Of a stretch of DNA of 64,000 nucleotides, positions 1-64,000 are shown piece after piece. Source of the stretch: Lachnospiraceae bacterium (lineage in GTDB: Bacteria; Bacillota; Clostridia; Lachnospirales; Lachnospiraceae); NCBI GenBank assembly GCA_022794265.1, contig JAAWEK010000003.1, forward strand, positions 372,001-436,000, read 5' to 3'. Each line of letters begins with the position of its first letter. Positions within the stretch are counted from its first letter, which is position 1. The position numbers and the translations under genes were made by a program. The notes beneath the pieces are model-generated. The model made no database searches. It was not told the DNA's origin and saw only the letters and a list, made by a program, of their open reading frames with translations.

Positions 1-885
1 CCGCTCCAAAAGTTTCGGCATCTCACTGTACACACTTGGAGGATAACCCCTGGTCACAGGAGGCTCTCCGGAAGCAAGACCAATTTCCCGCTGTGCCATG
101 GAAAATCTGGTCAGAGAATCCATCATAAGCAGCACATCTTTTCCTTTATCCCTGTAGTACTCTGCAATGGCAGTTGCCGTTTTTGCCGCTTTATTTCGTA
201 TCAGGGCAGGTTTATCCGAAGTAGCTACCACAACGATACTACGCTTCATACCCTCTTCACCAAGGTCTCTCTCGATAAATTCCCGAACCTCTCTGCCCCG
301 CTCGCCAATCAGTGCAATTACATTGATATCCGCCTTAGTATTTCTGGCAAACATGCCCAGCAACGTACTTTTTCCGACGCCGCTTCCAGCAAAGATTCCA
401 ATTCTCTGTCCTTTACCTACCGTTATCAGTCCATCCACAGCTTTTACACCAAGCGGCAGAACCTCGCTAATAATATTTCTTGACATTGGATCCGGCGGTT
501 TTGCCTCCACGGAATACTGGTTATTGGATATAAGTTCCTCACCGTCAATCGGATACCCCAGGCCATCCAACGTCTTTCCCAGCAGTTCGTCTCCTACCCG
601 GACTTTTAACGGCTTTCCGGTATTTTCAACAATACTTCCCGGACCTATACCATCAATACTGTCAAAGGGCATAAGCAACACTCTTTTGTCTTTGAATCCC
701 ACAACTTCCGATTTTACATAAAAATCAGGATTATCCCTGGAAACAATATTACATACATCGCCCAGATTTGCATCCGGTCCTACAGATTCAATAGTAAGTC
801 CTACTATTTTTACAACCTTGCCAAGTTTTTTAACATATGTTTTTTCAACTAGTTTTAAATATTTTTTTACATCAATATCCTGCAT
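1..885 (-). CDS. fliI: Flagellum-specific ATPase FliI (C-terminus cut by window edge)
   Basis: FliI is the ATPase of the flagellar type III export apparatus, working with FliH at the cytoplasmic base of the basal body. Translating the minus strand from an ATG at 883-885 gives 295 open codons running off the window. The N-terminal F1-like beta-barrel region is followed by the Walker A motif GSGVGKS near residue 168, then GERGREV, then the Walker B stretch DVLLMMDSL near residue 253 and the SLTRFSMAQREIGL segment typical of FliI. AGGAG stands 5 bases before the ATG, and fliH ends 14 bases upstream. The last third of the protein (about 140 residues in the family) lies outside the window. No broken motif is seen. 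Confidence 0.95.
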   Translation of the reverse strand, partial: MQDIDVKKYLKLVEKTYVKKLGKVVKIVGLTIESVGPDANLGDVCNIVSRDNPDFYVKSEVVGFKDKRVLLMPFDSIDGIGPGSIVENTGKPLKVRVGDELLGKTLDGLGYPIDGEELISNNQYSVEAKPPDPMSRNIISEVLPLGVKAVDGLITVGKGQRIGIFAGSGVGKSTLLGMFARNTKADINVIALIGERGREVREFIERDLGEEGMKRSIVVVATSDKPALIRNKAAKTATAIAEYYRDKGKDVLLMMDSLTRFSMAQREIGLASGEPPVTRGYPPSVYSEMPKLLER

Positions 886-899
886 ATATACTCCTAAGC

Positions 900-1712
900 C
901 TAATCATTCACAAGGCATGACATTACTTTTATTGCACTGATCAGATTATCCAGCTGTATATCCAAACTACAGTCATAGATTCCGCTGTCACTTTCAATCA
1001 TGCACTGACCTTTTCGAAATGTAGGATCTTCCACTATTTCAATCTGTACCTGTTTTGATACAACACCTGTAATTCTCTCCCGGTTATCCAGCATAAATTT
1101 ATAATCTGCATTAGAAACCCGGATTAAAAATTCTTTACTAATTTCAGTTTTGCTTAATACATCATTTACAAGCTGCAATACCAGATCTTTTTTATCTTCC
1201 GTCAATACATGGGTAACTCTTTCAAATACAGTCAGTATAGTATCTACCAGCATCGGCTCAATCTGCTGAATACGGTCATTATATTCAATCTCCATCTGAA
1301 TCCGCTCGTCTTCAATATCTTTTTTCAGACCCAGCAATTCTACTTCCGCCTGTTTTTTTCCTTCTATATAACCTTCCTGTTTACCGACTGATGCGCTGTC
1401 TGACCGTATCATATCTGCTTCTTGTTTTGCCCTCTCAATAATCGCTTTTGCATCCTCATTTGCCATAGCGATAATATCTTCTGCCTGCTTCTGCAGTTCC
1501 TGCTGGGAAACTGCTTCTTCTTCAGACAAAAGATGCTCTACAGATTCGGCATTTATGCCTTCTACAAATTCACACTCCGGAGTATTCTGGTGTTCCTTGG
1601 CTATCGCTTCCTGAATTTTAAGTATTTTTTCAGAAATCATTTCATTATAATCAATCACTTTTTTTTCATTATTACCACAGATAATAGTACTGGATTTAAG
1701 TAAATTAGACAA
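900..1712 (-). CDS. fliH: Flagellar assembly protein FliH
   Basis: FliH binds FliI as an elongated dimer and regulates the export ATPase. The protein has 270 residues: an acidic N-terminal third, a long charged helical region rich in Ala, Glu and Lys (about residues 70-150, consistent with the FliH/V-ATPase E-subunit coiled coil), and a C-terminal domain ending in SGIYDCSLDIQLDNL, the typical FliH closing segment. The start is TTG, read inside the last codons of fliG (8-base overlap). GGAGG stands about 11 bases upstream within fliG, which suggests translational coupling. Identification rests on position between fliG and fliI and on overall form; sequence conservation in FliH is low. Confidence 0.88.
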   Translation of the reverse strand: MSNLLKSSTIICGNNEKKVIDYNEMISEKILKIQEAIAKEHQNTPECEFVEGINAESVEHLLSEEEAVSQQELQKQAEDIIAMANEDAKAIIERAKQEADMIRSDSASVGKQEGYIEGKKQAEVELLGLKKDIEDERIQMEIEYNDRIQQIEPMLVDTILTVFERVTHVLTEDKKDLVLQLVNDVLSKTEISKEFLIRVSNADYKFMLDNRERITGVVSKQVQIEIVEDPTFRKGQCMIESDSGIYDCSLDIQLDNLISAIKVMSCLVND

Positions 1713-2718
1713 CTATCTCGTCACCTCCACCACGTGAAATAATGATTTCTCCTGAGTCTTCTAACTTACGAATTACATTAACAATCTTTTGCTGTGCTTC
1801 TTCCACATCTTTCATACGTACCGGTCCCATATATTCCATATCTTCTCTTATCATGGCTACCAGACGTTTTGACAGATTGTTAAAGATAACGTTCTGTACT
1901 TCTTCTGCTGCACCCTTAAGCGCAATTCCAAGGTCATTGTTATCAACATCACGAAGTACTCTCTGAATCGTTTTATCATCAAGTGCAAGAATGTCTTCAA
2001 ATACAAACATTTTACGTTTGATTTCATCTGCAAGTTCTGGCTCTTCGATTTCCAGATTTTCCATAATATGTTTTTCAGTTCCTCTGTCAACGGAATTAAG
2101 GATTTCAACAATAGCATCCACACCGCCGACAATGGTGTAATCCTGATTCACAAGAGAAGCAAGTTTTCGTTCCAACACTCTTTCCACTTCCTTAATCACA
2201 TCCGGAGATGTACGATCCATCTGGGCAATACGTTTTGCAACATCTGCCTGTTTATCCAACGGAAGCGCAGAAACAACTGCAGATGCCTGAGCTGGCGGAA
2301 GATATGCCAGTATCAGCGCAATCGTCTGAGGATGTTCATCCTGAATGAAATTCAACAACTGGGAAGCATCCGTCTTCCTGACAAATTCAAACGGCCGAAC
2401 CTGAAGTGAAGCCGTCAGCTTATTAATTACATCCTGTGCCTTATCTGTACCCAGTGCTTTTTCCAGCAACTCTTTCGCATAACCAATACCACCTTCTGCA
2501 ATGTACTGCTGTGCCAGACAGACCTGATAAAACTCCTCCAGAATTTCTTCTTTTGTCTGGGACGAAACACTTCGGGTATTAGCGATTTCAAGTGTCAGCG
2601 TTTCAATTTCATCTTCTTTTAAATGTTTAAATATACTTGCTGATTTTTCAGGTCCCAAAGCAATCAGTAACACTGCCGCTTTCTGAACACCCATCATCTC
2701 ATTACTATTTTTTGCCAT
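1705..2718 (-). CDS. fliG: Flagellar motor switch protein FliG
   Basis: FliG sits on the MS ring and couples stator force to rotor movement and switching. The 337 residues are the usual length. The N-terminal domain (KAAVLLIALG) binds FliF. The middle domain carries the EHPQTIALILAYL motif near residue 130. The C-terminal domain has the charged torque helix, with FVFEDILALDDKTIQRVLRDVD near residues 240-260. AGGAGG lies 8 bases before the ATG. It lies between fliF and fliH in the conserved order, and its end overlaps the TTG start of fliH. Confidence 0.97.
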   Translation of the reverse strand: MAKNSNEMMGVQKAAVLLIALGPEKSASIFKHLKEDEIETLTLEIANTRSVSSQTKEEILEEFYQVCLAQQYIAEGGIGYAKELLEKALGTDKAQDVINKLTASLQVRPFEFVRKTDASQLLNFIQDEHPQTIALILAYLPPAQASAVVSALPLDKQADVAKRIAQMDRTSPDVIKEVERVLERKLASLVNQDYTIVGGVDAIVEILNSVDRGTEKHIMENLEIEEPELADEIKRKMFVFEDILALDDKTIQRVLRDVDNNDLGIALKGAAEEVQNVIFNNLSKRLVAMIREDMEYMGPVRMKDVEEAQQKIVNVIRKLEDSGEIIISRGGGDEIVV

Positions 2719-2775
2719 ACAACAATCCTCCTGTAAGGTCTACCAAATCACTAAATTTCATCCTCAGCAACTATA

Positions 2776-4377
2776 TCATTCCCATTCTTCATCCAGCCAG
2801 TTACGTAGCAGGAGCGCAACCGCCTCCGGATTTTCATCCACAAATTTATCAATGGCTTTCCTGGTTTCTGATTTTTCATTCAAATCAATATCTTCTACAG
2901 GCTGATTCTCTTTTGTAGAAGCAAGCAACGCTTCTACGGACAACTCCGGCTCTGTTTCAAGAACCTGTACTGGTCTGGTACTCTTAAATACAACAAATGC
3001 CAGTAATGCAAAAATCACAACCGCAAGAATAATCGGAATATAATCGGTAAAACCTTTTCCGCCTTCGTCTACGGCATCTATAAACTGAGGTACCCTGTAT
3101 GCAAGAATAGTTATATTTTCCTGGGAAAAACCAGTAGCATTGGATACCAGACTGTATAAATCAGCTGGAACCTCTAATTGTACATTTTCGGCATTGGCTT
3201 CCTTAAAAGCCTCCCAGGTAGTATCCGCCAGCAAACCGGCTTCCTCAACTTTGTCTTCTTCAAAAACATTGTACGTACGTGCAACAATACTTAATCTGGA
3301 AGAGTTATAGTCAATGGTTCCTTTTGCAAGACTTGTTTTTTCTATAATTTCATTTACAGCATATTCATATTTCCGGAGTGCATAAGTACTGGTGGAGTTT
3401 TCATCTGTCTGAATCTCATATGTAATATCTTCATCATTGGAATCTGTTCCCGGAATTCCACCTACTCCTGCATTATTTTCCTGTTCCACTTCATAGGAAG
3501 TTTTATATGGTCCCTGTTCCCGATCACCGGTATTATATGTAATTTCCGTCCGTTCTGCTGTATCAAAACTCATATCCAGAAATGGTGAAACTTCTACGGA
3601 CTGATATAACTCCGCATTATTAAACAGCTTCTTTACATTAGAAATAACAATGTCCATAGCCGCCTGTCTCATCTCCGCCTGGGAACCGCCAATGTAACTG
3701 GAACCGTCTGCATAATCCGTTCCCCGGAACAGCATATTTCCGGCTGAATCAATAATCGTAACCGATGCAGTGGTCTTATTATCCAGAGAAGTAGCAATCC
3801 ACTGTGCAAGATTTGCTGAAGTTGTACTGTCGATTTCCTTTTTCAAATTCAGCATTACGGCTGCAGATGCCTCTTTTTCCTTATCCAGCACACTCCAGTT
3901 ATTTTCTGGTATATTGATCGTTACTTTTGCTGCTTTTACATAATCAAGACTTTCCAGCGCTATTCTCAAACGATCCTCTTTATATGCTTTATACCTCTTC
4001 AGCTTATCTGCTTCCGTTGTGGATAAACTTCCGTCTAATGCCTCTTCCAGTGTAAATTCCTTTGAAATTACTCCAGAAGTTGCTATAGCAATCTGGGCAT
4101 TTACTTTATCTTCTTTTGCCACCTTTACAACCCAATTGTCACTAATTGTATAGGAAATACCTGCACTATTCAATTCATTTCTGACATCTGAAGCCTGGGT
4201 TGCAGACTCACATTCCACTAATATAACATAATCTGTCTTATTCAAAACAATTGCCAATACCACAACAAAAACCACTAATGCAAGCGCAATACTTACCATC
4301 ATGGTCTTTTGTTTCCGGTTATATTTGTTCCAGAAGTCTACAAGTTTCTTCTGGGCGTCTTTTAGTTTCTCGTTCAT
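2776..4377 (-). CDS. fliF: Flagellar MS-ring protein FliF
   Basis: FliF forms the inner-membrane MS ring on which the rotor and export gate are built. The protein has 533 residues, with a first membrane helix at about residues 25-45 (MMVSIALALVVFVVVLAIVL). This is followed by the YscJ/FliF ring-building domain (RIALESLDYVKAAKVTINIPE region) and a periplasmic/external beta-collar region with acidic low-complexity linkers near residues 285-330. A second membrane helix lies near residue 455 (YIPIILAVVIFALLAFVVF). The last about 30 residues (DKFVDENPEAVALLLRNWL) are the FliG-binding tail. A GGGAG ribosome binding site precedes the ATG. Confidence 0.96.
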   Translation of the reverse strand: MNEKLKDAQKKLVDFWNKYNRKQKTMMVSIALALVVFVVVLAIVLNKTDYVILVECESATQASDVRNELNSAGISYTISDNWVVKVAKEDKVNAQIAIATSGVISKEFTLEEALDGSLSTTEADKLKRYKAYKEDRLRIALESLDYVKAAKVTINIPENNWSVLDKEKEASAAVMLNLKKEIDSTTSANLAQWIATSLDNKTTASVTIIDSAGNMLFRGTDYADGSSYIGGSQAEMRQAAMDIVISNVKKLFNNAELYQSVEVSPFLDMSFDTAERTEITYNTGDREQGPYKTSYEVEQENNAGVGGIPGTDSNDEDITYEIQTDENSTSTYALRKYEYAVNEIIEKTSLAKGTIDYNSSRLSIVARTYNVFEEDKVEEAGLLADTTWEAFKEANAENVQLEVPADLYSLVSNATGFSQENITILAYRVPQFIDAVDEGGKGFTDYIPIILAVVIFALLAFVVFKSTRPVQVLETEPELSVEALLASTKENQPVEDIDLNEKSETRKAIDKFVDENPEAVALLLRNWLDEEWE

Positions 4378-4407
4378 GAAATTTCTCCCTGCTAGCTGTA
4401 TACATTA

Positions 4408-4731
4408 TTATATCTGAATATTCATTATTTCTTTATAGGCTTCCAACACTTTGTTCTTCACAGCTACAGTATACTGAATCGCCTGGAGTGCTTTCTGCTG
4501 GGCAATTGCCAAATCATGTGTATTGTCAGCATAACCAAGAGCAAAATTCATCTTTTCTGCCTGTGCCGCATTAGACAAGTTCTGTGTTTCATTTATCATC
4601 TGCATCGCTGAAGAAAGCAAAGATGAGAATGCGTCTTCCGATTCTGTTTTTATGTTTTTGGAACTACTGAGTGCTTCATTTATGTATTGGGCTGTCAGTT
4701 CATCGGCATTTATAGCTGAAACTTCTGCCAT
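4408..4731 (-). CDS. fliE: Flagellar hook-basal body protein FliE
   Basis: FliE is the small rod protein joining the MS ring and export gate to the proximal rod. The reading frame is open to 4785, but the start at 4731 (MAEVSAINADEL) is preferred because GGAGG stands 5 bases upstream and because it gives 107 residues, the family length. The extra 18 residues of the longer frame look unlike FliE. The C-terminal half shows the FliE signature: ALGYADNTHDLAIAQQKA followed by a helix ending AYKEIMNIQI. Position between flgC and fliF agrees. Confidence 0.93.
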   Translation of the reverse strand: MAEVSAINADELTAQYINEALSSSKNIKTESEDAFSSLLSSAMQMINETQNLSNAAQAEKMNFALGYADNTHDLAIAQQKALQAIQYTVAVKNKVLEAYKEIMNIQI

Positions 4732-4789
4732 AATATCCTCCAATCCGTTATGACTCAAACAGGTCATAACTATATATTTTTTCAATTTT

Positions 4790-5230
4790 TTATGCGTTAT
4801 TAATCTCTAACCCTTTCATCGCCATCTGCTTACTTCCAGTAAACGCAGTAATATTGGCTTCATATGCCCTGGAGGCATCAATCAGGTTTGTCATTTCCGT
4901 AACCGTGTTTACATTCGGTTGCATAACATAACCGTTTTCATCTGCATCCGGATGTGCCGGTTCATATACCATGCGCATTGCCGTGGACTTATCTTCCACA
5001 ATCTTTGTGACCTTAACTCCGTTTCCCACTGCTCCCTGGGTTGTCATAAGGACCTGATCAAAAGAAGTGCTTGGTTTTTCTGTAAATACAACCGTTTTCC
5101 TGACATAGGGTCTTCCGTTTGATGTACTTGTTGTACTCACATTTGCAAGATTTTGCATAATCACATCTGATCTCAATCTTTGTGCAGTCATTCCGGACGC
5201 ACATATATTAAACGAACTAAATAAAGCCAT
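4790..5230 (-). CDS. flgC: Flagellar basal-body rod protein FlgC
   Basis: FlgC is a proximal rod subunit exported by the flagellar type III system. It is 146 residues long. The N-terminal rod motif ICASGMTAQRLRSDVIMQNLANVST fits the flg_bb_rod family. The C-terminal domain has the GYVMQPNVNTVTEMTNLIDASRAYEANITAF block shared by FlgC, FlgG and FlgE. No Sec signal is present, as expected for a type III export substrate. GGAGG stands 10 bases before the ATG. Confidence 0.97.
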   Translation of the reverse strand: MALFSSFNICASGMTAQRLRSDVIMQNLANVSTTSTSNGRPYVRKTVVFTEKPSTSFDQVLMTTQGAVGNGVKVTKIVEDKSTAMRMVYEPAHPDADENGYVMQPNVNTVTEMTNLIDASRAYEANITAFTGSKQMAMKGLEINNA

Positions 5231-5277
5231 ATGTAATAAACCTCCATAAAAATATGTTTTATTTAAATTTTATAAAT

Positions 5278-5667
5278 TTAATTCAACGCTGCTTTAATCA
5301 TTGAAAATTCATTTGTAATGCTTCCAAGCAATGTCTGGTATTTAATCTGATTTGATGCAAATTCCACGTTCTCCGTATCTACATCAACATTATTACCGTC
5401 CAGACGGTAAGATAAATTAGAATAATCCGTATAAGATGTTGCTTTTAGCCCATCCAGATCAATACCGGCAACCACTTTACTTAAATTAGCAGAGTCTGCG
5501 CCTTCCAGTTCCGCCAAAAGATATGTTTCAAACTGGACATCTTTACGCTTATAATTTGGTGTATTGACATTTGCCAGATTGTTGTTTATCACTTCATTCC
5601 TTGTCCACGCAGCATCTGCTGCCTTATCAAGAACATTAACAAAATTATAGATTTGCGAACCTATCAT
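5278..5667 (-). CDS. flgB: Flagellar basal-body rod protein FlgB
   Basis: FlgB is the other proximal rod subunit paired with FlgC. The frame is open to 5691, but the ATG at 5667 is chosen because AGGAGG stands 7 bases upstream and because MIGSQIYNFVNVLDKAADA matches the start expected for FlgB. That gives 129 residues. The rod motif NEVINNNLANVNTPNYKRKDV lies near residues 30-50, and the C-terminal QIKYQTLLGSITNEFSMIKAAL is characteristic. It is the first gene of the flagellar run here, just downstream of codY. Confidence 0.95.
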   Translation of the reverse strand: MIGSQIYNFVNVLDKAADAAWTRNEVINNNLANVNTPNYKRKDVQFETYLLAELEGADSANLSKVVAGIDLDGLKATSYTDYSNLSYRLDGNNVDVDTENVEFASNQIKYQTLLGSITNEFSMIKAALN

Positions 5668-5694
5668 TCTAATTCCTCCTTCTGATACCATATA

Positions 5695-5723
5695 ATTATA
5701 AAATTATTTATGTAAAATAGCAA
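5695..5723 (-). promoter_or_regulatory. Putative sigma-A promoter for the flgB operon
   Basis: Reading the minus strand, TTGCTA (5718-5723), a 17-base spacer and a consensus TATAAT (5695-5700) lie just upstream of flgB. A start near 5688 would leave a leader of about 20 bases carrying the AGGAGG site. The 208-base gap between codY and flgB also holds weak inverted repeats near 5810-5860 with no T-run. The flagellar run may therefore start at its own promoter as well as by read-through from codY. Confidence 0.55.
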
Positions 5724-5875
5724 GCGAATTTTAGTAAACACTAAAAAACAAAAACTACCCACTTTACCAGGATTATCCAAAATATAATTGAATCAGACAA
5801 TCCATAGGTGACATCCGTTTCACCATGAGTAGTTCATAAATCCATTTATGATTCCATTCTTTCAATAATATTCCG

Positions 5876-6634
5876 TCAGACTGCATTATATGCCAATTCA
5901 TTCAACACCCGGATATAGGTTCCTTTCATTCCGTTGGAACGGGTTTCAATCACACCAGCACTTTCAAATTTCCTCAATGCATTAACAATAACGGAACGGG
6001 TTATATTTACCTTTTCTGCCAGCCTGCTGGCAACAATGACACCTTCTTCCTCACCATCCAGTTCTTCAAATACATACCGGATTGCCTCGTGTTCTGAAAA
6101 CGATAAGGTATTGATTGCTGAGGAAATAATTTGATGTTTCCGTATTTCGGTTTCATTTTCTTCACTGACGGCCCGAATCATTTCCAGCCCTACAACCGTG
6201 GTACCATACTCGCTGATGATAATATCGTCAATTTCATAACTGTTCTCTGTCCGGTATATAAACAATGTTCCCAGTCGCTCTCCCGAGATAACAATCGGAA
6301 GAATGATGGTTTTGTACCTCTTTATATTATCCACCATAAACCCTAATGTTGTCAAGTTTACATTTTCTTTTGTAGATAAAATATTTAAAAGACGCTCGTT
6401 CAATTCGAAATCGATACATTCCCCAACACTACCACAAAGCATTTCTTTTATGCTGTCAATTCCTTTCTGTTCACTGATTCCGAGAAGTTTTCCCTTTCTG
6501 CTGATTACTAAAACATTTGATGCCAGAATTTCTCCAAGAACATTACAAATATCACTAAAAACAAATTTTCCGGTATTACTGTTGTGTAATAATTTATTAA
6601 TCTTTCTTGTTTTATCCAATAATTGAACACTCAT
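5876..6634 (-). CDS. codY: GTP-sensing global transcriptional repressor CodY
   Basis: CodY senses GTP and branched-chain amino acids and represses stationary-phase, transport and motility genes in Firmicutes. The 252 residues are close to the family's roughly 259. The N-terminal GAF domain (about residues 1-150) is followed by a helical linker. The winged helix-turn-helix has the recognition segment ASRLAEKVNITRSVIVNALR near residue 205 and the wing ending GTYIRVLNE. The ATG overlaps the stop of topA by 4 bases (ATGA), so the two are translationally coupled. The order dprA-topA-codY-flgB resembles the smf-topA-codY-flgB region of Bacillus subtilis. Confidence 0.97.
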   Translation of the reverse strand: MSVQLLDKTRKINKLLHNSNTGKFVFSDICNVLGEILASNVLVISRKGKLLGISEQKGIDSIKEMLCGSVGECIDFELNERLLNILSTKENVNLTTLGFMVDNIKRYKTIILPIVISGERLGTLFIYRTENSYEIDDIIISEYGTTVVGLEMIRAVSEENETEIRKHQIISSAINTLSFSEHEAIRYVFEELDGEEEGVIVASRLAEKVNITRSVIVNALRKFESAGVIETRSNGMKGTYIRVLNELAYNAV

Positions 6635-8727
6635 GTCACATTCCCCGATTCACTTTCCTTTTTCAAGCTTACCACATATCCGCAATTTGAATTTGCACAA
6701 ACAGCCTTATTTCCTTTTTCTACCATATAATCCCCGCATTTCGGGCAAGGCTCTTTAATCGGCTTTTGCCATGACATAAAATCGCATTCCGGATTTCGTT
6801 CGCATCCATAATATTTTCTGCCTTTTTTAGTCTTCTTAATTACAAGCTCGGCTTTACATTTCGGACATTCAATGCCTGTTTTTTCAAAATACGGCTTAGT
6901 AAACCGACAGTCCGGAAATCCCGGACAAGCCAGAAATTTTCCATGAGGACCGTATTTTATAACCATATTTTTTCCACACTCTTCACAGATAACATCTGTT
7001 ACTTCATCTTCAATTTTAATTTTTTCCAGCGCTTTCTCCGCATTTTGTACTGCTTCATCCAAATCCGGATAAAAATTCCGGACTACGGTTTTCCACTGTA
7101 CATTACCGATTTCAATCATATCCAGTAAAGATTCCATATTTGCTGTAAAGCTGAAATCCACAATCACTGGAAACGCAGTTTCCATTATTTCATTCACAAT
7201 TTCTCCCAGTTCGGTAACATACAGATTCTTATTTTCTTTTACCACATACCTTCTGGCAATAATGGTTGAAATGGTTGGTGCATAGGTACTTGGTCTTCCA
7301 ATTCCCTGTTCTTCCAGGGATTTTACCAGGGCTGCTTCTGTAAAATGTGCCGGCGGCTGTGTAAAATGCTGCTTTTCTTCATAATCCTTTAGCGACAAAC
7401 GGGTATCTTCGTTAATATTTTTAATCATAACCGTTCCTTTTTTCTCATCCTCGTCATCGGAACCGGTATACACTGCCATAAAACCGTCAAACACCAATTT
7501 CGAAGCAGCAGTGGTAAAAATGTAGTTCCCTACACTAAGCTTTACGGAAGTTGTCTCATATCTGGCGCTCTGCATTCTGCTAGCCGTAAAACGCTTCCAA
7601 ATCAGCTGATATAAACGAAACTGGTCTCTGGATAAATCATCTTTTATCCTTGCAGGTGTCAGTTCAATATTGGTTGGACGAATCGCTTCATGAGCATCCT
7701 GAATTTTATTGTTGTTTTTCTTATTATTTTCAATTGTAGCAAGATAATCTTCTCCATAATTTTCACTGATAAAAGTTCTTGCCATAATCTCTGCTTCTTC
7801 GGATATTCTTGTGGAATCCGTACGCAGATAAGATATTAAACCTACTGTGCCTTGTCCTTTGATATCAACACCCTCATATAACTGCTGTGCAACTCTCATG
7901 GTCTTACTGGTAGCAAAATTAAGCACCTTGGACGCTTCCTGTTGCAATGTGCTGGTAGTAAAAGGTAACGGAGCCTTTTTTATACGTTCGCCACGTTTAA
8001 TTTCTCTTACTTTACATTCTTCATTTTTAATGCCTGCAATCACGGCATCCATCTCTTCTTTATTTTTAATGGTAAGCTTTCCATGATCATCGCCATACAG
8101 CCGGGCGGTCAACGGTTTTTTCTGCCCTTCCGGAAGAATGGATATTTCCAGCGTCCAGTATTCCTCTGGTATGAATTTATTTATTTCTTCTTCTCTCTCG
8201 CATATCATTCTAAGGGCTACCGACTGTACCCTGCCGGCGCTTAATCCCCGCTTCACTTTCTGCCACAGCAGTGGGCTGATGGTATATCCTACCATTCGAT
8301 CAAGAATTCTTCTCGTCTGCTGGGAATCCACTAAATTCATATCAATATTTCTCGGTTCTTTTAACGATGCCTTCACGGCATTTTTGGTAATTTCATTAAA
8401 CGTGATACGACGCATTTTCTTTTCGTCCAATTTTAATGCTGTTGCAAGATGCCATGATATTGCTTCTCCTTCACGGTCAGGGTCGGTTGCAAGATATACT
8501 TTATCCGCTTTTTTGGCTTCCTTTCGAAGTTCTGCCAGCTTGTCACCCTTTCCGCGAATCGTAATATATTTGGGTTCATAATCATTCTCAATATCAATTC
8601 CCAATGTACTTTTCGGTAAATCCCTGACATGGCCATTCGATGCGACAACCGTATAATTTGCACCCAGAAATTTTTTTATTGTCTTAACTTTTGCAGGTGA
8701 TTCAACAATAACTAAATATTTTGGCAT
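6631..8727 (-). CDS. topA: DNA topoisomerase I (type IA)
   Basis: TopA relaxes negative supercoils by single-strand passage. The frame extends to 8778, but the start at 8727 is preferred: MPKYLVIVESPAKVKTIKKFL is the family start, with AAGGG upstream. The protein has 698 residues. The Toprim domain has the DPDREGEAISWHL motif near residue 90, and the catalytic tyrosine lies in SYLRTDSTR near residue 300. Three zinc-ribbon modules follow at the C-terminus, with paired cysteines beginning CEECGK, CPKCKA and CPKCGD. The ATG is 16 bases downstream of dprA. Confidence 0.97.
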   Translation of the reverse strand: MPKYLVIVESPAKVKTIKKFLGANYTVVASNGHVRDLPKSTLGIDIENDYEPKYITIRGKGDKLAELRKEAKKADKVYLATDPDREGEAISWHLATALKLDEKKMRRITFNEITKNAVKASLKEPRNIDMNLVDSQQTRRILDRMVGYTISPLLWQKVKRGLSAGRVQSVALRMICEREEEINKFIPEEYWTLEISILPEGQKKPLTARLYGDDHGKLTIKNKEEMDAVIAGIKNEECKVREIKRGERIKKAPLPFTTSTLQQEASKVLNFATSKTMRVAQQLYEGVDIKGQGTVGLISYLRTDSTRISEEAEIMARTFISENYGEDYLATIENNKKNNNKIQDAHEAIRPTNIELTPARIKDDLSRDQFRLYQLIWKRFTASRMQSARYETTSVKLSVGNYIFTTAASKLVFDGFMAVYTGSDDEDEKKGTVMIKNINEDTRLSLKDYEEKQHFTQPPAHFTEAALVKSLEEQGIGRPSTYAPTISTIIARRYVVKENKNLYVTELGEIVNEIMETAFPVIVDFSFTANMESLLDMIEIGNVQWKTVVRNFYPDLDEAVQNAEKALEKIKIEDEVTDVICEECGKNMVIKYGPHGKFLACPGFPDCRFTKPYFEKTGIECPKCKAELVIKKTKKGRKYYGCERNPECDFMSWQKPIKEPCPKCGDYMVEKGNKAVCANSNCGYVVSLKKESESGNVT

Positions 8728-8743
8728 ATTTGTATCCCTTCTA

Positions 8744-9844
8744 TCACTTCTTTGAATAATAATTCTTTGCTGGTTCATCTATTAAATCCAGCATCTGTAA
8801 CTGTATGAGTAATCCAATCAATTCTTCTGGTTTCTTCCCTGATTCATCGGATATAGTCTGTATACTTTTTGGAAATAAATCCACATAACTATACACCGAT
8901 TCCAATTCTTTTTCAAGCATAAAATTTTTTTTAACAAAATTTTTACAATAATGAATACTTCCATCTATGGATAAATTGTCCAAAATATCTTTTGCACCTG
9001 TAATAAGTTCCGCCCCTTCCCGAATCAGCTGATTGCAGCCTTCACTCAGCTTATCATCCACTCTTCCTGGTACAGCCATAACATCCTTTCCCTGTTGAAG
9101 CGCATATTCCACAGTAATCAATGAACCGCTTTTTTTTCTTGCCTCAACAACCACAACTATATCCGACAGGCCGCTGATAATTCTGTTTCTCATAGGAAAC
9201 TGCCAGGCAAGAGGCGGAGTTTTACACGGAAACTCTGATATAATAACTCCATGTTCCAGAATTTCTTCATAAAGGTTTATATTTTCTCTCGGATAACAGA
9301 TATCGGCCCCACATCCCAATACAGCCATTGTTAGTCCGGAAGCATTGACAGCTCCCTGATGGGCTGAAGCATCAATTCCCCTTGCCATGCCGCTGATTAT
9401 GGTAATACCATGGGCAGCCAGTTCAAACCCGATATTCTCTGCCATATGATTTCCGTATGCCGAAGAATTTCTCGCACCGACAACAGCTACCATTCCACCT
9501 GTTTCATTTTGTGTCAACCCTTTGACATTTCCTTTCACAAACAGTCCATACGGACAGTCTGCCAGATTTTTTAACCGCCACGGAAACAGTTCCGATTCCC
9601 TATGTATAAATTGTATGGCTTTTCGATTCATATATTCATATTTTTCTTTTAAATATCCCGGTTTTCTACTCTCTGCAATATTGCGAATATCCTGTTCCGT
9701 GATTCCCTCTGTCGTGGATAACTGTTTTTCACCTGCCCGGTATATTTCTTCCGGACTTCCGAATACATCCATCAGTCTGTCTGTTTTTTTTGTTCCAATT
9801 CTTTCTATATTACAAAGCCAGAACCAGTATTCCTCCGTTGTCAT
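8744..9844 (-). CDS. dprA: DNA-processing protein DprA
   Basis: DprA binds incoming single-stranded DNA and loads RecA during natural transformation. The ATG at 9844 (MTTEEYWFWLC) is preferred to the GTG at 9853 because GGGGTG stands 6 bases upstream of it. A N-terminal helical domain (KTDRLMDVFGSPEEIY) precedes the Rossmann-like domain. That domain has VVGARNSSAYG and SGMARGIDASAHQGAV near residues 120-165 and AVPGRVDDKLSEGCNQLI further on. A C-terminal winged-helix-like segment follows. It lies 14 bases after the comM-type gene, a common pairing. Confidence 0.96.
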   Translation of the reverse strand: MTTEEYWFWLCNIERIGTKKTDRLMDVFGSPEEIYRAGEKQLSTTEGITEQDIRNIAESRKPGYLKEKYEYMNRKAIQFIHRESELFPWRLKNLADCPYGLFVKGNVKGLTQNETGGMVAVVGARNSSAYGNHMAENIGFELAAHGITIISGMARGIDASAHQGAVNASGLTMAVLGCGADICYPRENINLYEEILEHGVIISEFPCKTPPLAWQFPMRNRIISGLSDIVVVVEARKKSGSLITVEYALQQGKDVMAVPGRVDDKLSEGCNQLIREGAELITGAKDILDNLSIDGSIHYCKNFVKKNFMLEKELESVYSYVDLFPKSIQTISDESGKKPEELIGLLIQLQMLDLIDEPAKNYYSKK

Positions 9845-9858
9845 TCCATTCACCCCAT

Positions 9859-11400
9859 TTAAAAAATCGTATTATACTTTCCGCTGCCAATCCGGTATCC
9901 CAGTGCTTCTCCAAGATGTTCCCGGCTTATATCTTCCGATCCCTCCAAATCTGCAATCGTACGCGCCGTCTTAATTATCTTATAATAACTTCTCATACTT
10001 AGAAAAAACTTTTGATATGCATTATGAATCAGACGGTTTCCGGCATCATCCAAAATACAGAACTTTTTCACCTGTTCCACGGACAACTGACTGTTATACT
10101 TTCCGTTGTTTCTCTGAAACTGAATCTGAACCGCACGGTCAATCCGTTCCTTGATTCTGCCGGAGGATTCTTCTACTGAAACTGTTTTCCGTTCCTCCAA
10201 AGCCTCAACGGATTGTCTTGGTACATCAATACACATATCCATCCGGTCCAGAAAGGGACCACTGATTCTGCCCAGATATTTACGGATATCGGCAATGGAG
10301 CAATTGCATTTATTTCTGTCCGGATAAAAACCACATCTGCAGGGATTCATTGCACCCACAAAGAGACAGTCTGCAGGAAACTCATAGTTCCCGCCATTTC
10401 TAACCACCCGGACTTTTTTTTCTTCCAAGGGCTGTCTCAATGCATCCAATACCCTGGGATGAAACTCTGGCAACTCATCAAAAAATAATACACCTCCATG
10501 GGCAATAGTCAGTTCTCCCGGCTTGGGATGGGTTCCTCCTCCAACCAGTGCCGGAAGTGTGATACCCGAATGTGGAGCCCGGAAAGGTCTGAGTGTGACC
10601 AGACCTCCCTCCCTTAATATTCCGCAAATACTGTGTATACCGGATATTTCCATTCGCTCTTCCATGGACATGTCTGGCATTATGCCTGGAATTCGTGAAG
10701 CAAGCATTGATTTACCAGCCCCCGGCGGTCCAATCATCAATAAATTATGTTTTCCTGCAGCCGCAACGGCTGCTGCCCGTTTTGCCATTGTATGTCCGTA
10801 TATTTCCGACATGTCACCGGTACCGTCGTTAAGAATCTTATCAGAACCTGTATTCCCTGTAACTGACCTGTTTATAACAAAAAGTTCTGTTTTTCCATTG
10901 AGATATTCCACTGCCTCAAGCAGATTTCTGACAGGAACAACATGTATATCGTCTACCGCACTTCCTTCCGCTGCATTTTCAAACGGAACCATACAATACC
11001 GGAATCCCTGCTGCTTTGCCATGATTATGATGGGAAGAACACCATGAATCCCCTTTACATCTCCGTTTAACCCCAATTCACCTACAATCAGAACTTCCCT
11101 GATATTTTCTTCCCGGATAATATTCATACTGGCCAGCAATGCAACTGCAAGAGCCAGATCAAAACGGGCGCCTTCCTTTTTTCGGTCAGCCGGAGATAAA
11201 CTGATGGTAATTCTTCCATAAGGAAGCGGATGTCCTATATTTTTCAAAGCGGTTCTCACCCTCTCCCTTGCCTCCCGGACCTCGGAAGACAGAAGTCCTA
11301 CCATATGAAATACCGGCAAACCCTGACTGATATCTGATTCTATCTTCACAATATAAGGCCGGATTCCCCATATGGAAGCACTGTTAACACAACAATATAT
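9859..11400 (-). CDS. comM: YifB/ComM family Mg-chelatase-like AAA+ ATPase
   Basis: ComM-type proteins are hexameric helicases that promote branch migration in transformation; the Firmicute members (YifB) are less studied. An N-terminal Lon-like S5 fold precedes Walker A GPPGAGKSMLASR near residue 220, the FRAPHSGITLPALVGGG block, Walker B VLFFDELPEF and a C-terminal chelatase domain with zinc-like cysteines (NPCRCGFYPDRNKCNCS). The first ordinary start is GTG at 11349, but the family's first beta strand is encoded upstream in the same frame: IYCCVNSASIWGIRPYIV aligns with the usual MFSKVNSA...GI.AYLVEVE. That extension begins at an ATA codon (11398-11400), 9 bases after AGGTGG and just after an in-frame TAG. 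An AUA start, or a sequence error at an original ATG, is therefore inferred. Confidence 0.9.
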   Translation of the reverse strand: MYCCVNSASIWGIRPYIVKIESDISQGLPVFHMVGLLSSEVREARERVRTALKNIGHPLPYGRITISLSPADRKKEGARFDLALAVALLASMNIIREENIREVLIVGELGLNGDVKGIHGVLPIIIMAKQQGFRYCMVPFENAAEGSAVDDIHVVPVRNLLEAVEYLNGKTELFVINRSVTGNTGSDKILNDGTGDMSEIYGHTMAKRAAAVAAAGKHNLLMIGPPGAGKSMLASRIPGIMPDMSMEERMEISGIHSICGILREGGLVTLRPFRAPHSGITLPALVGGGTHPKPGELTIAHGGVLFFDELPEFHPRVLDALRQPLEEKKVRVVRNGGNYEFPADCLFVGAMNPCRCGFYPDRNKCNCSIADIRKYLGRISGPFLDRMDMCIDVPRQSVEALEERKTVSVEESSGRIKERIDRAVQIQFQRNNGKYNSQLSVEQVKKFCILDDAGNRLIHNAYQKFFLSMRSYYKIIKTARTIADLEGSEDISREHLGEALGYRIGSGKYNTIF

Positions 11401-11500
11401 ATTTATCTACCACCTTTATCTATAATTTAATGTTTTCTTTATTTTAACATATTATATTTAAATTCTCAACATATTAATTCGTTATATTTTTGTTTGTATA

Positions 11501-11550
11501 AAAAATCAGGGATTTCAACTCCGCCAACATACGGATTCGAAATCCCTGAT
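11501..11550 (-). terminator. Rho-independent terminator of the pilus locus
   Basis: Twelve-base arms (ATCAGGGATTTC and GAAATCCCTGAT) enclose a 22-base loop. On the minus strand they are followed by a run of T, placed just after the stop of the 2140-residue protein. It separates the pilus locus from the comM-dprA-topA-codY genes. The AT-rich stretch 11401-11500 shows no gene. Confidence 0.8.
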
Positions 11551-11566
11551 ACATGAAAATAATGAC

Positions 11567-14500
11567 TTAATTTAAATTATTCAGTTTCGCTTCTACTATC
11601 CAGACCGTATTACTTACCGTTCTCTTATTGCCTGGATCTTTATCCGTACCGTTGTCGGTAATCTGAACGGCAATCGGCTTATCATAGATACTGGTAAGCT
11701 GCAGGTTTCCTTCCACTATCTCTTTAATCGTATCGTTTGTAAGCTTAAAAGAATAAGTCTCCCTGTTTTCCAGCTCATTAGCAAGAATTGAAACTAAGTT
11801 TCCGGTAGCAGGATCAATAACTTTGGTATGACTTCTGTCCGTATTCGGATCCGGATTACCGTCATACAGTAATATATCCTTATCCGGATTATATTGATTA
11901 TCCTCATCCATATCAATATAAATCTTATGATCGGTAAATACTTTGGAACCTCTGGATTCGTCATAATCAATTGGTCTCCATGCAATTGTAACTCCATCCT
12001 CGGTCTCTTCATAACGATATACAATATTTTTTGAACCATCACCACTCTTATCTGCATCCGGGAACGTTACTTCCGGTGCAAAATTTCCTGCTTTTAAAGC
12101 TGCAATTACTGTATTAACAAATAATTTCTCCTCTGTTCCAGTGGTACCTTTAGAGTGACCGGCACCTGTGTACGTGATATTTCCTTTTGAATAAATATAA
12201 TAATTATTCGAACCGTCACCCTCTGTATACATATAATATTTTGAATTCTCCTGATTCATTGCCTGACTTGTATCACAGGATAAGGTATACCATACAGTTA
12301 TATCATCGTCTTCCATATTCAGATTCATATACTGTGTATGTGTAGAGGCGGTAGGTAAATATTCACCGATAATATACGGATACTCTGATATCTGTCCCTG
12401 ATTGATTCGACGTACCGTATTAGTTCTCTGCCAGTCATTAATCGACTGGGCATTGGTGCCATGTAAAGTCTCGGAATATAACCTATTACCTACATTATCC
12501 TGTGTGTATCTGAATACACAGGTTTCAATAATGCCTCTGAAATCTTTCTGACTCACATCATCTCTTAAATACTTTCTCGTATTTGCCAGATATTCCAGAT
12601 ATTCTTCACTGCCCTCATCAAAGCACTCACCGGAATAGGTTGCTCCATAAACATCCATTCCAAGCATTTTTCTAAAAAAGGCTGTATTATATCTCGCAAA
12701 GACTGGATTATAACTTAGATTCACAGGATTTGTTCCACCATTCAAATCGGTATAATAATTCATTGTAGATTGATATGAAACATTATCATGTGCAAATAAT
12801 ATGGAATGACCAGAATTTACAAAATATTGAATATTTCTTTGCCCTTCTATATTTTGAAAATCTAATTTGGAATGAGAATCACTAAAGCCAAATACTATCA
12901 TATCCATTTCTGGATTATCTTTCATCTCTTGTTCCGTCATTGACGAAAATCCAGGTACCAAATATGCACCATGCGATATCAGTGTTGCGAAACGAAAAGC
13001 AGAATTACCAGCATTCCATTCCTGATCACCAGTAGGTAAGTTACTGCCATACCTTTCATACAAAAGCTCAAACTGCCTATACTCTAATGCAAGCATCTTG
13101 ATATCATATTCTGTAATATCATCCTTGTAACGCCTCATCATCTCACTAAAATCCAAAGTTAATGCACCGTTACCTGTCCATGCAGAACGAATCCAAAGAA
13201 CATACACCGTCTTCTTTTTCTCTTTTGGAATTTCGAATGCCGAAAATCCGTTATATACAAAATGATTTTCAGGATTATTTTTATTATATGCCACTACCTT
13301 CCATGGCATAAATCCATCCATATCTCCCGGCCATCTGCCTTCCAAGATAACCTTTCTTTCCTTTTCATCATACCGGTGTGCCGGATCAAGTTCAATCGTT
13401 GTTGAATCGTCAAACCGCCCGCTTCCTGATTTATCCAGATAAATCTGATATTCATAATTACTGCTGACCCATTCTATGGATATATCGGATTCAATTTTTA
13501 ATTCATAGGAGTATGTCTGTGTACCTGTAGGAATTCGTGTTCCCTGATTACCCGGTGCTATCGGATTTCCATTTGTATCCTTATCATACTCCTGAGGTGT
13601 CTTCAAAACAGAAAACTCAACCTGAACATTCCGCTTGGTTGCATAACTCAACCCACCATTAAATTTCTGGTCTGCCTGAAGATTATCAGGATTTTTTCCA
13701 TCCTTTGCATAAATCTCACGTACAATACCCGGATAAGTTTTTCCATCCGTAAAAATCGGATTTCCCTTTTCATCCAGTCCATCAAATTCATTGGTGCTTT
13801 CATTATAGCCCAATGATTTAATGGTTGTAATAAAATAATACATTTTGGAATTCACATCCAGATAGCGCCATTTTGCAGCATTTGTACGATTACCGTCAAA
13901 ATCAATATATAAATCGGTATCACAGTTATAGATTTCTTCCGGTAATAAAATCGGATAACCCGCTTTCACATAACCAAACAATTCATTCATCTTTTTAACT
14001 GTAATATCATTCCCCAACAGACGGGTAGTAGAAGATTGCCTGTTTAAAAGCCAGGTTCCACCAGCATCCAAATTCAGATTCCAGGCCGGATTCAGGTTTC
14101 CTTTGAACTGATCCGTCATATGGTCTTTCCAATAATTATATTCCTTGCTCTGATTAGGATTTGCAATCGTTCCTCCGTTCAGAATATAATCATCACTTGC
14201 TGTACCTTTTAAGAAACTCTGAATTTCATATTTATCTCCGATACCGGTATATACAAGCCCATTCATAGATGTATCATTATATTTTGTACGATATATTTTC
14301 GTATCTTCTACAGTATACTCATTTACTACCTGATAGCCGGAATCAATGCCAAAGTATATTAAATCATATGTTCCGGTTAAGTCCTCATTCCGGGTATTAA
14401 ACTCCCGGACACTCATATGAGTAACATTGAAATAGTCCTTATAATTATCTTTTGTCATCTCTGCTGGCGGCTCTACCTTTAGGTATTCTGCCAGCTTCAA

Positions 14501-17500
14501 TGCGCCTTCATAACTGTCCCATACTGTAACGGAAGCTGCCGGCTGAATCTCCAATACGTTAAATGGGTAAGAAGCCAGATAATTCAGGGATATACCCATA
14601 ATATATCGTAATACCTCTCCCTTGTTACCGCTCAGAGTTTTATTGGCAGATTCATCCAGAAGAGCATCATGGTGTAGTGAAGATGTATTATCTGCTGTAT
14701 AAAAGGATAGAAAATTGCTTGCCAGCTCTATCTCATCCTTTGAAACTTTCAGCAAATAATATTTTCTTGTGCAACTGTTTCCCCCTGCCCTATATGTAAC
14801 CGTAAGGACCGTTCTGGTTCCTTCTTCAATTCCTTCTCCAATAGAAATCACCTGTCCGGAGGAAAGTGTCTGTTCTCTGCCAGAATCAATGGAATATTTA
14901 ACATCTTCCAAACCTGAAAAAACAAAACCTATATCAGCAGTCTTATAATACTGCACTTCCCCATCTTTTATAACATTTTCTGCTGAATACTCATAAGTGA
15001 CTTTTTTATAAGAATAATTTTTAGTAATATTATCATACCGAAGTGTTATATTGGTAACGGCATTATCCATTAAATCCCGGCCAATGGAAATTTTTTCTCC
15101 CGGACGAATTGACTGTACTGCACCGCCATTCACCTGATATGTGGCAGCACCGGCATTGCATGCTTTAAATTCCAGATTTAATTCATCGGAATAATATACC
15201 ATACCATTCTGCTTTGAATTGGTAAGACAGCCAAAAGACATTTTATTTCCTAATGTGTCTACCCTCGAACCACTCTTTTTATAAAAACAGATTCCTTCGC
15301 TTAATAATACATTTCTACTCTGACCAGTCCAGTTATCTTTATTTGGTTTGAAAATTACTTGCTCCACATGTTCCGGCACCTGGACTTTATATTTTTTATC
15401 CTGACCGTCAAGTTTAATCATTTCCACCGTCGTAGTATATGCACTGGTTCCCTCTTTCCAGAAGTATGCATATGCGCTTGACGCATTTGCCCAGGCTCCG
15501 TCGGCCTGTGTTGTATCCAGAAAAATCAATCTGTCAGTTTCCGACTCATCTATTTCTTCCGTTATGCGTCCGGCAGTGCTTTTTACATAATCTTTCACTC
15601 CGGAAGAAATAACTCCTCCTTCTTTCAGAAACTCTTCCAGTGACGAACCGACAAATAATTCGCCTCCAAAGAACTGATCTCCGGTATAGCTATAGATATG
15701 CTTATATACATAATTCCGGATATTGCCTGAAACTCCTGCAGCAGAATAAGTCTGGCCCACTACATTCGGCTCTCTGAAACGACTGTAATCTTTGGAACCT
15801 TCCTGATAAAATGTATACTTATACCATGCAGATACTTTCTCGTTGGTATCTGTTTCAAAAACCCCATCTACATCTATTTTCGGCAATACGGAATTAATAC
15901 AATATTCCGGCTGCAACTGCCTCATAAGCAGAAGTATTTTATACAGATTATTTGTATTCGACTCCAGATTCTGTGTAAAATCACCAAGTACTCCGGAAGT
16001 CAGAAGCTGTGTATCATACATCAGGCCTTTTTCATCTACAATTGCATAATTATACAATTCCAGTGCATTTTCCCAGGATATATCGTAAGGAAGCTCCTCA
16101 TCAGTATAAAGATTTTCTGCATTTACTGTCTCTATAAACTCTTTTATTTTATCGTAATCATAGTTATATGTATCAATTATTTCCCCTGATGTATCGGGTT
16201 CCTCAGATGATTCCGGTTCTCCATCGGAGGTTGATGGCTCTTCGGAGGACTCTGGTTCCCTGTCAGAGGTTGACGGCTCTTCGGAGGACTCTGGTTCTCC
16301 ATCGGAGGTTGACGATTCTTCGGAGGACTCTGATTCCCCGTCCGAACCTGAGGTCTCTTCCTGATCTGTATTTTCCGGTTCCGAATCGGTAGTTTCATCA
16401 TCTGTCATCGGTTCCGTTGTCTCCATATCCGATGTCTCTGCCACAGTAACCTCATCTGATGTTTCTTTATCATCAGAAGTTTCTCCATTTCCTTTCAGGG
16501 CGTCCTTATCTTCCAATGCTGCTAATGCTTCTAAATAAATCTCTGCATTATATTTATCATATCCCTCAATTCCAGCTAACTCAAAATAAAATGTAGGATT
16601 TTCCTGAAGTAACATCATTGAATCACTGTTTCCAGGTGCATCGGCAATCAGCTGTAACGCCTCCTGTCTCTTTTTCTCATTTACCTGATTAATCAGAGAC
16701 TGAATATCTGAAATAACGGTTGTTTTGTTTGATGCATTTGTAAAATGAAAAGATTCATCTGCAAAAGCAGCTGCATAATCCATCAATAAATCCAAATTCA
16801 ACTCATTATAATTATACTCTAACTTAATGATATCATTTCCAAGAACAGTTAAATCCTGATCCATACTGCCGCCGGAAGCCTTATAGGATTTTAAATTATT
16901 ATATGCCTCTGTCTGCTTCTTTGCATTCAGAGTATTCATCATCGACTCAATAGACTTAAAGTTAGAATATGGCCGTGTATTTTTTGTTATGGAATCGATA
17001 TATTCATTATTATTAGCCTTATAATAATTTGAAATCGGTGCCTTTAACAAGGCATTTGTCAGCAGTATAATTTCCTCTTCCGTTAAATCCTGTCTTCCAA
17101 CAAAAGTATTTATCAAGGGCAGCTGACCCTCTTCTGCTTTATCCACCTTCTCGATTAATCTTCTCATTAAATCCAGAAAGTCTTCATCTGTAGCCGCTGA
17201 TAATGAACCCTTTTCACGAACAGATATTTCATTTATATAAGCATTAAAATTATAAGAATGAAAATTCTGTATGCCAGCAACTGCAAATTCCTTCTCTGTT
17301 AAGGTATCCGCAACATTCTTTCTTCCTGCAGCCCTCTGAATTTTATGGATTGCCACATCTTTTTTTAATGACGAAATAATCTTATTATCACTATAAGCCG
17401 CTCCGGTTTCACCAGGCGCCACACCCTTTTCACCATTATTTACTATCTGATCATAATAATAAAACAGGTTATCATTATAATTGTTGGAATTGAGGTAAAC

Positions 17501-17989
17501 CAAATCTGCATTATCAATCATTTCTTTGGTAACTTCATTTGCCTGACACACAGTAACAATAATTTTTCCGTCATCAATGGATTCATCTAAGACATTTTTC
17601 CTAAATGTGTCATTCAGAACATTATCACGAACAGAATAATAACAGCTTCCATCTCCGCTTCCACTTTTTTGCAGCTCATATCCTGTTGCATTTCTGAAAT
17701 CCTGAATGTCAATATCTCCATGATAATTTTCAATCTGTTCTTTTGTAATAGGCTCATAACCGGAAATCGTATAGCCAATCACCTGCTGACCATACTCGGC
17801 TACAATTTCAAGAACTTTTACTTCCTGCTTTAATTGTACTTTTCCGTTTTTGTCCTTTTGAAACACATCTGCTTTTGTGCCAATGTTGAAATGTGCAATA
17901 ACAATTATGGCAGCAATCACTACAAGGAATGCAGCAATTATAGCAGACACTTTTTTCTTGTTGTGCATAACATAATTTCTTAATGCCAT
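11567..17989 (-). CDS. Giant membrane-anchored surface protein, candidate type IV pilus tip/adhesin
   Basis: Function is unknown. The 2140 residues begin with a basic stretch and one membrane helix (about residues 14-32, VSAIIAAFLVVIAAIIVIAHF) without a lipobox or class III pilin motif, so most of the protein should lie outside the cell. Alpha/beta-looking segments (residues 40-130) precede an acidic Ser/Glu/Pro/Thr linker at about residues 498-600 built on a 13-residue repeat. Many beta-rich segments follow. Two of the last domains contain Asp-rich loops of calcium-site type, notably DMDEDNQYNPDKD near residue 2030. There is no LPXTG or other visible C-terminal anchor. GGAGG precedes the ATG. 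It is the last gene of the pilus locus, 57 bases after the last minor pilin, so a PilY1-like role is a positional inference. I recall a Lachnospiraceae family labelled DUF5057 with similar sequence but cannot confirm it. Confidence 0.75.
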   Translation of the reverse strand: MALRNYVMHNKKKVSAIIAAFLVVIAAIIVIAHFNIGTKADVFQKDKNGKVQLKQEVKVLEIVAEYGQQVIGYTISGYEPITKEQIENYHGDIDIQDFRNATGYELQKSGSGDGSCYYSVRDNVLNDTFRKNVLDESIDDGKIIVTVCQANEVTKEMIDNADLVYLNSNNYNDNLFYYYDQIVNNGEKGVAPGETGAAYSDNKIISSLKKDVAIHKIQRAAGRKNVADTLTEKEFAVAGIQNFHSYNFNAYINEISVREKGSLSAATDEDFLDLMRRLIEKVDKAEEGQLPLINTFVGRQDLTEEEIILLTNALLKAPISNYYKANNNEYIDSITKNTRPYSNFKSIESMMNTLNAKKQTEAYNNLKSYKASGGSMDQDLTVLGNDIIKLEYNYNELNLDLLMDYAAAFADESFHFTNASNKTTVISDIQSLINQVNEKKRQEALQLIADAPGNSDSMMLLQENPTFYFELAGIEGYDKYNAEIYLEALAALEDKDALKGNGETSDDKETSDEVTVAETSDMETTEPMTDDETTDSEPENTDQEETSGSDGESESSEESSTSDGEPESSEEPSTSDREPESSEEPSTSDGEPESSEEPDTSGEIIDTYNYDYDKIKEFIETVNAENLYTDEELPYDISWENALELYNYAIVDEKGLMYDTQLLTSGVLGDFTQNLESNTNNLYKILLLMRQLQPEYCINSVLPKIDVDGVFETDTNEKVSAWYKYTFYQEGSKDYSRFREPNVVGQTYSAAGVSGNIRNYVYKHIYSYTGDQFFGGELFVGSSLEEFLKEGGVISSGVKDYVKSTAGRITEEIDESETDRLIFLDTTQADGAWANASSAYAYFWKEGTSAYTTTVEMIKLDGQDKKYKVQVPEHVEQVIFKPNKDNWTGQSRNVLLSEGICFYKKSGSRVDTLGNKMSFGCLTNSKQNGMVYYSDELNLEFKACNAGAATYQVNGGAVQSIRPGEKISIGRDLMDNAVTNITLRYDNITKNYSYKKVTYEYSAENVIKDGEVQYYKTADIGFVFSGLEDVKYSIDSGREQTLSSGQVISIGEGIEEGTRTVLTVTYRAGGNSCTRKYYLLKVSKDEIELASNFLSFYTADNTSSLHHDALLDESANKTLSGNKGEVLRYIMGISLNYLASYPFNVLEIQPAASVTVWDSYEGALKLAEYLKVEPPAEMTKDNYKDYFNVTHMSVREFNTRNEDLTGTYDLIYFGIDSGYQVVNEYTVEDTKIYRTKYNDTSMNGLVYTGIGDKYEIQSFLKGTASDDYILNGGTIANPNQSKEYNYWKDHMTDQFKGNLNPAWNLNLDAGGTWLLNRQSSTTRLLGNDITVKKMNELFGYVKAGYPILLPEEIYNCDTDLYIDFDGNRTNAAKWRYLDVNSKMYYFITTIKSLGYNESTNEFDGLDEKGNPIFTDGKTYPGIVREIYAKDGKNPDNLQADQKFNGGLSYATKRNVQVEFSVLKTPQEYDKDTNGNPIAPGNQGTRIPTGTQTYSYELKIESDISIEWVSSNYEYQIYLDKSGSGRFDDSTTIELDPAHRYDEKERKVILEGRWPGDMDGFMPWKVVAYNKNNPENHFVYNGFSAFEIPKEKKKTVYVLWIRSAWTGNGALTLDFSEMMRRYKDDITEYDIKMLALEYRQFELLYERYGSNLPTGDQEWNAGNSAFRFATLISHGAYLVPGFSSMTEQEMKDNPEMDMIVFGFSDSHSKLDFQNIEGQRNIQYFVNSGHSILFAHDNVSYQSTMNYYTDLNGGTNPVNLSYNPVFARYNTAFFRKMLGMDVYGATYSGECFDEGSEEYLEYLANTRKYLRDDVSQKDFRGIIETCVFRYTQDNVGNRLYSETLHGTNAQSINDWQRTNTVRRINQGQISEYPYIIGEYLPTASTHTQYMNLNMEDDDITVWYTLSCDTSQAMNQENSKYYMYTEGDGSNNYYIYSKGNITYTGAGHSKGTTGTEEKLFVNTVIAALKAGNFAPEVTFPDADKSGDGSKNIVYRYEETEDGVTIAWRPIDYDESRGSKVFTDHKIYIDMDEDNQYNPDKDILLYDGNPDPNTDRSHTKVIDPATGNLVSILANELENRETYSFKLTNDTIKEIVEGNLQLTSIYDKPIAVQITDNGTDKDPGNKRTVSNTVWIVEAKLNNLN
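16200..16355 (-). repeat. 39-base in-frame tandem repeat in the giant surface protein
   Basis: Four consecutive 39-base units start at 16200, 16239, 16278 and 16317. They encode variants of SSEEPSTSDGEPE; the unit at 16317 and the one at 16200 are the most diverged. Because 39 is a multiple of three, copy-number change would lengthen or shorten the acidic linker without a frameshift. The repeat is flanked on the N-terminal side by about 55 further residues of non-repetitive Thr/Ser/Glu/Asp-rich sequence. Confidence 0.9.
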
Positions 17990-18046
17990 TTTTTTACCTC
18001 CTTCTTACACATTTTCATAATGTGAATCCCTGTTTCCTGTTTCATT

Positions 18047-18661
18047 TTATTTGTTACGAATCATATATATTTTTTCGGAATTTATTTTTTGACTCTTAAC
18101 AACATAAGCTGTAGTTATTTTTACCATATTCGAAGATGCACGTATGGTATTTTCATCTTCTTCCAAATCAGTAGTCGATTCCTCTTCTGACTCTTCCTCA
18201 GATTCCGATTCTTCTTCTGATGGTGTGGTTTCAAACTCTGTATCTAAAAATTCAACTCTGAATTCCGACATACAGTTTGTAATCAAATGATCTGCAATAT
18301 CGTCATTATATATATCGCTTTCTTCATTATATACGGCAAATTGATTTGTACTTTTATCATAATATAATATTTGATTTCCGGTATACAATATTCTGATATC
18401 ACCATTATCTGTATATTTTGTCTCTTCCACACTGCCGGTAATAACCACATCTTCAATATAATTGTTTGCCAGCTGCATCTCTTTCTGAACCCTCGTCTTC
18501 TGATTGGCAGCTTCATAACTTCTCGTTCCAACCGACATAAAAGAATACACAGCCAATATTACCATACTGGCAATTGCCAGACCGATAATCATTTCGATTA
18601 AGGTAAATGCCCGATTATCTTTTATAATTCTCTGATTATGGGTTGTTTTCATTGCTTTCAT
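18047..18661 (-). CDS. Minor prepilin (GspJ/PilW-like) with Ala at -1
   Basis: This is a type IV prepilin-like protein of 204 residues. A basic leader ends in DNRA, followed by FTLIEMIIGLAIASMVILAVY, a typical pilin N-terminal helix with Glu at mature position 5. The residue before the cleavage site is Ala, not the usual Gly, confirmed from the codons. The C-terminal domain contains a Glu/Ser-rich acidic loop (about residues 142-170) similar in composition to the linker of the giant protein downstream. AAGGAGG stands about 10 bases before the ATG. With its three neighbours it could form the pilus-tip initiation complex, by analogy with GspH-I-J-K. Confidence 0.85.
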   Translation of the reverse strand: MKAMKTTHNQRIIKDNRAFTLIEMIIGLAIASMVILAVYSFMSVGTRSYEAANQKTRVQKEMQLANNYIEDVVITGSVEETKYTDNGDIRILYTGNQILYYDKSTNQFAVYNEESDIYNDDIADHLITNCMSEFRVEFLDTEFETTPSEEESESEEESEEESTTDLEEDENTIRASSNMVKITTAYVVKSQKINSEKIYMIRNK

Positions 18662-18676
18662 AGTTTCACATCCTCC

Positions 18677-19228
18677 TTAATCAATGTAATGGCGTCCTGT
18701 CGGTATAACAAGTTTAATTACCTTTTTTCTTTCCGCTTTCGAAATATTAATCCGTACAATATTTATCTTTGTAGCATCGGGCTTTATAACCTCTGCACGT
18801 GTATAGCTTCCATTGGATTTGGAACACTGTATTTCTATCATACATCCATCTTCAATGGTTACATCATTTCCTGCCCCATCAGAACCGCTTACTTTTGCGC
18901 CCTTCAATTTTTCGGATTGCAATACTTTCCAACTGTCTTCTGTAACAGAGCCATCCTCATTAACAATTACTGCCTTTTCCAAAATCTCAACCTTACAAAT
19001 GTTAGTTCCGTCCGGCTCTATCCGCAGCATATATTCATTCCCTTTCGATAATGTCTTGCTGCGTAAGGAAGACAACGCAGAATCAATATTTTCTGCAGCC
19101 GACTCCACATCTGCCTTTTGAATCATCCAGTATAAATTCACACTAATCAATACCACAATGCCCATAACAGCAATAGTTACAACTAATTCAATTAATGAAA
19201 AACCTTTATTCTTATCAGCTTCATTCAT
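18677..19228 (-). CDS. Minor prepilin (GspH/FimT-like)
   Basis: A 183-residue prepilin with the short leader MNEADKNKG cut before FSLIELVVTIAVMGIVVLIS; Glu5 is present. The region after the helix (SAAENIDSALSSLRSKTLSKG) resembles the GspH pattern in which the helix leads into a beta-sandwich. There are no cysteines in the leader and no second membrane helix; two or three cysteines occur later. The start has GAGG upstream. It lies between the GspK-like and GspJ-like genes, and the gaps on both sides are 15-30 bases, indicating one operon. Confidence 0.85.
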   Translation of the reverse strand: MNEADKNKGFSLIELVVTIAVMGIVVLISVNLYWMIQKADVESAAENIDSALSSLRSKTLSKGNEYMLRIEPDGTNICKVEILEKAVIVNEDGSVTEDSWKVLQSEKLKGAKVSGSDGAGNDVTIEDGCMIEIQCSKSNGSYTRAEVIKPDATKINIVRINISKAERKKVIKLVIPTGRHYID

Positions 19229-19258
19229 ATCGCATTCCTCACTCTCTAATTAAATTAG

Positions 19259-21772
19259 TTAGTTCTTTCTCCAATTTTCAATGGTGATTAATTTTTGATA
19301 ATCCGTGTTGGAAGTCTTTATTTCACTGCTGTCACCAGAACCGGAACTAAATCCGAATAACTGGCTCAAATACTCATCATAGGTTGCTAAAAACTTTACC
19401 AATTCAGGACATGCTGTAACTGTAACACCAGTATCAATCGTTAAATTACCTCCACACAAAATAAGTCCTGTAAAATCGTGTTTTATTCTAACATCGCCAG
19501 AAGCAATAATAACTCCATATTCTCTCTCGGTGTCTAATACCTCTCCACCATCCCCTTCATTTGCATTATTCATCATAGTCACACCTAAATTAATCTCATC
19601 AACACCTTTACCAAAAACACGCTGGCAAAATTCTTCTCCTATCTCCCTGGGTACTTTATCACTTTTTTGTACATTTTGTGATTCCGGCCGTTTATTTCCC
19701 ACTGTTTTACAAATCTCATCTAATAGTTCTTCATTCACAAAATGCCCATACAACGAATCCTTTGATGCCTCACTTATTTTTGTCAGATCGCCATAAGCCT
19801 CGTTAAATTCAATTAATTCAGAAGAAATAGACTCATATCGGTATTTCATCTCTTCCATTAAATGGAGAAAACCGGCATCTACTACTCCATTGGTTACACC
19901 ATTTTCTGACCGTATATCCGAAATCACGCCATTTGTAATTTCCGTTATCGCACCTACACTGTAAATATTATAATTTTCATGCTCCAATTTTAAATTCTGT
20001 ACACCCAGACTTTTCACCTGTGCTTCAACTGTCGGTCTGACAAAAGAACTTTTCATCCGCTCAATAAAATAATTTGTCTGCCATACCGGGTCATTGCTAT
20101 ATTTATAGAAATATACACTGTTTTTAACTCTTTTTGCAACAATCTGCGATTCATCAATTCCCAATGCCGAATAATCCAACGTATCACTATCTTTATTAAC
20201 ATACTTTTTTATAAAATCATAATCAACCGGATTGGTCTGAATTATTCTGACAGAATCGTTACCCAAATCTACAATATCTGCTTTATACAAATTCTGATTT
20301 CCTTTAAAAGAAACTGACTCACCTGTCATATAGGTAGAATTTCCAGCTGATTCACTAGTTTCCAAATCAATATAAGCACGGCCCCCCAAAATAACCATAT
20401 CATTTGGTTTTGCAGGTGATAATATTACATCTGCATTTTTACCGTTCACCATAATGGCACTTCTGTCTTCATGGTCATATGTAACATCATTCAACAATAA
20501 ATTGCTTTCATCAAATATGGTTCTGTCTGAACCGTTTGCTTCTACATTTTTATTTGATAAAGATGGTACATATCCGTATCCAAAATAATTTCCATTAATT
20601 CTCACTGTGCTGTTATCACCATTGATTTCTAAATCGTCCGCAATAATACAGTCACCATTTACATTTAAATTACTTATATATCCGTCAGTAATAAGATTAT
20701 TTGCCCATAAATGCATTCCTGAAGCTAGACTGTCTGAATCCAGCAATCCATACTCTACTAAATTTACATCATTCCTCTGGGTCAGTCTGTTAAAATTGGC
20801 TTCTGCATTTTCTATTACTACAGAACCTGCGCAAATAAAGTTCTTTGCATTTACATTCACAACCAAACCGGAATTATTAATATTTACCGAATCCTTCTTT
20901 GTTACAGAATTGGTTCCTACATATGCATTTCCAATAATATTAACATTCGTTTCTGATGGTGTGATAGAAAACGATGGAGTTGATCTATCATTTAATCTGT
21001 TTCTTGTTATTTCAGGTAAATCTTTTTCTTTAACCAAATCCCTGTCTATTTTCTTCTGTAATGTTTCATATCCGTCTACCACCAACGCAAACTTATACAA
21101 TTCACTGGAATTATCCGAACCGGTATCTGCAAATTTCAAATTGATATCCGGCAACGCTACTACAAAATCCGTAGTAACAGAAACATAAAATCCGCTGGCA
21201 GTCCGACTGCTGACCTTAATATCTTTAAATTTTATTTTCTGTTCTGTTTCGTCACAGAATACATCTGTTAAACAGGTAACTCCGTCACTGTCATAGACAG
21301 GTTCCACATTGAAAGTAACCTTGTTTACTGCACCAATATAGTCTTTTAATATGCTCAGTTTATCTTCAATAGAGCGCTCCCCGCCGGTTTCCGGATTTTC
21401 AATATATTTATTTTTCAAATCCTCCAGATACCGTCGGTCAAATGCAGCTTCTGCATCTTCACCGTTTAATGTAACAAAACGATTTTCTTCATTTCTGCTC
21501 ACCACATTGGACAGAACATGCTGATAGGCTTCCGACACAGCTGCCATTGCCTCAACACCGATTCCAGCATATATTTCATCAACTGCTTTTTCAACATAAT
21601 AAAAATTTCTCTTTGACGAATTGTCAGCAAGTTTCATTTGATAATTTGCAGCTGTAATATTCAAAATTAATGTTCCCAGTATTCCAAGCAATAGAATACC
21701 AATCACTACTACACCAAGAGTATTACCTTTATTATTGATTTTTTTTCTAAACAATCTGTACATCATTTTCAT
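19259..21772 (-). CDS. Large GspK/PilX-like prepilin-like protein with beta-helix region
   Basis: The 837-residue protein begins with a basic leader ending NNKG, then NTLGVVVIGILLLGILGTLI, a pilin-like hydrophobic helix lacking the Glu at position 5. A FYYVEKAVDEIYAGI segment follows, as in PilX/GspK proteins, where the helix continues toward FYAAEAG. The middle (about residues 290-480) has repeated short strands such as ISNLNVNGDCIIADDLEING and VRINGNYFGYG, suggesting a bactofilin-like beta-helix. A similar block recurs near residue 770 (VIIASGDVRIKHDFTGLILC). Its start overlaps the stop of the upstream prepilin by 4 bases (ATGA). Lack of Glu5 and large size are features of GspK, which caps the pseudopilus, so tip location is inferred. 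Confidence 0.8.
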   Translation of the reverse strand: MKMMYRLFRKKINNKGNTLGVVVIGILLLGILGTLILNITAANYQMKLADNSSKRNFYYVEKAVDEIYAGIGVEAMAAVSEAYQHVLSNVVSRNEENRFVTLNGEDAEAAFDRRYLEDLKNKYIENPETGGERSIEDKLSILKDYIGAVNKVTFNVEPVYDSDGVTCLTDVFCDETEQKIKFKDIKVSSRTASGFYVSVTTDFVVALPDINLKFADTGSDNSSELYKFALVVDGYETLQKKIDRDLVKEKDLPEITRNRLNDRSTPSFSITPSETNVNIIGNAYVGTNSVTKKDSVNINNSGLVVNVNAKNFICAGSVVIENAEANFNRLTQRNDVNLVEYGLLDSDSLASGMHLWANNLITDGYISNLNVNGDCIIADDLEINGDNSTVRINGNYFGYGYVPSLSNKNVEANGSDRTIFDESNLLLNDVTYDHEDRSAIMVNGKNADVILSPAKPNDMVILGGRAYIDLETSESAGNSTYMTGESVSFKGNQNLYKADIVDLGNDSVRIIQTNPVDYDFIKKYVNKDSDTLDYSALGIDESQIVAKRVKNSVYFYKYSNDPVWQTNYFIERMKSSFVRPTVEAQVKSLGVQNLKLEHENYNIYSVGAITEITNGVISDIRSENGVTNGVVDAGFLHLMEEMKYRYESISSELIEFNEAYGDLTKISEASKDSLYGHFVNEELLDEICKTVGNKRPESQNVQKSDKVPREIGEEFCQRVFGKGVDEINLGVTMMNNANEGDGGEVLDTEREYGVIIASGDVRIKHDFTGLILCGGNLTIDTGVTVTACPELVKFLATYDEYLSQLFGFSSGSGDSSEIKTSNTDYQKLITIENWRKN

Positions 21773-22848
21773 TCCGTATCCCCCTTGTCACTGATATTCT
21801 TTGTAGAATTAATGGTTGCAACAATATCTTCATTATATTTTACTACAATCTTCATATTATACAAGGTATCCTTCTGTGTCATGAAAACAAGATTTTCCTT
21901 TCCTTCCGGACTAACATTTGTATATATGCATGTAGTTGTCGTTTCATATATCTTTTCATCATCTACTAATACTGTATTCTGTAATGCATCTAAAGAGATT
22001 TCTTCTGAAGGATTTCCATCGTCATCCACAGATTTAAATACTATATTTGAAGGATTCAAATGAAAACCACCCTCTTCCTGTGATGCAAGATAAACATTTA
22101 TCTTCTGCTGTTCTCCCTTTTCATCCTGTAAATTGCCGGGACTTATGTTATTTTCAATAATCAGTTCATCATTATCTGACATTGGGGTATAAATTAAATA
22201 TATTTCCGGCTTTATATCCGTAAAGCTCAATGGATTAAAATCTTTTGCCAATATCTGAACACCATTAATATCACAATACTTGACAGATAATCTGACATCA
22301 TATGCTTCTGATCCGCTTCTCTTGCTTATGGTTATCGTACATTCCCTGTGTTCCGCACTGGTACCGGTAGTCAAACGATCCATGGAATAAAAATTAGTCA
22401 TAAATACTGCCATTTCCTCATCGTCTGCATTTTTTATTTGTGGCGTTTTTTCCTCATTAACATCAGCCGCAACCCCCGGTTCCCTACTTGGCTCTAACGT
22501 TACTTCTGCACTGTAAGCCTCATTATAAGAACCCGGCAAGTCTTCATTATTTAATGTAAAACTATATCCCCTGCCAATGTTGAATCCATCTTCATCCAAA
22601 ACATCAAACGGATTATAGGAATATCCGTCATCACCAGTCAGTTTCCTAAAATCCGTAGCTTTAAATTCTTCAGCAAGCAACTGACCAATATCAGTTGCTT
22701 CCTGTTTTCTTTTTGAGGCTGCATTTTGATTATTTGCAACTAAAAAACTGCTTAAGAAGGGAGCTACTACAAATGCAAGTATTGCCACACTTAAAATCAA
22801 CTCGATAAGCGTAAATCCCTTGTTTTCATTTTTAATCTTCCATTTCAT
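21769..22848 (-). CDS. Minor prepilin (GspI/PilV-like)
   Basis: A 359-residue prepilin with leader MKWKIKNENKG cut before FTLIELILSVAILAFVVAPFL; Glu5 is present. The C-terminal part is long for a minor pilin and is rich in Asp, Glu and Asn. Its early region (SKRKQEATDIGQLLAEEFKATDF) recalls the PilV/GspI pattern of a helix running into Ala/Glu-rich sequence. GGGAG precedes the ATG, and the gene overlaps the GspK-like gene by 4 bases, which points to co-translation of two tip subunits. Confidence 0.85.
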   Translation of the reverse strand: MKWKIKNENKGFTLIELILSVAILAFVVAPFLSSFLVANNQNAASKRKQEATDIGQLLAEEFKATDFRKLTGDDGYSYNPFDVLDEDGFNIGRGYSFTLNNEDLPGSYNEAYSAEVTLEPSREPGVAADVNEEKTPQIKNADDEEMAVFMTNFYSMDRLTTGTSAEHRECTITISKRSGSEAYDVRLSVKYCDINGVQILAKDFNPLSFTDIKPEIYLIYTPMSDNDELIIENNISPGNLQDEKGEQQKINVYLASQEEGGFHLNPSNIVFKSVDDDGNPSEEISLDALQNTVLVDDEKIYETTTTCIYTNVSPEGKENLVFMTQKDTLYNMKIVVKYNEDIVATINSTKNISDKGDTE

Positions 22849-22875
22849 GAATAGTTATCTCCCTTCTTGAAAATC

Positions 22876-23589
22876 TTACTGCGGTGTATTGTCATTAGAA
22901 CCCAGATCAGTAAAGAAAATATTGTTGATTCCCTGATTATATAGCGGGATCTCGGTAATGGACTCCGTTCTGTCTTTACTGCTGATAGCATATTCCATAA
23001 CGTTTAAATTACAGGAAACCGTATGTAAAGTAGGATCAAAAGCAAAAGACAGACTGACAGGCACTCTTCGTTTCGCCTGATCCGACATAATCTGTTTTAT
23101 ATAATCTTTCGTCTTACTATATGTACCAGTGACCTGTATCGTATAGTTTTTTACTGATGCCATCATCTCATAAGACATCTGATCTTTACTGTTCACCTTG
23201 CCATCCTTTTTCTCGGTTCCAAAAACCCAGGATATCTTTGGTTCTGACATAGAAAGGGAAGTAAAAGAGAGTCCAACCTGGCTTGCTATATTATGGCAGT
23301 CCATGATAATACGTTTGGCTGATAACCCTGCATCAAACTTTGACAGAATGGTATCATATTTTTCCTCTACTTCTTTTTTCTTCTTTTGATATTCTCCACG
23401 CTTTGATTCTTTTGATTTCAAATCATTATAACGTGTTTCCAAAGATGAAATCTCATCCTTAATATCCGATATATCTGTCTGGTACTTGGAATAACCCATA
23501 AAGTAGGATAAAACAAGAGCTGCAACACCTATCAAAATCAGTATATACTTCATATTCTGCTGTAATGCACTATTTTTCGTTTCCTCCAT
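22876..23589 (-). CDS. pilO: Type IV pilus assembly protein PilO-like
   Basis: PilO links the inner-membrane PilM-PilN platform to the rest of the pilus machine. The 237 residues have one membrane helix at about residues 14-30 (YILILIGVAALVLSYFMGY). A coiled coil runs from about residue 34 to 80 (Lys/Glu-rich, ISDIKDEISSLETRYNDLKS), followed by a ferredoxin-like C-terminal domain. The gene starts 3 bases after the PilM-PilN fusion, with GGAGG inside the end of that gene. The assignment rests on layout and position; the sequence is weakly conserved. Confidence 0.8.
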   Translation of the reverse strand: MEETKNSALQQNMKYILILIGVAALVLSYFMGYSKYQTDISDIKDEISSLETRYNDLKSKESKRGEYQKKKKEVEEKYDTILSKFDAGLSAKRIIMDCHNIASQVGLSFTSLSMSEPKISWVFGTEKKDGKVNSKDQMSYEMMASVKNYTIQVTGTYSKTKDYIKQIMSDQAKRRVPVSLSFAFDPTLHTVSCNLNVMEYAISSKDRTESITEIPLYNQGINNIFFTDLGSNDNTPQ

Positions 23590-23592
23590 GGC

Positions 23593-25191
23593 TTAATCCT
23601 CCTCTTTCTTTGTTGTTGTCTCGGATTCCGATTCTGCTTCTGCCGCCTCAATACTGAAATCTGTCATAAATGTTACTTTGCAGGAAAAATTAACCGTATT
23701 TTCTGCGTTTTCTGCCACGCTCGTTACCACTACACTTACTACATTTTTATGATTTTCTAAATTTTCTACAAGAGAAGCAACTTCCGGTTTATATACACAA
23801 ACTCCATTTATATTCGCAACACCGTTTGAAATACTCATGGAAGCAATTTTCATATCTTTCGGCATTATCTTCTCAAGATAATTAATAAAATCCCATGCAT
23901 ACTCTGTATCATTTACAGTAGACAGATAAAAATTATTCATATCTGTATAATTATCAATAGATACATTATATGCCTTGATTAAATCCTCAATATCTTTTAT
24001 TTTACCGATATTTTCTTCCAGTTCATCTCTGTCACTCTCCAGTCCCTTGTATTTAAACATTGGGAAAAGTGTCAGCGCTGCGGCAGCAATAATCAGAACA
24101 ACCCCAAACAGCATATACGATGTGTCATTGGTACTGGATTTTTTTGTTGTAACCAGTGTAGTCTTTGGTTGGAAATTAATAGGATCAAGAGAGGCTCCAA
24201 TATTAGCCATATACTGTTTTAACAAAGAATTGGAAAGTTTGATCCTGTTATAAGATTCAACATTCTTTAATAAGGTCAGAGATTCTGACGGAAGACTGGT
24301 CTCATTGGAAAACAGCTTATCAATTCCAAGCACATCGGCGCCTTCACCGATAATTACCAGTTTCTGCAGTGGTTTATCTGTATTTCGTCCGGAATAATAC
24401 TCAATCACACGATTTACATTACTAATCAGATATTTCAATGATGCCGTCATATCATCAGCATCCAAAGAATCCCCTACCATTTTTGCCTGTGATAAAAGCT
24501 CCATGGCTGCTTTTGCTGACATCTTCTTAGAATCCATAACTGCATTCAGAAGAAGTGATTCACCATAAGGAATGGTTCTCTGCAGCTGAAGAATATTTTC
24601 ATTCATAACGGACACGATTGTTGTATCCATACCAAGCTGTACCACCAGCGTCGGCTTCGCATCAATCTGTATCTTAACCAGCTGCAACGTACTGTTACCA
24701 GCATAATCTACTGCTTTCACCTTTGTTCCCATTACCTTGGCAAGACTGTAATAGCTGTCAACCATTGCCTCCGGCGCAGCAAATACCAATACCCTGGACT
24801 TATTTTCCTCTTTTGTTTTCTTCTGCTCTAATACAGTATAAGATAATACATAATCATCAATATTAACAGGAAAATACTCAGAAGCGTTCATATTAATCAG
24901 TTCCTGAAGTTTTTCCTTCTTTGCCATAGGCAGAACAACTTCTTTCGTTGCCACCCTTGAAGAGTTAATAACGAATGTAACTTCATTTGCCAGCACCTGT
25001 TCTTCCATCATAGCCTTTTTAATGGTTTCAGATACAAGAGTAATATCCTTAACAAATCCATCCTCAACTGCGTCTGGCGGTGTCTGTATTGAAACTGCAT
25101 GATGAACATATACCGTATTCTTTGATTTCTGCATTTCACAGATTTTGATAAATTCATTTCCAATTTCAATGGTTAGTGATTTAGCTGCCAT
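23593..25191 (-). CDS. pilM: PilM-PilN fusion protein of the type IV pilus inner-membrane platform
   Basis: The frame extends to 25266, but the ATG at 25191 (MAAKSLTIEIGNEFIKICEM) has GGGAGG 7 bases upstream and matches PilM starts, giving 532 residues. Residues 1 to about 340 form the actin-like PilM domain, with IEIGNEFIKICE and VIIGEGADVLGIDKLF as phosphate and adenosine segments. A membrane helix at about residues 357-380 (YMLFGVVLIIAAAALTLFPMF) is followed by a coiled coil and a PilN-like domain ending in an acidic tail. In most bacteria PilM and PilN are separate proteins; here the conserved contact between the PilN N-terminus and PilM is replaced by covalent fusion. It is followed by pilO in the usual M-N-O order. 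Confidence 0.85.
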   Translation of the reverse strand: MAAKSLTIEIGNEFIKICEMQKSKNTVYVHHAVSIQTPPDAVEDGFVKDITLVSETIKKAMMEEQVLANEVTFVINSSRVATKEVVLPMAKKEKLQELINMNASEYFPVNIDDYVLSYTVLEQKKTKEENKSRVLVFAAPEAMVDSYYSLAKVMGTKVKAVDYAGNSTLQLVKIQIDAKPTLVVQLGMDTTIVSVMNENILQLQRTIPYGESLLLNAVMDSKKMSAKAAMELLSQAKMVGDSLDADDMTASLKYLISNVNRVIEYYSGRNTDKPLQKLVIIGEGADVLGIDKLFSNETSLPSESLTLLKNVESYNRIKLSNSLLKQYMANIGASLDPINFQPKTTLVTTKKSSTNDTSYMLFGVVLIIAAAALTLFPMFKYKGLESDRDELEENIGKIKDIEDLIKAYNVSIDNYTDMNNFYLSTVNDTEYAWDFINYLEKIMPKDMKIASMSISNGVANINGVCVYKPEVASLVENLENHKNVVSVVVTSVAENAENTVNFSCKVTFMTDFSIEAAEAESESETTTKKEED

Positions 25192-25217
25192 TTCATAGCC
25201 TCCCTTAACTAGTTTTG

Positions 25218-25976
25218 TTATTTCACAAACATACTTAAATACCAGGAAACCAACTGGTCTCCACATACCATGGATATATAGATTCCCATGGATAAGTATG
25301 GTCCGAATGCCAGAATTCTGTCCTTATCCTTGACTTTCATTAAAATCAGATGGATAACAGAACCAAGTAAACATCCAATACCCAATGATAAGATGATCAG
25401 CTTCCATCCTATCAGCAGTCCGGCCACGGCCATCAGCTTAATGTCTCCGCCGCCGATTCCTCTTCCATTGGTAATAACATATAATAAATATAAAAAACCA
25501 CTTACTGCAAAAAAGCCGATGACATATGTCTGCCAATGTCCCATATCAGTAAGTAATCTTATAATGCCTATAATACCGATGAAGATATTAAAGGCCACTG
25601 GAATTTCATAGATTCTCCAGTCAATGACACTAAGTGCCAGCAATGCGGAGGTGCATAAGCAATACAGAATCGTTGTAAGATTGAAACCATTTACAATTAC
25701 AAGAACTGCATACCCAATTCCATTGAACGCTTCAACCAAGGGATACTGTGCTGAAAGCTTTGTACCACAATATCTGCATTTTCCTCCTAAAAACAGAAAA
25801 CTCACAAGTGGTACTAAATCGTACCACTTGAGATGTTCTCCACAGGACATACAATGAGAGCGGGTTACAATTATACTCTCTTTCTTCGGAATTCTGTAGA
25901 TACAGACATTCAAGAAACTTCCTATAATAATACCATATATAGTTGTGATTATAATGTAAAATAATTCTGCTGTCAT
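25218..25976 (-). CDS. pilD: Prepilin peptidase (PilD/ComC family)
   Basis: This membrane aspartyl protease removes prepilin leaders and N-methylates the new terminus in the bifunctional family. It has 252 residues with about seven to eight hydrophobic helices. The N-terminal cytoplasmic loop holds two CxxC pairs (C42/C45 and C67/C70), the zinc site of the methylating members. The two catalytic aspartates lie in SVIDWRIYEIP near residue 120 and in the GGGDIKLM motif near residue 175. It sits between the pilins and pilM, and is the only such peptidase in the window, so it probably serves all six prepilin-like substrates. Confidence 0.95.
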   Translation of the reverse strand: MTAELFYIIITTIYGIIIGSFLNVCIYRIPKKESIIVTRSHCMSCGEHLKWYDLVPLVSFLFLGGKCRYCGTKLSAQYPLVEAFNGIGYAVLVIVNGFNLTTILYCLCTSALLALSVIDWRIYEIPVAFNIFIGIIGIIRLLTDMGHWQTYVIGFFAVSGFLYLLYVITNGRGIGGGDIKLMAVAGLLIGWKLIILSLGIGCLLGSVIHLILMKVKDKDRILAFGPYLSMGIYISMVCGDQLVSWYLSMFVK

Positions 25977-26008
25977 TGTATTTATCCTTTATCATTTTAA
26001 ATTTCGAA

Positions 26009-26503
26009 TTAATTATTAGCCTTAACTTTAACAGTTACTTTATAACTGTTATTCATAGCTTCAATTTCTACTGCAAAATGTTTGTTTTCCTGTTTGCATG
26101 GTACACTTGGTGTTGATGTGTCTGCACCTGTCATATTAGCTTCCAAACCTTCGAATACTTTATATTCCCAAGAAAGTTTGGAATCATCAGCTTTACCAGC
26201 TACTACAATCTCATCAACAGTTGTATAAGATTCTATATCAGTAGCCATTGAAGTTACTACATCATTGTCAACCGTTGTATCAGCAGCATCTGCAGCATCA
26301 TGACTTCCTGCTGTAGAATAGTCAGACAATGCGGTATTGATTACACTTTTAATTGTATCAGCATTACTTGCATCTGTCTTTTTCTTAGAGCTACCGATAT
26401 ACTGAGTTAAGTTTGGTGCGATTACTGCTACTAATACTGCCATAATAGCAATAACGATAATAAGTTCGATTAATGAGAAACCTTTGTTGTTCATTTTTTT
26501 CAT
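26009..26503 (-). CDS. pilA: Major type IV pilin candidate
   Basis: A 164-residue prepilin with leader MKKMNNKG cut before FSLIELIIVIAIMAVLVAVIAP; Glu5 is present. The segment after the helix is Ser/Asn/Ala-rich (SSKKKTDASNADTIKSVINT). The globular part has an Ala/Asp-rich stretch (about residues 78-95) and only one cysteine, so no disulfide-bounded D-loop is visible. AGGAGATG stands upstream of the ATG. It has its own 88-base leader gap, the longest among the pilins. Short leader, strong ribosome binding site and size favour this as the major subunit, but the 152-residue neighbour is an equal candidate by sequence. Confidence 0.88.
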   Translation of the reverse strand: MKKMNNKGFSLIELIIVIAIMAVLVAVIAPNLTQYIGSSKKKTDASNADTIKSVINTALSDYSTAGSHDAADAADTTVDNDVVTSMATDIESYTTVDEIVVAGKADDSKLSWEYKVFEGLEANMTGADTSTPSVPCKQENKHFAVEIEAMNNSYKVTVKVKANN

Positions 26504-26591
26504 GTTTCCACATCTCCTTTTTTAATATTTATTTTATATAAATCAGGAAAAAATAGGTATGTATTCTCCCGATATATATCAAAACCTTTAA

Positions 26592-27050
26592 TCAACTGCC
26601 TGACCAGTTATTCAGTTCTTCCTCATTGCTTTTTACACATAAACAATTCACTTTATATAATGTTCCTGTTTCATCAATAATTACCTGTATATAAAAGTTA
26701 TACCCTTTTCTTTTACACTGAAATTCATTCTGTCCTAACATAGAAGCAACCTTTTCTTTAAATTGACCAGTTACATCTACATCACTAACCAATTTGTCTA
26801 CAAGAAGAATTCTTTCATTATAGTTATCCACAATATTACGTGCCACATCTTTTGACTCATTATCAGCCAACGCTTCCTGAACAATGTATGTAACCGTATT
26901 CTCTATCTCCTTAGCATTAGATATATCTGTACGTTTCTTCGCACTGCCTATGTATGAGCTTAAAGCTGGCGCCATAACAGCCACTAAAACGGCCATGATA
27001 GCAATTACTATAATTAACTCAATTAATGAAAATCCTTCATTACTCTTCAT
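26592..27050 (-). CDS. Second type IV pilin, paralogue of the adjacent pilin
   Basis: A 152-residue prepilin with leader MKSNEG cut before FSLIELIIVIAIMAVLVAVMAP. Its first 45 residues are nearly the same as in the neighbouring pilin (YIGSAKKRTD against YIGSSKKKTD), while the C-terminal two-thirds differ. This is the pattern of a tandem duplication followed by diversification of the exposed part. It carries two cysteines in the C-terminal half (CKRKGYNFYIQ and NCLCVKS), absent from the neighbour. AGGAG lies just upstream of the ATG. It follows pilC by 69 bases. Confidence 0.88.
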   Translation of the reverse strand: MKSNEGFSLIELIIVIAIMAVLVAVMAPALSSYIGSAKKRTDISNAKEIENTVTYIVQEALADNESKDVARNIVDNYNERILLVDKLVSDVDVTGQFKEKVASMLGQNEFQCKRKGYNFYIQVIIDETGTLYKVNCLCVKSNEEELNNWSGS

Positions 27051-27119
27051 AGCTTTTCTCCTATAAAATATACAGTGTAAGTTTGTATCACATAATTCTT
27101 TCTCTCAAGGCAAAATTAA

Positions 27120-28343
27120 TTATACTTCACCCTGACCAGCAAGGTCATACATACCAAACATCGGAATTAATACTGCCATAATTACCACACCAACAATACC
27201 TGCCATGATACAGATAATCATTGGCTCTACTACGGTAGAAATAGATTCTGTAGTAACTTCAACTTCTTCCTCATAATAACCGGCTGCAGTTAACAACATA
27301 TCTTCCAAATTACCGGTTTCCTCTCCAATACCTATCATATGTACAATCATATTTGGAAACAAACCACCCGCTTTTAACGGTTCAGATAGTGGTCTACCCT
27401 GTGCAACCTTATCCTTTGCATTGAAAAGTTCATCTCTGAATCTCACATTCTTCATTGTCTTTCCTGTAATCTCCAAAGCATCAATCATTGAAATACCTGC
27501 CGCTGTTAATGTAGACAGTGTTCTTGCAAACGTTGCAGATGCTGACTTAACCGACATCTTGCCAAATATCGGAGCCTTAATAGCCAAATCCGCCAAAATA
27601 TATGTACCCTGCTCCGTAGATTTAAATACTTTAAAACCAATAATAACAACTGCTATTACGGCAACCAATATATACCATTTATCAACCACAAAATTACTCA
27701 TTCCTACAACAATTCTTGTTATAAGCGGTAATTTCTGACCCATATCGGCATACATACTGGAAAATGTAGGAACAACAAATGCCATCATAATAATAATAAC
27801 ACCTACAATTACCACAGACAATGCCGCCGGATAAATCATCGCTTTCTTTACCATGGATTTTAACCGGGTATCTTTTTCAAACTGGGTTGCCATCCGGTCA
27901 AAAGCCACATCCAGATTACCGGAAGCCTCACCTGCTTCCACCATATTAATCAACAATGGCGGGAAAATCTTTCCCTGTTTCTTCATGCTGACTGCCAGCG
28001 TTTCACCTTTCTGAACCGACGTCATCGTATCATAAATTGCCTTCTTTAATTCTTTATTCTCCGTCTGGTCTGCTAACATTTCCAAGGCATCCACAATTGA
28101 CACACCTGCTTTGGATATACTGACAAACTGTCTGCAGAATATACTCAAATCTCTTGGAGAGGCTTTTTTCCCGCCAAAGGATAAATTTAAATCTTTATCC
28201 ATCAGACCTTCTTCTTCAATCTTAACCGGCGTATTGCCTTCTGCTTTGATCAGCTTTGCTGCTGCCTCTTTGTCATCAGCCTCAATCGAGTCTTTTTTTT
28301 CTTTACCTTCCTTTGTATAGGCGGTATATTTATATCTTGGCAT
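27120..28343 (-). CDS. pilC: Type IV pilus inner-membrane platform protein PilC
   Basis: PilC is the membrane platform that couples the PilB and PilT motors to pilin addition and removal. The 407 residues hold two T2SSF domains. The first begins SIFCRQFVSISKAGVSIVDALEML near residue 68 and the second ARTLSTLTAAGISMIDALEI near residue 270. Three membrane helices are visible, near residues 170-190, 220-240 and 375-395, the last ending IPMFGMYDLAGQ. GAGGAG precedes the ATG. A 213-base gap separates it from pilT and contains a probable promoter. Confidence 0.96.
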   Translation of the reverse strand: MPRYKYTAYTKEGKEKKDSIEADDKEAAAKLIKAEGNTPVKIEEEGLMDKDLNLSFGGKKASPRDLSIFCRQFVSISKAGVSIVDALEMLADQTENKELKKAIYDTMTSVQKGETLAVSMKKQGKIFPPLLINMVEAGEASGNLDVAFDRMATQFEKDTRLKSMVKKAMIYPAALSVVIVGVIIIMMAFVVPTFSSMYADMGQKLPLITRIVVGMSNFVVDKWYILVAVIAVVIIGFKVFKSTEQGTYILADLAIKAPIFGKMSVKSASATFARTLSTLTAAGISMIDALEITGKTMKNVRFRDELFNAKDKVAQGRPLSEPLKAGGLFPNMIVHMIGIGEETGNLEDMLLTAAGYYEEEVEVTTESISTVVEPMIICIMAGIVGVVIMAVLIPMFGMYDLAGQGEV

Positions 28344-28425
28344 TTTCGCACTCCTCTCTGCGGAATTTTAATAACTCTTGTATGTTTTTCACAAATAATA
28401 CCACAAATTCATTTAAACTATGGTA

Positions 28426-28434
28426 ATTATATCA
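28426..28434 (-). promoter_or_regulatory. Extended -10 promoter upstream of pilC
   Basis: On the minus strand the gap between pilT and pilC contains TGATATAAT, an extended -10 element with a consensus TATAAT and a TG one base upstream. No good -35 box stands 17 bases before it (TGGTAA). If used, it would give pilC, the pilins and all downstream subunits a transcript separate from the two motor ATPases. Confidence 0.45.
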
Positions 28435-28556
28435 CACTACCCATTCATTTACCACTTATTTTCACTTTGTTAACAGATTATTAATATTTTCAGAATTCTA
28501 TTCAATTTATCCATTTTTCGTTAACATTTTAACAAGTAATTCAATGCAACATACGA

Positions 28557-29621
28557 TTAAATGATTCCACGGAGACGCTTATCCATACTTACCACATCCT
28601 GTGCAAATATACTACACTGTTCTCCGGATATTTCTCCATGCCTGTACAAATCATACAATGCATCATCCATGGTCTGCATACCCAGTTTCCGGTTGGTCTG
28701 AATCATAGACTGAATCTGGTAGGTTTTACCTTCACGAATCAGATTTTTAATCGCCGGATTGGTAATCATGACCTCAAAAGCCGCCACCCGCCGCTTCTTA
28801 TCCGCAGTCGGAACCAGCTGCTGCGAGATCACGGCTTCCAGTACCATAGATAGCTGTACACGAATCTGCTGCTGCTGATGGGTCGGGAACACGTCGATAA
28901 TACGGTCAATAGTCGCTGCCGCTCCTATCGTATGTAATGTTGAAAATACCAGATGGCCGGTTTCTGCTGCCGTAACGGCAATGGAAATCGTCTCAAAGTC
29001 ACGCATCTCGCCTACCAGAATAACATCCGGATCCTCACGGAGAGCCGCTCTCAAAGCATTGTTATAAGACAATGTATCAATTCCCACTTCTCTCTGATTT
29101 ACCATAGCCATTTTATGGGAATGCATATACTCAATCGGATCTTCCAATGTAATAACATGGGAAGTTGTATTCTGATTTACCAAATCTATCATGGAGGCCA
29201 GAGTTGTGGACTTACCGGAACCCGTAGGACCTGTTACCAGCACCAGACCTCTTTTTCTCCTGTGCAGGTCCTGAACCGCCTTTGGAACACCCAGACTGTC
29301 CGGATTCGGTATCTTTGTTCCAACCACACGAAGGGCTGCTGCAACGGAGCCGCGCTGTTTGAAAATGTTAACACGGTATCTTCCCACCATCGGAATGGAA
29401 ATGGAAAAATCCACCTCTCCTTTTTCATCAAATATTTCCTTATGGCGTTTATCAAGAATACTCATAATAATCGGCTCCGCATCCTGGGGCATGAGTTTTG
29501 GAAAATCCATATCCAGCAACGCTCCGTTTACTCTCATCTTTGGTGGTACACCTACCGTAATATGTACATCGGATGCATTATTCTCCGCTGCTATTGTAAG
29601 TAATTCTTCTATAGTGATCAT
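28557..29621 (-). CDS. pilT: Type IV pilus retraction ATPase PilT
   Basis: PilT is the hexameric motor that depolymerises the pilus and powers twitching. The start at 29621 (MITIEELLTIAAENNASDVHI) is preferred over 29669 because GGAGG stands 10 bases upstream and the family starts there, giving 354 residues. An N-terminal PAS-like domain precedes Walker A GPTGSGKSTTLASM near residue 130. The Asp box, Walker B ILVGEMRDFET and His box HLVFSTLHTIGAAATIDRI follow. The PilT signature AIRNLIRE appears as AIKNLIREGKTYQIQSMI near residue 280. Presence of PilT indicates retractile pili. Confidence 0.96.
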   Translation of the reverse strand: MITIEELLTIAAENNASDVHITVGVPPKMRVNGALLDMDFPKLMPQDAEPIIMSILDKRHKEIFDEKGEVDFSISIPMVGRYRVNIFKQRGSVAAALRVVGTKIPNPDSLGVPKAVQDLHRRKRGLVLVTGPTGSGKSTTLASMIDLVNQNTTSHVITLEDPIEYMHSHKMAMVNQREVGIDTLSYNNALRAALREDPDVILVGEMRDFETISIAVTAAETGHLVFSTLHTIGAAATIDRIIDVFPTHQQQQIRVQLSMVLEAVISQQLVPTADKKRRVAAFEVMITNPAIKNLIREGKTYQIQSMIQTNRKLGMQTMDDALYDLYRHGEISGEQCSIFAQDVVSMDKRLRGII

Positions 29622-29680
29622 TTTAACATTTCCTCCGTTTCCGACACATCCACACATGTCCCTATACATTATATTCTTAA

Positions 29681-31393
29681 TTATTCTGATTCATACGCAA
29701 TTTTTAAAGCTTCTTTATAAGAAGTAATACCCTGCACGCAAAGCTTTGCCGCTCCCTTTGCAAGTGTACACATTCCTTCCGAAATTGCCTGTTCTTTCAG
29801 TTCATTGGCTCTGGCCCCCATGGAAATCTTCCCCCGCAGTTCCAAAGTTACCGGCATAATCTCATAGACACCGATTCGGCCCATATATCCTGTACCTCCG
29901 CAGGCATCGCAGCCAACAGGCTCGTAAATCGGCAAATCTTCCGGCGACGTAACTCCCAGTAACCGTTTCTCTTCATCAGAAGCATATACCAGACGCTTAC
30001 ATTCCGGACAAAGCCTTCGAACCAGACGCTGTGCTATAACGCCAACCAGCGCATCTCCAATCAGATAAGGCTCCAGTCCCATATCGATGAGACGGGTAAC
30101 CGTACTGGCTGTACCGTTGGTATGCAGTGTACTTACTACCAGATGTCCCGTAATAGCCGCTTTAACCGCAATGTCCGCTGTTTCGCCGTCTCGGATCTCA
30201 CCAATCATAATTATATCCGGGTCCTGACGCAGAATGGAACGAAGAGCGCTGGCAAATGTAAGTCCTGCTTTGGCATTTACATGTACCTGATTAATACCTT
30301 CCATATTCGCCTCAACCGGGTCCTCAACAGTGATAATGTTAACATCCATGGTATTCAGTTCGCTTAATGCGGTATACAGGGTAGTAGATTTACCGGAACC
30401 GGTAGGTCCGGTAACAAGAATAATACCGTGAGGATTTTTCAGAATCCGATCAAACTTATCCAGTTCTTCCGGTGAAAATCCAAGATTTTCTTTATCCTTT
30501 GTAAGACCTTCCTTGGAAGTCATACGCATAACAACTTTTTCTCCATTAATCGTCGGCAGTATGGATACACGGATATCATAATCCCGCCGGTCAACGGTAA
30601 TGGCAATACGTCCGTCCTGAGGTTTTCTTTTCTCAGAAATATCCATACCGCCAATAATCTTGATTCGGGCAACAATAGCTGCCAGCAAATCAATATCATA
30701 ATTCATAATATGTACCAGCGCACCATCAATCCGGAAGCGTACCCGGACTTCATATTCCAGGGCTTCTATATGAATATCACTGGCCCTGCGCCTCACTGCC
30801 TGTTCCAGAATACTACGTACAAGCTGGACAATCGGAGAATTATCAACCTCATCATTTTTGCCGGAACCTTCTTCCTCTGTAAGTCCTGCTTTCTCCCTGT
30901 CCTTCTCCCGCTCCTTCCTGTACTGTTCTGCCGCCTGCATGGCCTGCGTGGCGCCAAACACCTTATCAATGGCTGCGTTAATCTGTGATTTCGTACTTAA
31001 CACCGGGTCAATCTGAAGATTGGTAATAATAGAAATATCATCAATTGCAATAATGTCCATCGGATCCGCCATGGCAACTCTCAACACATTTGGGAGTAGC
31101 TGGTCATACCCAATAGGAATCAGACAATTTTTGCGCAAAAAGCTTTCATTTAACAATTTACCAATGTCTTCCGGAATCTTCATCTTTCTTAAATCCACAT
31201 ATTCAATTCCCAGCTGTTCCGTCAGAACATCAATCATGTCATTTTCTGAAATAAAACCCAAATCAACAATCGTCTCACCAAGTTTCGTTCCATTTTCTTT
31301 TTGGGAAGCCAGCGCCTGCTGCAATTGTTCTTCTGTAATCATGCCTTTCTGCATCAGACAGTCTCCCAATCTTATCTTATTATATCTGGCCAT
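29681..31393 (-). CDS. pilB: Type IV pilus extension ATPase PilB with c-di-GMP-type MshEN domain
   Basis: PilB polymerises pilin at the platform. The 570 residues start with an MshEN domain holding the paired motifs RLGDCLMQKGMI and KLGETIVDLGFI, the pattern that binds cyclic di-GMP in MshE-type ATPases. The ATPase core has Walker A GPTGSGKSTTLYTAL near residue 340, Walker B IIMIGEIRDGET and His box HLVVSTLHTNG. A tetracysteine zinc site (LCPEC and CDACGGTGY) lies near residues 465-505. AGAGGGATAGG precedes the ATG. First gene of the pilus locus; the 147-base gap before it contains only a weak hairpin of the upstream gene. Confidence 0.96.
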   Translation of the reverse strand: MARYNKIRLGDCLMQKGMITEEQLQQALASQKENGTKLGETIVDLGFISENDMIDVLTEQLGIEYVDLRKMKIPEDIGKLLNESFLRKNCLIPIGYDQLLPNVLRVAMADPMDIIAIDDISIITNLQIDPVLSTKSQINAAIDKVFGATQAMQAAEQYRKEREKDREKAGLTEEEGSGKNDEVDNSPIVQLVRSILEQAVRRRASDIHIEALEYEVRVRFRIDGALVHIMNYDIDLLAAIVARIKIIGGMDISEKRKPQDGRIAITVDRRDYDIRVSILPTINGEKVVMRMTSKEGLTKDKENLGFSPEELDKFDRILKNPHGIILVTGPTGSGKSTTLYTALSELNTMDVNIITVEDPVEANMEGINQVHVNAKAGLTFASALRSILRQDPDIIMIGEIRDGETADIAVKAAITGHLVVSTLHTNGTASTVTRLIDMGLEPYLIGDALVGVIAQRLVRRLCPECKRLVYASDEEKRLLGVTSPEDLPIYEPVGCDACGGTGYMGRIGVYEIMPVTLELRGKISMGARANELKEQAISEGMCTLAKGAAKLCVQGITSYKEALKIAYESE

Positions 31394-31540
31394 AACCTAT
31401 CCCTCTGTTCTATTAAAATTATTCTGTATATTAGTTTACCATAAAAAAACCATAAAATAAAGCATTTTTTAGTAAAACCCATATCTAACCACTGCAAAAT
31501 TCGTCAAAATGCATAAAAAGCCTATCATTTACAGGCAACC

Positions 31541-31966
31541 CTATATATCATAAGCTTTTTTAATCTCTTCGTATTCTTTATTAATTGCCTGCATGGCATG
31601 TACATCTCCATTCATGCTGTCTGGATGAAACAACTTCAGCAAATCGCGGTACCTCTTCTTCAGAGAAAGTTCATCATGAACTCCAAGAAAAAACATTTTT
31701 GCCGTCATCCGGACATCTGAACTGGAATCATTAATTTTATTATGTTTTTTCACTTCATTATAAAAGGCTTTTTCTTTATTAAACCGTTCTTTCTCTCCAG
31801 CCAGCTGCAACAGTTCATGTTCCAGTATTTTCCACTGCATGTCAAACAAACGGGAACGTCTTTCCAGTTCCTCTTCCCTGAGTTTCACCCTCCGTTCCCG
31901 CTGCTCCAGTTCCTGCATCCGCTGATTTAATTGTTCTTTTTCATATTCGTTAAATTTATGATCCAT
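31541..31966 (-). CDS. Small coiled-coil protein with C-terminal J-domain
   Basis: The 141 residues begin with a highly charged coiled coil (about residues 5-70, including repeated QELEQRERRVKLREEELERR). They end in a J-domain-like segment (about residues 85-138) with the HPD tripeptide in LLKLFHPDSMNGD and the helix IV region MQAINKEYEEIKKAY. J-domains stimulate the ATPase of DnaK, so a DnaK co-chaperone role with the coiled coil as client or dimerisation element is inferred. There is no zinc finger or DnaJ C-terminal domain. It precedes the pilus locus on the same strand and is followed by a weak hairpin with T-run (31515-31536). A link to pili is only positional. Confidence 0.75.
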   Translation of the reverse strand: MDHKFNEYEKEQLNQRMQELEQRERRVKLREEELERRSRLFDMQWKILEHELLQLAGEKERFNKEKAFYNEVKKHNKINDSSSDVRMTAKMFFLGVHDELSLKKRYRDLLKLFHPDSMNGDVHAMQAINKEYEEIKKAYDI

Positions 31967-31986
31967 TACAGGCTTTTACTCTCCGG

Positions 31987-33159
31987 TTAATCTGCATAAT
32001 TTTTATATAACAATTTCATAACAATCGGCGTAATCAGCGACGATGCAATAATCAGAATTATCACCGACGTGAAGAAGACGGACTGAATCATTCCAACAGC
32101 CAGACCTTTCTGTGAAACAATCAGCGCCACTTCGCCTCTGGTCATCATACCCACACCGATAATCAGGGCCTCTTTATTTTTAAATCCACAAAGCTTTGCC
32201 ATCAGGCCGCAGCCTATAATCTTGGATACCAGCGCCGTAACAATAAAGATAATCGTAAACACCAGCAGCGTATTGGAAATTCCGTCAATGTCCGTTTTCA
32301 AACCAATACTTGCAAAAAATATTGGTCCAAAAAACATATAGGAACTGACATCCATTTTTTCCGCAATATATTCCGAATCCTTAATACTGCACAAAATAAT
32401 CCCTGCTACGAATGCGCCGGTAATATCCGCAATTCCAAAATACTTTTCCGCAATAAACGCCAGTGAAAAACAAAGCGCCAGTCCGAATATCGGAATCCTT
32501 CTGCTGTGGGGATTTCTCTTATCCAGATAACGGAATACAAAATAAAAAAGAACGCCGACGATTCCGCTAAACAAAAAGAACAGCCCTGTATTTGCCACCA
32601 CTTCATACGGTTTGACACTGGAATTTTTAAATCCAATCACAAAAGTAAGCACAATAATTCCGATAATATCATCCACGATTGCCGCACTCAGAATGGTTGT
32701 CCCCACAATTCCTTTCAGTTTTCCCAGTTCCCGCAGAGTTTCCACAGTAATGCTGACTGACGTGGCGGTCATAATGACGCCGATAAACAACGCCTCATAA
32801 AACTCATCGGTTCCCACGGCATGAAGCCCATAATAACCGCTGTATGCCAGAAATCCTCCCAGAAGCGGGATAAAAACCCCTGCGCAGGCAATTATCACCG
32901 CTTTCGGCCCTGTTTTGACCAAATCTCTCAGATTCGTTCCCAGACCAGCTTCAAACATAAGCAATATCACGCCTATTTCTGCCATCTGGGAAATAAAATC
33001 CGTCTGACTCACCAGCCCCAGTATACTGGGCCCGATGACAAGACCGGCAACAATTTCCCCGGCAACCATAGGCGTATTGATTTTCCGGGCCAGCAGGCCA
33101 AAAACTTTTGCTACGATTATTATAATTGCCAAATCCTTAAATATATCATATGTTTCCAT
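31987..33159 (-). CDS. CPA2-family cation:proton antiporter
   Basis: The start at 33159 (METYDIFKDLAIIII) has GGAG 8 bases upstream and is preferred to 33189. The 390 residues are almost all hydrophobic helices, about 12-13. The GEIVAGLVIGPSILGLV motif near residue 35 and the twin aspartates of the ion site in SAAIVDDIIGIIVL near residue 155 place it in the CPA2 group (KefB/NapA-like). No C-terminal RCK/TrkA-N domain is attached, so it is the short form. It probably exchanges Na+ or K+ for H+ across the membrane; the ion cannot be read from the sequence. Confidence 0.88.
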   Translation of the reverse strand: METYDIFKDLAIIIIVAKVFGLLARKINTPMVAGEIVAGLVIGPSILGLVSQTDFISQMAEIGVILLMFEAGLGTNLRDLVKTGPKAVIIACAGVFIPLLGGFLAYSGYYGLHAVGTDEFYEALFIGVIMTATSVSITVETLRELGKLKGIVGTTILSAAIVDDIIGIIVLTFVIGFKNSSVKPYEVVANTGLFFLFSGIVGVLFYFVFRYLDKRNPHSRRIPIFGLALCFSLAFIAEKYFGIADITGAFVAGIILCSIKDSEYIAEKMDVSSYMFFGPIFFASIGLKTDIDGISNTLLVFTIIFIVTALVSKIIGCGLMAKLCGFKNKEALIIGVGMMTRGEVALIVSQKGLAVGMIQSVFFTSVIILIIASSLITPIVMKLLYKNYAD

Positions 33160-33232
33160 TCCAAAAACTCCTTCGTGCTCTCTATTCAAACATCAATTCT
33201 AAGCATCCGAAGGCATTTTGTCAACATATTTT

Positions 33233-33847
33233 CTACCATTTCTCATAAAGTTTGGAAAGTGCCTTCTTCTCAATCCTGCTGACATAACTTCTGGAAATCC
33301 CCATCTGATTTGCCACTTCCCTCTGGGTAATCTCTTTTTCCCCGAACAGTCCGTAACGTTTACAGATAATTTCCCGTTCCCGCTCTGTCAGTTCCTGATT
33401 GACCAGTTCCAGAACCCTGGCAATATCCCCTGCCAGTTCGCACTGATTTTCAATGGTTTTCTCATCGCTGATAATCACGTCATACAGACTGATTTCATTT
33501 CCGTCCCGGTCGGTGCCTATAGGTTCATACAGGGATACTTCCCTGGATTTTTTCTTTTCCGCCCGGAGCATCATTAACAACTCGTTATCAATACACTTGG
33601 CAGCATACGTAGACAGTTTTCCTTTGGATTCATCAAAACTGATTACCGCTTTTATAAGACCTATGGTCCCGATGGATATCAGATCCTCCATATCCCTTTC
33701 AGGCGTGGCATACTTTTTAACAATATGCGCCACAAGCCTAAGGTTTCTTTCCACTAACACATCTTTTGCTCCTTGGTCGCCATCTTTAAAGCGTCTCAAA
33801 TAATAGCTTTCCTCGTCACGATCCAACGGTTCCATAAATGTTTTCAA
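33233..33847 (-). CDS. sigK: Sporulation-type sigma factor SigK/SigE family
   Basis: RNA polymerase sigma-70 family factor, 204 residues from the TTG at 33847 (KTFMEPLDRDEE), with GAGGTG 5 bases upstream. A GTG three codons earlier at 33856 is less well placed. Region 2 has RNLRLVAHIVKKY and DLISIGTIGLIKAVISFD; region 4 has the helix-turn-helix EITQREVANQMGISRSYVSRIEKKAL. The layout matches SigK of Clostridia, the late mother-cell factor, without the inhibitory N-terminal pro-sequence seen in Bacillus. It is also close to SigE. Together with the SpoIID protein at 59-61 kb it suggests spore formation or its evolutionary remnant. Confidence 0.88.
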   Translation of the reverse strand: MKTFMEPLDRDEESYYLRRFKDGDQGAKDVLVERNLRLVAHIVKKYATPERDMEDLISIGTIGLIKAVISFDESKGKLSTYAAKCIDNELLMMLRAEKKKSREVSLYEPIGTDRDGNEISLYDVIISDEKTIENQCELAGDIARVLELVNQELTEREREIICKRYGLFGEKEITQREVANQMGISRSYVSRIEKKALSKLYEKW

Positions 33848-33910
33848 AGAAAGCACCTCAAAGCATTTTAATATATCTTATGACGAATGCCTCATTATAG
33901 TGCATTTCCA

Positions 33911-35194
33911 CTACTTATTTTCCTCTGCCCTCCGAATAATATCATATTTATTAAGAGTTGTTCCTACGTTGATATACAGACTTTGTTTCGGATGGGGAGC
34001 GCTTTCCATAGATTCTCCCGCCTCATTATAAATAGCCCGTACGGTCACTTTCTGATTTTCACCGTTCCGTTTCATAATTTCCACGGTTTCTCCTACAGAA
34101 AATTTATTTCTCTGCTCCAGATGATAACAACCGCCCATCAGCGCTTCCTTCTCTCCAACATAGGACTCACCCACCGTACCCAGATACGTATACTCTTTCA
34201 TATAGGTATTACTGTCATAAATCTGGGTATTTTCATCTGGTTTTCCAAAGAAAAATCCGGTGGTATACTGTCTGTACGTACATTTCGATATTTCTTCCTT
34301 ATAGTATGGAATTCTGGATTTATAATAGTTCTCATCTTTTTTATAATCGTCGATGGCCATCCGGTAAGTCCTTGCAACCGTTGCCACATATAATGCAGTT
34401 TTCATCCTGCCTTCGATTTTCAGGCTGTCTATGCCGGATTCCACAAGTTCTGGTATATGTTCAATCATACACAAGTCTTTGGAATTAAAAATATAAGTTC
34501 CCCGCTCATTTTCATAAACCGGCATATATTCTCCAGGTCTGGATTCTTCTACTACAGAATATTTCCACCTGCAGGGATGGGTGCATGCTCCCTGATTGGC
34601 ATCCCGGCCTGCCATGAAACTGCTTAGAAGACATCTTCCGGAATAGGAAATACACATTGCTCCATGAATAAAGGTTTCAATCTCCAGATTCTCAGGAATA
34701 TGCTTCCGGATTTCCTTAATCTCTTCCAAAGACAATTCTCTTGCTGTAACCACCCGTTTTGCTCCCAGTCCATACCAGAAATTAAAGGTACCGTAATTCG
34801 TATTATTTGCCTGGGTACTGATATGAATTTCCATATCCGGCAATATTTCTTTTGCAATAGTAAAGATTGCAGGATCTGAAATAATCAGTGCATCCGGACG
34901 TACCTGTTTTAATTCTTGGAAGTATTCCCTTACGCCCGGCAAATCCATGTTATGAGCCAGTATATTTGCCGTCACATACACCTTTACATTATGTTCATGG
35001 GCAAATTTCACTCCTTCTGTCATCTCTTCCAGCGAAAAATTCTTTGCTTTCGCCCGGAGTCCGAAGGCTTCCCCGCCGATATATACGGCATCCGCACCAT
35101 AAATCACCGCAATCTTTAATACTTCCAGACTGCTGGCCGGAATCAGGAGTTCAGGATGTCTCCGTTTTTTATTATCTGTTTCAAAATCACTCAT
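33911..35194 (-). CDS. trhP: U32 family protein, tRNA hydroxylation protein TrhP-like
   Basis: U32 peptidase-family proteins such as TrhP/YrrO act in prephenate-dependent 5-hydroxylation of U34 in tRNA. The 427 residues match YrrO length. The N-terminal TIM-barrel-like part has LLIPASSLEVLKIAVIYGADAVYIGGEAFGLRA (start region). The conserved Cys/Arg block is SGRCLLSSFMAGRDANQGAC followed by THPCRW near residues 190-215, where cysteines may bind an Fe-S cluster. The C-terminal domain is beta-rich. It lies 38 bases downstream of trmR, the methyltransferase that acts on the product of this step. This matches the yrrM-yrrN-yrrO order of Bacillus with yrrN missing. Confidence 0.85.
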   Translation of the reverse strand: MSDFETDNKKRRHPELLIPASSLEVLKIAVIYGADAVYIGGEAFGLRAKAKNFSLEEMTEGVKFAHEHNVKVYVTANILAHNMDLPGVREYFQELKQVRPDALIISDPAIFTIAKEILPDMEIHISTQANNTNYGTFNFWYGLGAKRVVTARELSLEEIKEIRKHIPENLEIETFIHGAMCISYSGRCLLSSFMAGRDANQGACTHPCRWKYSVVEESRPGEYMPVYENERGTYIFNSKDLCMIEHIPELVESGIDSLKIEGRMKTALYVATVARTYRMAIDDYKKDENYYKSRIPYYKEEISKCTYRQYTTGFFFGKPDENTQIYDSNTYMKEYTYLGTVGESYVGEKEALMGGCYHLEQRNKFSVGETVEIMKRNGENQKVTVRAIYNEAGESMESAPHPKQSLYINVGTTLNKYDIIRRAEENK

Positions 35195-35232
35195 TTAAAA
35201 ACCCGTCCTTTCAAAGATTTGCTGAAATCCTG

Positions 35233-35874
35233 TCACTTCCTTATACTCAGAGCCACTCCGTCACCAATGGGTATAATACTGGTTTCCAGTTCATCCATAT
35301 GTGTTACCCTGTATAAATACTCCCGCATTCTGGAATGTATTGTCCGGTTTCTGCGGTCTATCACGTATCTGGATTCAATCAGTTCTCCGTCCTGAAGTAC
35401 ATTATCCGCAATCAGTACGCCACCGCCTGGCAACAGTCTTAAAAGTTCCTCCAGATAATTCAGATACTGTGCCTTTGCAGCATCCATAAAAACAAAGTCA
35501 AAAGGTTCATCCAACTGTTTTAATACCTCCAAAGCATCTCCTTCTATCAGATGAATTCTGGTCCCAAAGCCTGATTTTTCAATATTTTCCCTGGCTATGG
35601 GTATCCGTTTTTCGTAATTTTCTATGGTTGTGATGGTACAGTTTTCCGGCATACATTTTGCCATTAAAATTGCCGAATATCCGATAGCGGTTCCGAGCTC
35701 CAGTATTTTCTCCGGGGATTTCATCTGAATCATCACCCTTAAAAAGCTCTCCATTTCCTTACGGATAATCGGCACATCAGTTTTATGTGCATATGCTTCA
35801 ATTCCATCGCAGAATTCTCCATTTCCCTGTGTCAGGGAATGAAGATATGACACAATTCGTTCGTTAACAATCAT
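35233..35874 (-). CDS. trmR: tRNA 5-hydroxyuridine O-methyltransferase TrmR-like (class I SAM)
   Basis: TrmR (YrrM) methylates 5-hydroxyuridine at tRNA position 34 to 5-methoxyuridine. The 213 residues form a catechol-O-methyltransferase-type fold. The SAM motif is LELGTAIGYSAILMAKCM near residue 58, and the metal-binding segment is FDFVFMDAAKAQYLNYLE near residue 128, followed by LIADNVLQDGEL. The start is ATG at 35874, 3 bases after the stop of the MltG-like gene. The adjoining U32 gene supports the tRNA role over a small-molecule methyltransferase. Confidence 0.85.
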   Translation of the reverse strand: MIVNERIVSYLHSLTQGNGEFCDGIEAYAHKTDVPIIRKEMESFLRVMIQMKSPEKILELGTAIGYSAILMAKCMPENCTITTIENYEKRIPIARENIEKSGFGTRIHLIEGDALEVLKQLDEPFDFVFMDAAKAQYLNYLEELLRLLPGGGVLIADNVLQDGELIESRYVIDRRNRTIHSRMREYLYRVTHMDELETSIIPIGDGVALSIRK

Positions 35875-35877
35875 TTT

Positions 35878-36258
35878 CTATTTTTCCCCCTCTGCCGTTG
35901 TGGGCTCTTCCGACAGGATTTCAATAATGGATTCCGCTGACAGCGAATTACTTACCGTATATTCATACGGTTTGAATTTTGCTTCATACAGCAGCGACTG
36001 TGCATAAAACACCCATTTGTCCTCTGCCAGACCAGCCTCCACCGCCTTAACGGCAACGTCCATGTTACTGTCGCCTTCCTCAATAGTAATCACCCGTTCC
36101 TCGCCGGGGGCTTCTGCCATTCCCTTTTCAGAGAACACTTTTTCTCCAAATTGAAATCCTTTCACCCCCAGAACACATAATATTACAATCAGCACCAGCC
36201 AGACTGCTGCCTTAATGGTTATCCCCAGTGTTTTTTCCGAAGTTTTTCTAAGGTTCAT
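35878..36258 (-). CDS. Truncated MltG-like (YceG) membrane protein lacking the catalytic domain
   Basis: The ATG at 36258 with GGAAGG upstream is preferred to the GTG at 36285, giving 126 residues. One membrane helix (about residues 13-33, AVWLVLIVILCVLGVKGF) is followed by a small domain resembling the LysM-like part of MltG: RVITIEEGDSNMDVAVKAVE, then KPYEYTVSNSLSAESIIEIL. The transglycosylase domain of MltG, about 220 residues with its catalytic Glu, is absent. The next gene begins 3 bases after the stop, so no remnant of it remains. It occupies the position of mltG (yrrL) directly before trmR as in Bacillus. Either a real reduced protein or a degraded gene kept for its start. Confidence 0.75.
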   Translation of the reverse strand: MNLRKTSEKTLGITIKAAVWLVLIVILCVLGVKGFQFGEKVFSEKGMAEAPGEERVITIEEGDSNMDVAVKAVEAGLAEDKWVFYAQSLLYEAKFKPYEYTVSNSLSAESIIEILSEEPTTAEGEK

Positions 36259-36304
36259 ATCGCTCACACCTTCCTGTTTTATCACACTATCGGCGAATCC
36301 TAGT

Positions 36305-36649
36305 CTACATAAAGCTGATATCTACATCTATATCCTTATTTACGATTTTATTCACCTGCTGCAACATTCTGCACAGTACGATTTCCGAGTCCAGATATTC
36401 TTTTACAACGGAATTCTTAAGAACATCAGAAAATTCACGCATCAGGTTTGTTCTTACTTCCGAAGGATTTCCACACTCCATGCTGTGCATTTCAAAATTT
36501 CTCTTCCGGAATTCATCTGCCCGGTTTTTCAGTTCCGGCTGCTGAAGCATGACTTCTTTCGCTGCCAGATACCGCTTATATACATCTCCGTTTATAATCA
36601 GTTCTGCCAGTTCCCTGGCCTTATTTTCTATATCTGTCATATTTGCCAT
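36305..36649 (-). CDS. ylbF: YlbF/YmcA family protein
   Basis: YlbF-family proteins in Bacillus form the Y-complex with YmcA and YaaT, which adjusts RNase Y activity and influences competence and sporulation. The frame is open to 36751, but MANMTDIENKARELAELI at 36649 is a better start, just after GGTGG; 114 residues result. The protein is all alpha-helical with the family pattern LAELIINGDVYKRYLAAKEVM, a PELKNRADEFR helix and a final coil. It lies 44 bases downstream of RNase J, consistent with a link to RNA decay. Confidence 0.75.
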   Translation of the reverse strand: MANMTDIENKARELAELIINGDVYKRYLAAKEVMLQQPELKNRADEFRKRNFEMHSMECGNPSEVRTNLMREFSDVLKNSVVKEYLDSEIVLCRMLQQVNKIVNKDIDVDISFM

Positions 36650-36693
36650 AAAACCACCATACACTTTCCAAGATTCCGCTGTCCGGTTCCGAC

Positions 36694-38364
36694 TTAACCG
36701 ACTTCCATAATAATTGGCAGTATCATCGGATTTCTCTTCATCTTTTTCCACAGATAATCACTAAGACTGTCTTTTACTACCATCTTAATCTTTCCCCAGT
36801 CATTGACATTTCCGTTCAGACAGTCATAAACCGCTTCGCTTACCACATGTTTAGCCTCATCGATGAGATTCTCAGATTCCCGTACATATACAAAACCTCT
36901 GGTCACAATATCCGGACCGGCCAGCAACTGATTGCTGTATTTCTCCAGTGTCATAACAACAATTATAATACCATTCTCTGCCAGGTTTTGTCTGTCTCTT
37001 AATACAATATTTCCCACATCACCGACACCCAGTCCGTCTACCAGAATACCGCCTGCCTGTACCCGGTCTACAATCTTTGCCCCCTGCTGCCCGATTTCCA
37101 GAACATCACCGGAAGACAATATAATGACATTATCTTTTTCCACTCCTACGGTCTGAGCCAGTTCTCCCTGGGCAATCAGATGTCTGTATTCTCCATGCAC
37201 TGGTATAGAATACTGGGGTTTTACAAGGGAGTAAATCAGTTTAATCTCTTCCTGGCATGCATGTCCGGATACATGGGTATCCTGAAAAATAACATTTGCT
37301 CCTTTTCTGGTCAGTTCATTGATAACTCTGGAAACCGCTTTTTCATTTCCCGGTATCGGAGTAGAGCTCAGGATAACCGTATCTCCCGGATTAATTGTTA
37401 CTTTCCGGTGAATAGATGCCGCCATTCTGGACAAAGCCGCCATGGATTCTCCCTGGCTTCCGGTAGTTATTAACACAATCTGTTCATCCGGATAATTCTT
37501 CATGGTTTCGATATCAATCAGCGTATTTTCCGGAATATTGATATACCCCAGTTCATCCGCAGTGGTAATGACGTTTACCATGCTTCGTCCTTCAATAATT
37601 ACTTTTCTGCCATATTTATATGCAGAATTTATAATCTGCTGTACACGGTCCACATTAGATGCAAAGGTTGCAATAATAATCCGGTGGGTTGCATTTTCCG
37701 CAAATATATGATCAAAGGTCTTTCCCACTGTTTTTTCTGACATGGTAAATCCTGGCCGCATGACATTGGTACTGTCGCACATCAGCGCCAATACGCCTTT
37801 TTTGCCCAGTTCCCCAAATCTGGTCAGATCAATGGCATCTCCGAACACCGGCGTATAATCAATCTTAAAGTCTCCAGTATGAACAATGATACCGGCCGGG
37901 GTAAATATGGCCAGCGCCGCTGCATCCGCAATACTGTGATTGGTACGGATAAATTCAATACGGAAACACCCCAGATTAATGGACTGTCCGTATTTTACAA
38001 TCTTTCTCTTTACGGATTTGGTAAGGTTATGCTCTTTTAACTTGCCCTCTATAATTCCAAGGGTTAATTTTGTTGCATATACAGGAACATTTAATTCTGT
38101 CAGTATATACGGCAACGCTCCGATATGGTCTTCGTGTCCATGAGTAATCACAAACCCTTTCACTTTTTCAATATTATCTTTTAAATAGGTAACATCCGGA
38201 ATCACCAGATCGATTCCAAGCATTTCATCATCCGGAAAGGCCAGGCCGCAGTCTACCACCACAATGGTATCTTCATACTCAAATGCAGTGATATTCATTC
38301 CAATCTGTTCCAAACCGCCAAGCGGTATTATCTTTACTTTCTCTTTGTTTATTTCTGTTTTCAA
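36694..38364 (-). CDS. rnjA: Ribonuclease J
   Basis: RNase J is a metallo-beta-lactamase-fold enzyme with 5'-exonuclease and endonuclease activity in mRNA turnover and rRNA maturation. A TTG start at 38364 has GGAGG 7 bases upstream and gives 557 residues; the longer frame to 38424 is unlikely. The zinc ligands are in the HGHEDHIGALPY motif near residue 65, HTGDFKIDYTPVFG near 145-160 and SGHACQEEI near 370. The beta-CASP region holds FASNVDRVQQII. One J paralogue is seen in the window. The Lys-poor C-terminus ends near the family length. Confidence 0.96.
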   Translation of the reverse strand: MKTEINKEKVKIIPLGGLEQIGMNITAFEYEDTIVVVDCGLAFPDDEMLGIDLVIPDVTYLKDNIEKVKGFVITHGHEDHIGALPYILTELNVPVYATKLTLGIIEGKLKEHNLTKSVKRKIVKYGQSINLGCFRIEFIRTNHSIADAAALAIFTPAGIIVHTGDFKIDYTPVFGDAIDLTRFGELGKKGVLALMCDSTNVMRPGFTMSEKTVGKTFDHIFAENATHRIIIATFASNVDRVQQIINSAYKYGRKVIIEGRSMVNVITTADELGYINIPENTLIDIETMKNYPDEQIVLITTGSQGESMAALSRMAASIHRKVTINPGDTVILSSTPIPGNEKAVSRVINELTRKGANVIFQDTHVSGHACQEEIKLIYSLVKPQYSIPVHGEYRHLIAQGELAQTVGVEKDNVIILSSGDVLEIGQQGAKIVDRVQAGGILVDGLGVGDVGNIVLRDRQNLAENGIIIVVMTLEKYSNQLLAGPDIVTRGFVYVRESENLIDEAKHVVSEAVYDCLNGNVNDWGKIKMVVKDSLSDYLWKKMKRNPMILPIIMEVG

Positions 38365-38462
38365 AATTCTGCCTCCATTATTTACATATTCTGTTATATT
38401 TTCACACTTAATATCTTTTCGCACACAAAAGTATAAGGAACCTGTGATTACCGGTTCCCTGT

Positions 38463-38732
38463 TTAGTGTTCCAATTCTACATCGTCAAGTAATTCACCAA
38501 ATATTTTTGATACATACTCTATCTCATCATCATTTTCTACCATCTCATACCTGGCTTCCGTCTCTTCCGCCGAGGACAGATCCTTTAATATATAAGCAGC
38601 TGCTTCTTCGGTGTCATCATTGTCTTCTGCCACCAGCAGATAATTAATATTGTTTATTCTTGTCTCTTCAATAACATAAAAATCTATCTCTTCTCCTGTT
38701 TCCACATCCAAAAATTTAATCTTATCCTCCAA
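38463..38732 (-). CDS. DUF1292 family protein
   Basis: A small acidic protein of 89 residues with the DUF1292 form: an initial beta-rich part (IKFLDVETGEEIDFYVIEETRINNINYLLVAE) followed by acidic low-complexity sequence. It starts at TTG with GAGG 7 bases upstream. Such genes commonly sit next to ruvX and ireB in Firmicutes, as here. The molecular role is unknown. A modest inverted repeat (arms AGGAACC and GGTTCCC, 38436-38459) lies just after its stop; no long T-run follows. Confidence 0.9.
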   Translation of the reverse strand: MEDKIKFLDVETGEEIDFYVIEETRINNINYLLVAEDNDDTEEAAAYILKDLSSAEETEARYEMVENDDEIEYVSKIFGELLDDVELEH

Positions 38733-38789
38733 ATCCGATCCTCTTTTCTAAATTCTGTTTTATATATAATTCTGGCTGCCTCAGCAGTC

Positions 38790-39230
38790 CTATCCTTCCC
38801 GGTCCTCTCTGTTTTTACATGCATCCAGATATCCCTGCAGGATAAATGTAGCAGCAATCTGGTCCACGTATTTTTTCCGGTTTTCTCTCCGTATGCCGAC
38901 TTCCATCATCGTCCGGTCAGCAGCCACCGTAGTTAACCTTTCATCCCATAAAACAACCGGCAGACCGGTACGGCGTTCTACCATCTGCTTAAATTCTTCG
39001 GTTTTTTCTCCACGTTCTCCTACGGTATTATTCATATTCTTCGGATACCCAAGCACAATCTCTTCTATTTCATACTCCTGAACCAGTTCTTCAATTCTGG
39101 CAAGGGTACGGCGCAGCTTGTTCTCCTGTTCTCTTCTTATGATCTCCAGTCCCTGAGCAGTGATATGCAGCGGATCTGATACCGCTACCCCAACTGTCTT
39201 AGAACCGAAATCCAGTCCCATCACTCTCAT
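38790..39230 (-). CDS. ruvX: RuvX/YqgF family Holliday junction resolvase-like pre-16S rRNA nuclease
   Basis: YqgF/RuvX has an RNase H-like fold and acts in 16S rRNA 5'-end maturation or junction resolution. The 146 residues begin [19 protein letters not shown], with the first catalytic Asp. [19 protein letters not shown] and LWDERLTT supply the later acidic residues. [16 protein letters not shown] closes the fold. It starts 2 bases after the stop of ireB, with no strong separate ribosome binding site, so it is probably coupled. Confidence 0.94.
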
Positions 39231-39232
39231 AA

Positions 39233-39499
39233 CTACTTCAGCTTATTATTGATATAATAGGTTAGTGCTTCTTCAATCAGTTCATCACGTTCAACTTTCA
39301 TTATAAGACTTCTGGCATTATTATGACTGGTTATGTAAGTCGGGTCTCCGGACATAATATATCCCACAATCTGATTTACCGGATTATATCCCTTTTCCAC
39401 AAGGGCTCTGTAAACACGTTCCAGAATCTGATCAACTTCAAGGGCCGTTTCAGAAGGTGCTTTAAAATATTGTGTATTACTCAGGTTGTTATTGTTCAT
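39233..39499 (-). CDS. ireB: IreB family regulatory phosphoprotein (UPF0297)
   Basis: IreB is a small substrate of the PASTA Ser/Thr kinase IreK in Enterococcus, involved in envelope stress and cephalosporin resistance. The start at 39499 ([13 protein letters not shown]) has GGAGG 5 bases upstream; 88 residues follow. The conserved core runs from [20 protein letters not shown] through [20 protein letters not shown]. Threonine or serine phospho-sites are possible in the N-terminal stretch. The ireB-ruvX-DUF1292 order is common in Firmicutes. Confidence 0.94.
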
Positions 39500-39555
39500 T
39501 TTATCCTCCAAATTGCCACGTCCACTAAATATCTTTATCTATTCTAATATAAAAA

Positions 39556-40893
39556 CTAAAATTCGGCAAGTACTATTTCTGTATTTAATAAATTCTTTAT
39601 TTTTACCGGAAGAATCTTATTTGTTAAATTCTGATCTGTCAAAACCGCAGTTTTCACATATTCTTTTGTATGCCCGATGAAATATTCCACCTCTCCAATT
39701 TTTACGGATTCCTCAAACAAAACTTCCTGTTCTGTGCCTGTAAGCCTTTCCAGGTATTCCACCCGCATATGTTCTTCCAACGCCATCAGTTCATCGCTCC
39801 GGGCCGCTTTTACCGAATCGTCAACCTGATGTTCCATTCCGGCCGCTTTGGTGCCTTCCCGTCTGGAATATTTGAATACATGAATTTTAGAAAACTTCAC
39901 CCGTTCTAAAAACTGTCTGGTCTCCAAAAATTCTTCTTCCGTTTCTCCAGGAAATCCTACGATTACATCAGTGGTAATAGCCGCATCCGGATAATACTTT
40001 CGAATACATTCACATCGGTTTAAGTATTCACCAGATGTATACTTTCTATTCATCCGCTCCAATGTTTTATCACATCCGCTCTGCAATGACAGATGAAACT
40101 GTGGACAAAACGAAGGAATTTTAACAACTTCCCGCATAAATTCTTCGGTTATAATCCCTGGCTCCAGAGAGCCCAGACGGATTCTTTTAATACCCGGATG
40201 TCTGCCGATTTCCCGGATTACATGAATCAGTGATATCTCCTCGTCTTTCATATCCACTCCATAAGAACTTAAATGAATCCCCGTCAGTACCACTTCCTGA
40301 TAGCCGGAAGCCGTCAGACGTTCTACTTCCTCCATTATGTCCGGCAGTTTCCTGCTCCGCACCCTGCCTCTGGCATAAGGTATAATGCAGTATGTACAGA
40401 ACTGATTGCATCCATCCTGAATTTTCATATAAGCCCTCGTATGTTCCTCCATACTGTCAATCATCAGATATTCATAATCAGTAAGAATCCTGTTCTCTTC
40501 CACATGAATTCCCTTCCTTTTCGGGGTGTTTCTTTCCTCCTCCAGATTTCTCTGATATTCTTCAATTATATCCACAATCTCTTTTTTCCGGTTGTTTCCT
40601 ACAATAATATCCACGGAATCATCCTGTTCCAGTTCCTGTTCTGCCGCCTGGACATAACAACCCGCTGCCACAATTACCGCAGCCGGATTCAGTTTCTTTG
40701 CCTTATGTAGCATTTGTCTGGATTTCCGGTCCGCAATGTTGGTAACCGTACAGGTATTGATAATATAAATATCCGCCTCTGCTCCAAATGGTACTATTTC
40801 ATATCCCCGGTTCTTCAGCAATTCTGCCATAGCTTCTGTTTCATATGCATTTACTTTACATCCCAGATTATGCAATGCGACTTTTTTCCTCAA
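39556..40893 (-). CDS. mtaB: tRNA (t6A37) methylthiotransferase MtaB
   Basis: MtaB is a radical SAM enzyme that converts t6A at tRNA position 37 to ms2t6A. The 445 residues begin at TTG with GAGG upstream. The N-terminal UPF0004 domain has cysteines in LHNLGCKVNAYE, NTCTVTN and AAGCYVQ, which hold the auxiliary cluster. The radical SAM triad is in QDGCNQFCTYCIIPYARG near residue 150. A TRAM-like C-terminal domain follows. The spacing and LGCKVNAYE start distinguish it from MiaB. Confidence 0.94.
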   Translation of the reverse strand: MRKKVALHNLGCKVNAYETEAMAELLKNRGYEIVPFGAEADIYIINTCTVTNIADRKSRQMLHKAKKLNPAAVIVAAGCYVQAAEQELEQDDSVDIIVGNNRKKEIVDIIEEYQRNLEEERNTPKRKGIHVEENRILTDYEYLMIDSMEEHTRAYMKIQDGCNQFCTYCIIPYARGRVRSRKLPDIMEEVERLTASGYQEVVLTGIHLSSYGVDMKDEEISLIHVIREIGRHPGIKRIRLGSLEPGIITEEFMREVVKIPSFCPQFHLSLQSGCDKTLERMNRKYTSGEYLNRCECIRKYYPDAAITTDVIVGFPGETEEEFLETRQFLERVKFSKIHVFKYSRREGTKAAGMEHQVDDSVKAARSDELMALEEHMRVEYLERLTGTEQEVLFEESVKIGEVEYFIGHTKEYVKTAVLTDQNLTNKILPVKIKNLLNTEIVLAEF

Positions 40894-40941
40894 AATTAAT
40901 TCCTCATTTCCGACTTTATTTTTCTTATAAATAAATTGTAG

Positions 40942-40970
40942 TTGACTTTTGCTCTCATAAAATGTAGTAT
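40942..40970 (+). promoter_or_regulatory. Promoter of the HPr-like gene
   Basis: TTGACT (40942-40947), a 17-base spacer and TAGTAT (40965-40970) lie upstream of the plus-strand HPr-like gene. A start near 40977 gives a leader of about 65 bases containing the AGGAGG site. mtaB diverges from the same gap on the other strand. Confidence 0.6.
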
Positions 40971-41042
40971 ATAGTTGTTAGTGGGTTTGAGTATTGCCAC
41001 TATTATAACATAAGCATTGACTTATAATCAGGAGGTATTTTT

Positions 41043-41276
41043 ATGAAAACAGTGAAGATTTGTTTAAATTCAATTGACAAGGTTAAGGCATTTGTAAATG
41101 ATATCACAAAATTCGATTCCGATTTTGACTTAGTTTCAGGAAGATATGTTATCGATGCAAAGTCAATCATGGGTATTTTCAGCTTAGACCTTTCAAAGGA
41201 TATTGACTTAAATATCCATGCAGAAGATAATATTGATTCTATTCTGGAAACATTAAAGCCTTACATTGTTGAATAA
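41043..41276 (+). CDS. HPr-like protein lacking the phosphorylated histidine
   Basis: A 77-residue protein with the HPr fold pattern. The segment DAKSIMGIFSLDLSKDIDLNIH aligns with the NLKSIMGVMSLGIAKG region of HPr, keeping the serine that HPr kinase phosphorylates (Ser46) and its loop. The GIHARPA active-site loop is replaced by SIDKVKAF, so the histidine phosphorylated by enzyme I is missing. It thus resembles Crh, which also lacks His15, and is expected to act in regulation rather than sugar transport. AGGAGG precedes the ATG, and it stands alone on the plus strand with its own promoter and terminator. Confidence 0.85.
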   Translation: MKTVKICLNSIDKVKAFVNDITKFDSDFDLVSGRYVIDAKSIMGIFSLDLSKDIDLNIHAEDNIDSILETLKPYIVE

Positions 41277-41351
41277 ACCATTTATTACGGTTTATGCTTC
41301 CGATTACCGGCCAGCAGCATGACTGGTGATCAAATACGAATGTACATAACT

Positions 41352-41386
41352 GCTGTGGTGTGATTTCATACACACCACAGCTTTTT
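41352..41386 (+). terminator. Rho-independent terminator of the HPr-like gene
   Basis: Perfect 11-base arms (GCTGTGGTGTG and CACACCACAGC) enclose an 8-base loop, with TTTTT following on the plus strand. It stops the HPr-like transcript before thiI, which converges from the other strand. Confidence 0.92.
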
Positions 41387-41399
41387 ATCATTTTATTTT

Positions 41400-42578
41400 C
41401 TACTCACACCAAATCACTTCCACTGTTTCAACAGCTTTTCGTACCAGTTCCTCCATATCTTCCCCCAGCTTTTCTTCCGAATTTTTAATGTATTTCAGAT
41501 TCGGTTTTGTAACCGGATGTTTTGCAACAAAAATGGTACAACAGTCTTCAAAAGGCAGAATCGATGTTTCATAGGTATCTATCTGAACCGCAATATCCAC
41601 GATATCCTGTTTGTCAAATGCTATAACCGGCCGGTAAACCGGCATGGTACATACTTCATTGGTAGCATTTAAACTCTGCATGGTCTGACTGGCCACCTGT
41701 CCGATACTCTCTCCGGTAATCAGTCCCAGACAGCCGGACTCCTCTGCAAAATGCTGGGCAATCCGCATCATATATCTGCGCATGATAATCGTCAGTTCAT
41801 CGTGCGGACATTTGTCATAGATAAACAACTGTGCATCTGTAAAATTTACTACATTTAATTTAATGGGACCGGAATATTTCGCTACTTTTTTTGCCAAATC
41901 CACTACCTTCTGCTTTGCACGCTCACTGGTATACGGCGGCGCATGGAAATAAGTGGCTTCCAGCGTTACTCCCCGCCTGGAAACCATATATCCGGCAACC
42001 GGACTGTCAATGCCTCCAGACAGCAGTAACATGGCCTTCCCTGCCGTACCGACAGGCATTCCTCCGGCTCCCTTTATGGTTTCAGAATAGATATTAATCT
42101 TTTCCCGTATTTCAACACTGATTAATTTATCTGGTTTATGAACGTCCACACTCATTTCCGGATAAGCATCCAAAATCCTGCTGCCCAGTTCCATATTAAT
42201 TTCCGTGGAAGTCAGAGGGTAATTTTTCCTTGCTCTTCTGGCATTTACCTTAAAGGTCAGATTCTTATTCGAATACATATTATCCAGGTATTTTATAACC
42301 TGCTCCGCCAGATCATCAAATCCGTTGTCTTCAATCTGCAGCAACGGACAGATTCCCACCAGACCGAATACCTTCGTCAATGCAGTTATCGCTTCATCAT
42401 AATCAAAGTCACTTTCTGCCGTCACATAGATTCTGCCGGATACCTTTGAAACGGAAAAGATTCCCTCCACCTTCGTCAATGCAGACTCAATCTGCCGGAC
42501 CAGGGCATTTTCAAATAAATATCTATTTTTCCCCTTTACTCCAATCTCCGCATATTTCAATAAAAATGCTTTAAACAT
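41400..42578 (-). CDS. thiI: tRNA 4-thiouridine synthase ThiI (no rhodanese domain)
   Basis: ThiI forms 4-thiouridine at tRNA position 8 and can supply sulfur for thiamine synthesis. The 392 residues consist of an N-terminal ferredoxin-like and THUMP part (ALTKVFGLVGICPLLQIED near residue 65) and a PP-loop pyrophosphatase with LLSGGIDSPVAGYMVSRRG near residue 185. There is no rhodanese domain, as in most Firmicutes. GGAGG precedes the ATG. The cysteine desulfurase gene immediately upstream, 45 bases away, matches the nifZ-thiI pair of Bacillus. Confidence 0.96.
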   Translation of the reverse strand: MFKAFLLKYAEIGVKGKNRYLFENALVRQIESALTKVEGIFSVSKVSGRIYVTAESDFDYDEAITALTKVFGLVGICPLLQIEDNGFDDLAEQVIKYLDNMYSNKNLTFKVNARRARKNYPLTSTEINMELGSRILDAYPEMSVDVHKPDKLISVEIREKINIYSETIKGAGGMPVGTAGKAMLLLSGGIDSPVAGYMVSRRGVTLEATYFHAPPYTSERAKQKVVDLAKKVAKYSGPIKLNVVNFTDAQLFIYDKCPHDELTIIMRRYMMRIAQHFAEESGCLGLITGESIGQVASQTMQSLNATNEVCTMPVYRPVIAFDKQDIVDIAVQIDTYETSILPFEDCCTIFVAKHPVTKPNLKYIKNSEEKLGEDMEELVRKAVETVEVIWCE

Positions 42579-42623
42579 CTAAATTCCTCCATTTCCAATC
42601 ACATCCGCAGGATAACAATATCA

Positions 42624-43781
42624 CTATTTCTTTCTTGTATAGAGCCTGAGTCTCGGAAGCAGTTCCCGAATCTCATTCAGTGCATATTCGATTTCTTCCC
42701 TGGTTGTAAATATACTGAAACTAAAACGGATGGCAGATTCTATTTCCTCACTCTTCAATCCGATTCCTTTTAGTGTGGCGCTCACGGTCTGTTTGTTGGT
42801 GGAACAGGCAGAACCTGCAGATACAAATACGTTTCGTTCCTCCAGGGAGTGCAATAACACTTCACTGCGGACACCGACAAAACTGGCATTCACGATATGT
42901 GGCGCTGTATCATTTCCCATTTGGGTATTTACTTTTACATTCTCCATCTGCTGCAGTTCTCTGATCAGGTAATTCTTCAATTCCTGCAATCTGGCTCTTT
43001 TTTCCGGCAGATTTTCATAAATTTCCTTTGCAGCCACCCCCAGTCCGGCAATTCCCGGAACATTCTCTGTACCGGAACGCAGACCTTTCTGCTGGCCACC
43101 ACCCAACAGAACCGGCTTAATCTTGCATTTATCCCTGATATATAAAAATCCTGTTCCCTTGGGACCATGTATCTTATGACCGCTCACTGACAGTAAATCG
43201 ATATGCTGTCTTTTCGGATAAATTTCAAATTTTCCAAAAGCCTGAATGGCATCCACATGAAACAGAATATCTGGCTTTTTCCGGCCAATGATTTCCGCAA
43301 TGCCGTCAATCGGCATGACTGAACCGATTTCATTATTTACATACATGACAGATATGAGTATAGTATCCTCACAAATAGCTTGTTCCAACTCTTCCAATGA
43401 AATAACTCCTGACGCATCCACTCCCAGACGGGTTACCCGGAATCCCTGCTCTTCCAGAAATTCCATGGGACTATGTACCGATGCATGCTCTACGGCAGTG
43501 GTAATAATATGCATCCCAGCCCGCCGGTTTGCCATTGCCACTCCCAGAATGGCCAGATTATTGGATTCCGTTCCTCCGGATGTAAAAATTATCTCTTTTT
43601 CTTCTACTTTCAGAATCCCCGCAATGGTTTCTGCCGACCGTCTGATATACCGTTCTGCCTCCACCCCCCGCATATGCATGGAAGAGGGATTTCCGTAATT
43701 CTTCGTCATGGTTTCCACCATAATATCTCTTACGTTTTCAAATACTTTTGTTGTTGCAGAATTATCTAAATAAGCTTCCAT
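42624..43781 (-). CDS. Cysteine desulfurase (NifS/IscS family, ThiI partner)
   Basis: A PLP enzyme that removes sulfur from cysteine and passes it as persulfide to ThiI. The 385 residues begin MEAYLDNSATTKVFENVRD. The PLP lysine lies in SVSGHKIHGPKGTGFLYI near residue 203 and the catalytic cysteine in SAGSACSTNKQTVSATLKG near residue 325. FTSGGTESNNLAILG binds the cofactor. GAGGTGAC lies before the ATG. Placement with thiI argues for a tRNA role, comparable to NifZ in Bacillus. Confidence 0.95.
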   Translation of the reverse strand: MEAYLDNSATTKVFENVRDIMVETMTKNYGNPSSMHMRGVEAERYIRRSAETIAGILKVEEKEIIFTSGGTESNNLAILGVAMANRRAGMHIITTAVEHASVHSPMEFLEEQGFRVTRLGVDASGVISLEELEQAICEDTILISVMYVNNEIGSVMPIDGIAEIIGRKKPDILFHVDAIQAFGKFEIYPKRQHIDLLSVSGHKIHGPKGTGFLYIRDKCKIKPVLLGGGQQKGLRSGTENVPGIAGLGVAAKEIYENLPEKRARLQELKNYLIRELQQMENVKVNTQMGNDTAPHIVNASFVGVRSEVLLHSLEERNVFVSAGSACSTNKQTVSATLKGIGLKSEEIESAIRFSFSIFTTREEIEYALNEIRELLPRLRLYTRKK

Positions 43782-43794
43782 TTGTCACCTCATT

Positions 43795-44571
43795 CTATAC
43801 TGTTTCATTGTTCCGCCCATTCTCCAGGTGATACATGATTACGGATAACAGCATGAATCCCGCCGTCTCTGTCCGCAGTATCCGTCTTCCCAGAGAAACC
43901 GGATGAATTCCGTGTTCTCCTGCATAATCAACCTCTGTCACATCAAAACCGCCTTCCGGACCTATAAAAATCCCAATGCTTCCGTTCTGACTGCTGTCAC
44001 AGATTTTTTCTATGATTTCTGCGGTACTCCTCATATCTTTAAAATTTTCATACGGAATCAGTTTCCATTCCATATTTTCCGCATAGGCTACCGCCTGTCT
44101 GAATGTCATTACACCGGTCACTTCGGGAATGATTCCCCGCCGGGACTGTTTTGCGGCGCTTTCTGCAATCCCGTTCCACCGTTTTATCTTTGCCGCCGCT
44201 TTCTTCTCATCCAGTTTCACTACCGAGCGTCTGGTAGAAACAGGAACCACCTGATACACACCCAGTTCCACTGCTTTCTGAATGATCAGCTCCATCTTGT
44301 CGTTTTTAGGAAGTCCCTGAAATAAATATATTTTTGATCGAAGCTCCGTTCCTTCGAATGTCTCCTCAGATATATCCGCAAGAACCGTACCATCTTCTTC
44401 AAAAGATGCTATCCGGCATACATAATCATGTCCCTGTCCGTCACTGACCAGCATGTCCTCCGACACTTTCATTCTCAGTACATTCCGAATATGATTTACA
44501 TCGCCGCCCCGGATTACGATTTTTTTTTCCGCTTCATCCACCTGGGAAGGATTAACAAAAAAATGATACAT
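43795..44571 (-). CDS. rsmE: 16S rRNA (uracil1498-N3)-methyltransferase RsmE
   Basis: RsmE methylates U1498 of 16S rRNA. The start at 44571 (MYHFFVNPSQ) has GAGGA 5 bases upstream and is preferred to 44619, giving 258 residues. An N-terminal PUA-like domain is followed by a SPOUT knot with IGIFIGPEGGFDVTEVDYA and VSLGRRILRTETAGFMLLS, the family hallmark. It begins 51 bases after prmA, a very common pairing. Confidence 0.96.
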   Translation of the reverse strand: MYHFFVNPSQVDEAEKKIVIRGGDVNHIRNVLRMKVSEDMLVSDGQGHDYVCRIASFEEDGTVLADISEETFEGTELRSKIYLFQGLPKNDKMELIIQKAVELGVYQVVPVSTRRSVVKLDEKKAAAKIKRWNGIAESAAKQSRRGIIPEVTGVMTFRQAVAYAENMEWKLIPYENFKDMRSTAEIIEKICDSSQNGSIGIFIGPEGGFDVTEVDYAGEHGIHPVSLGRRILRTETAGFMLLSVIMYHLENGRNNETV

Positions 44572-44622
44572 GATATTCCTCATTTCTACAATTTTCCAAA
44601 TTTCCCATCTGATTTTCACCCT

Positions 44623-45588
44623 TTACCGGACTCTGACTGCCGTTACGTTTACCCAGTCCTTCTGTCTGGTAATCTCTTTCAGTTCCAACATTGGATTTTC
44701 ACGAATTGCAGCCACCACATCAGCTTCCCTGGTATCAATGATTCCGGATGTGATAAATAAACCGCCCACTTTCAGATGGGGCGCCACTATCCGGGATAAG
44801 GGTATAATCACGTCTGCAAGAATATTCGCCGTCACAATATCATAGCAGTCATAACCGGCCCGTTCCTGTAATTCCTTATCTTCCAGAATATTTCCTTCAA
44901 AAAATGCAATCCGTTCTGTCACACGATTTACTTCAGCATTTTCCACGGAAGCCTTCACAGCCGCCTCATCAATATCTATGCCTGAAGCCTCAAAAGCTCC
45001 CAGTTTTCTGCCAATAATGGTGAGAATCCCGCTACCGCAGCCGATATCCAGCAACCGGGAATCTGCCGTAATATATTTCCGAAGCTGACGAATACAAAGC
45101 TGGGTGGTTTCATGCAGCCCGGTTCCGAATGCGGTTCCCGGGTCGATTTCAATCACCATTTTATAATCTTCCGGATTGTCAACTGACTCCCAGGTAGGTT
45201 TAATCAGAATATCATCCACAGAAAAAGGCTTAAAAAACTGTTTCCAGTTATTGACCCAGTCTTTGTCCTCCGTACTGGATTCTTCAATGGTGCCTTCCCC
45301 CACCTCAGTAAAGTTCCTCAGTTCTTCCAGACCGGCCTGAATACCCTGAAGGGTATGTCCAACTTCCTCCTCTGCCACATCCGAATCCATATAAAATATA
45401 ATCCTCGCCCTGCCGTCATCATCCTGAGGGTCTGGAAGAATATCCACAAACATGGCTTTCTTATCCTCTTCTGATAAAGGTTTCCGGTCTTCTATCTCAA
45501 AACTGTCAATACCGTTTTCTGCCAGCATGCCAATAACAAAATCCGTTGCTTCTGTTGTTGTGTTAAGGGTAAATTTTCTCCACTGCAT
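44623..45588 (-). CDS. prmA: Ribosomal protein L11 methyltransferase PrmA
   Basis: PrmA trimethylates ribosomal protein L11. The 321 residues have an N-terminal L11-binding alpha/beta domain and a class I SAM domain. The motifs are TGLHETTQLCIRQLRK near residue 156, LLDIGCGSGILTIIGRKLGA near residue 180 and DIVTANILADVIIPL near residue 250. GAGGAG precedes the ATG. It lies downstream of the dnaJ gene across a 240-base gap holding an inverted repeat. Confidence 0.96.
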   Translation of the reverse strand: MQWRKFTLNTTTEATDFVIGMLAENGIDSFEIEDRKPLSEEDKKAMFVDILPDPQDDDGRARIIFYMDSDVAEEEVGHTLQGIQAGLEELRNFTEVGEGTIEESSTEDKDWVNNWKQFFKPFSVDDILIKPTWESVDNPEDYKMVIEIDPGTAFGTGLHETTQLCIRQLRKYITADSRLLDIGCGSGILTIIGRKLGAFEASGIDIDEAAVKASVENAEVNRVTERIAFFEGNILEDKELQERAGYDCYDIVTANILADVIIPLSRIVAPHLKVGGLFITSGIIDTREADVVAAIRENPMLELKEITRQKDWVNVTAVRVR

Positions 45589-45743
45589 GGGAACTCCTCT
45601 CTATAATCCGAAATTTAATACACTTGGGATATCATAACATAAAATCGGGATAAAGTCGATAACTTAACGTGTATTGTTGAAATTCTGCGGGGGTATAATA
45701 AATTTTATATATTTAATTGTTCTGTGGTAAGCATTCTAAAGCA

Positions 45744-45795
45744 GACGCTACCAGCGGATTTGAGGCACGAAGACCGAATATCCGCCGGTAGCGTC
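45744..45795. repeat. GC-rich inverted repeat between dnaJ and prmA
   Basis: Two 16-base arms, gacgctaccagcggat (45744-45759) and atccgccggtagcgtc (45780-45795), pair with a single mismatch around a 20-base loop. The element is much richer in G and C than its surroundings and has no T-run, so it is a poor rho-independent terminator. The rest of the gap 45589-45828 is AT-rich with no gene. It may be a dispersed palindromic repeat or an mRNA-stabilising stem after dnaJ. Confidence 0.75.
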
Positions 45796-45828
45796 CGGCT
45801 GACCAATACTATATAGGCAATTTATATT

Positions 45829-47025
45829 CTACTCAAAAGAGTCCTTAATTTTATCAAACAGTCCCTTTTTCTTTTTTCCTTCTTCTTTTCCGCCCTTCTC
45901 CTCTTTTCCTTCTTTCCGGTTTTCCTTTCCAACATTCAGGCTTCCGCCCATAGCCTCGTCAAATGCCCGCAGTGCTTCTTTCTGTTCATTGGTCAGTCGT
46001 TCTGGTACCTGTATCACCAGTGTTACAATATGGTCACCCCGGATGGATTTATTTCTGAGGGTTGGGATTCCTTTTCCTCGCAATCTGACTTTGGTGCCGG
46101 TTTTGGTTCCCGGCTTGATGTTAAAGAGAACTTCTCCATCAATGGTCTTAATACGGATATCACCGCCCAGAGCTGCCTGGGCAAAAGTTATTGGCGACTC
46201 TGAGTAAACGGTATAATCCTGCCGCTCAAATACCGGATGACGGGAAATCACAACTTCTACCAGCAGGTCTCCACGCTCGCCACCATTTATCCCCGGTTCT
46301 CCTTTATCCCTGATTTTAATGCTCTGTCCGTTATCGATTCCGGCCGGAACCGTAATCTGTATCTTCTTTCTGACACTCTTATAACCGGTACCGTAACAAT
46401 CCGGACATTTATCTTTGACAATCTTTCCTTTTCCTTTACAATCCGGACAGGTTTGTACATTCCGAACCATTCCAAACAGGGACTGCTGTGTATAAACCAC
46501 CTGCCCCTTTCCACCACATTTCGAACAGGTCTCCGGTGTGGTTCCGGCTTTTGCACCGCTTCCATGACAGGTGGCACATTCTTCTTTCAGAGTTATATCG
46601 ATTTCCTTTTCACACCCAAAAGCTGCCTCTTCAAAAGTAACACGGATACTGGTTCTTAAATTTGCACCTCTCTGCGGACCGTTATTGTTCCGGCGGCTTC
46701 TTCCGCCGCCAAACATACCTCCGAAAATATCACCGAAGATATCGCCCATATCGTCAAAATTAAAATCAAAACCGCCTGCTCCGCCTCCTGCTCCGCCTTC
46801 AAAAGCTGCATGGCCAAACTGATCATATCTCTGTCGTTTTTCAGCATCACTTAAAACTGCATAGGCTTCGCTTGCTTCTTTAAATTTTGCCTCAGCCTCT
46901 TTATCTCCGGGATTGGTATCAGGATGATACTTTTTTGCAAGTATGCGGTAGGCTTTTTTTATCGCTGCATCATCTGCGTTTCTGTCAACGCCCAGCACTT
47001 CGTAGTAATCTCTTTTATCTGCCAT
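45829..47025 (-). CDS. dnaJ: Chaperone DnaJ
   Basis: DnaJ delivers clients to DnaK and stimulates its ATPase. The start at 47025 ([16 protein letters not shown]) has GGGGAA upstream and is preferred to 47067; 398 residues. The J-domain has HPD in [16 protein letters not shown] Gly/Phe-rich region follows, then four zinc-binding CxxCxGxG repeats ([32 protein letters not shown]) at about residues 148-220, then the C-terminal substrate domains. The last about 45 residues are an unusual Lys/Glu/Gly-rich tail ending FDKIKDSFE. Last gene of the hrcA-grpE-dnaK-dnaJ operon. Confidence 0.97.
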
Positions 47026-47066
47026 AATAATTCCCCTGACTTTAATAATATAATGTAATACGTGCA

Positions 47067-47093
47067 AAGTCTGACTGTTTACCAGTCAGACTT
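47067..47093 (-). other. Hairpin between dnaK and dnaJ
   Basis: Perfect 11-base arms (AAGTCTGACTG and CAGTCAGACTT) enclose a 5-base loop in the 104-base gap between dnaK and dnaJ. No T-run follows on either strand. A stem here may set relative expression of the two genes by partial termination or by protecting the upstream dnaK mRNA from decay. Confidence 0.8.
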
Positions 47094-47129
47094 ACACCCT
47101 TGTTAAAAGTTCATAAAACGCTTTGTTAA

Positions 47130-49097
<1,968 letters not shown>

Positions 49098-49107
49098 TCA
49101 TCAGGCT

Positions 49108-49770
49108 TTAATTTGCCACCTTAACCATACTATGACGTACTACAGATTCTTTATACATATAACCTTTCTGAAGTACCTCAATGACCTCATTATCTCCATA
49201 CGTTTCATCTTCCACATGCATAACCGCATTATGGAGATTCGGATCAAATTCTCTGCCTTCCGCTTCAATTTCACTGACACCACACTCATTTAATGTAGTT
49301 AGAAGCTGTTTATAAATCTTATCCATACCTTCTGCAAACGGTGTATTCTTTTCTTCTTCCGAAACAGCTTTGAATCCTCGTTCAAAATTATCTACCACCG
49401 GCAATATTTTTTCTATGATATCTTTTGCACCGATTTCATACATGGAAGCTTTTTCTTTTTCGGAACGTTTACGGAAATTATCAAATTCAGCAAAGGTTCT
49501 CTTATATTTATCCGTCAGTTCCTCAATCAACTCATCTTTCTTATCTTTTTTCCTGTCCTTTTTAAAAAAGCCCTTTTTCTCACCTTCTTTGGAATCGGCT
49601 GTCTTTCCGGTCATTTCTTCCTCTTCCGTATTCTCCTGCACATCTCCCAAATCAGCTGCTGGTTCTTCACTTAATCCGTCGGATTCATTTTCCGGTTCTG
49701 TACTTATTGTTTCTTCATTCTTCATAGTTTCTTCATTCTCTTGATTATCATTCATTTTATTATCTGCCAA
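49108..49770 (-). CDS. grpE: Nucleotide exchange factor GrpE
   Basis: GrpE drives ADP release from DnaK. A TTG at 49770 stands 8 bases after AAGGTGG and gives 220 residues; the track to 49794 is longer and less likely, and an ATG at 49755 is further from the site. An acidic disordered N-terminal third (Glu/Asp-rich, residues 5-60) precedes a long helix (DELIEELTDKYKRTFAEFDNFRKRSE). The compact beta-domain follows, ending in VIEVLQKGYMYKESVVRHSMVKVA. Second gene of the heat-shock operon. Confidence 0.95.
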   Translation of the reverse strand: MADNKMNDNQENEETMKNEETISTEPENESDGLSEEPAADLGDVQENTEEEEMTGKTADSKEGEKKGFFKKDRKKDKKDELIEELTDKYKRTFAEFDNFRKRSEKEKASMYEIGAKDIIEKILPVVDNFERGFKAVSEEEKNTPFAEGMDKIYKQLLTTLNECGVSEIEAEGREFDPNLHNAVMHVEDETYGDNEVIEVLQKGYMYKESVVRHSMVKVAN

Positions 49771-49827
49771 TCTTATTACCACCTTTCTATACATCTGTAT
49801 GTTATAATTATAACTCTTAATGATTCT

Positions 49828-50883
49828 TTAAATCTGTTTTTTAAAAGCTTCATCCAATTGAGTTTTTACAGTCTTTAGTGTTTCCACTACTTTTTCATAA
49901 TCCATCCGCTTCGGACCGATAATTCCGATTGTTCCCTGTACTCCTTCTTCTATTTCATAAGTAGCCGTAACAACACTGCAGTCCTTCATCGTCTGAACCG
50001 GTGTTTCATTTCCGATATATACCTGTATCCCATTACCCTCTGCATGTTCCATGGTATCAATGACCAAATCCGTTAGCATTTTTTTCTCTTCAAATGTACT
50101 GATAATCTCCTGAGCCTTTGTATTATCACTTAATTCCGGATATTTAAATATATTGGTAGCTCCGCTGGTATATATTTTCAATTCTTCATCGCCAGCCAGC
50201 GCCAATCCAATGGCATCGATGATATCTCTTACCAATTCCATCTGTTCCATCGCCTGACCAGTCATTTTTGATATAATTCCAATATTCATTTCTTCCAGTG
50301 TCAGCCCGTTCAGACTGCTGTTAAACAAAATGTTAAGCTTCAGAAGTATCTCATTATCAATTTCTTCTTTCAGCGGAATAATCCGGTTTCGAATGATATT
50401 CCCTTCCAAAACTACCACACATAACAGTTTATCTTCCTCCAGCATGGACAACTGAATAAATTTCAGTTTCTTGGAATTGCTAAGTCTCGGTGCGCTGATC
50501 ATAGTGGCATAATTCGTATTGTTTGCAAGAAGTTTTGCTGTATTCTGCAAAAGTTCTTCCACCTTTTCCACCTTTTCAACAAGAAATCCTTTCATGTCTT
50601 CCAGGTCTTTTTCTTTCTCATTCAGTTCAGACATCTTCTGTTCCATCATATTATCTACATACAAACGGTAGCCTTTATCTGATGGAATCCGTCCGGCTGA
50701 GGTATGAGGCTGTAAGATATAGCCCATTTCTTCCAAATCAGACATTTCATTTCGAATTGTTGCAGAACTCAGTTTCAAATCAGTGTCCTTGGAAATTGTT
50801 CTGGAACCCACAGGTTCTCCTGTTTCAAGGTAATTCCGAATAATAGCCTTTAATATTTTAAGTTTTCTATCATCAAGTTCCAT
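49828..50883 (-). CDS. hrcA: Heat-inducible transcription repressor HrcA
   Basis: HrcA binds the CIRCE operator and represses the heat-shock operon. The start at 50883 (MELDDRKLKILKAIIRNYLE) has AAAGGTG upstream and gives 351 residues. The N-terminal winged helix has TDLKLSSATIRNEMSDLEEMGYI and the HrcA motif PHTSAGRIPSDKGYRLYVD. A GAF-like middle domain and C-terminal part (GTIGIIGPKRMDYEKVVETL) follow. First gene of its own regulated operon, 67 bases after a perfect CIRCE. Confidence 0.97.
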   Translation of the reverse strand: MELDDRKLKILKAIIRNYLETGEPVGSRTISKDTDLKLSSATIRNEMSDLEEMGYILQPHTSAGRIPSDKGYRLYVDNMMEQKMSELNEKEKDLEDMKGFLVEKVEKVEELLQNTAKLLANNTNYATMISAPRLSNSKKLKFIQLSMLEEDKLLCVVVLEGNIIRNRIIPLKEEIDNEILLKLNILFNSSLNGLTLEEMNIGIISKMTGQAMEQMELVRDIIDAIGLALAGDEELKIYTSGATNIFKYPELSDNTKAQEIISTFEEKKMLTDLVIDTMEHAEGNGIQVYIGNETPVQTMKDCSVVTATYEIEEGVQGTIGIIGPKRMDYEKVVETLKTVKTQLDEAFKKQI

Positions 50884-50949
50884 GCACACCTTTCCTTTCT
50901 CTGATGTCTCAAACATGAGTCTGATGTTTTACACTTATATTTTGTTTTG

Positions 50950-50976
50950 TTAGCACTCACCTTGAAAGAGTGCTAA
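50950..50976 (-). promoter_or_regulatory. CIRCE operator of the heat-shock operon
   Basis: TTAGCACTC, nine spacer bases, GAGTGCTAA: both arms match the consensus perfectly. It lies 67-93 bases upstream of the hrcA start and downstream of the -10 box, so HrcA bound here would block transcription start or escape. Confidence 0.97.
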
Positions 50977-50988
50977 TTTCTATTACAT

Positions 50989-51017
50989 AAAATAGCACTC
51001 CTACATCAATTTGTCAA
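50989..51017 (-). promoter_or_regulatory. Sigma-A promoter of the hrcA-grpE-dnaK-dnaJ operon
   Basis: On the minus strand a consensus TTGACA (51012-51017), a 17-base spacer and TATTTT (50989-50994). A CIRCE-like half-arm GAGTGCTA (50993-51000) overlaps the upstream edge of the -10 box. The rest of the gap 51018-51100, between this and the DHH gene, is AT-rich with nothing recognised. Confidence 0.75.
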
Positions 51018-51100
51018 TATATTTTTTTGTATTTTTTAATTTTATTTTTCAGACCAGTATTCAATCCTCCCCTGTATTCCGGAAAACCGGACACGAAAAT

Positions 51101-52087
51101 TCACCGGATAGCATTGCACCCTTTATGCAACACTTTCAGAAACCTTTGCTCAATCACTTTTTCTATATTCAAATTCTCACATAACCGTTCTCTAGAATCA
51201 GAAAACAATAATCCTCCAGCCATTGCCGCATGTCCGCCGCCATTGCCGATTCCCTCCAATGCATTTGATACCAGCATTCCTGCATGAACATCATCCATCA
51301 TACTTCTGACTGAAAATTTATAACCTCCGTTTCTGTCCGCATATACAACAGAGCCTGATACTTCATTCAGGGATAAAATAAACTCGGATATCATAGCAAT
51401 CAATGCATCGTTGCAGCTGAAAGGTATATACACAAATCCAATCCCATCAATAATATGAATGTTCTCGATTGCAGCACCATATGCTTTCAAATCGCCCAGT
51501 TCCATTGTATTCACCCATAACTTCATTATTTTATGATTATCCGCCTGTCGGTGTAAATATCCGAACATCTCAATATCAAGTTCCGTTACCCCTCTGGACA
51601 TGGAAGAAGTATCCATACGAAGCCCGTATAAAAGTGCAGTTGCGACATCTGTATCCATATCCGTTCCACTTTCATAATAATAATGTGCCACAATACTGGA
51701 ACAGGCTCCCACGATCCGAATATCCGAAAATTTATAATTGCATTGGATAAATGTGGGATGATGGTCAATACATGCCACCTCATCGCCAATCAAATCAGTA
51801 AAATTTGCATTGTATTTCTGGCCATCAACGGTTACTATATAATCTTCTTTCTTCATATCTCTGCACTCCGATGCTGGATAAATTTCCATGCCAAACTCCA
51901 TAACCATACGTTTTGCAGAAAGTGTATCCAGACTTCCGTCATAACATAACTTCGTCTCCACACCATATTTTTTCAAAAACTGCTGCAGACCGTAAGCACT
52001 TGCCAAAGCATCCGGATCCGGAAAGTTATGGGTCTGGAGATATGTTTTATGTCCTGTTAAAAGTTCCGTTAAAGCTTTCCATTTCAC
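51101..52087 (-). CDS. DHH/DHHA1 family phosphoesterase (NrnA-like)
   Basis: DHH phosphoesterases of the NrnA group hydrolyse short oligoribonucleotides, pAp or cyclic-dinucleotide products. The 328 residues begin at GTG (KWKALTELLTG) with AAAGGA upstream. Metal ligands lie in THNFPDPDALASAYGL near residue 20, TVDGQKYNA near residue 85 and CIDHHPTFIQ near residue 105, the DHH motif. The DHHA1 part has GNGGGHAAMAGGLLF near residue 285. The substrate is not resolvable from sequence; the length fits NrnA rather than RecJ or GdpP. Confidence 0.85.
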   Translation of the reverse strand: MKWKALTELLTGHKTYLQTHNFPDPDALASAYGLQQFLKKYGVETKLCYDGSLDTLSAKRMVMEFGMEIYPASECRDMKKEDYIVTVDGQKYNANFTDLIGDEVACIDHHPTFIQCNYKFSDIRIVGACSSIVAHYYYESGTDMDTDVATALLYGLRMDTSSMSRGVTELDIEMFGYLHRQADNHKIMKLWVNTMELGDLKAYGAAIENIHIIDGIGFVYIPFSCNDALIAMISEFILSLNEVSGSVVYADRNGGYKFSVRSMMDDVHAGMLVSNALEGIGNGGGHAAMAGGLLFSDSRERLCENLNIEKVIEQRFLKVLHKGCNAIR

Positions 52088-52127
52088 TTCTGAAAATTCC
52101 TTTCTTTATCTTTCATGTATATTATAT

Positions 52128-52166
52128 GATTGCGAAACTTCTGACCTGTGACTATGAGTTTCGCAA
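52128..52166. repeat. Palindromic repeat, copy 1 (short form)
   Basis: A 39-base element between dut and the DHH gene, with inverted ends TTGCGAAACT and AGTTTCGCAA. Its reverse complement matches copy 3 (58051-58091) at all but one position. The central part (CTGACCTGTGACTATGAG in this orientation) is not palindromic, so it would form a stem of about 10 pairs with a loop of about 17 bases. Confidence 0.9.
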
Positions 52167-52170
52167 ATGT

Positions 52171-52605
52171 TTATCGTTTTCCGGTACTTCCGATTCCTCC
52201 CCTGTTTTCGCCATTCAGTGCTTCTACTTCCTCAAACTCTACCTTTGGCTGATGTTCCATAATTCTGAACTGACAAATCCGGTCATTTACTTCTACTACC
52301 GTATCCCGCATGGCAATTGCCGGAAAATAAAACCAGTCCTCTGGTCCACAGTAACTCTCATCCACAACTCCCACAGAATTTGCCTGAATAATCCCAAAAT
52401 TTTTATATGTACTGCTTCGTGGTGCGATATGGGCTTCATATCCGTCCGGCAACTGCATTGCGACGCCAAGATTAATTAATTTAAACTCTCCTTTTTTTAA
52501 TTCCACACGCTCTGCCGAACGCAAATCAATCCAGTCGGATTTTCCGTCTATATACCTCAGACGTTCTATTTCATCACTTAAATATTGAATCATTATTTTT
52601 TTCAT
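52171..52605 (-). CDS. dut: dUTP diphosphatase (dUTPase)
   Basis: dUTPase removes dUTP, keeping uracil out of DNA and making dUMP for thymidylate synthesis. The 144 residues form the trimeric beta-barrel type. Motif 1 appears as [16 protein letters not shown], motif 2 as [11 protein letters not shown], motif 3 as [16 protein letters not shown], motif 4 as RICQFRIME and motif 5 as [11 protein letters not shown]. The first Asp-containing motif is somewhat divergent. Palindromic repeats flank the gene on both sides. Confidence 0.92.
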
Positions 52606-52648
52606 ACTGTAAATACAATTCCTTTCTATTTATTATTTTAATCAGGCG

Positions 52649-52809
52649 ATTGCGAAACTCATAGTTACAGGTCAGAAGTTTCAACGACTTGCGACTTTAG
52701 ACGAACAATTTTGGTTTCTTTGCCCGCTGTATGCGAACAAGAAGGCCGAAATTGTCCGGCTAACGGAATGAGAGCGAAATTTCTGACCTGTAACTATGAG
52801 TTTCGCAAT
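52649..52809. mobile_element. MITE-like 161-base element with 34-base terminal inverted repeats (copy 2)
   Basis: The ends are inverted repeats: attgcgaaactcatagttac at 52649 recurs inverted as gtaactatgagtttcgcaat ending at 52809, and the match continues to 34 bases with one mismatch (52649-52682 and 52776-52809). A second, imperfect inverted repeat lies inside (acaattttgg near 52707 against ccgaaattgt near 52746). Each terminal repeat corresponds to one short element of the type seen in copies 1 and 3. There is no coding content. The gap between dut and argH (52606-53004) otherwise contains the argH promoter. Confidence 0.85.
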
Positions 52810-52920
52810 TACCTGTAATATTCTAATTATAGCATATACCTTGAGAAAGAAAAAGGCAGCATTCTTCCTCGATAGTATAATTATAATAGCTACAAAACCC
52901 TTTTCCAATTCTTTTAATTA

Positions 52921-52929
52921 TGTTATAAT
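52921..52929 (+). promoter_or_regulatory. Extended -10 promoter of argH
   Basis: TGTTATAAT, a consensus -10 hexamer with an upstream TG, lies about 75 bases before the argH ATG. The -35 region 17 bases upstream (TTTTCC) is poor. No obvious ARG box was recognised. Confidence 0.55.
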
Positions 52930-53004
52930 CGACCATGGTTTATTGTTATATGTTAAAACGATATGAAAATTTCAGATATTACACAGGAAAGGCAGGAATC
53001 TATT

Positions 53005-54378
53005 ATGAAATTATGGGGCGGACGTTTCACCAAAGAAACCAACCGGTTAGTTCATAACTTCAATGCATCTATTTCATTTGACCAAAAATTTTATAAACAG
53101 GATATACGGGGAAGCATTGCCCATGTTACCATGCTGGCAAAACAGGGAATTTTATCCGACGAAGACCGGGATATCATTATAAACGGATTAGAAAACATTT
53201 TATCCGATATCGAAAACGGAACACTGGATTTTTCACCGGAGTCCGAAGATATACACAGTTTTATAGAACAAAATCTGATTGAACGTGTAGGCGAAGCGGG
53301 CAAACGGTTACATACGGGCCGCAGCCGGAACGACCAGGTAGCCCTGGACATGAAACTTTACACCAGGGATGAACTGGATGAAATTGACGGTTTATTAAAA
53401 AACCTTTTAGTTTCTGTATTAAAAGTTATGGAAGATAATTTAGAAACATATATGCCAGGATTTACCCATTTGCAAAAAGCTCAGCCCATTACTCTCGCAC
53501 ACCATTTTGGCGCCTATTTTGAAATGTTCCGTCGGGACAGAAGCCGGATCAGCGACATCCGTTCCAGAATGAATCTCTGTCCGCTAGGTTCCGGAGCCCT
53601 TGCCGGCACCACATACCCTCTGGACAGGGATTATACTGCTTCTCTTCTGGAATTTGACGGTCCGACCCTGAACAGTATGGATTCTGTATCTGACCGGGAT
53701 TATCTGATTGAACTGCTCTCAGCTCTATCTACCATTATGATGCATTTAAGCCGGTTCAGCGAGGAAATTATTATCTGGAATTCCAATGAATACCGTTTTG
53801 TGGAAATTGACGATTCCTACAGTACTGGCAGCAGTATCATGCCTCAAAAAAAGAATCCGGATATTGCAGAGCTGGTACGCGGCAAAACTGGACGTGTCTA
53901 CGGCGCACTTATGTCACTACTTACCACAATGAAAGGAATTCCTCTGGCATATAATAAAGATATGCAAGAAGATAAAGAACTCTCTTTCGATGCCATTGAC
54001 ACGGTAAAAGGATGTATCACCCTGTTTACCGGAATGATAGACACCATGAAATTTAATCGGTCAGTGATGGAATCCAGCGCCAAAAACGGATTTACCAATG
54101 CCACGGATGCCGCAGACTATCTGGTAAATCACGGCGTACCGTTCCGGGATGCACATGGGATTGTGGGACAGCTTGTACTGTTCTGTATAGAAAAAAATAT
54201 TTCTCTGGACGATATGTCACTGGAAGAATTCCAGGCAATCAGTCCCGTATTTGAAGAAGATATCTATGAAGCCATCAGTCTGAAGACCTGTGTGGAAAAA
54301 CGAACCACCATCGGCGCTCCGGGCAGAGAAGCAATGAGCCGTGTCATAGAAAACTGCAAAGATTATCTGAATCTGTAA
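53005..54378 (+). CDS. argH: Argininosuccinate lyase
   Basis: ArgH splits argininosuccinate into arginine and fumarate, the last step of arginine synthesis. The ATG at 53005 ([20 protein letters not shown]) is chosen over 52963 on family alignment; AGGA lies about 8 bases upstream. The 457 residues are the normal length. The lyase signature [15 protein letters not shown] is at about residues 276-290, [18 protein letters not shown] near residue 110 and the catalytic His segment [18 protein letters not shown] near residue 155. It stands alone without argG, on the opposite strand from its neighbours. Confidence 0.97.
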
Positions 54379-54379
54379 C

Positions 54380-54426
54380 AAAAACGGACAAGGAGCAGAA
54401 ATTCTGCCATTCCTTGTCCGTTTTTC
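54380..54426. terminator. Bidirectional terminator between argH and mscS
   Basis: Arms AAAAACGGACAAGGA and TCCTTGTCCGTTTTT enclose a loop, itself partly paired (GCAGAA/TTCTGC). T-runs occur on both strands, so it can end both argH (plus) and the converging mscS gene (minus). Confidence 0.93.
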
Positions 54427-54428
54427 TT

Positions 54429-55370
54429 CTAATTATCCAAATGCACCACCAGCTGATTAAAGGGAATTTCAATTCCTTTTTCATCAAAAATTTTTTTAAT
54501 CCCCTCAGTCAAATCAAACTTAACAGTCCAGTAATCGGACGTCTGACACCAAACCCGAAGTCCCAGCGTTACCTGGCTGGAATCCAGATTGCTGACAAAG
54601 GAAAATATTTCTTCTTCTTTCAATATCAGTGAGTGATTGTTTGCAAGGTTTTCCATTTCCATCTTTGCTACCGAAATATCTGCAGAATAGCTGATGCCTA
54701 CTTCAATATCTACCCGTCTTTTTTCAAAAGCAGAGGCATTGGTAAGACTGCTGTTTGACAGATTTCCATTGGGAATCACAACTTTTTTATTATCTGGTGT
54801 AATCAGCGTGGTATAACAGATATCTATCTGCTGAACAGTTCCTTCCCTTCCGGTTCCGCTTTCCGAAATATAATCTCCTACCTTAAAAGGCTTCATCAGA
54901 AGTATCAGCACACCGCCGGCAAAATTGGATAAACTGCCCTGAAATGCCAAACCCAGAGCCAGACCTGCCGAACCAATAACAGCTATAAACGATGTCGTCT
55001 CAATTCCCAGCTGACCGCATATAGTAATTGCAAGAATCACAAATAAGATTGTTTTGATTAAAGAAAGTAAAAATTTCTTTACACTGATTTCCATATTTGC
55101 TTTATCAAAAAACTTATTACATATTTTTAATAAACATCGTATCAGTATTTTTCCAAATCCAAATATTACTATGGCAATCAGGATATTGATTCCGAAATTA
55201 ATAATGGAAGGTACCATATTTTCCAAATGGTCCAAAAACTGATTGGCCTTTTCAACCGTTTCCTTTAATGATTCACCAATGACTTCTGTGGCCGGCTCCG
55301 TGGCCCCATCCACAGAAGTCTCTGCTATATCGGCTGCTGCCTTTATAATTCTATCCGCCAGCATTATCAA
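54429..55370 (-). CDS. mscS: Small-conductance mechanosensitive channel MscS family
   Basis: MscS channels open under membrane tension and release solutes during osmotic downshift. The 313 residues probably start at TTG (55370), 8 bases after AAAGGA; an ATG two codons later is possible. Helices lie at about residues 53-75, 98-118 and the pore helix TM3 near 125-155 (GSAGLALGLAFQGSLSNFAGG), with its Gly/Ala packing. The beta-domain has FKVGDYIS and TLITPDNKKVVIPNGNLSNSSLTN. The vestibule ends in a region with LGLRVWCQTSDYW. Normal length. Confidence 0.95.
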   Translation of the reverse strand: MIMLADRIIKAAADIAETSVDGATEPATEVIGESLKETVEKANQFLDHLENMVPSIINFGINILIAIVIFGFGKILIRCLLKICNKFFDKANMEISVKKFLLSLIKTILFVILAITICGQLGIETTSFIAVIGSAGLALGLAFQGSLSNFAGGVLILLMKPFKVGDYISESGTGREGTVQQIDICYTTLITPDNKKVVIPNGNLSNSSLTNASAFEKRRVDIEVGISYSADISVAKMEMENLANNHSLILKEEEIFSFVSNLDSSQVTLGLRVWCQTSDYWTVKFDLTEGIKKIFDEKGIEIPFNQLVVHLDN

Positions 55371-55412
55371 AATAATATCCTTTCTTCTATTGTATTTATT
55401 TCAGCAATTCTC

Positions 55413-57977
55413 TTATTTTGATTCTGATTTTGGCTTTGTATCCGGTTTCTTTGTTTCTTTATCCGGTTCTGCCTTTCCGTTTTCTGTCTTCTGTTCTTCT
55501 GCTTTCTTCACTTCTGTTATTTTTTTCGCAGTCTCTTCTTTTTTTGATACAGACTCATTTTTTTCAGCGGTTACTTTCTTTTTTGCCGTTGTTTTCTTTT
55601 CCGTAATATTTTCTTTCTTCGCTGTTGCCTTTTCTGCGGTTTCTTTCTTTTCTGCAGATTTTACTTTGGAAACTGTTTTTTCTTTCACTGCCTCCTTGGA
55701 AGCTGTCTGTTTTTTTGCCGCATTTGCCTTGGCCTCTTTATTTCCTGCCAGCTTTTCATCTGCCTTGGAAAATTTAAAAATTGCAACGCTTAACCCCGGA
55801 ACATTGACGCGAACGGATTCCTCTCTGCCGTCACACTCATCAGTCTTAGACTGTTTCAGTCTCGGATTGGTAAATCCGTTGCCTCCAAAGGCAGTATTGT
55901 CGGAATTAAAAATTTCCTTATATTTTCCTCTTTTCGGAACCCCAATCTTATAATCGCTCCGGTCAACCGCATCAAAGTTACAGACCACCAAAAGCATATC
56001 ATCTTCTTTAACGTTTTTCTTATCATAATTAATACCTTTTCGAACAAATGTAAGTATACTTTCTCTTGCCGAAATATTATTAATCCATTCAAATCCTTCA
56101 CTGTCATTATCCAGTTCATAGAGCGACGGCTCGCTTACATAGATTTCATTTAATTTCTTTACACATTCATTAATCTGTTTGTGTTTATCCGTATTCAGAA
56201 GTTCCGGACTGAACTGTCCGTCCGGTTTCCACTCACCATACTCAGCCAGATCCTGTCCCATGAACAGCATCTTTTTACCCGGATGTACCATAGCATAAGC
56301 AAGGGCAAGTCTCATATTGGCAAACTTTCTCTCCTCGGTATCTCCCGTCATTCTTCCAATCAGAGAGGATTGTCCGTTGATAAATTCTACGCTTGGGAAC
56401 CCTACAATAAAATCATCGCTATACTGATAAATCATGCTTAACGATAATTCATTGTAATGTCCTTCCCGGAGATATGGCGGAACCCCGAGATAATTCAGAA
56501 AGTCTTTTCTCCATTCCTCATTCCATTTTAAATCAAATCCTAAGCAATCCTCATCCACAATACCCGTCATTTTCGGATAGCCGGAATTATCTTCGGCAAT
56601 GGTAATCACACCTTTTTCTACTTTATGAATAATGGAATTAAAATGTTTGATAAACTCGATGGCCTCCAGATTTTCATTTCCTCCATAGATATTCGGTATC
56701 CATTCTCCCGGCTTTCTGTCATAATCCAGATACAGCATAGCGGCTACTTTTGCCATTTTTAAACCGTCCGCATGATACTTCCGAATCCACATAAATGCAT
56801 TTCCAATCAGATAGCTGGTAACCTCCGGTCTGGCATAGTTAAACATATAGGTTCCCGTTCTCGGATTGATTCCCTTCTTCGGGTCCATATGTTCATAGAG
56901 ACCGGAACCGTCAAATCCTCTCATTCCGCTCTCATCCGATGCAAACTGATACGGTGTAAAATCAAAAATAACGCCAATTCCATGGGTATGCATATAATCC
57001 ACAAATGCCATCAGTCCTTCTGCATTACCATATCTGGCTGTTGGAGCATAAAAATTAGTGGTATCATATCCCAGAGAGGCATCGTTGGTATATTCCGAAA
57101 CCGGCATCAACTGAATATGAGTATATTTCATTTGTTTCACATAATCCGCAATATCCCTGGCTGCCTGTTCATACTGAATGATTCCGTCCTTTGCAAAATT
57201 GCCGAGATAAATTTCATAGATATTCAACGGCATGGAAGAAACATCCTGTTTTCCCCGTTTCGTCATCCATTCCTTATCATTCCACTGATATCCGCTGCCA
57301 GACTCCATGGCCGCAGATACCACCGATGCATCTCCCGGCTGTTGCTCCATAGCAAACGCATAAGGGTCTGTCTTTAAAAGATTTTCACCGCCCTTTTTCT
57401 TTATTTCATATTTATACAAAGAGCCGGCTCCGGCTTCCGGAACAAAGATTGTAAAAATCCCCGTATCCTCCACTCTGTTCATCTGGTGAACCCTTCCGTC
57501 CCAATGATTGAAATCGCCTACTACACTGACACGAACTGCATACGGCGCCCATACTGCAAATCTCACACCTTCTACTCCGTTTATTTTCATCGGATGAGCT
57601 CCCAGAACTGTATAGGCATCATATCCGATACCAGCATTAAACTTTTTGATTTCCTTCATCGGCAAATTTGGATCAAATGCATAGGCATCGTATCGCTCAA
57701 TCTTTTCTTCTCCATATGTGACGGCAAGTTTATAATTCAATTCTTTTTTTCCGTCAATCAGTACCGCATAAAAACCTGCTTCATCCATTTTCTGCATTTC
57801 ATAATACTTCCCTCCGGTTTTTACTTCAGCTTTGTCAGCACCCGGTAGAAATGCCTGTATCAAAACCCCATGTTCTGTCACGGTCTGTCCCAGAACATCC
57901 GACGGATTATCGATATCCGTATACTCAATTCCCTCAATAACCGGCCAGTTCATCATTCCATACAGTAATTCGCTCAT
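55413..57977 (-). CDS. GlgB-like GH13 protein with lost catalytic residues and Lys-rich tail
   Basis: Overall this is a 1,4-alpha-glucan branching enzyme homologue: CBM48-type N-terminus (VLGAHPMKINGVEGVRFAVWAP), then a GH8/13 barrel collinear with E. coli GlgB. The catalytic set is broken. Region I reads DFTPYQF (His replaced by Gln, near residue 339). Region II reads GLKMAKVAAMLYLDY where enzymes have GLRVDAVASMLY (nucleophile Asp replaced by Ala, near 407). Region IV reads GFPSVEF in place of LSHDEV (His and Asp replaced, near 526). Only the general acid/base Glu in TIAED near 458 is kept. The last 115 residues (739-854) are a Lys/Ala/Glu-rich low-complexity tail. The start at 57977 (MSELLYGMMNW) fits the family; a GTG at 58013 is also open. 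A binding or regulatory role is inferred; branching activity is unlikely. Confidence 0.85.
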   Translation of the reverse strand: MSELLYGMMNWPVIEGIEYTDIDNPSDVLGQTVTEHGVLIQAFLPGADKAEVKTGGKYYEMQKMDEAGFYAVLIDGKKELNYKLAVTYGEEKIERYDAYAFDPNLPMKEIKKFNAGIGYDAYTVLGAHPMKINGVEGVRFAVWAPYAVRVSVVGDFNHWDGRVHQMNRVEDTGIFTIFVPEAGAGSLYKYEIKKKGGENLLKTDPYAFAMEQQPGDASVVSAAMESGSGYQWNDKEWMTKRGKQDVSSMPLNIYEIYLGNFAKDGIIQYEQAARDIADYVKQMKYTHIQLMPVSEYTNDASLGYDTTNFYAPTARYGNAEGLMAFVDYMHTHGIGVIFDFTPYQFASDESGMRGFDGSGLYEHMDPKKGINPRTGTYMFNYARPEVTSYLIGNAFMWIRKYHADGLKMAKVAAMLYLDYDRKPGEWIPNIYGGNENLEAIEFIKHFNSIIHKVEKGVITIAEDNSGYPKMTGIVDEDCLGFDLKWNEEWRKDFLNYLGVPPYLREGHYNELSLSMIYQYSDDFIVGFPSVEFINGQSSLIGRMTGDTEERKFANMRLALAYAMVHPGKKMLFMGQDLAEYGEWKPDGQFSPELLNTDKHKQINECVKKLNEIYVSEPSLYELDNDSEGFEWINNISARESILTFVRKGINYDKKNVKEDDMLLVVCNFDAVDRSDYKIGVPKRGKYKEIFNSDNTAFGGNGFTNPRLKQSKTDECDGREESVRVNVPGLSVAIFKFSKADEKLAGNKEAKANAAKKQTASKEAVKEKTVSKVKSAEKKETAEKATAKKENITEKKTTAKKKVTAEKNESVSKKEETAKKITEVKKAEEQKTENGKAEPDKETKKPDTKPKSESK

Positions 57978-58050
57978 AATCGCACCAATGTGTGTCAATG
58001 AGTTCAGTGACACTCATTTATCCTTTCTTTTTTATTTTTGTTAAACAGAC

Positions 58051-58091
58051 AATTGCGAAACTCATGGTCACAGGTCAGAAGTTTCGCAATC
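58051..58091. repeat. Palindromic repeat, copy 3 (short form)
   Basis: A 41-base element with ends ATTGCGAAACT and AGTTTCGCAAT around a non-palindromic centre. It matches the reverse complement of copy 1 with one difference and the left end of copy 2. It lies in the 438-base gap between the GlgB-like gene and the plus-strand YihY gene, just upstream of the GlgB-like start. The rest of the gap from 58092 to 58304 is AT-rich with no gene seen. Confidence 0.9.
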
Positions 58092-58304
58092 ACCTGTTAT
58101 TCTTGTTAAAATAATTACAGAATCTATCGCATAAATTCATTAATTATGCAATTTTCTGATATTTCTATTTCTTCCTGTTTTTCTTCATTATTATCTCATA
58201 TTTTTCATGCTATTTCAAGAAGTATCGCATCGCCCCATTCTATCAAATTCTACAAAGATACACATCTAATCATCCTGCCAGGTGAAAATATGCTCACACC
58301 CTCC

Positions 58305-58333
58305 TTGCAATAATAAGCCATTCATGCTAAAAT
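58305..58333 (+). promoter_or_regulatory. Promoter of the YihY/BrkB-type gene
   Basis: TTGCAA (58305-58310), a 17-base spacer and TAAAAT (58328-58333) preceded by TGC form a good extended -10 promoter. It would start a leader of about 75 bases before the TTG start at 58416. Confidence 0.65.
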
Positions 58334-58415
58334 TCTTCAATAGATTATAAAAAATTTGGAAACTCATAGGTTTCATAATTCCAGAATATATGCACTATGG
58401 AAAGGATGCAAAACA

Positions 58416-59291
58416 TTGATTAACGAAATTTATTTATTAATTAAAGGATTCCTGAATCAGACAAAGAAAGACAGTGTCAGCGCCTTCTCTGCCCAGGCTG
58501 CATTTTTTCTTATTTTATCCGTCGTTCCGTTTTTTTCTCTTCTGCTGACACTGGTACAGTTTCTTCCAGTAAATAAAGCAGAAATTCTCACCACTGTGGT
58601 GGATATCATGCCTTCTGCATTTGAGCCGGTTGTTTCCACCATTATTGACGAATTATTTAATCAGAGTACCGGTGCCGTAATTTCCATTTCCGCTTTAATT
58701 GCCTTATGGTCTGCGGGAAAAGGAGTAATGGCCATCATCAGAGGTCTGAATTCCGTCTATCATGTAACGGAAAAGAGAAATTATTTTGTTCTGAGAATCG
58801 TATCCGCAGTCTACACCATCTTATTTATTTTTGCACTGGTGTTATCACTGCTGCTACTGGTATTCAGCAATTCCATTTATAATTTTTTAAAAAAACATAT
58901 ACCCGTCATTGCCGAATTTACCAACATATTTTTTAACCATAAGATTATTCTTTCCCTTGGAATATTAATCATTGTTTTTATCTTTATTTACCGTCTGGTA
59001 CAGGATACCCATTCAGATTCGGCATTATTTGTCGTACCCGGAGCATTGATTTCTTCCGTCTCCTGGGTTGTATTTTCCTATGCCTTTTCTCTATATATTG
59101 ATAAATTCAGCGACTTTTCATACACATATGGAAGTCTTTCAACCATTGTAATTGCCATGCTCTGGATTTATATCTGTATGTATATTCTATTTATTGGTGC
59201 AGAAATCAACCAGTATTTCCGTCTCCATTTTAAAATGGCTTATAAATATTTCAGGAAACGCAGGAAAAAAAAACAACCCATTCAAAAATAA
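58416..59291 (+). CDS. YihY/BrkB family integral membrane protein
   Basis: A 291-residue membrane protein of the YihY/UPF0761 family, whose function is not settled despite the old label ribonuclease BN. The TTG at 58416 (INEIYLLIKGFLNQ) has AAAGGATG 7 bases upstream and is preferred to the TTG at 58356. Six helices are visible: about residues 26-50 (AAFFLILSVVPFFSLLLTLVQ), 85-105, 120-145, 175-195, 207-228 and 245-265. The family motifs SAFSAQAAFFLILSVVPF and SLSTIVIAMLWIYICMYILFIGAEIN are conserved. The C-terminus is strongly basic (RKRRKKKQPIQK), so it lies inside. It converges on the SpoIID gene with an 11-base gap. Confidence 0.92.
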   Translation: MINEIYLLIKGFLNQTKKDSVSAFSAQAAFFLILSVVPFFSLLLTLVQFLPVNKAEILTTVVDIMPSAFEPVVSTIIDELFNQSTGAVISISALIALWSAGKGVMAIIRGLNSVYHVTEKRNYFVLRIVSAVYTILFIFALVLSLLLLVFSNSIYNFLKKHIPVIAEFTNIFFNHKIILSLGILIIVFIFIYRLVQDTHSDSALFVVPGALISSVSWVVFSYAFSLYIDKFSDFSYTYGSLSTIVIAMLWIYICMYILFIGAEINQYFRLHFKMAYKYFRKRRKKKQPIQK

Positions 59292-59302
59292 AATTTCCGA
59301 TA

Positions 59303-61579
59303 CTATCCCAGATATGCTTCTGATAAGACCACTTCTATACCCGGATAAAAGAAACTGAGAATACTCTTATAATCCATTCCCTGATCTATCATTTTTTTTA
59401 CCGCCGTCTGGCTCATACCTGCACCATGTCCGTAACCTCCTCCGTATATCTCAAAAGAATTACCGTCCGCCCCTTTGTTTATGGCAAAAAACGCGCTTGG
59501 TAACGTAGTAAAATGGTCAATCACCGAACCATCGTTCCGAACGATATCATTTCCGTAAGGATTAAAAATTTTGCGGATATTTCCCTGCTTGATAATCTTT
59601 ACTTTTCCTTTATCACCAGTAATAATCATCTCTTCAATGATTCCCCCGGCCCCACGTTTTGTAACCGATATATCATACACCCGGCCTACCGAATGTACCG
59701 GCACGCTCTCGAACTCACCGGAAGCATTGGCGGTAAGCACCTGATTTTCATTGGCACAATACAACGAATATAATAAATGATTAACACTGTTGGATATGGT
59801 TTCTATACTCAGGGTTACATTCCACCGGTACCAGACGGAATCCATATCAAAGTTCTCCGGCTTCTGTTTAATAAATTCCGTAAATACATCATTATTCATT
59901 AAATCCGGCATTTCCTGAGAAGGGTTTAAATACTTTGCCCTGATATAAGGAATATCCGTATCACTCCATACCGTTCCGTTTGTAGTACATCCACAGGAAG
60001 TTGCATAAAAATATGCAGTAACCACTGCTCCGTTAAAATTCATGACCATTCCTTTGGTGGCATCTACCGCAGATATAGAATTCTCGGTTTCTGCTGTATT
60101 GTTGTATACCTGATATGTGGTGCTGTCATCCACATGGGCACCATATTTTGCCAGCCTGCTGCCGGTCATATGGCTGATGGCATAACTTCTGGCACAAACG
60201 GCCTGAACCTTTAAAGCTTCCACTCCATAAGACGATGGCATTTCGCTGGGCACTACGGAATACAGATATTCCTCTACAGAAACTTCGTTAATCAGAATCA
60301 GCCGTCCCTCATATGCTGATATCTCCAGACTTCCCCTATATTGCGGATTCTGAGCATTTCTGCTTAAAGATACCACTTTTAATCTGGCATTTTTATCTGT
60401 AGGTACAATTTTAATTCTGCTGTATTTTAAGATATCATTATCAGCATTAATACTCAGAACTTCTCCTGCTTTATAGGAATGTACCACTTCATTACCAGAT
60501 AATAACCCCTCTGCCCCTCCTTCTTTTGCTGCTTCATTAAAAATAAGATTAAAATCACTCTGACAGGTAATCGTTACAATATCGTGAAACATATCCGCAT
60601 ATCCACTGCTATTCAGCAACACCCTGATATTTGCCGACTGTATCACTCCATGTACGATTGCCCCGCTTATCTCTCTGTCTGCCACCACAAAGCTGACATT
60701 GCTGCTGCCCACCACAATATCGGACAGATTTCCCGGTACAAAACTCTCTGTCTTATATACCCGAACCGCTGGAGAAACAGATATTCGGCCAAAACCCTCC
60801 AGTTCAACGGTATCCTCCGATACACTGAGAACCTTTGCAGAAATTTTTTCTCTCTTCAATCTTAACTCCTGAACAATTCCCTGCTCCATTGTGATATCCG
60901 CCAGTACATTTTCCAGAACTGCCGTTTCGGAACTTCCCAGTCCCCTGACCTCAAAGCACCGCTCCACACCAAACAGCTGCACGGTAATCATATCACCTTC
61001 GGTTTTCTTAATCAGAACATTCTGAAATCCCGCCTCTTCCTCCGTCTTTATTACAAAAAGTATAATATTGTCCCTATGAATAAACGAAATCTTTTTATCC
61101 ACTAAGGCTTCTTCTGCCGCCCTGTACTGATATTTTCCTTCGTCGCTGACCAGTTCTCCGAATTCCCGGTTCCAGTCATAGACAGATATCCTGCCTTTTC
61201 CACAGACCTGGGAAAGACCGGTCGCCTGTCCCAGCAGCAGCAGAATCTCTCCCCATTCTGCCCTGCCGATAAATCCTGCTGCCGCTTCCTGTTTAATCTG
61301 TTTTGTATATTCCTCTGAAATCTGCAAATGGTTCAGTAATTTTAAAATTTTTTCCGGTGTAACGATATCCTCCGGCTTCCCGTCAAAGGAGCGGGCATTT
61401 ACATAATTTTCAACATCATATAAAAGATTAACGCTATCTGCTGCCTCCGCAATCGAAACCACGTCGGTTCCCTGTTCCCTGAACGAAGGGTCCTTTTTTC
61501 CAAACTGCAGCATAACAACCATCAGTATGCCCAGCATTATAAATATAAGGATAATGGTAGCCCTTATTCTTGACTTCAT
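59303..61579 (-). CDS. SpoIID/LytB-domain protein with long N-terminal extension
   Basis: SpoIID is a lytic transglycosylase for denuded glycans in forespore engulfment. The 758 residues are about twice the usual length. One membrane helix at about residues 7-25 is followed by a roughly 350-residue extension: a helical part (residues 50-130) and beta-rich OB-like segments. The SpoIID domain is at about residues 430-755: VVPSEMPSSYGVEALKVQAV carries the catalytic Glu near residue 445, ATSCGCTTNGTVW the Cys site near 528, and YGGGYGHGAGMSQTAVKKM closes the active site near 725. The start has GGAG upstream. It stands outside a spoIID-spoIIQ cluster, so it may act in vegetative wall turnover rather than engulfment. 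Confidence 0.9.
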   Translation of the reverse strand: MKSRIRATIILIFIMLGILMVVMLQFGKKDPSFREQGTDVVSIAEAADSVNLLYDVENYVNARSFDGKPEDIVTPEKILKLLNHLQISEEYTKQIKQEAAAGFIGRAEWGEILLLLGQATGLSQVCGKGRISVYDWNREFGELVSDEGKYQYRAAEEALVDKKISFIHRDNIILFVIKTEEEAGFQNVLIKKTEGDMITVQLFGVERCFEVRGLGSSETAVLENVLADITMEQGIVQELRLKREKISAKVLSVSEDTVELEGFGRISVSPAVRVYKTESFVPGNLSDIVVGSSNVSFVVADREISGAIVHGVIQSANIRVLLNSSGYADMFHDIVTITCQSDFNLIFNEAAKEGGAEGLLSGNEVVHSYKAGEVLSINADNDILKYSRIKIVPTDKNARLKVVSLSRNAQNPQYRGSLEISAYEGRLILINEVSVEEYLYSVVPSEMPSSYGVEALKVQAVCARSYAISHMTGSRLAKYGAHVDDSTTYQVYNNTAETENSISAVDATKGMVMNFNGAVVTAYFYATSCGCTTNGTVWSDTDIPYIRAKYLNPSQEMPDLMNNDVFTEFIKQKPENFDMDSVWYRWNVTLSIETISNSVNHLLYSLYCANENQVLTANASGEFESVPVHSVGRVYDISVTKRGAGGIIEEMIITGDKGKVKIIKQGNIRKIFNPYGNDIVRNDGSVIDHFTTLPSAFFAINKGADGNSFEIYGGGYGHGAGMSQTAVKKMIDQGMDYKSILSFFYPGIEVVLSEAYLG

Positions 61580-61711
61580 AAACTATCTCCATTCTCATTT
61601 CTATGTACTGTCAGGATAGATTTCAAAATTCTTTTATGTTTTTAACCTGTCTTACATAATGTATGTTTTTAACCGGAAATCTATACGTTTTATTTCAAAG
61701 GATTTCCATAT

Positions 61712-61741
61712 AAAAAAGCAACACATATGTGTTGCTTTTTT
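61712..61741. terminator. Terminator of the small RNA gene (perfect palindrome)
   Basis: A 30-base perfect palindrome: six A, GCAACACAT/ATGTGTTGC arms and six T. It has T-runs on both strands and so works in either direction, ending the small RNA gene read on the minus strand. Between it and the SpoIID start (61580-61711) no gene is seen. Confidence 0.93.
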
Positions 61742-61934
61742 ATAACCCAAAATGCCGGCTTCTGCAGTTTTGATTCCTAGCCAGGCTAGGTGGGTTTCCG
61801 CATACAGGCTTCTGCCGTCCGCTCAAACGGCGGCTTGACATCTACCTGAAAATCTAGGAGTCCCTATTCAAAAATGTAGGTTCAAAAAAACAGAAGTTGT
61901 CGTACATCCCAGGCAAATCAGATATACTAATCTT
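61742..61934 (-). ncRNA. ssrS: Probable 6S RNA
   Basis: 6S RNA mimics an open promoter and binds sigma-A RNA polymerase in stationary phase. This 193-base region has no coding frame and lies between its own consensus promoter and terminator. The 5' CCTGGGATGT (61904-61913) pairs with the 3' GCATTTTGGG (61746-61755) to close a long rod, at places matching CUGAGAUGU and GGCAUCUCGG of E. coli 6S RNA. Inside are a stem GCCGCCG/CGGACGGC near the apex and CCTAGC/GCTAGG near the 3' side, separated by unpaired stretches like the 6S central bubble. Size is right. The covariance match was not run, so another structured RNA remains possible. Confidence 0.68.
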
Positions 61935-61940
61935 GTAATT

Positions 61941-61969
61941 AGTATACTCTATTTTATGTGATTTTTCAA
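61941..61969 (-). promoter_or_regulatory. Promoter of the small RNA gene
   Basis: On the minus strand TTGAAA (61964-61969), a 17-base spacer and TATACT (61941-61946) point to a start near 61934. There is no ribosome binding site or start codon downstream within the RNA region. Confidence 0.8.
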
Positions 61970-62001
61970 TAAAAAATTCTGCAAAATTTAATGTTTTTTA
62001 G

Positions 62002-63600
62002 TCAATTTCTTCCAAATTCAGATAACACCAGTCCCGGATTGCGTTCCAGTACCATATTGACACTCCATGGATTGATAAAGAGCAGCAACGGATTGTCTTT
62101 CAAATCTTTTATTTTTTTCATATCCGATGTTCCGGTAATCTTATTCACATCCATATCCCCGCTCTCAATCCAGCGGATATGCTCATACGGTAACTGTTCC
62201 AGACGGATTTCCACATTATATTCATTTTCCAGACGGTATTTTAAAACATCAAACTGAAGGACGCCTACCACTCCTACAATGATTTCCTCCATGCCAGCAT
62301 TAAATTCCTGAAAAATCTGTATAGCGCCCTCTTGTGCTATCTGATTCACACCCTTTACAAACTGTTTTCGTTTCATGGTATCTATCTGACGAACTCTGGC
62401 AAAATGCTCCGGTGCAAATGTCGGAATTCCTTCAAACTGGAATTTCTCTCCGGAATTTGTCAGCGTATCCCCAATGGAAAAAATACCTGGATCAAAAACA
62501 CCTATGATATCGCCGGCATACGCTTCCTCTACAATATGCCGCTCCTGCGCCATCATCTGCTGGGGCTGTGACAATTTTACCTTCTTTCCCCCCTGTACAT
62601 GGTTTACATCCATACCGGCTTCAAACTTTCCGGAACATATTCTCATAAATGCAATTCTGTCCCTATGAGCCTTATTCATGTTTGCCTGAATTTTAAACAC
62701 AAAGGCGGAAAAATCTTCCTGAAACGGAGATATTTCTCCGATATCCGACTTCCTTGGCAGCGGCGATGTTGTCATGGTTAAAAAATGCTTCAAAAAATTT
62801 TCAACTCCGAAGTTTGTTAATGCGGAACCAAAAAATACAGGCGTCAAATCACCTGCCCGGACTTCCTCCAAATCAAATTCTGCGCTGGCGCCGTCCAACA
62901 GTTCCAAATCCTCTATCAGTTTATCATATAATTCATTTCCCACATGAGAAATCAATTCGTTATGGTTGGAATCTGAAACTTCTATCCGACTGGTTTCAAC
63001 CTGTTTCTGACCGTTCATAGCCGCCTTAAATGTAGTCACACAGTTCTCTTTTCTCTCATATACTCCTTTAAAACTTTTGCCGGAACCAATGGGCCAGTTA
63101 ATAGGACAGGTCCGGATTCCCAGTACATTTTCAATATCGTCCAGTAAATCATAGGGATCATTGGCTTCCCTGTCCATCTTATTAATAAACGTAAAAATAG
63201 GTATATGGCGCATCACGCATACTTTAAATAATTTAATCGTCTGCTTTTCCACACCTTTGGAGGCATCGATTACCATAACCGCAGAATCCGCTGCCATCAG
63301 GGTTCTGTAAGTATCCTCCGAGAAATCCTGATGGCCTGGCGTATCCAGAATATTAATGCAGTAACCGTCATAATTAAACTGCAATACCGAGGAAGTAACG
63401 GAAATACCTCTTTCTTTTTCAATCTCCATCCAATCGGAAACTGCATGTTTTGCGGTTTTCTTTCCCTTAACAGAACCTGCAAGATTAATCGCCTTTCCAT
63501 ACAGCAGAAACTTCTCTGTCAATGTGGTTTTTCCCGCATCAGGATGGGATATGATTGCAAAAGTACGTCTTTTCTTTATTTCCGAATGTAAGTCAGCCAA
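62002..63600 (-). CDS. prfC: Peptide chain release factor 3 (RF3)
   Basis: RF3 is the GTPase that recycles RF1 and RF2 from the ribosome after release. The 532 residues start at TTG with AGGAGG 8 bases upstream (ADLHSEIKKRRTFAIISHPD). G-domain motifs are SHPDAGKTTLTEK (P-loop), DTPGHQDFSEDTYRT (G3) and FINKMDREAND (G4). SVTSSVLQFNYDG is the switch I region. Domain III has GVVGVLQFDVLKYRLENEYNVE, which separates RF3 from EF-G. Length is normal. Confidence 0.97.
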   Translation of the reverse strand: MADLHSEIKKRRTFAIISHPDAGKTTLTEKFLLYGKAINLAGSVKGKKTAKHAVSDWMEIEKERGISVTSSVLQFNYDGYCINILDTPGHQDFSEDTYRTLMAADSAVMVIDASKGVEKQTIKLFKVCVMRHIPIFTFINKMDREANDPYDLLDDIENVLGIRTCPINWPIGSGKSFKGVYERKENCVTTFKAAMNGQKQVETSRIEVSDSNHNELISHVGNELYDKLIEDLELLDGASAEFDLEEVRAGDLTPVFFGSALTNFGVENFLKHFLTMTTSPLPRKSDIGEISPFQEDFSAFVFKIQANMNKAHRDRIAFMRICSGKFEAGMDVNHVQGGKKVKLSQPQQMMAQERHIVEEAYAGDIIGVFDPGIFSIGDTLTNSGEKFQFEGIPTFAPEHFARVRQIDTMKRKQFVKGVNQIAQEGAIQIFQEFNAGMEEIIVGVVGVLQFDVLKYRLENEYNVEIRLEQLPYEHIRWIESGDMDVNKITGTSDMKKIKDLKDNPLLLFINPWSVNMVLERNPGLVLSEFGRN

Positions 63601-63625
63601 AATAAATTCCTCCTACATGAACCTG

Positions 63626-64000
63626 CTATTCATTTATATTAATTTTCTCTATTATATCTATAATTTCCTGATATCTGGCAATCTTGGCATCCTTATCGCC
63701 GGACTGCTCAATAACAGTATTCAGTTCTTTCTGGATATCTCCCAGCAAATCTCTGGAAAAACTCTGTTTCAGAGACTCAATGGTATCTGAAAAACGCATA
63801 ACCTCATGCTCCAGCTTTTTACAGATGCCTTCCCGGACATCGTATATGGTATCAGAAAGAATTTTTTTAAAGTTGGATTTCATGGAGTTGCTCTTAATTT
63901 CTCCGTTAAACTCCGAAGTAATGATTTCTTCAAACTGGGTGGTCGGAAATTCTATAGTCGGAATCCGGATTCCCTGTAATGTTTTTTCCACCAGCATTTT
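63626..64000 (-). CDS. C-terminal part of an unidentified protein (runs off window)
   Basis: An open minus-strand frame enters at the window edge (codon 63998-64000 is Lys) and ends at 63626, 25 bases before prfC. About 125 residues are seen. The first ATG at 63997 is not necessarily the start. The sequence is helical and charged, with DVREGICKKLEHEVMRFSDTI and KELNTVIEQSGDKDAKIARYQEIIDIIEK, compatible with a coiled-coil end. I recall dynamin-like GTPases of Lachnospiraceae ending this way, but no catalytic domain is in view and the call is not made. Confidence 0.6.
   Translation of the reverse strand, partial: KMLVEKTLQGIRIPTIEFPTTQFEEIITSEFNGEIKSNSMKSNFKKILSDTIYDVREGICKKLEHEVMRFSDTIESLKQSFSRDLLGDIQKELNTVIEQSGDKDAKIARYQEIIDIIEKININE

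Follow-up and report, generated by a model that had tools for sequence, protein, structure and literature searches.

A long GlgB paralogue of Lachnospiraceae has lost its catalytic residues more than once and appears to be retained for a non-catalytic role

Introduction

What keeps the gene of a glycogen branching enzyme intact once the residues of its active site have gone? The question is raised by a locus in the 64,000-nucleotide stretch of a Lachnospiraceae contig analysed here (the window), for which an initial annotation, made from the sequence, had proposed a GlgB homologue without its catalytic residues. Inactive relatives of such enzymes are known from other organisms. MKIP1 (AtBE1), a plant class III branching enzyme, functions in plastid intron splicing with MatK; it has lost two triad Asp residues, keeps its CBM48 and needs a Lys/Glu-rich region for which disorder is predicted (PMC13172542). 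Selection keeps ISA2, a paralogue that is not catalytic (PMC12510319), and Criblamydiaceae and Waddliaceae carry a chlamydial glgA-glgB fusion with an inactive branching domain, with glgC and glgP deleted (PMC11046441). The swine GlgB of PMC9960391 is described there as an active enzyme.

Results

Domains, curated models and the predicted fold identify a GlgB

The gene lies on the minus strand and starts with the ATG at 57977, which gives an 854-residue product; an in-frame alternative GTG at 58013, for which AGAAAGGA is better placed, would give a GlgB of 866 aa. Its layout is as follows.

55413..57977, minus strand: degenerate glgB, 854 aa, stop included; open frame
57681..57938, minus strand: GlgB_N domain, residues 14-99 (Pfam PF22019)
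57357..57605, minus strand: CBM48, residues 125-207, containing Trp159 (Pfam PF02922, CBM_48)
56094..57230, minus strand: catalytic-type barrel, residues 250-628, active site dismantled
55770..56087, minus strand: C-terminal all-beta domain, residues 631-736 (Pfam PF02806, Alpha-amylase_C)
55416..55760, minus strand: Lys/Glu/Ala/Thr-rich tail, residues 740-854, net charge +12

Pfam, NCBIfam and the predicted fold together give the domain order and fold of GlgB, with the Alpha-amylase barrel represented in the Pfam scan by a short piece only (278-341). The protein scores above the cut-offs of two NCBIfam branching enzyme models, TIGR01515 and NF008967, and slightly below that of NF003811, so that, as the initial annotation had expected of standard pipelines, it is named a branching enzyme. 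The closest solved structures by sequence are GlgB structures, and over residues 113-698 the protein shares 43% identity with a short GlgB of the same genome. Judged by its domains, these curated models and the predicted fold, the window protein is a GlgB. In trees it nests among Lachnospiraceae GlgBs, within a clade of long GlgBs (support 99.7/100; FastTree 0.985) whose architecture comprises the N domain, CBM48, barrel, C domain and usually a Lys-rich tail.

The active site is dismantled

In the numbering of E. coli GlgB (reference taken from NC_000913), positions 300, 335, 340, 403, 405, 458, 525 and 526 read Y D H R D E H D in the E. coli enzyme and Y D Q K A E S V in the window protein. 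The codons concerned are the following.

56946..56948, minus strand: His340 (E. coli) replaced by Gln344
56757..56759, minus strand: Arg403 (E. coli) replaced by Lys407
56751..56753, minus strand: nucleophile Asp405 (E. coli) replaced by Ala409
56592..56594, minus strand: Glu458 (E. coli) kept as Glu462
56388..56393, minus strand: His525-Asp526 (E. coli) replaced by Ser529-Val530

Alignment to E. coli GlgB bears out the initial residue calls, which had the nucleophile Asp as Ala, the second Asp and its His as Val and Ser, the region I His as Gln, and Glu458 left in place. The triad Asp405/Glu458/Asp526 is A/E/V, with Glu458 as its sole survivor; the supporting His340/Arg403/His525 are Q/K/S, and Asp335 and Tyr300 are also retained. 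A displaced carboxylate was sought in the stretches around the catalytic positions, a shift of the catalytic Asp residues to nearby positions having been named at the outset as the finding that would speak against loss, and no acidic residue had moved in. Set against the active GlgBs of E. coli (NC_000913), Cyanothece (5gqu) and Vibrio vulnificus (9u77), the window protein has lost two of the three triad residues and much of the conserved barrel set. The chain 6klf, whose title is 'D434A mutant', likewise has Ala at the nucleophile position. The loss also reaches past the triad: of the columns with at least 97% invariance among intact long relatives, 53 are changed, or fall below 50%, in the clade of the window protein (the query clade), among them N290, H292, W298, Q301, R315, G339, A406, H487 and W586; several of these presumably line the active-site cleft. 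From these residues we infer that the window protein is without branching activity.

Catalytic residues are lost repeatedly in the long paralogue

We surveyed a draw of 160 Lachnospiraceae genomes from 159 genera, taking full-length matches only. A long GlgB was found in at least 88 of the 160 genomes, and its catalytic set was changed (degenerate) in 21 of the 88, or in 20 by the triad alone, without L267. Since only full-length matches were taken, 88 is the minimum number of carriers, and some very divergent copies may have escaped. One long GlgB, L267 (G071), keeps the full triad and has lost only His525 (to Ile), and L271 (G106) has a gap at 525-526. When all loci read are pooled, each of the 36 distinct degenerate proteins has an eight-residue state of its own. 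No triad residue is left in 17 of them, one is left in 12, two in six and all three in one, and Asp405 is lost in 31. Among the non-long GlgBs, none of the 72 that were fully covered departs from YDHRDEHD; 76 were read, and the remaining four, which are fragments or have one unread position, show no departure where covered.

These states bear on whether the window protein could still be an enzyme, with residual or altered activity from an unusual residue set. Glu458, Asp335 and Tyr300 remain in it, and USP53 offers a precedent, having been annotated as inactive and then reported to be active (PMC12037411). However, the 36 proteins with their 36 states have no new set in common, many neighbouring barrel columns are gone as well, and MKIP1 with its triad restored stayed inactive, according to its authors (PMC13172542). 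Continued catalysis therefore seems very improbable to us.

How many times the site was lost depends on the tree. On the first (63 rows) there are five changes, of which two are forced by starred branches, and on the second (61 rows, L080 and L082 omitted) there are three. On the second tree a single clade uniting the 21 degenerate rows was not rejected by the AU test (p = 0.076), and neither, in further AU tests, was the query clade joined with L131/L137/L176 (p = 0.136) or with L026/L041/L034 (p = 0.441). FastTree with the catalytic columns kept placed most degenerate rows together and gave four all-degenerate clades. A wider tree of 33 degenerate, 38 intact and six outgroup rows (L080, L082 and L271 omitted) was built with the catalytic columns removed and a mixture model, by a quick search with SH-aLRT only. 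Here the degenerate label needs six changes, six being forced by starred branches, and one origin of the 33 degenerate rows is rejected (p-AU 3.7e-06), for a group that was named after the earlier trees had been seen and on a tree in which long branches may still mislead. Mapping the losses on a tree, as proposed with the initial annotation, points to more than one, and that the site was lost more than once is surer than the count of six. A regain of the whole site, which the trees do not tell from loss, is judged unlikely.

Two very divergent long GlgBs, L080 (G016) and L082 (G012), have open frames, 34-36% identity to the query and an unsure place in the tree. A tandem pair of degenerate copies on one G017 contig was considered and withdrawn, no overlap having been found.

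Constraint has moved to the outer domains

Among 60 related genomes and the window's own, all nine genomes of the same genus carry a degenerate orthologue. Identity to the query is 53-62% in the other eight copies, each of the nine has a catalytic set of its own, and the frames are open in all nine genomes, that of G007 being cut by a contig end. Core dN/dS (Nei-Gojobori) for degenerate pairs with dS near 1 is 0.046 (L012/L013) and 0.073 (L106/L116), with domain-wise values in these two pairs of 0.027-0.068. Where dS is 1.9 or higher, the ratios of further degenerate pairs are 0.054, 0.101 and 0.070, with the tail included for the second and third; the higher ratio of 0.101 belongs to L104/L105 (dS 1.86). 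Intact GlgB pairs range from 0.032 to 0.048 in the four pairs with finite dS, and in most pairs dS is saturated.

Mean pairwise identity in the query clade and in intact long proteins, respectively, is 0.56 and 0.41 for the N domain, 0.70 and 0.64 for CBM48, 0.56 and 0.70 for the barrel, and 0.75 and 0.59 for the C domain; 15 query-clade proteins were set against 15 hand-picked intact long proteins, two sets of unequal depth, so that the pattern is comparable and the values are not. Of the columns that are invariant (95% or more) in intact relatives, the query clade keeps all 11 in GlgB_N and 34 of 35 in CBM48, as against 73 of 153 in the barrel. The C domain carries a motif, KQS[KRQ]xDECDG[RK], that is present in 15 of 15 query-clade proteins and in none of the 77 intact long, eight other degenerate or 60 other GlgBs. 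Read from these alignments, constraint in the query clade has moved away from the barrel and onto the N domain, CBM48 and the C domain. Constraint on the outer domains together with divergence of the barrel is what would be expected if the outer surface, and not the cleft, does the work.

A decaying pseudogene with a frame still unbroken would account for a barrel more divergent than that of intact relatives. It would not lead one to expect open frames in nine genomes of one genus, core dN/dS of 0.046 and 0.073 or a C domain more conserved than in the intact set, and the dN/dS evidence holds unless saturation distorts every pair. We give decay next to no weight. The intact frame without visible decay and the retention by selection for some other purpose, both put forward in the initial annotation, accord with the sequence, comparative, evolutionary and fold evidence, which agree, and we are highly confident that the window protein is non-catalytic and under selection.

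Intact GlgB copies and glycogen genes are present in the same genomes

The search for a second, intact glgB in the window genome, advised from the start, returned two further GlgBs that fall apart from the long clade, the short L002 (contig C18) and L003 of a deeper group (C19), both YDHRDEHD. The glgA, glgC and phosphorylase genes are present as well, and glgA is above the cut-off in all 15 degenerate genomes of the set of 60 relatives plus the window genome, a set whose GlgB survey left out nine matches above 100 bits. In each of the 28 degenerate genomes examined, namely these 15 and 13 further ones from the 160-genome draw, a further GlgB keeps its catalytic residues, with one of the eight positions unread in the second GlgB of G018; outside the 28, eight degenerate proteins are known only from the best 80 of 229 loci.

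An intact companion in 28 of 28 genomes is what would be seen if the window protein were a regulatory subunit that pairs with an active GlgB or GlgA and tunes branching, comparable to ISA2 and ISA1. Like the window protein, ISA2 is a non-catalytic GH13-type paralogue beside an active one, with the nucleophile among its changed residues; unlike it, ISA2 belongs to the debranching family and pairs with ISA1. At least two GlgB matches occur in 21 of 21 genomes with a degenerate long copy and in 54 of 67 with an intact one (Fisher p = 0.033), in the direction that a subunit would require. However, that test ignores relatedness, the first genome set alone gives p = 0.22, and simple redundancy would need a second GlgB as well. 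We know of no evidence for a bacterial GlgB as part of a hetero-oligomer, and a regulatory subunit appears rather improbable.

The tail and the neighbouring genes are shared with intact copies

Tails of at least 40 aa occur in 28 of the 36 degenerate proteins, in 85 of the 126 intact long ones and in two of the 76 other GlgBs; these counts are lower bounds, since contig or locus ends truncate some of the proteins. For the two pairs whose dS is near 1, the ratio of tail dN to core dS is 0.28-0.37, a faster drift in which Lys richness is kept. Directly downstream of glgB lies a channel gene.

54429..55370, minus strand: mscS-type channel gene, 42 bases downstream of glgB (Pfam MS_channel domains)

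A terminator-like site was sought in the 42-base gap and none was found, and mscS is probably co-transcribed with the degenerate glgB. In the best 80 of 229 loci, a sample that leans towards the query, mscS comes next after glgB in 13 of the 16 degenerate loci and in 42 of the 64 intact ones; a DUF1015 gene (Pfam) is present in 7 of 16 and 48 of 64, and, assigned by eye, a serA-like gene in 8 of 16 and 39 of 64 and a serC-like gene in 8 of 16 and 36 of 64. Many relatives have the serC-, serA- and DUF1015-type genes where the window genus has a BrkB-family gene, and mscS stays in the window genus. These common neighbours make the degenerate copies orthologous to the intact ones by synteny too. 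In L131 (5030-5389) and L137 (7557-7982) a metal-sensitive repressor gene, not mscS, follows glgB, as it does in seven intact loci; that this neighbour is common to intact loci lends extra support to separate origins of the losses.

Some further features of the window were recorded. The BrkB-family gene (58356-59291, plus strand) is divergent and upstream of glgB, and is placed likewise in most same-genus loci. A 2140-residue protein with one DUF5057 match is encoded at 11567-17989 (minus strand), and prepilin-like open frames with GFSLIEL-type starts lie beside it at about 18047-27050.

The closest precedent for the window protein is MKIP1 (PMC13172542). Both have branching-enzyme architecture with a CBM48, two Asp lost and Glu kept; in both cases canonical branching enzymes stay in the genome, and both carry a charged, Lys-rich segment. 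In MKIP1 this segment is an insertion of about 150 residues after the CBM, whereas it is C-terminal in the window protein, where CBM48 ends at 207, the barrel starts near 250 and an MKIP1-type insertion is absent. MKIP1 is about 30% identical to canonical enzymes and the window protein 43% identical to its own short GlgB, and a further difference is that loss of the window type arose more than once.

By analogy with MKIP1, the window protein might have been neofunctionalised outside glucan metabolism as a protein-protein platform, whose charged segment would bind a polyanion (a nucleic acid or an envelope polymer) or a partner, possibly with some link to the MscS channel encoded next to it. 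The loss of the same two triad Asp, the Lys/Glu-rich tail with its net charge of +12 and the position of mscS in the degenerate loci sampled are consistent with such a platform. However, the tail and mscS accompany intact copies too and may belong to ordinary glycogen function, and the tail sequence drifts fast. Because both occur with intact copies, neither marks the degenerate state, and we consider this platform doubtful.

Residues named for glucan sites of E. coli GlgB are retained in the outer domains

Twelve glucan sites are listed for E. coli GlgB in PMC10254366, and three residues named for these sites are near-invariant in intact GlgBs. W159 (site IV, CBM48) is kept in 35 and W628 (site VI, C domain; Trp631 of the window protein) in all 36 of the distinct degenerate proteins, and W586 (site I) in 17 of 37 rows. 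W159 and W628 are also kept in nearly every GlgB with intact residues and so may be structural, and the CBM48 tryptophans of MKIP1 can reportedly be mutated without loss of function (PMC13172542). Their retention fits a glucan-bound protein, as support and not as proof.

Discussion

We propose that the window protein is a pseudo-branching-enzyme: a member of the long GlgB paralogue of Lachnospiraceae, retained as a non-catalytic scaffold beside active GlgBs. We give this explanation as a whole a probability of roughly one half. It would sit on glycogen through an outer glucan-binding surface formed by CBM48 and the C domain, its basic tail, expected to be disordered, would recruit or tether a partner, and its part next to the active GlgB copies would be that of a scaffold or organiser. 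The glucan-binding scaffold as such, taken as the role of the protein, we hold a shade more tentatively than the explanation as a whole.

A more speculative extension, which we think unlikely, is that the long GlgB had a second, non-catalytic job before the losses, and that in the window clade this job has become the whole function, making the protein a bacterial counterpart of MKIP1 outside glucan metabolism. An older second job would explain how about six losses of the site left the protein and its outer domains in place, often together with the tail and the mscS neighbour.

Inactive branching enzymes are already known from plants (MKIP1) and, in fused form, from some chlamydiae. The chlamydial fusion resembles the window protein as a bacterial GlgB that is said to be inactive (PMC11046441). 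It differs in that the chlamydial GlgB is fused and glgC and glgP are gone, whereas the window protein is separate and full-length, with glgA, glgC and phosphorylase genes present. The open-licence literature searched yielded no description of a GlgB without catalysis from Lachnospiraceae, nor of any bacterial GlgB paralogue that is full-length and recurrently inactivated.

All nine degenerate proteins that were scanned together match the same GlgB models as the window copy, and glycogen enzymes are therefore likely to be miscounted in gut and rumen data, with about a quarter of the paralogue carriers (21 of 88, from at least 88 carriers) holding a changed catalytic set. Repeated loss in one paralogue beside an intact copy is a natural experiment that allows the enzymatic role of GlgB to be told apart from a non-enzymatic one. 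Losses accompanied by an intact second copy in every genome examined suggest that the protein has a second, non-enzymatic job.
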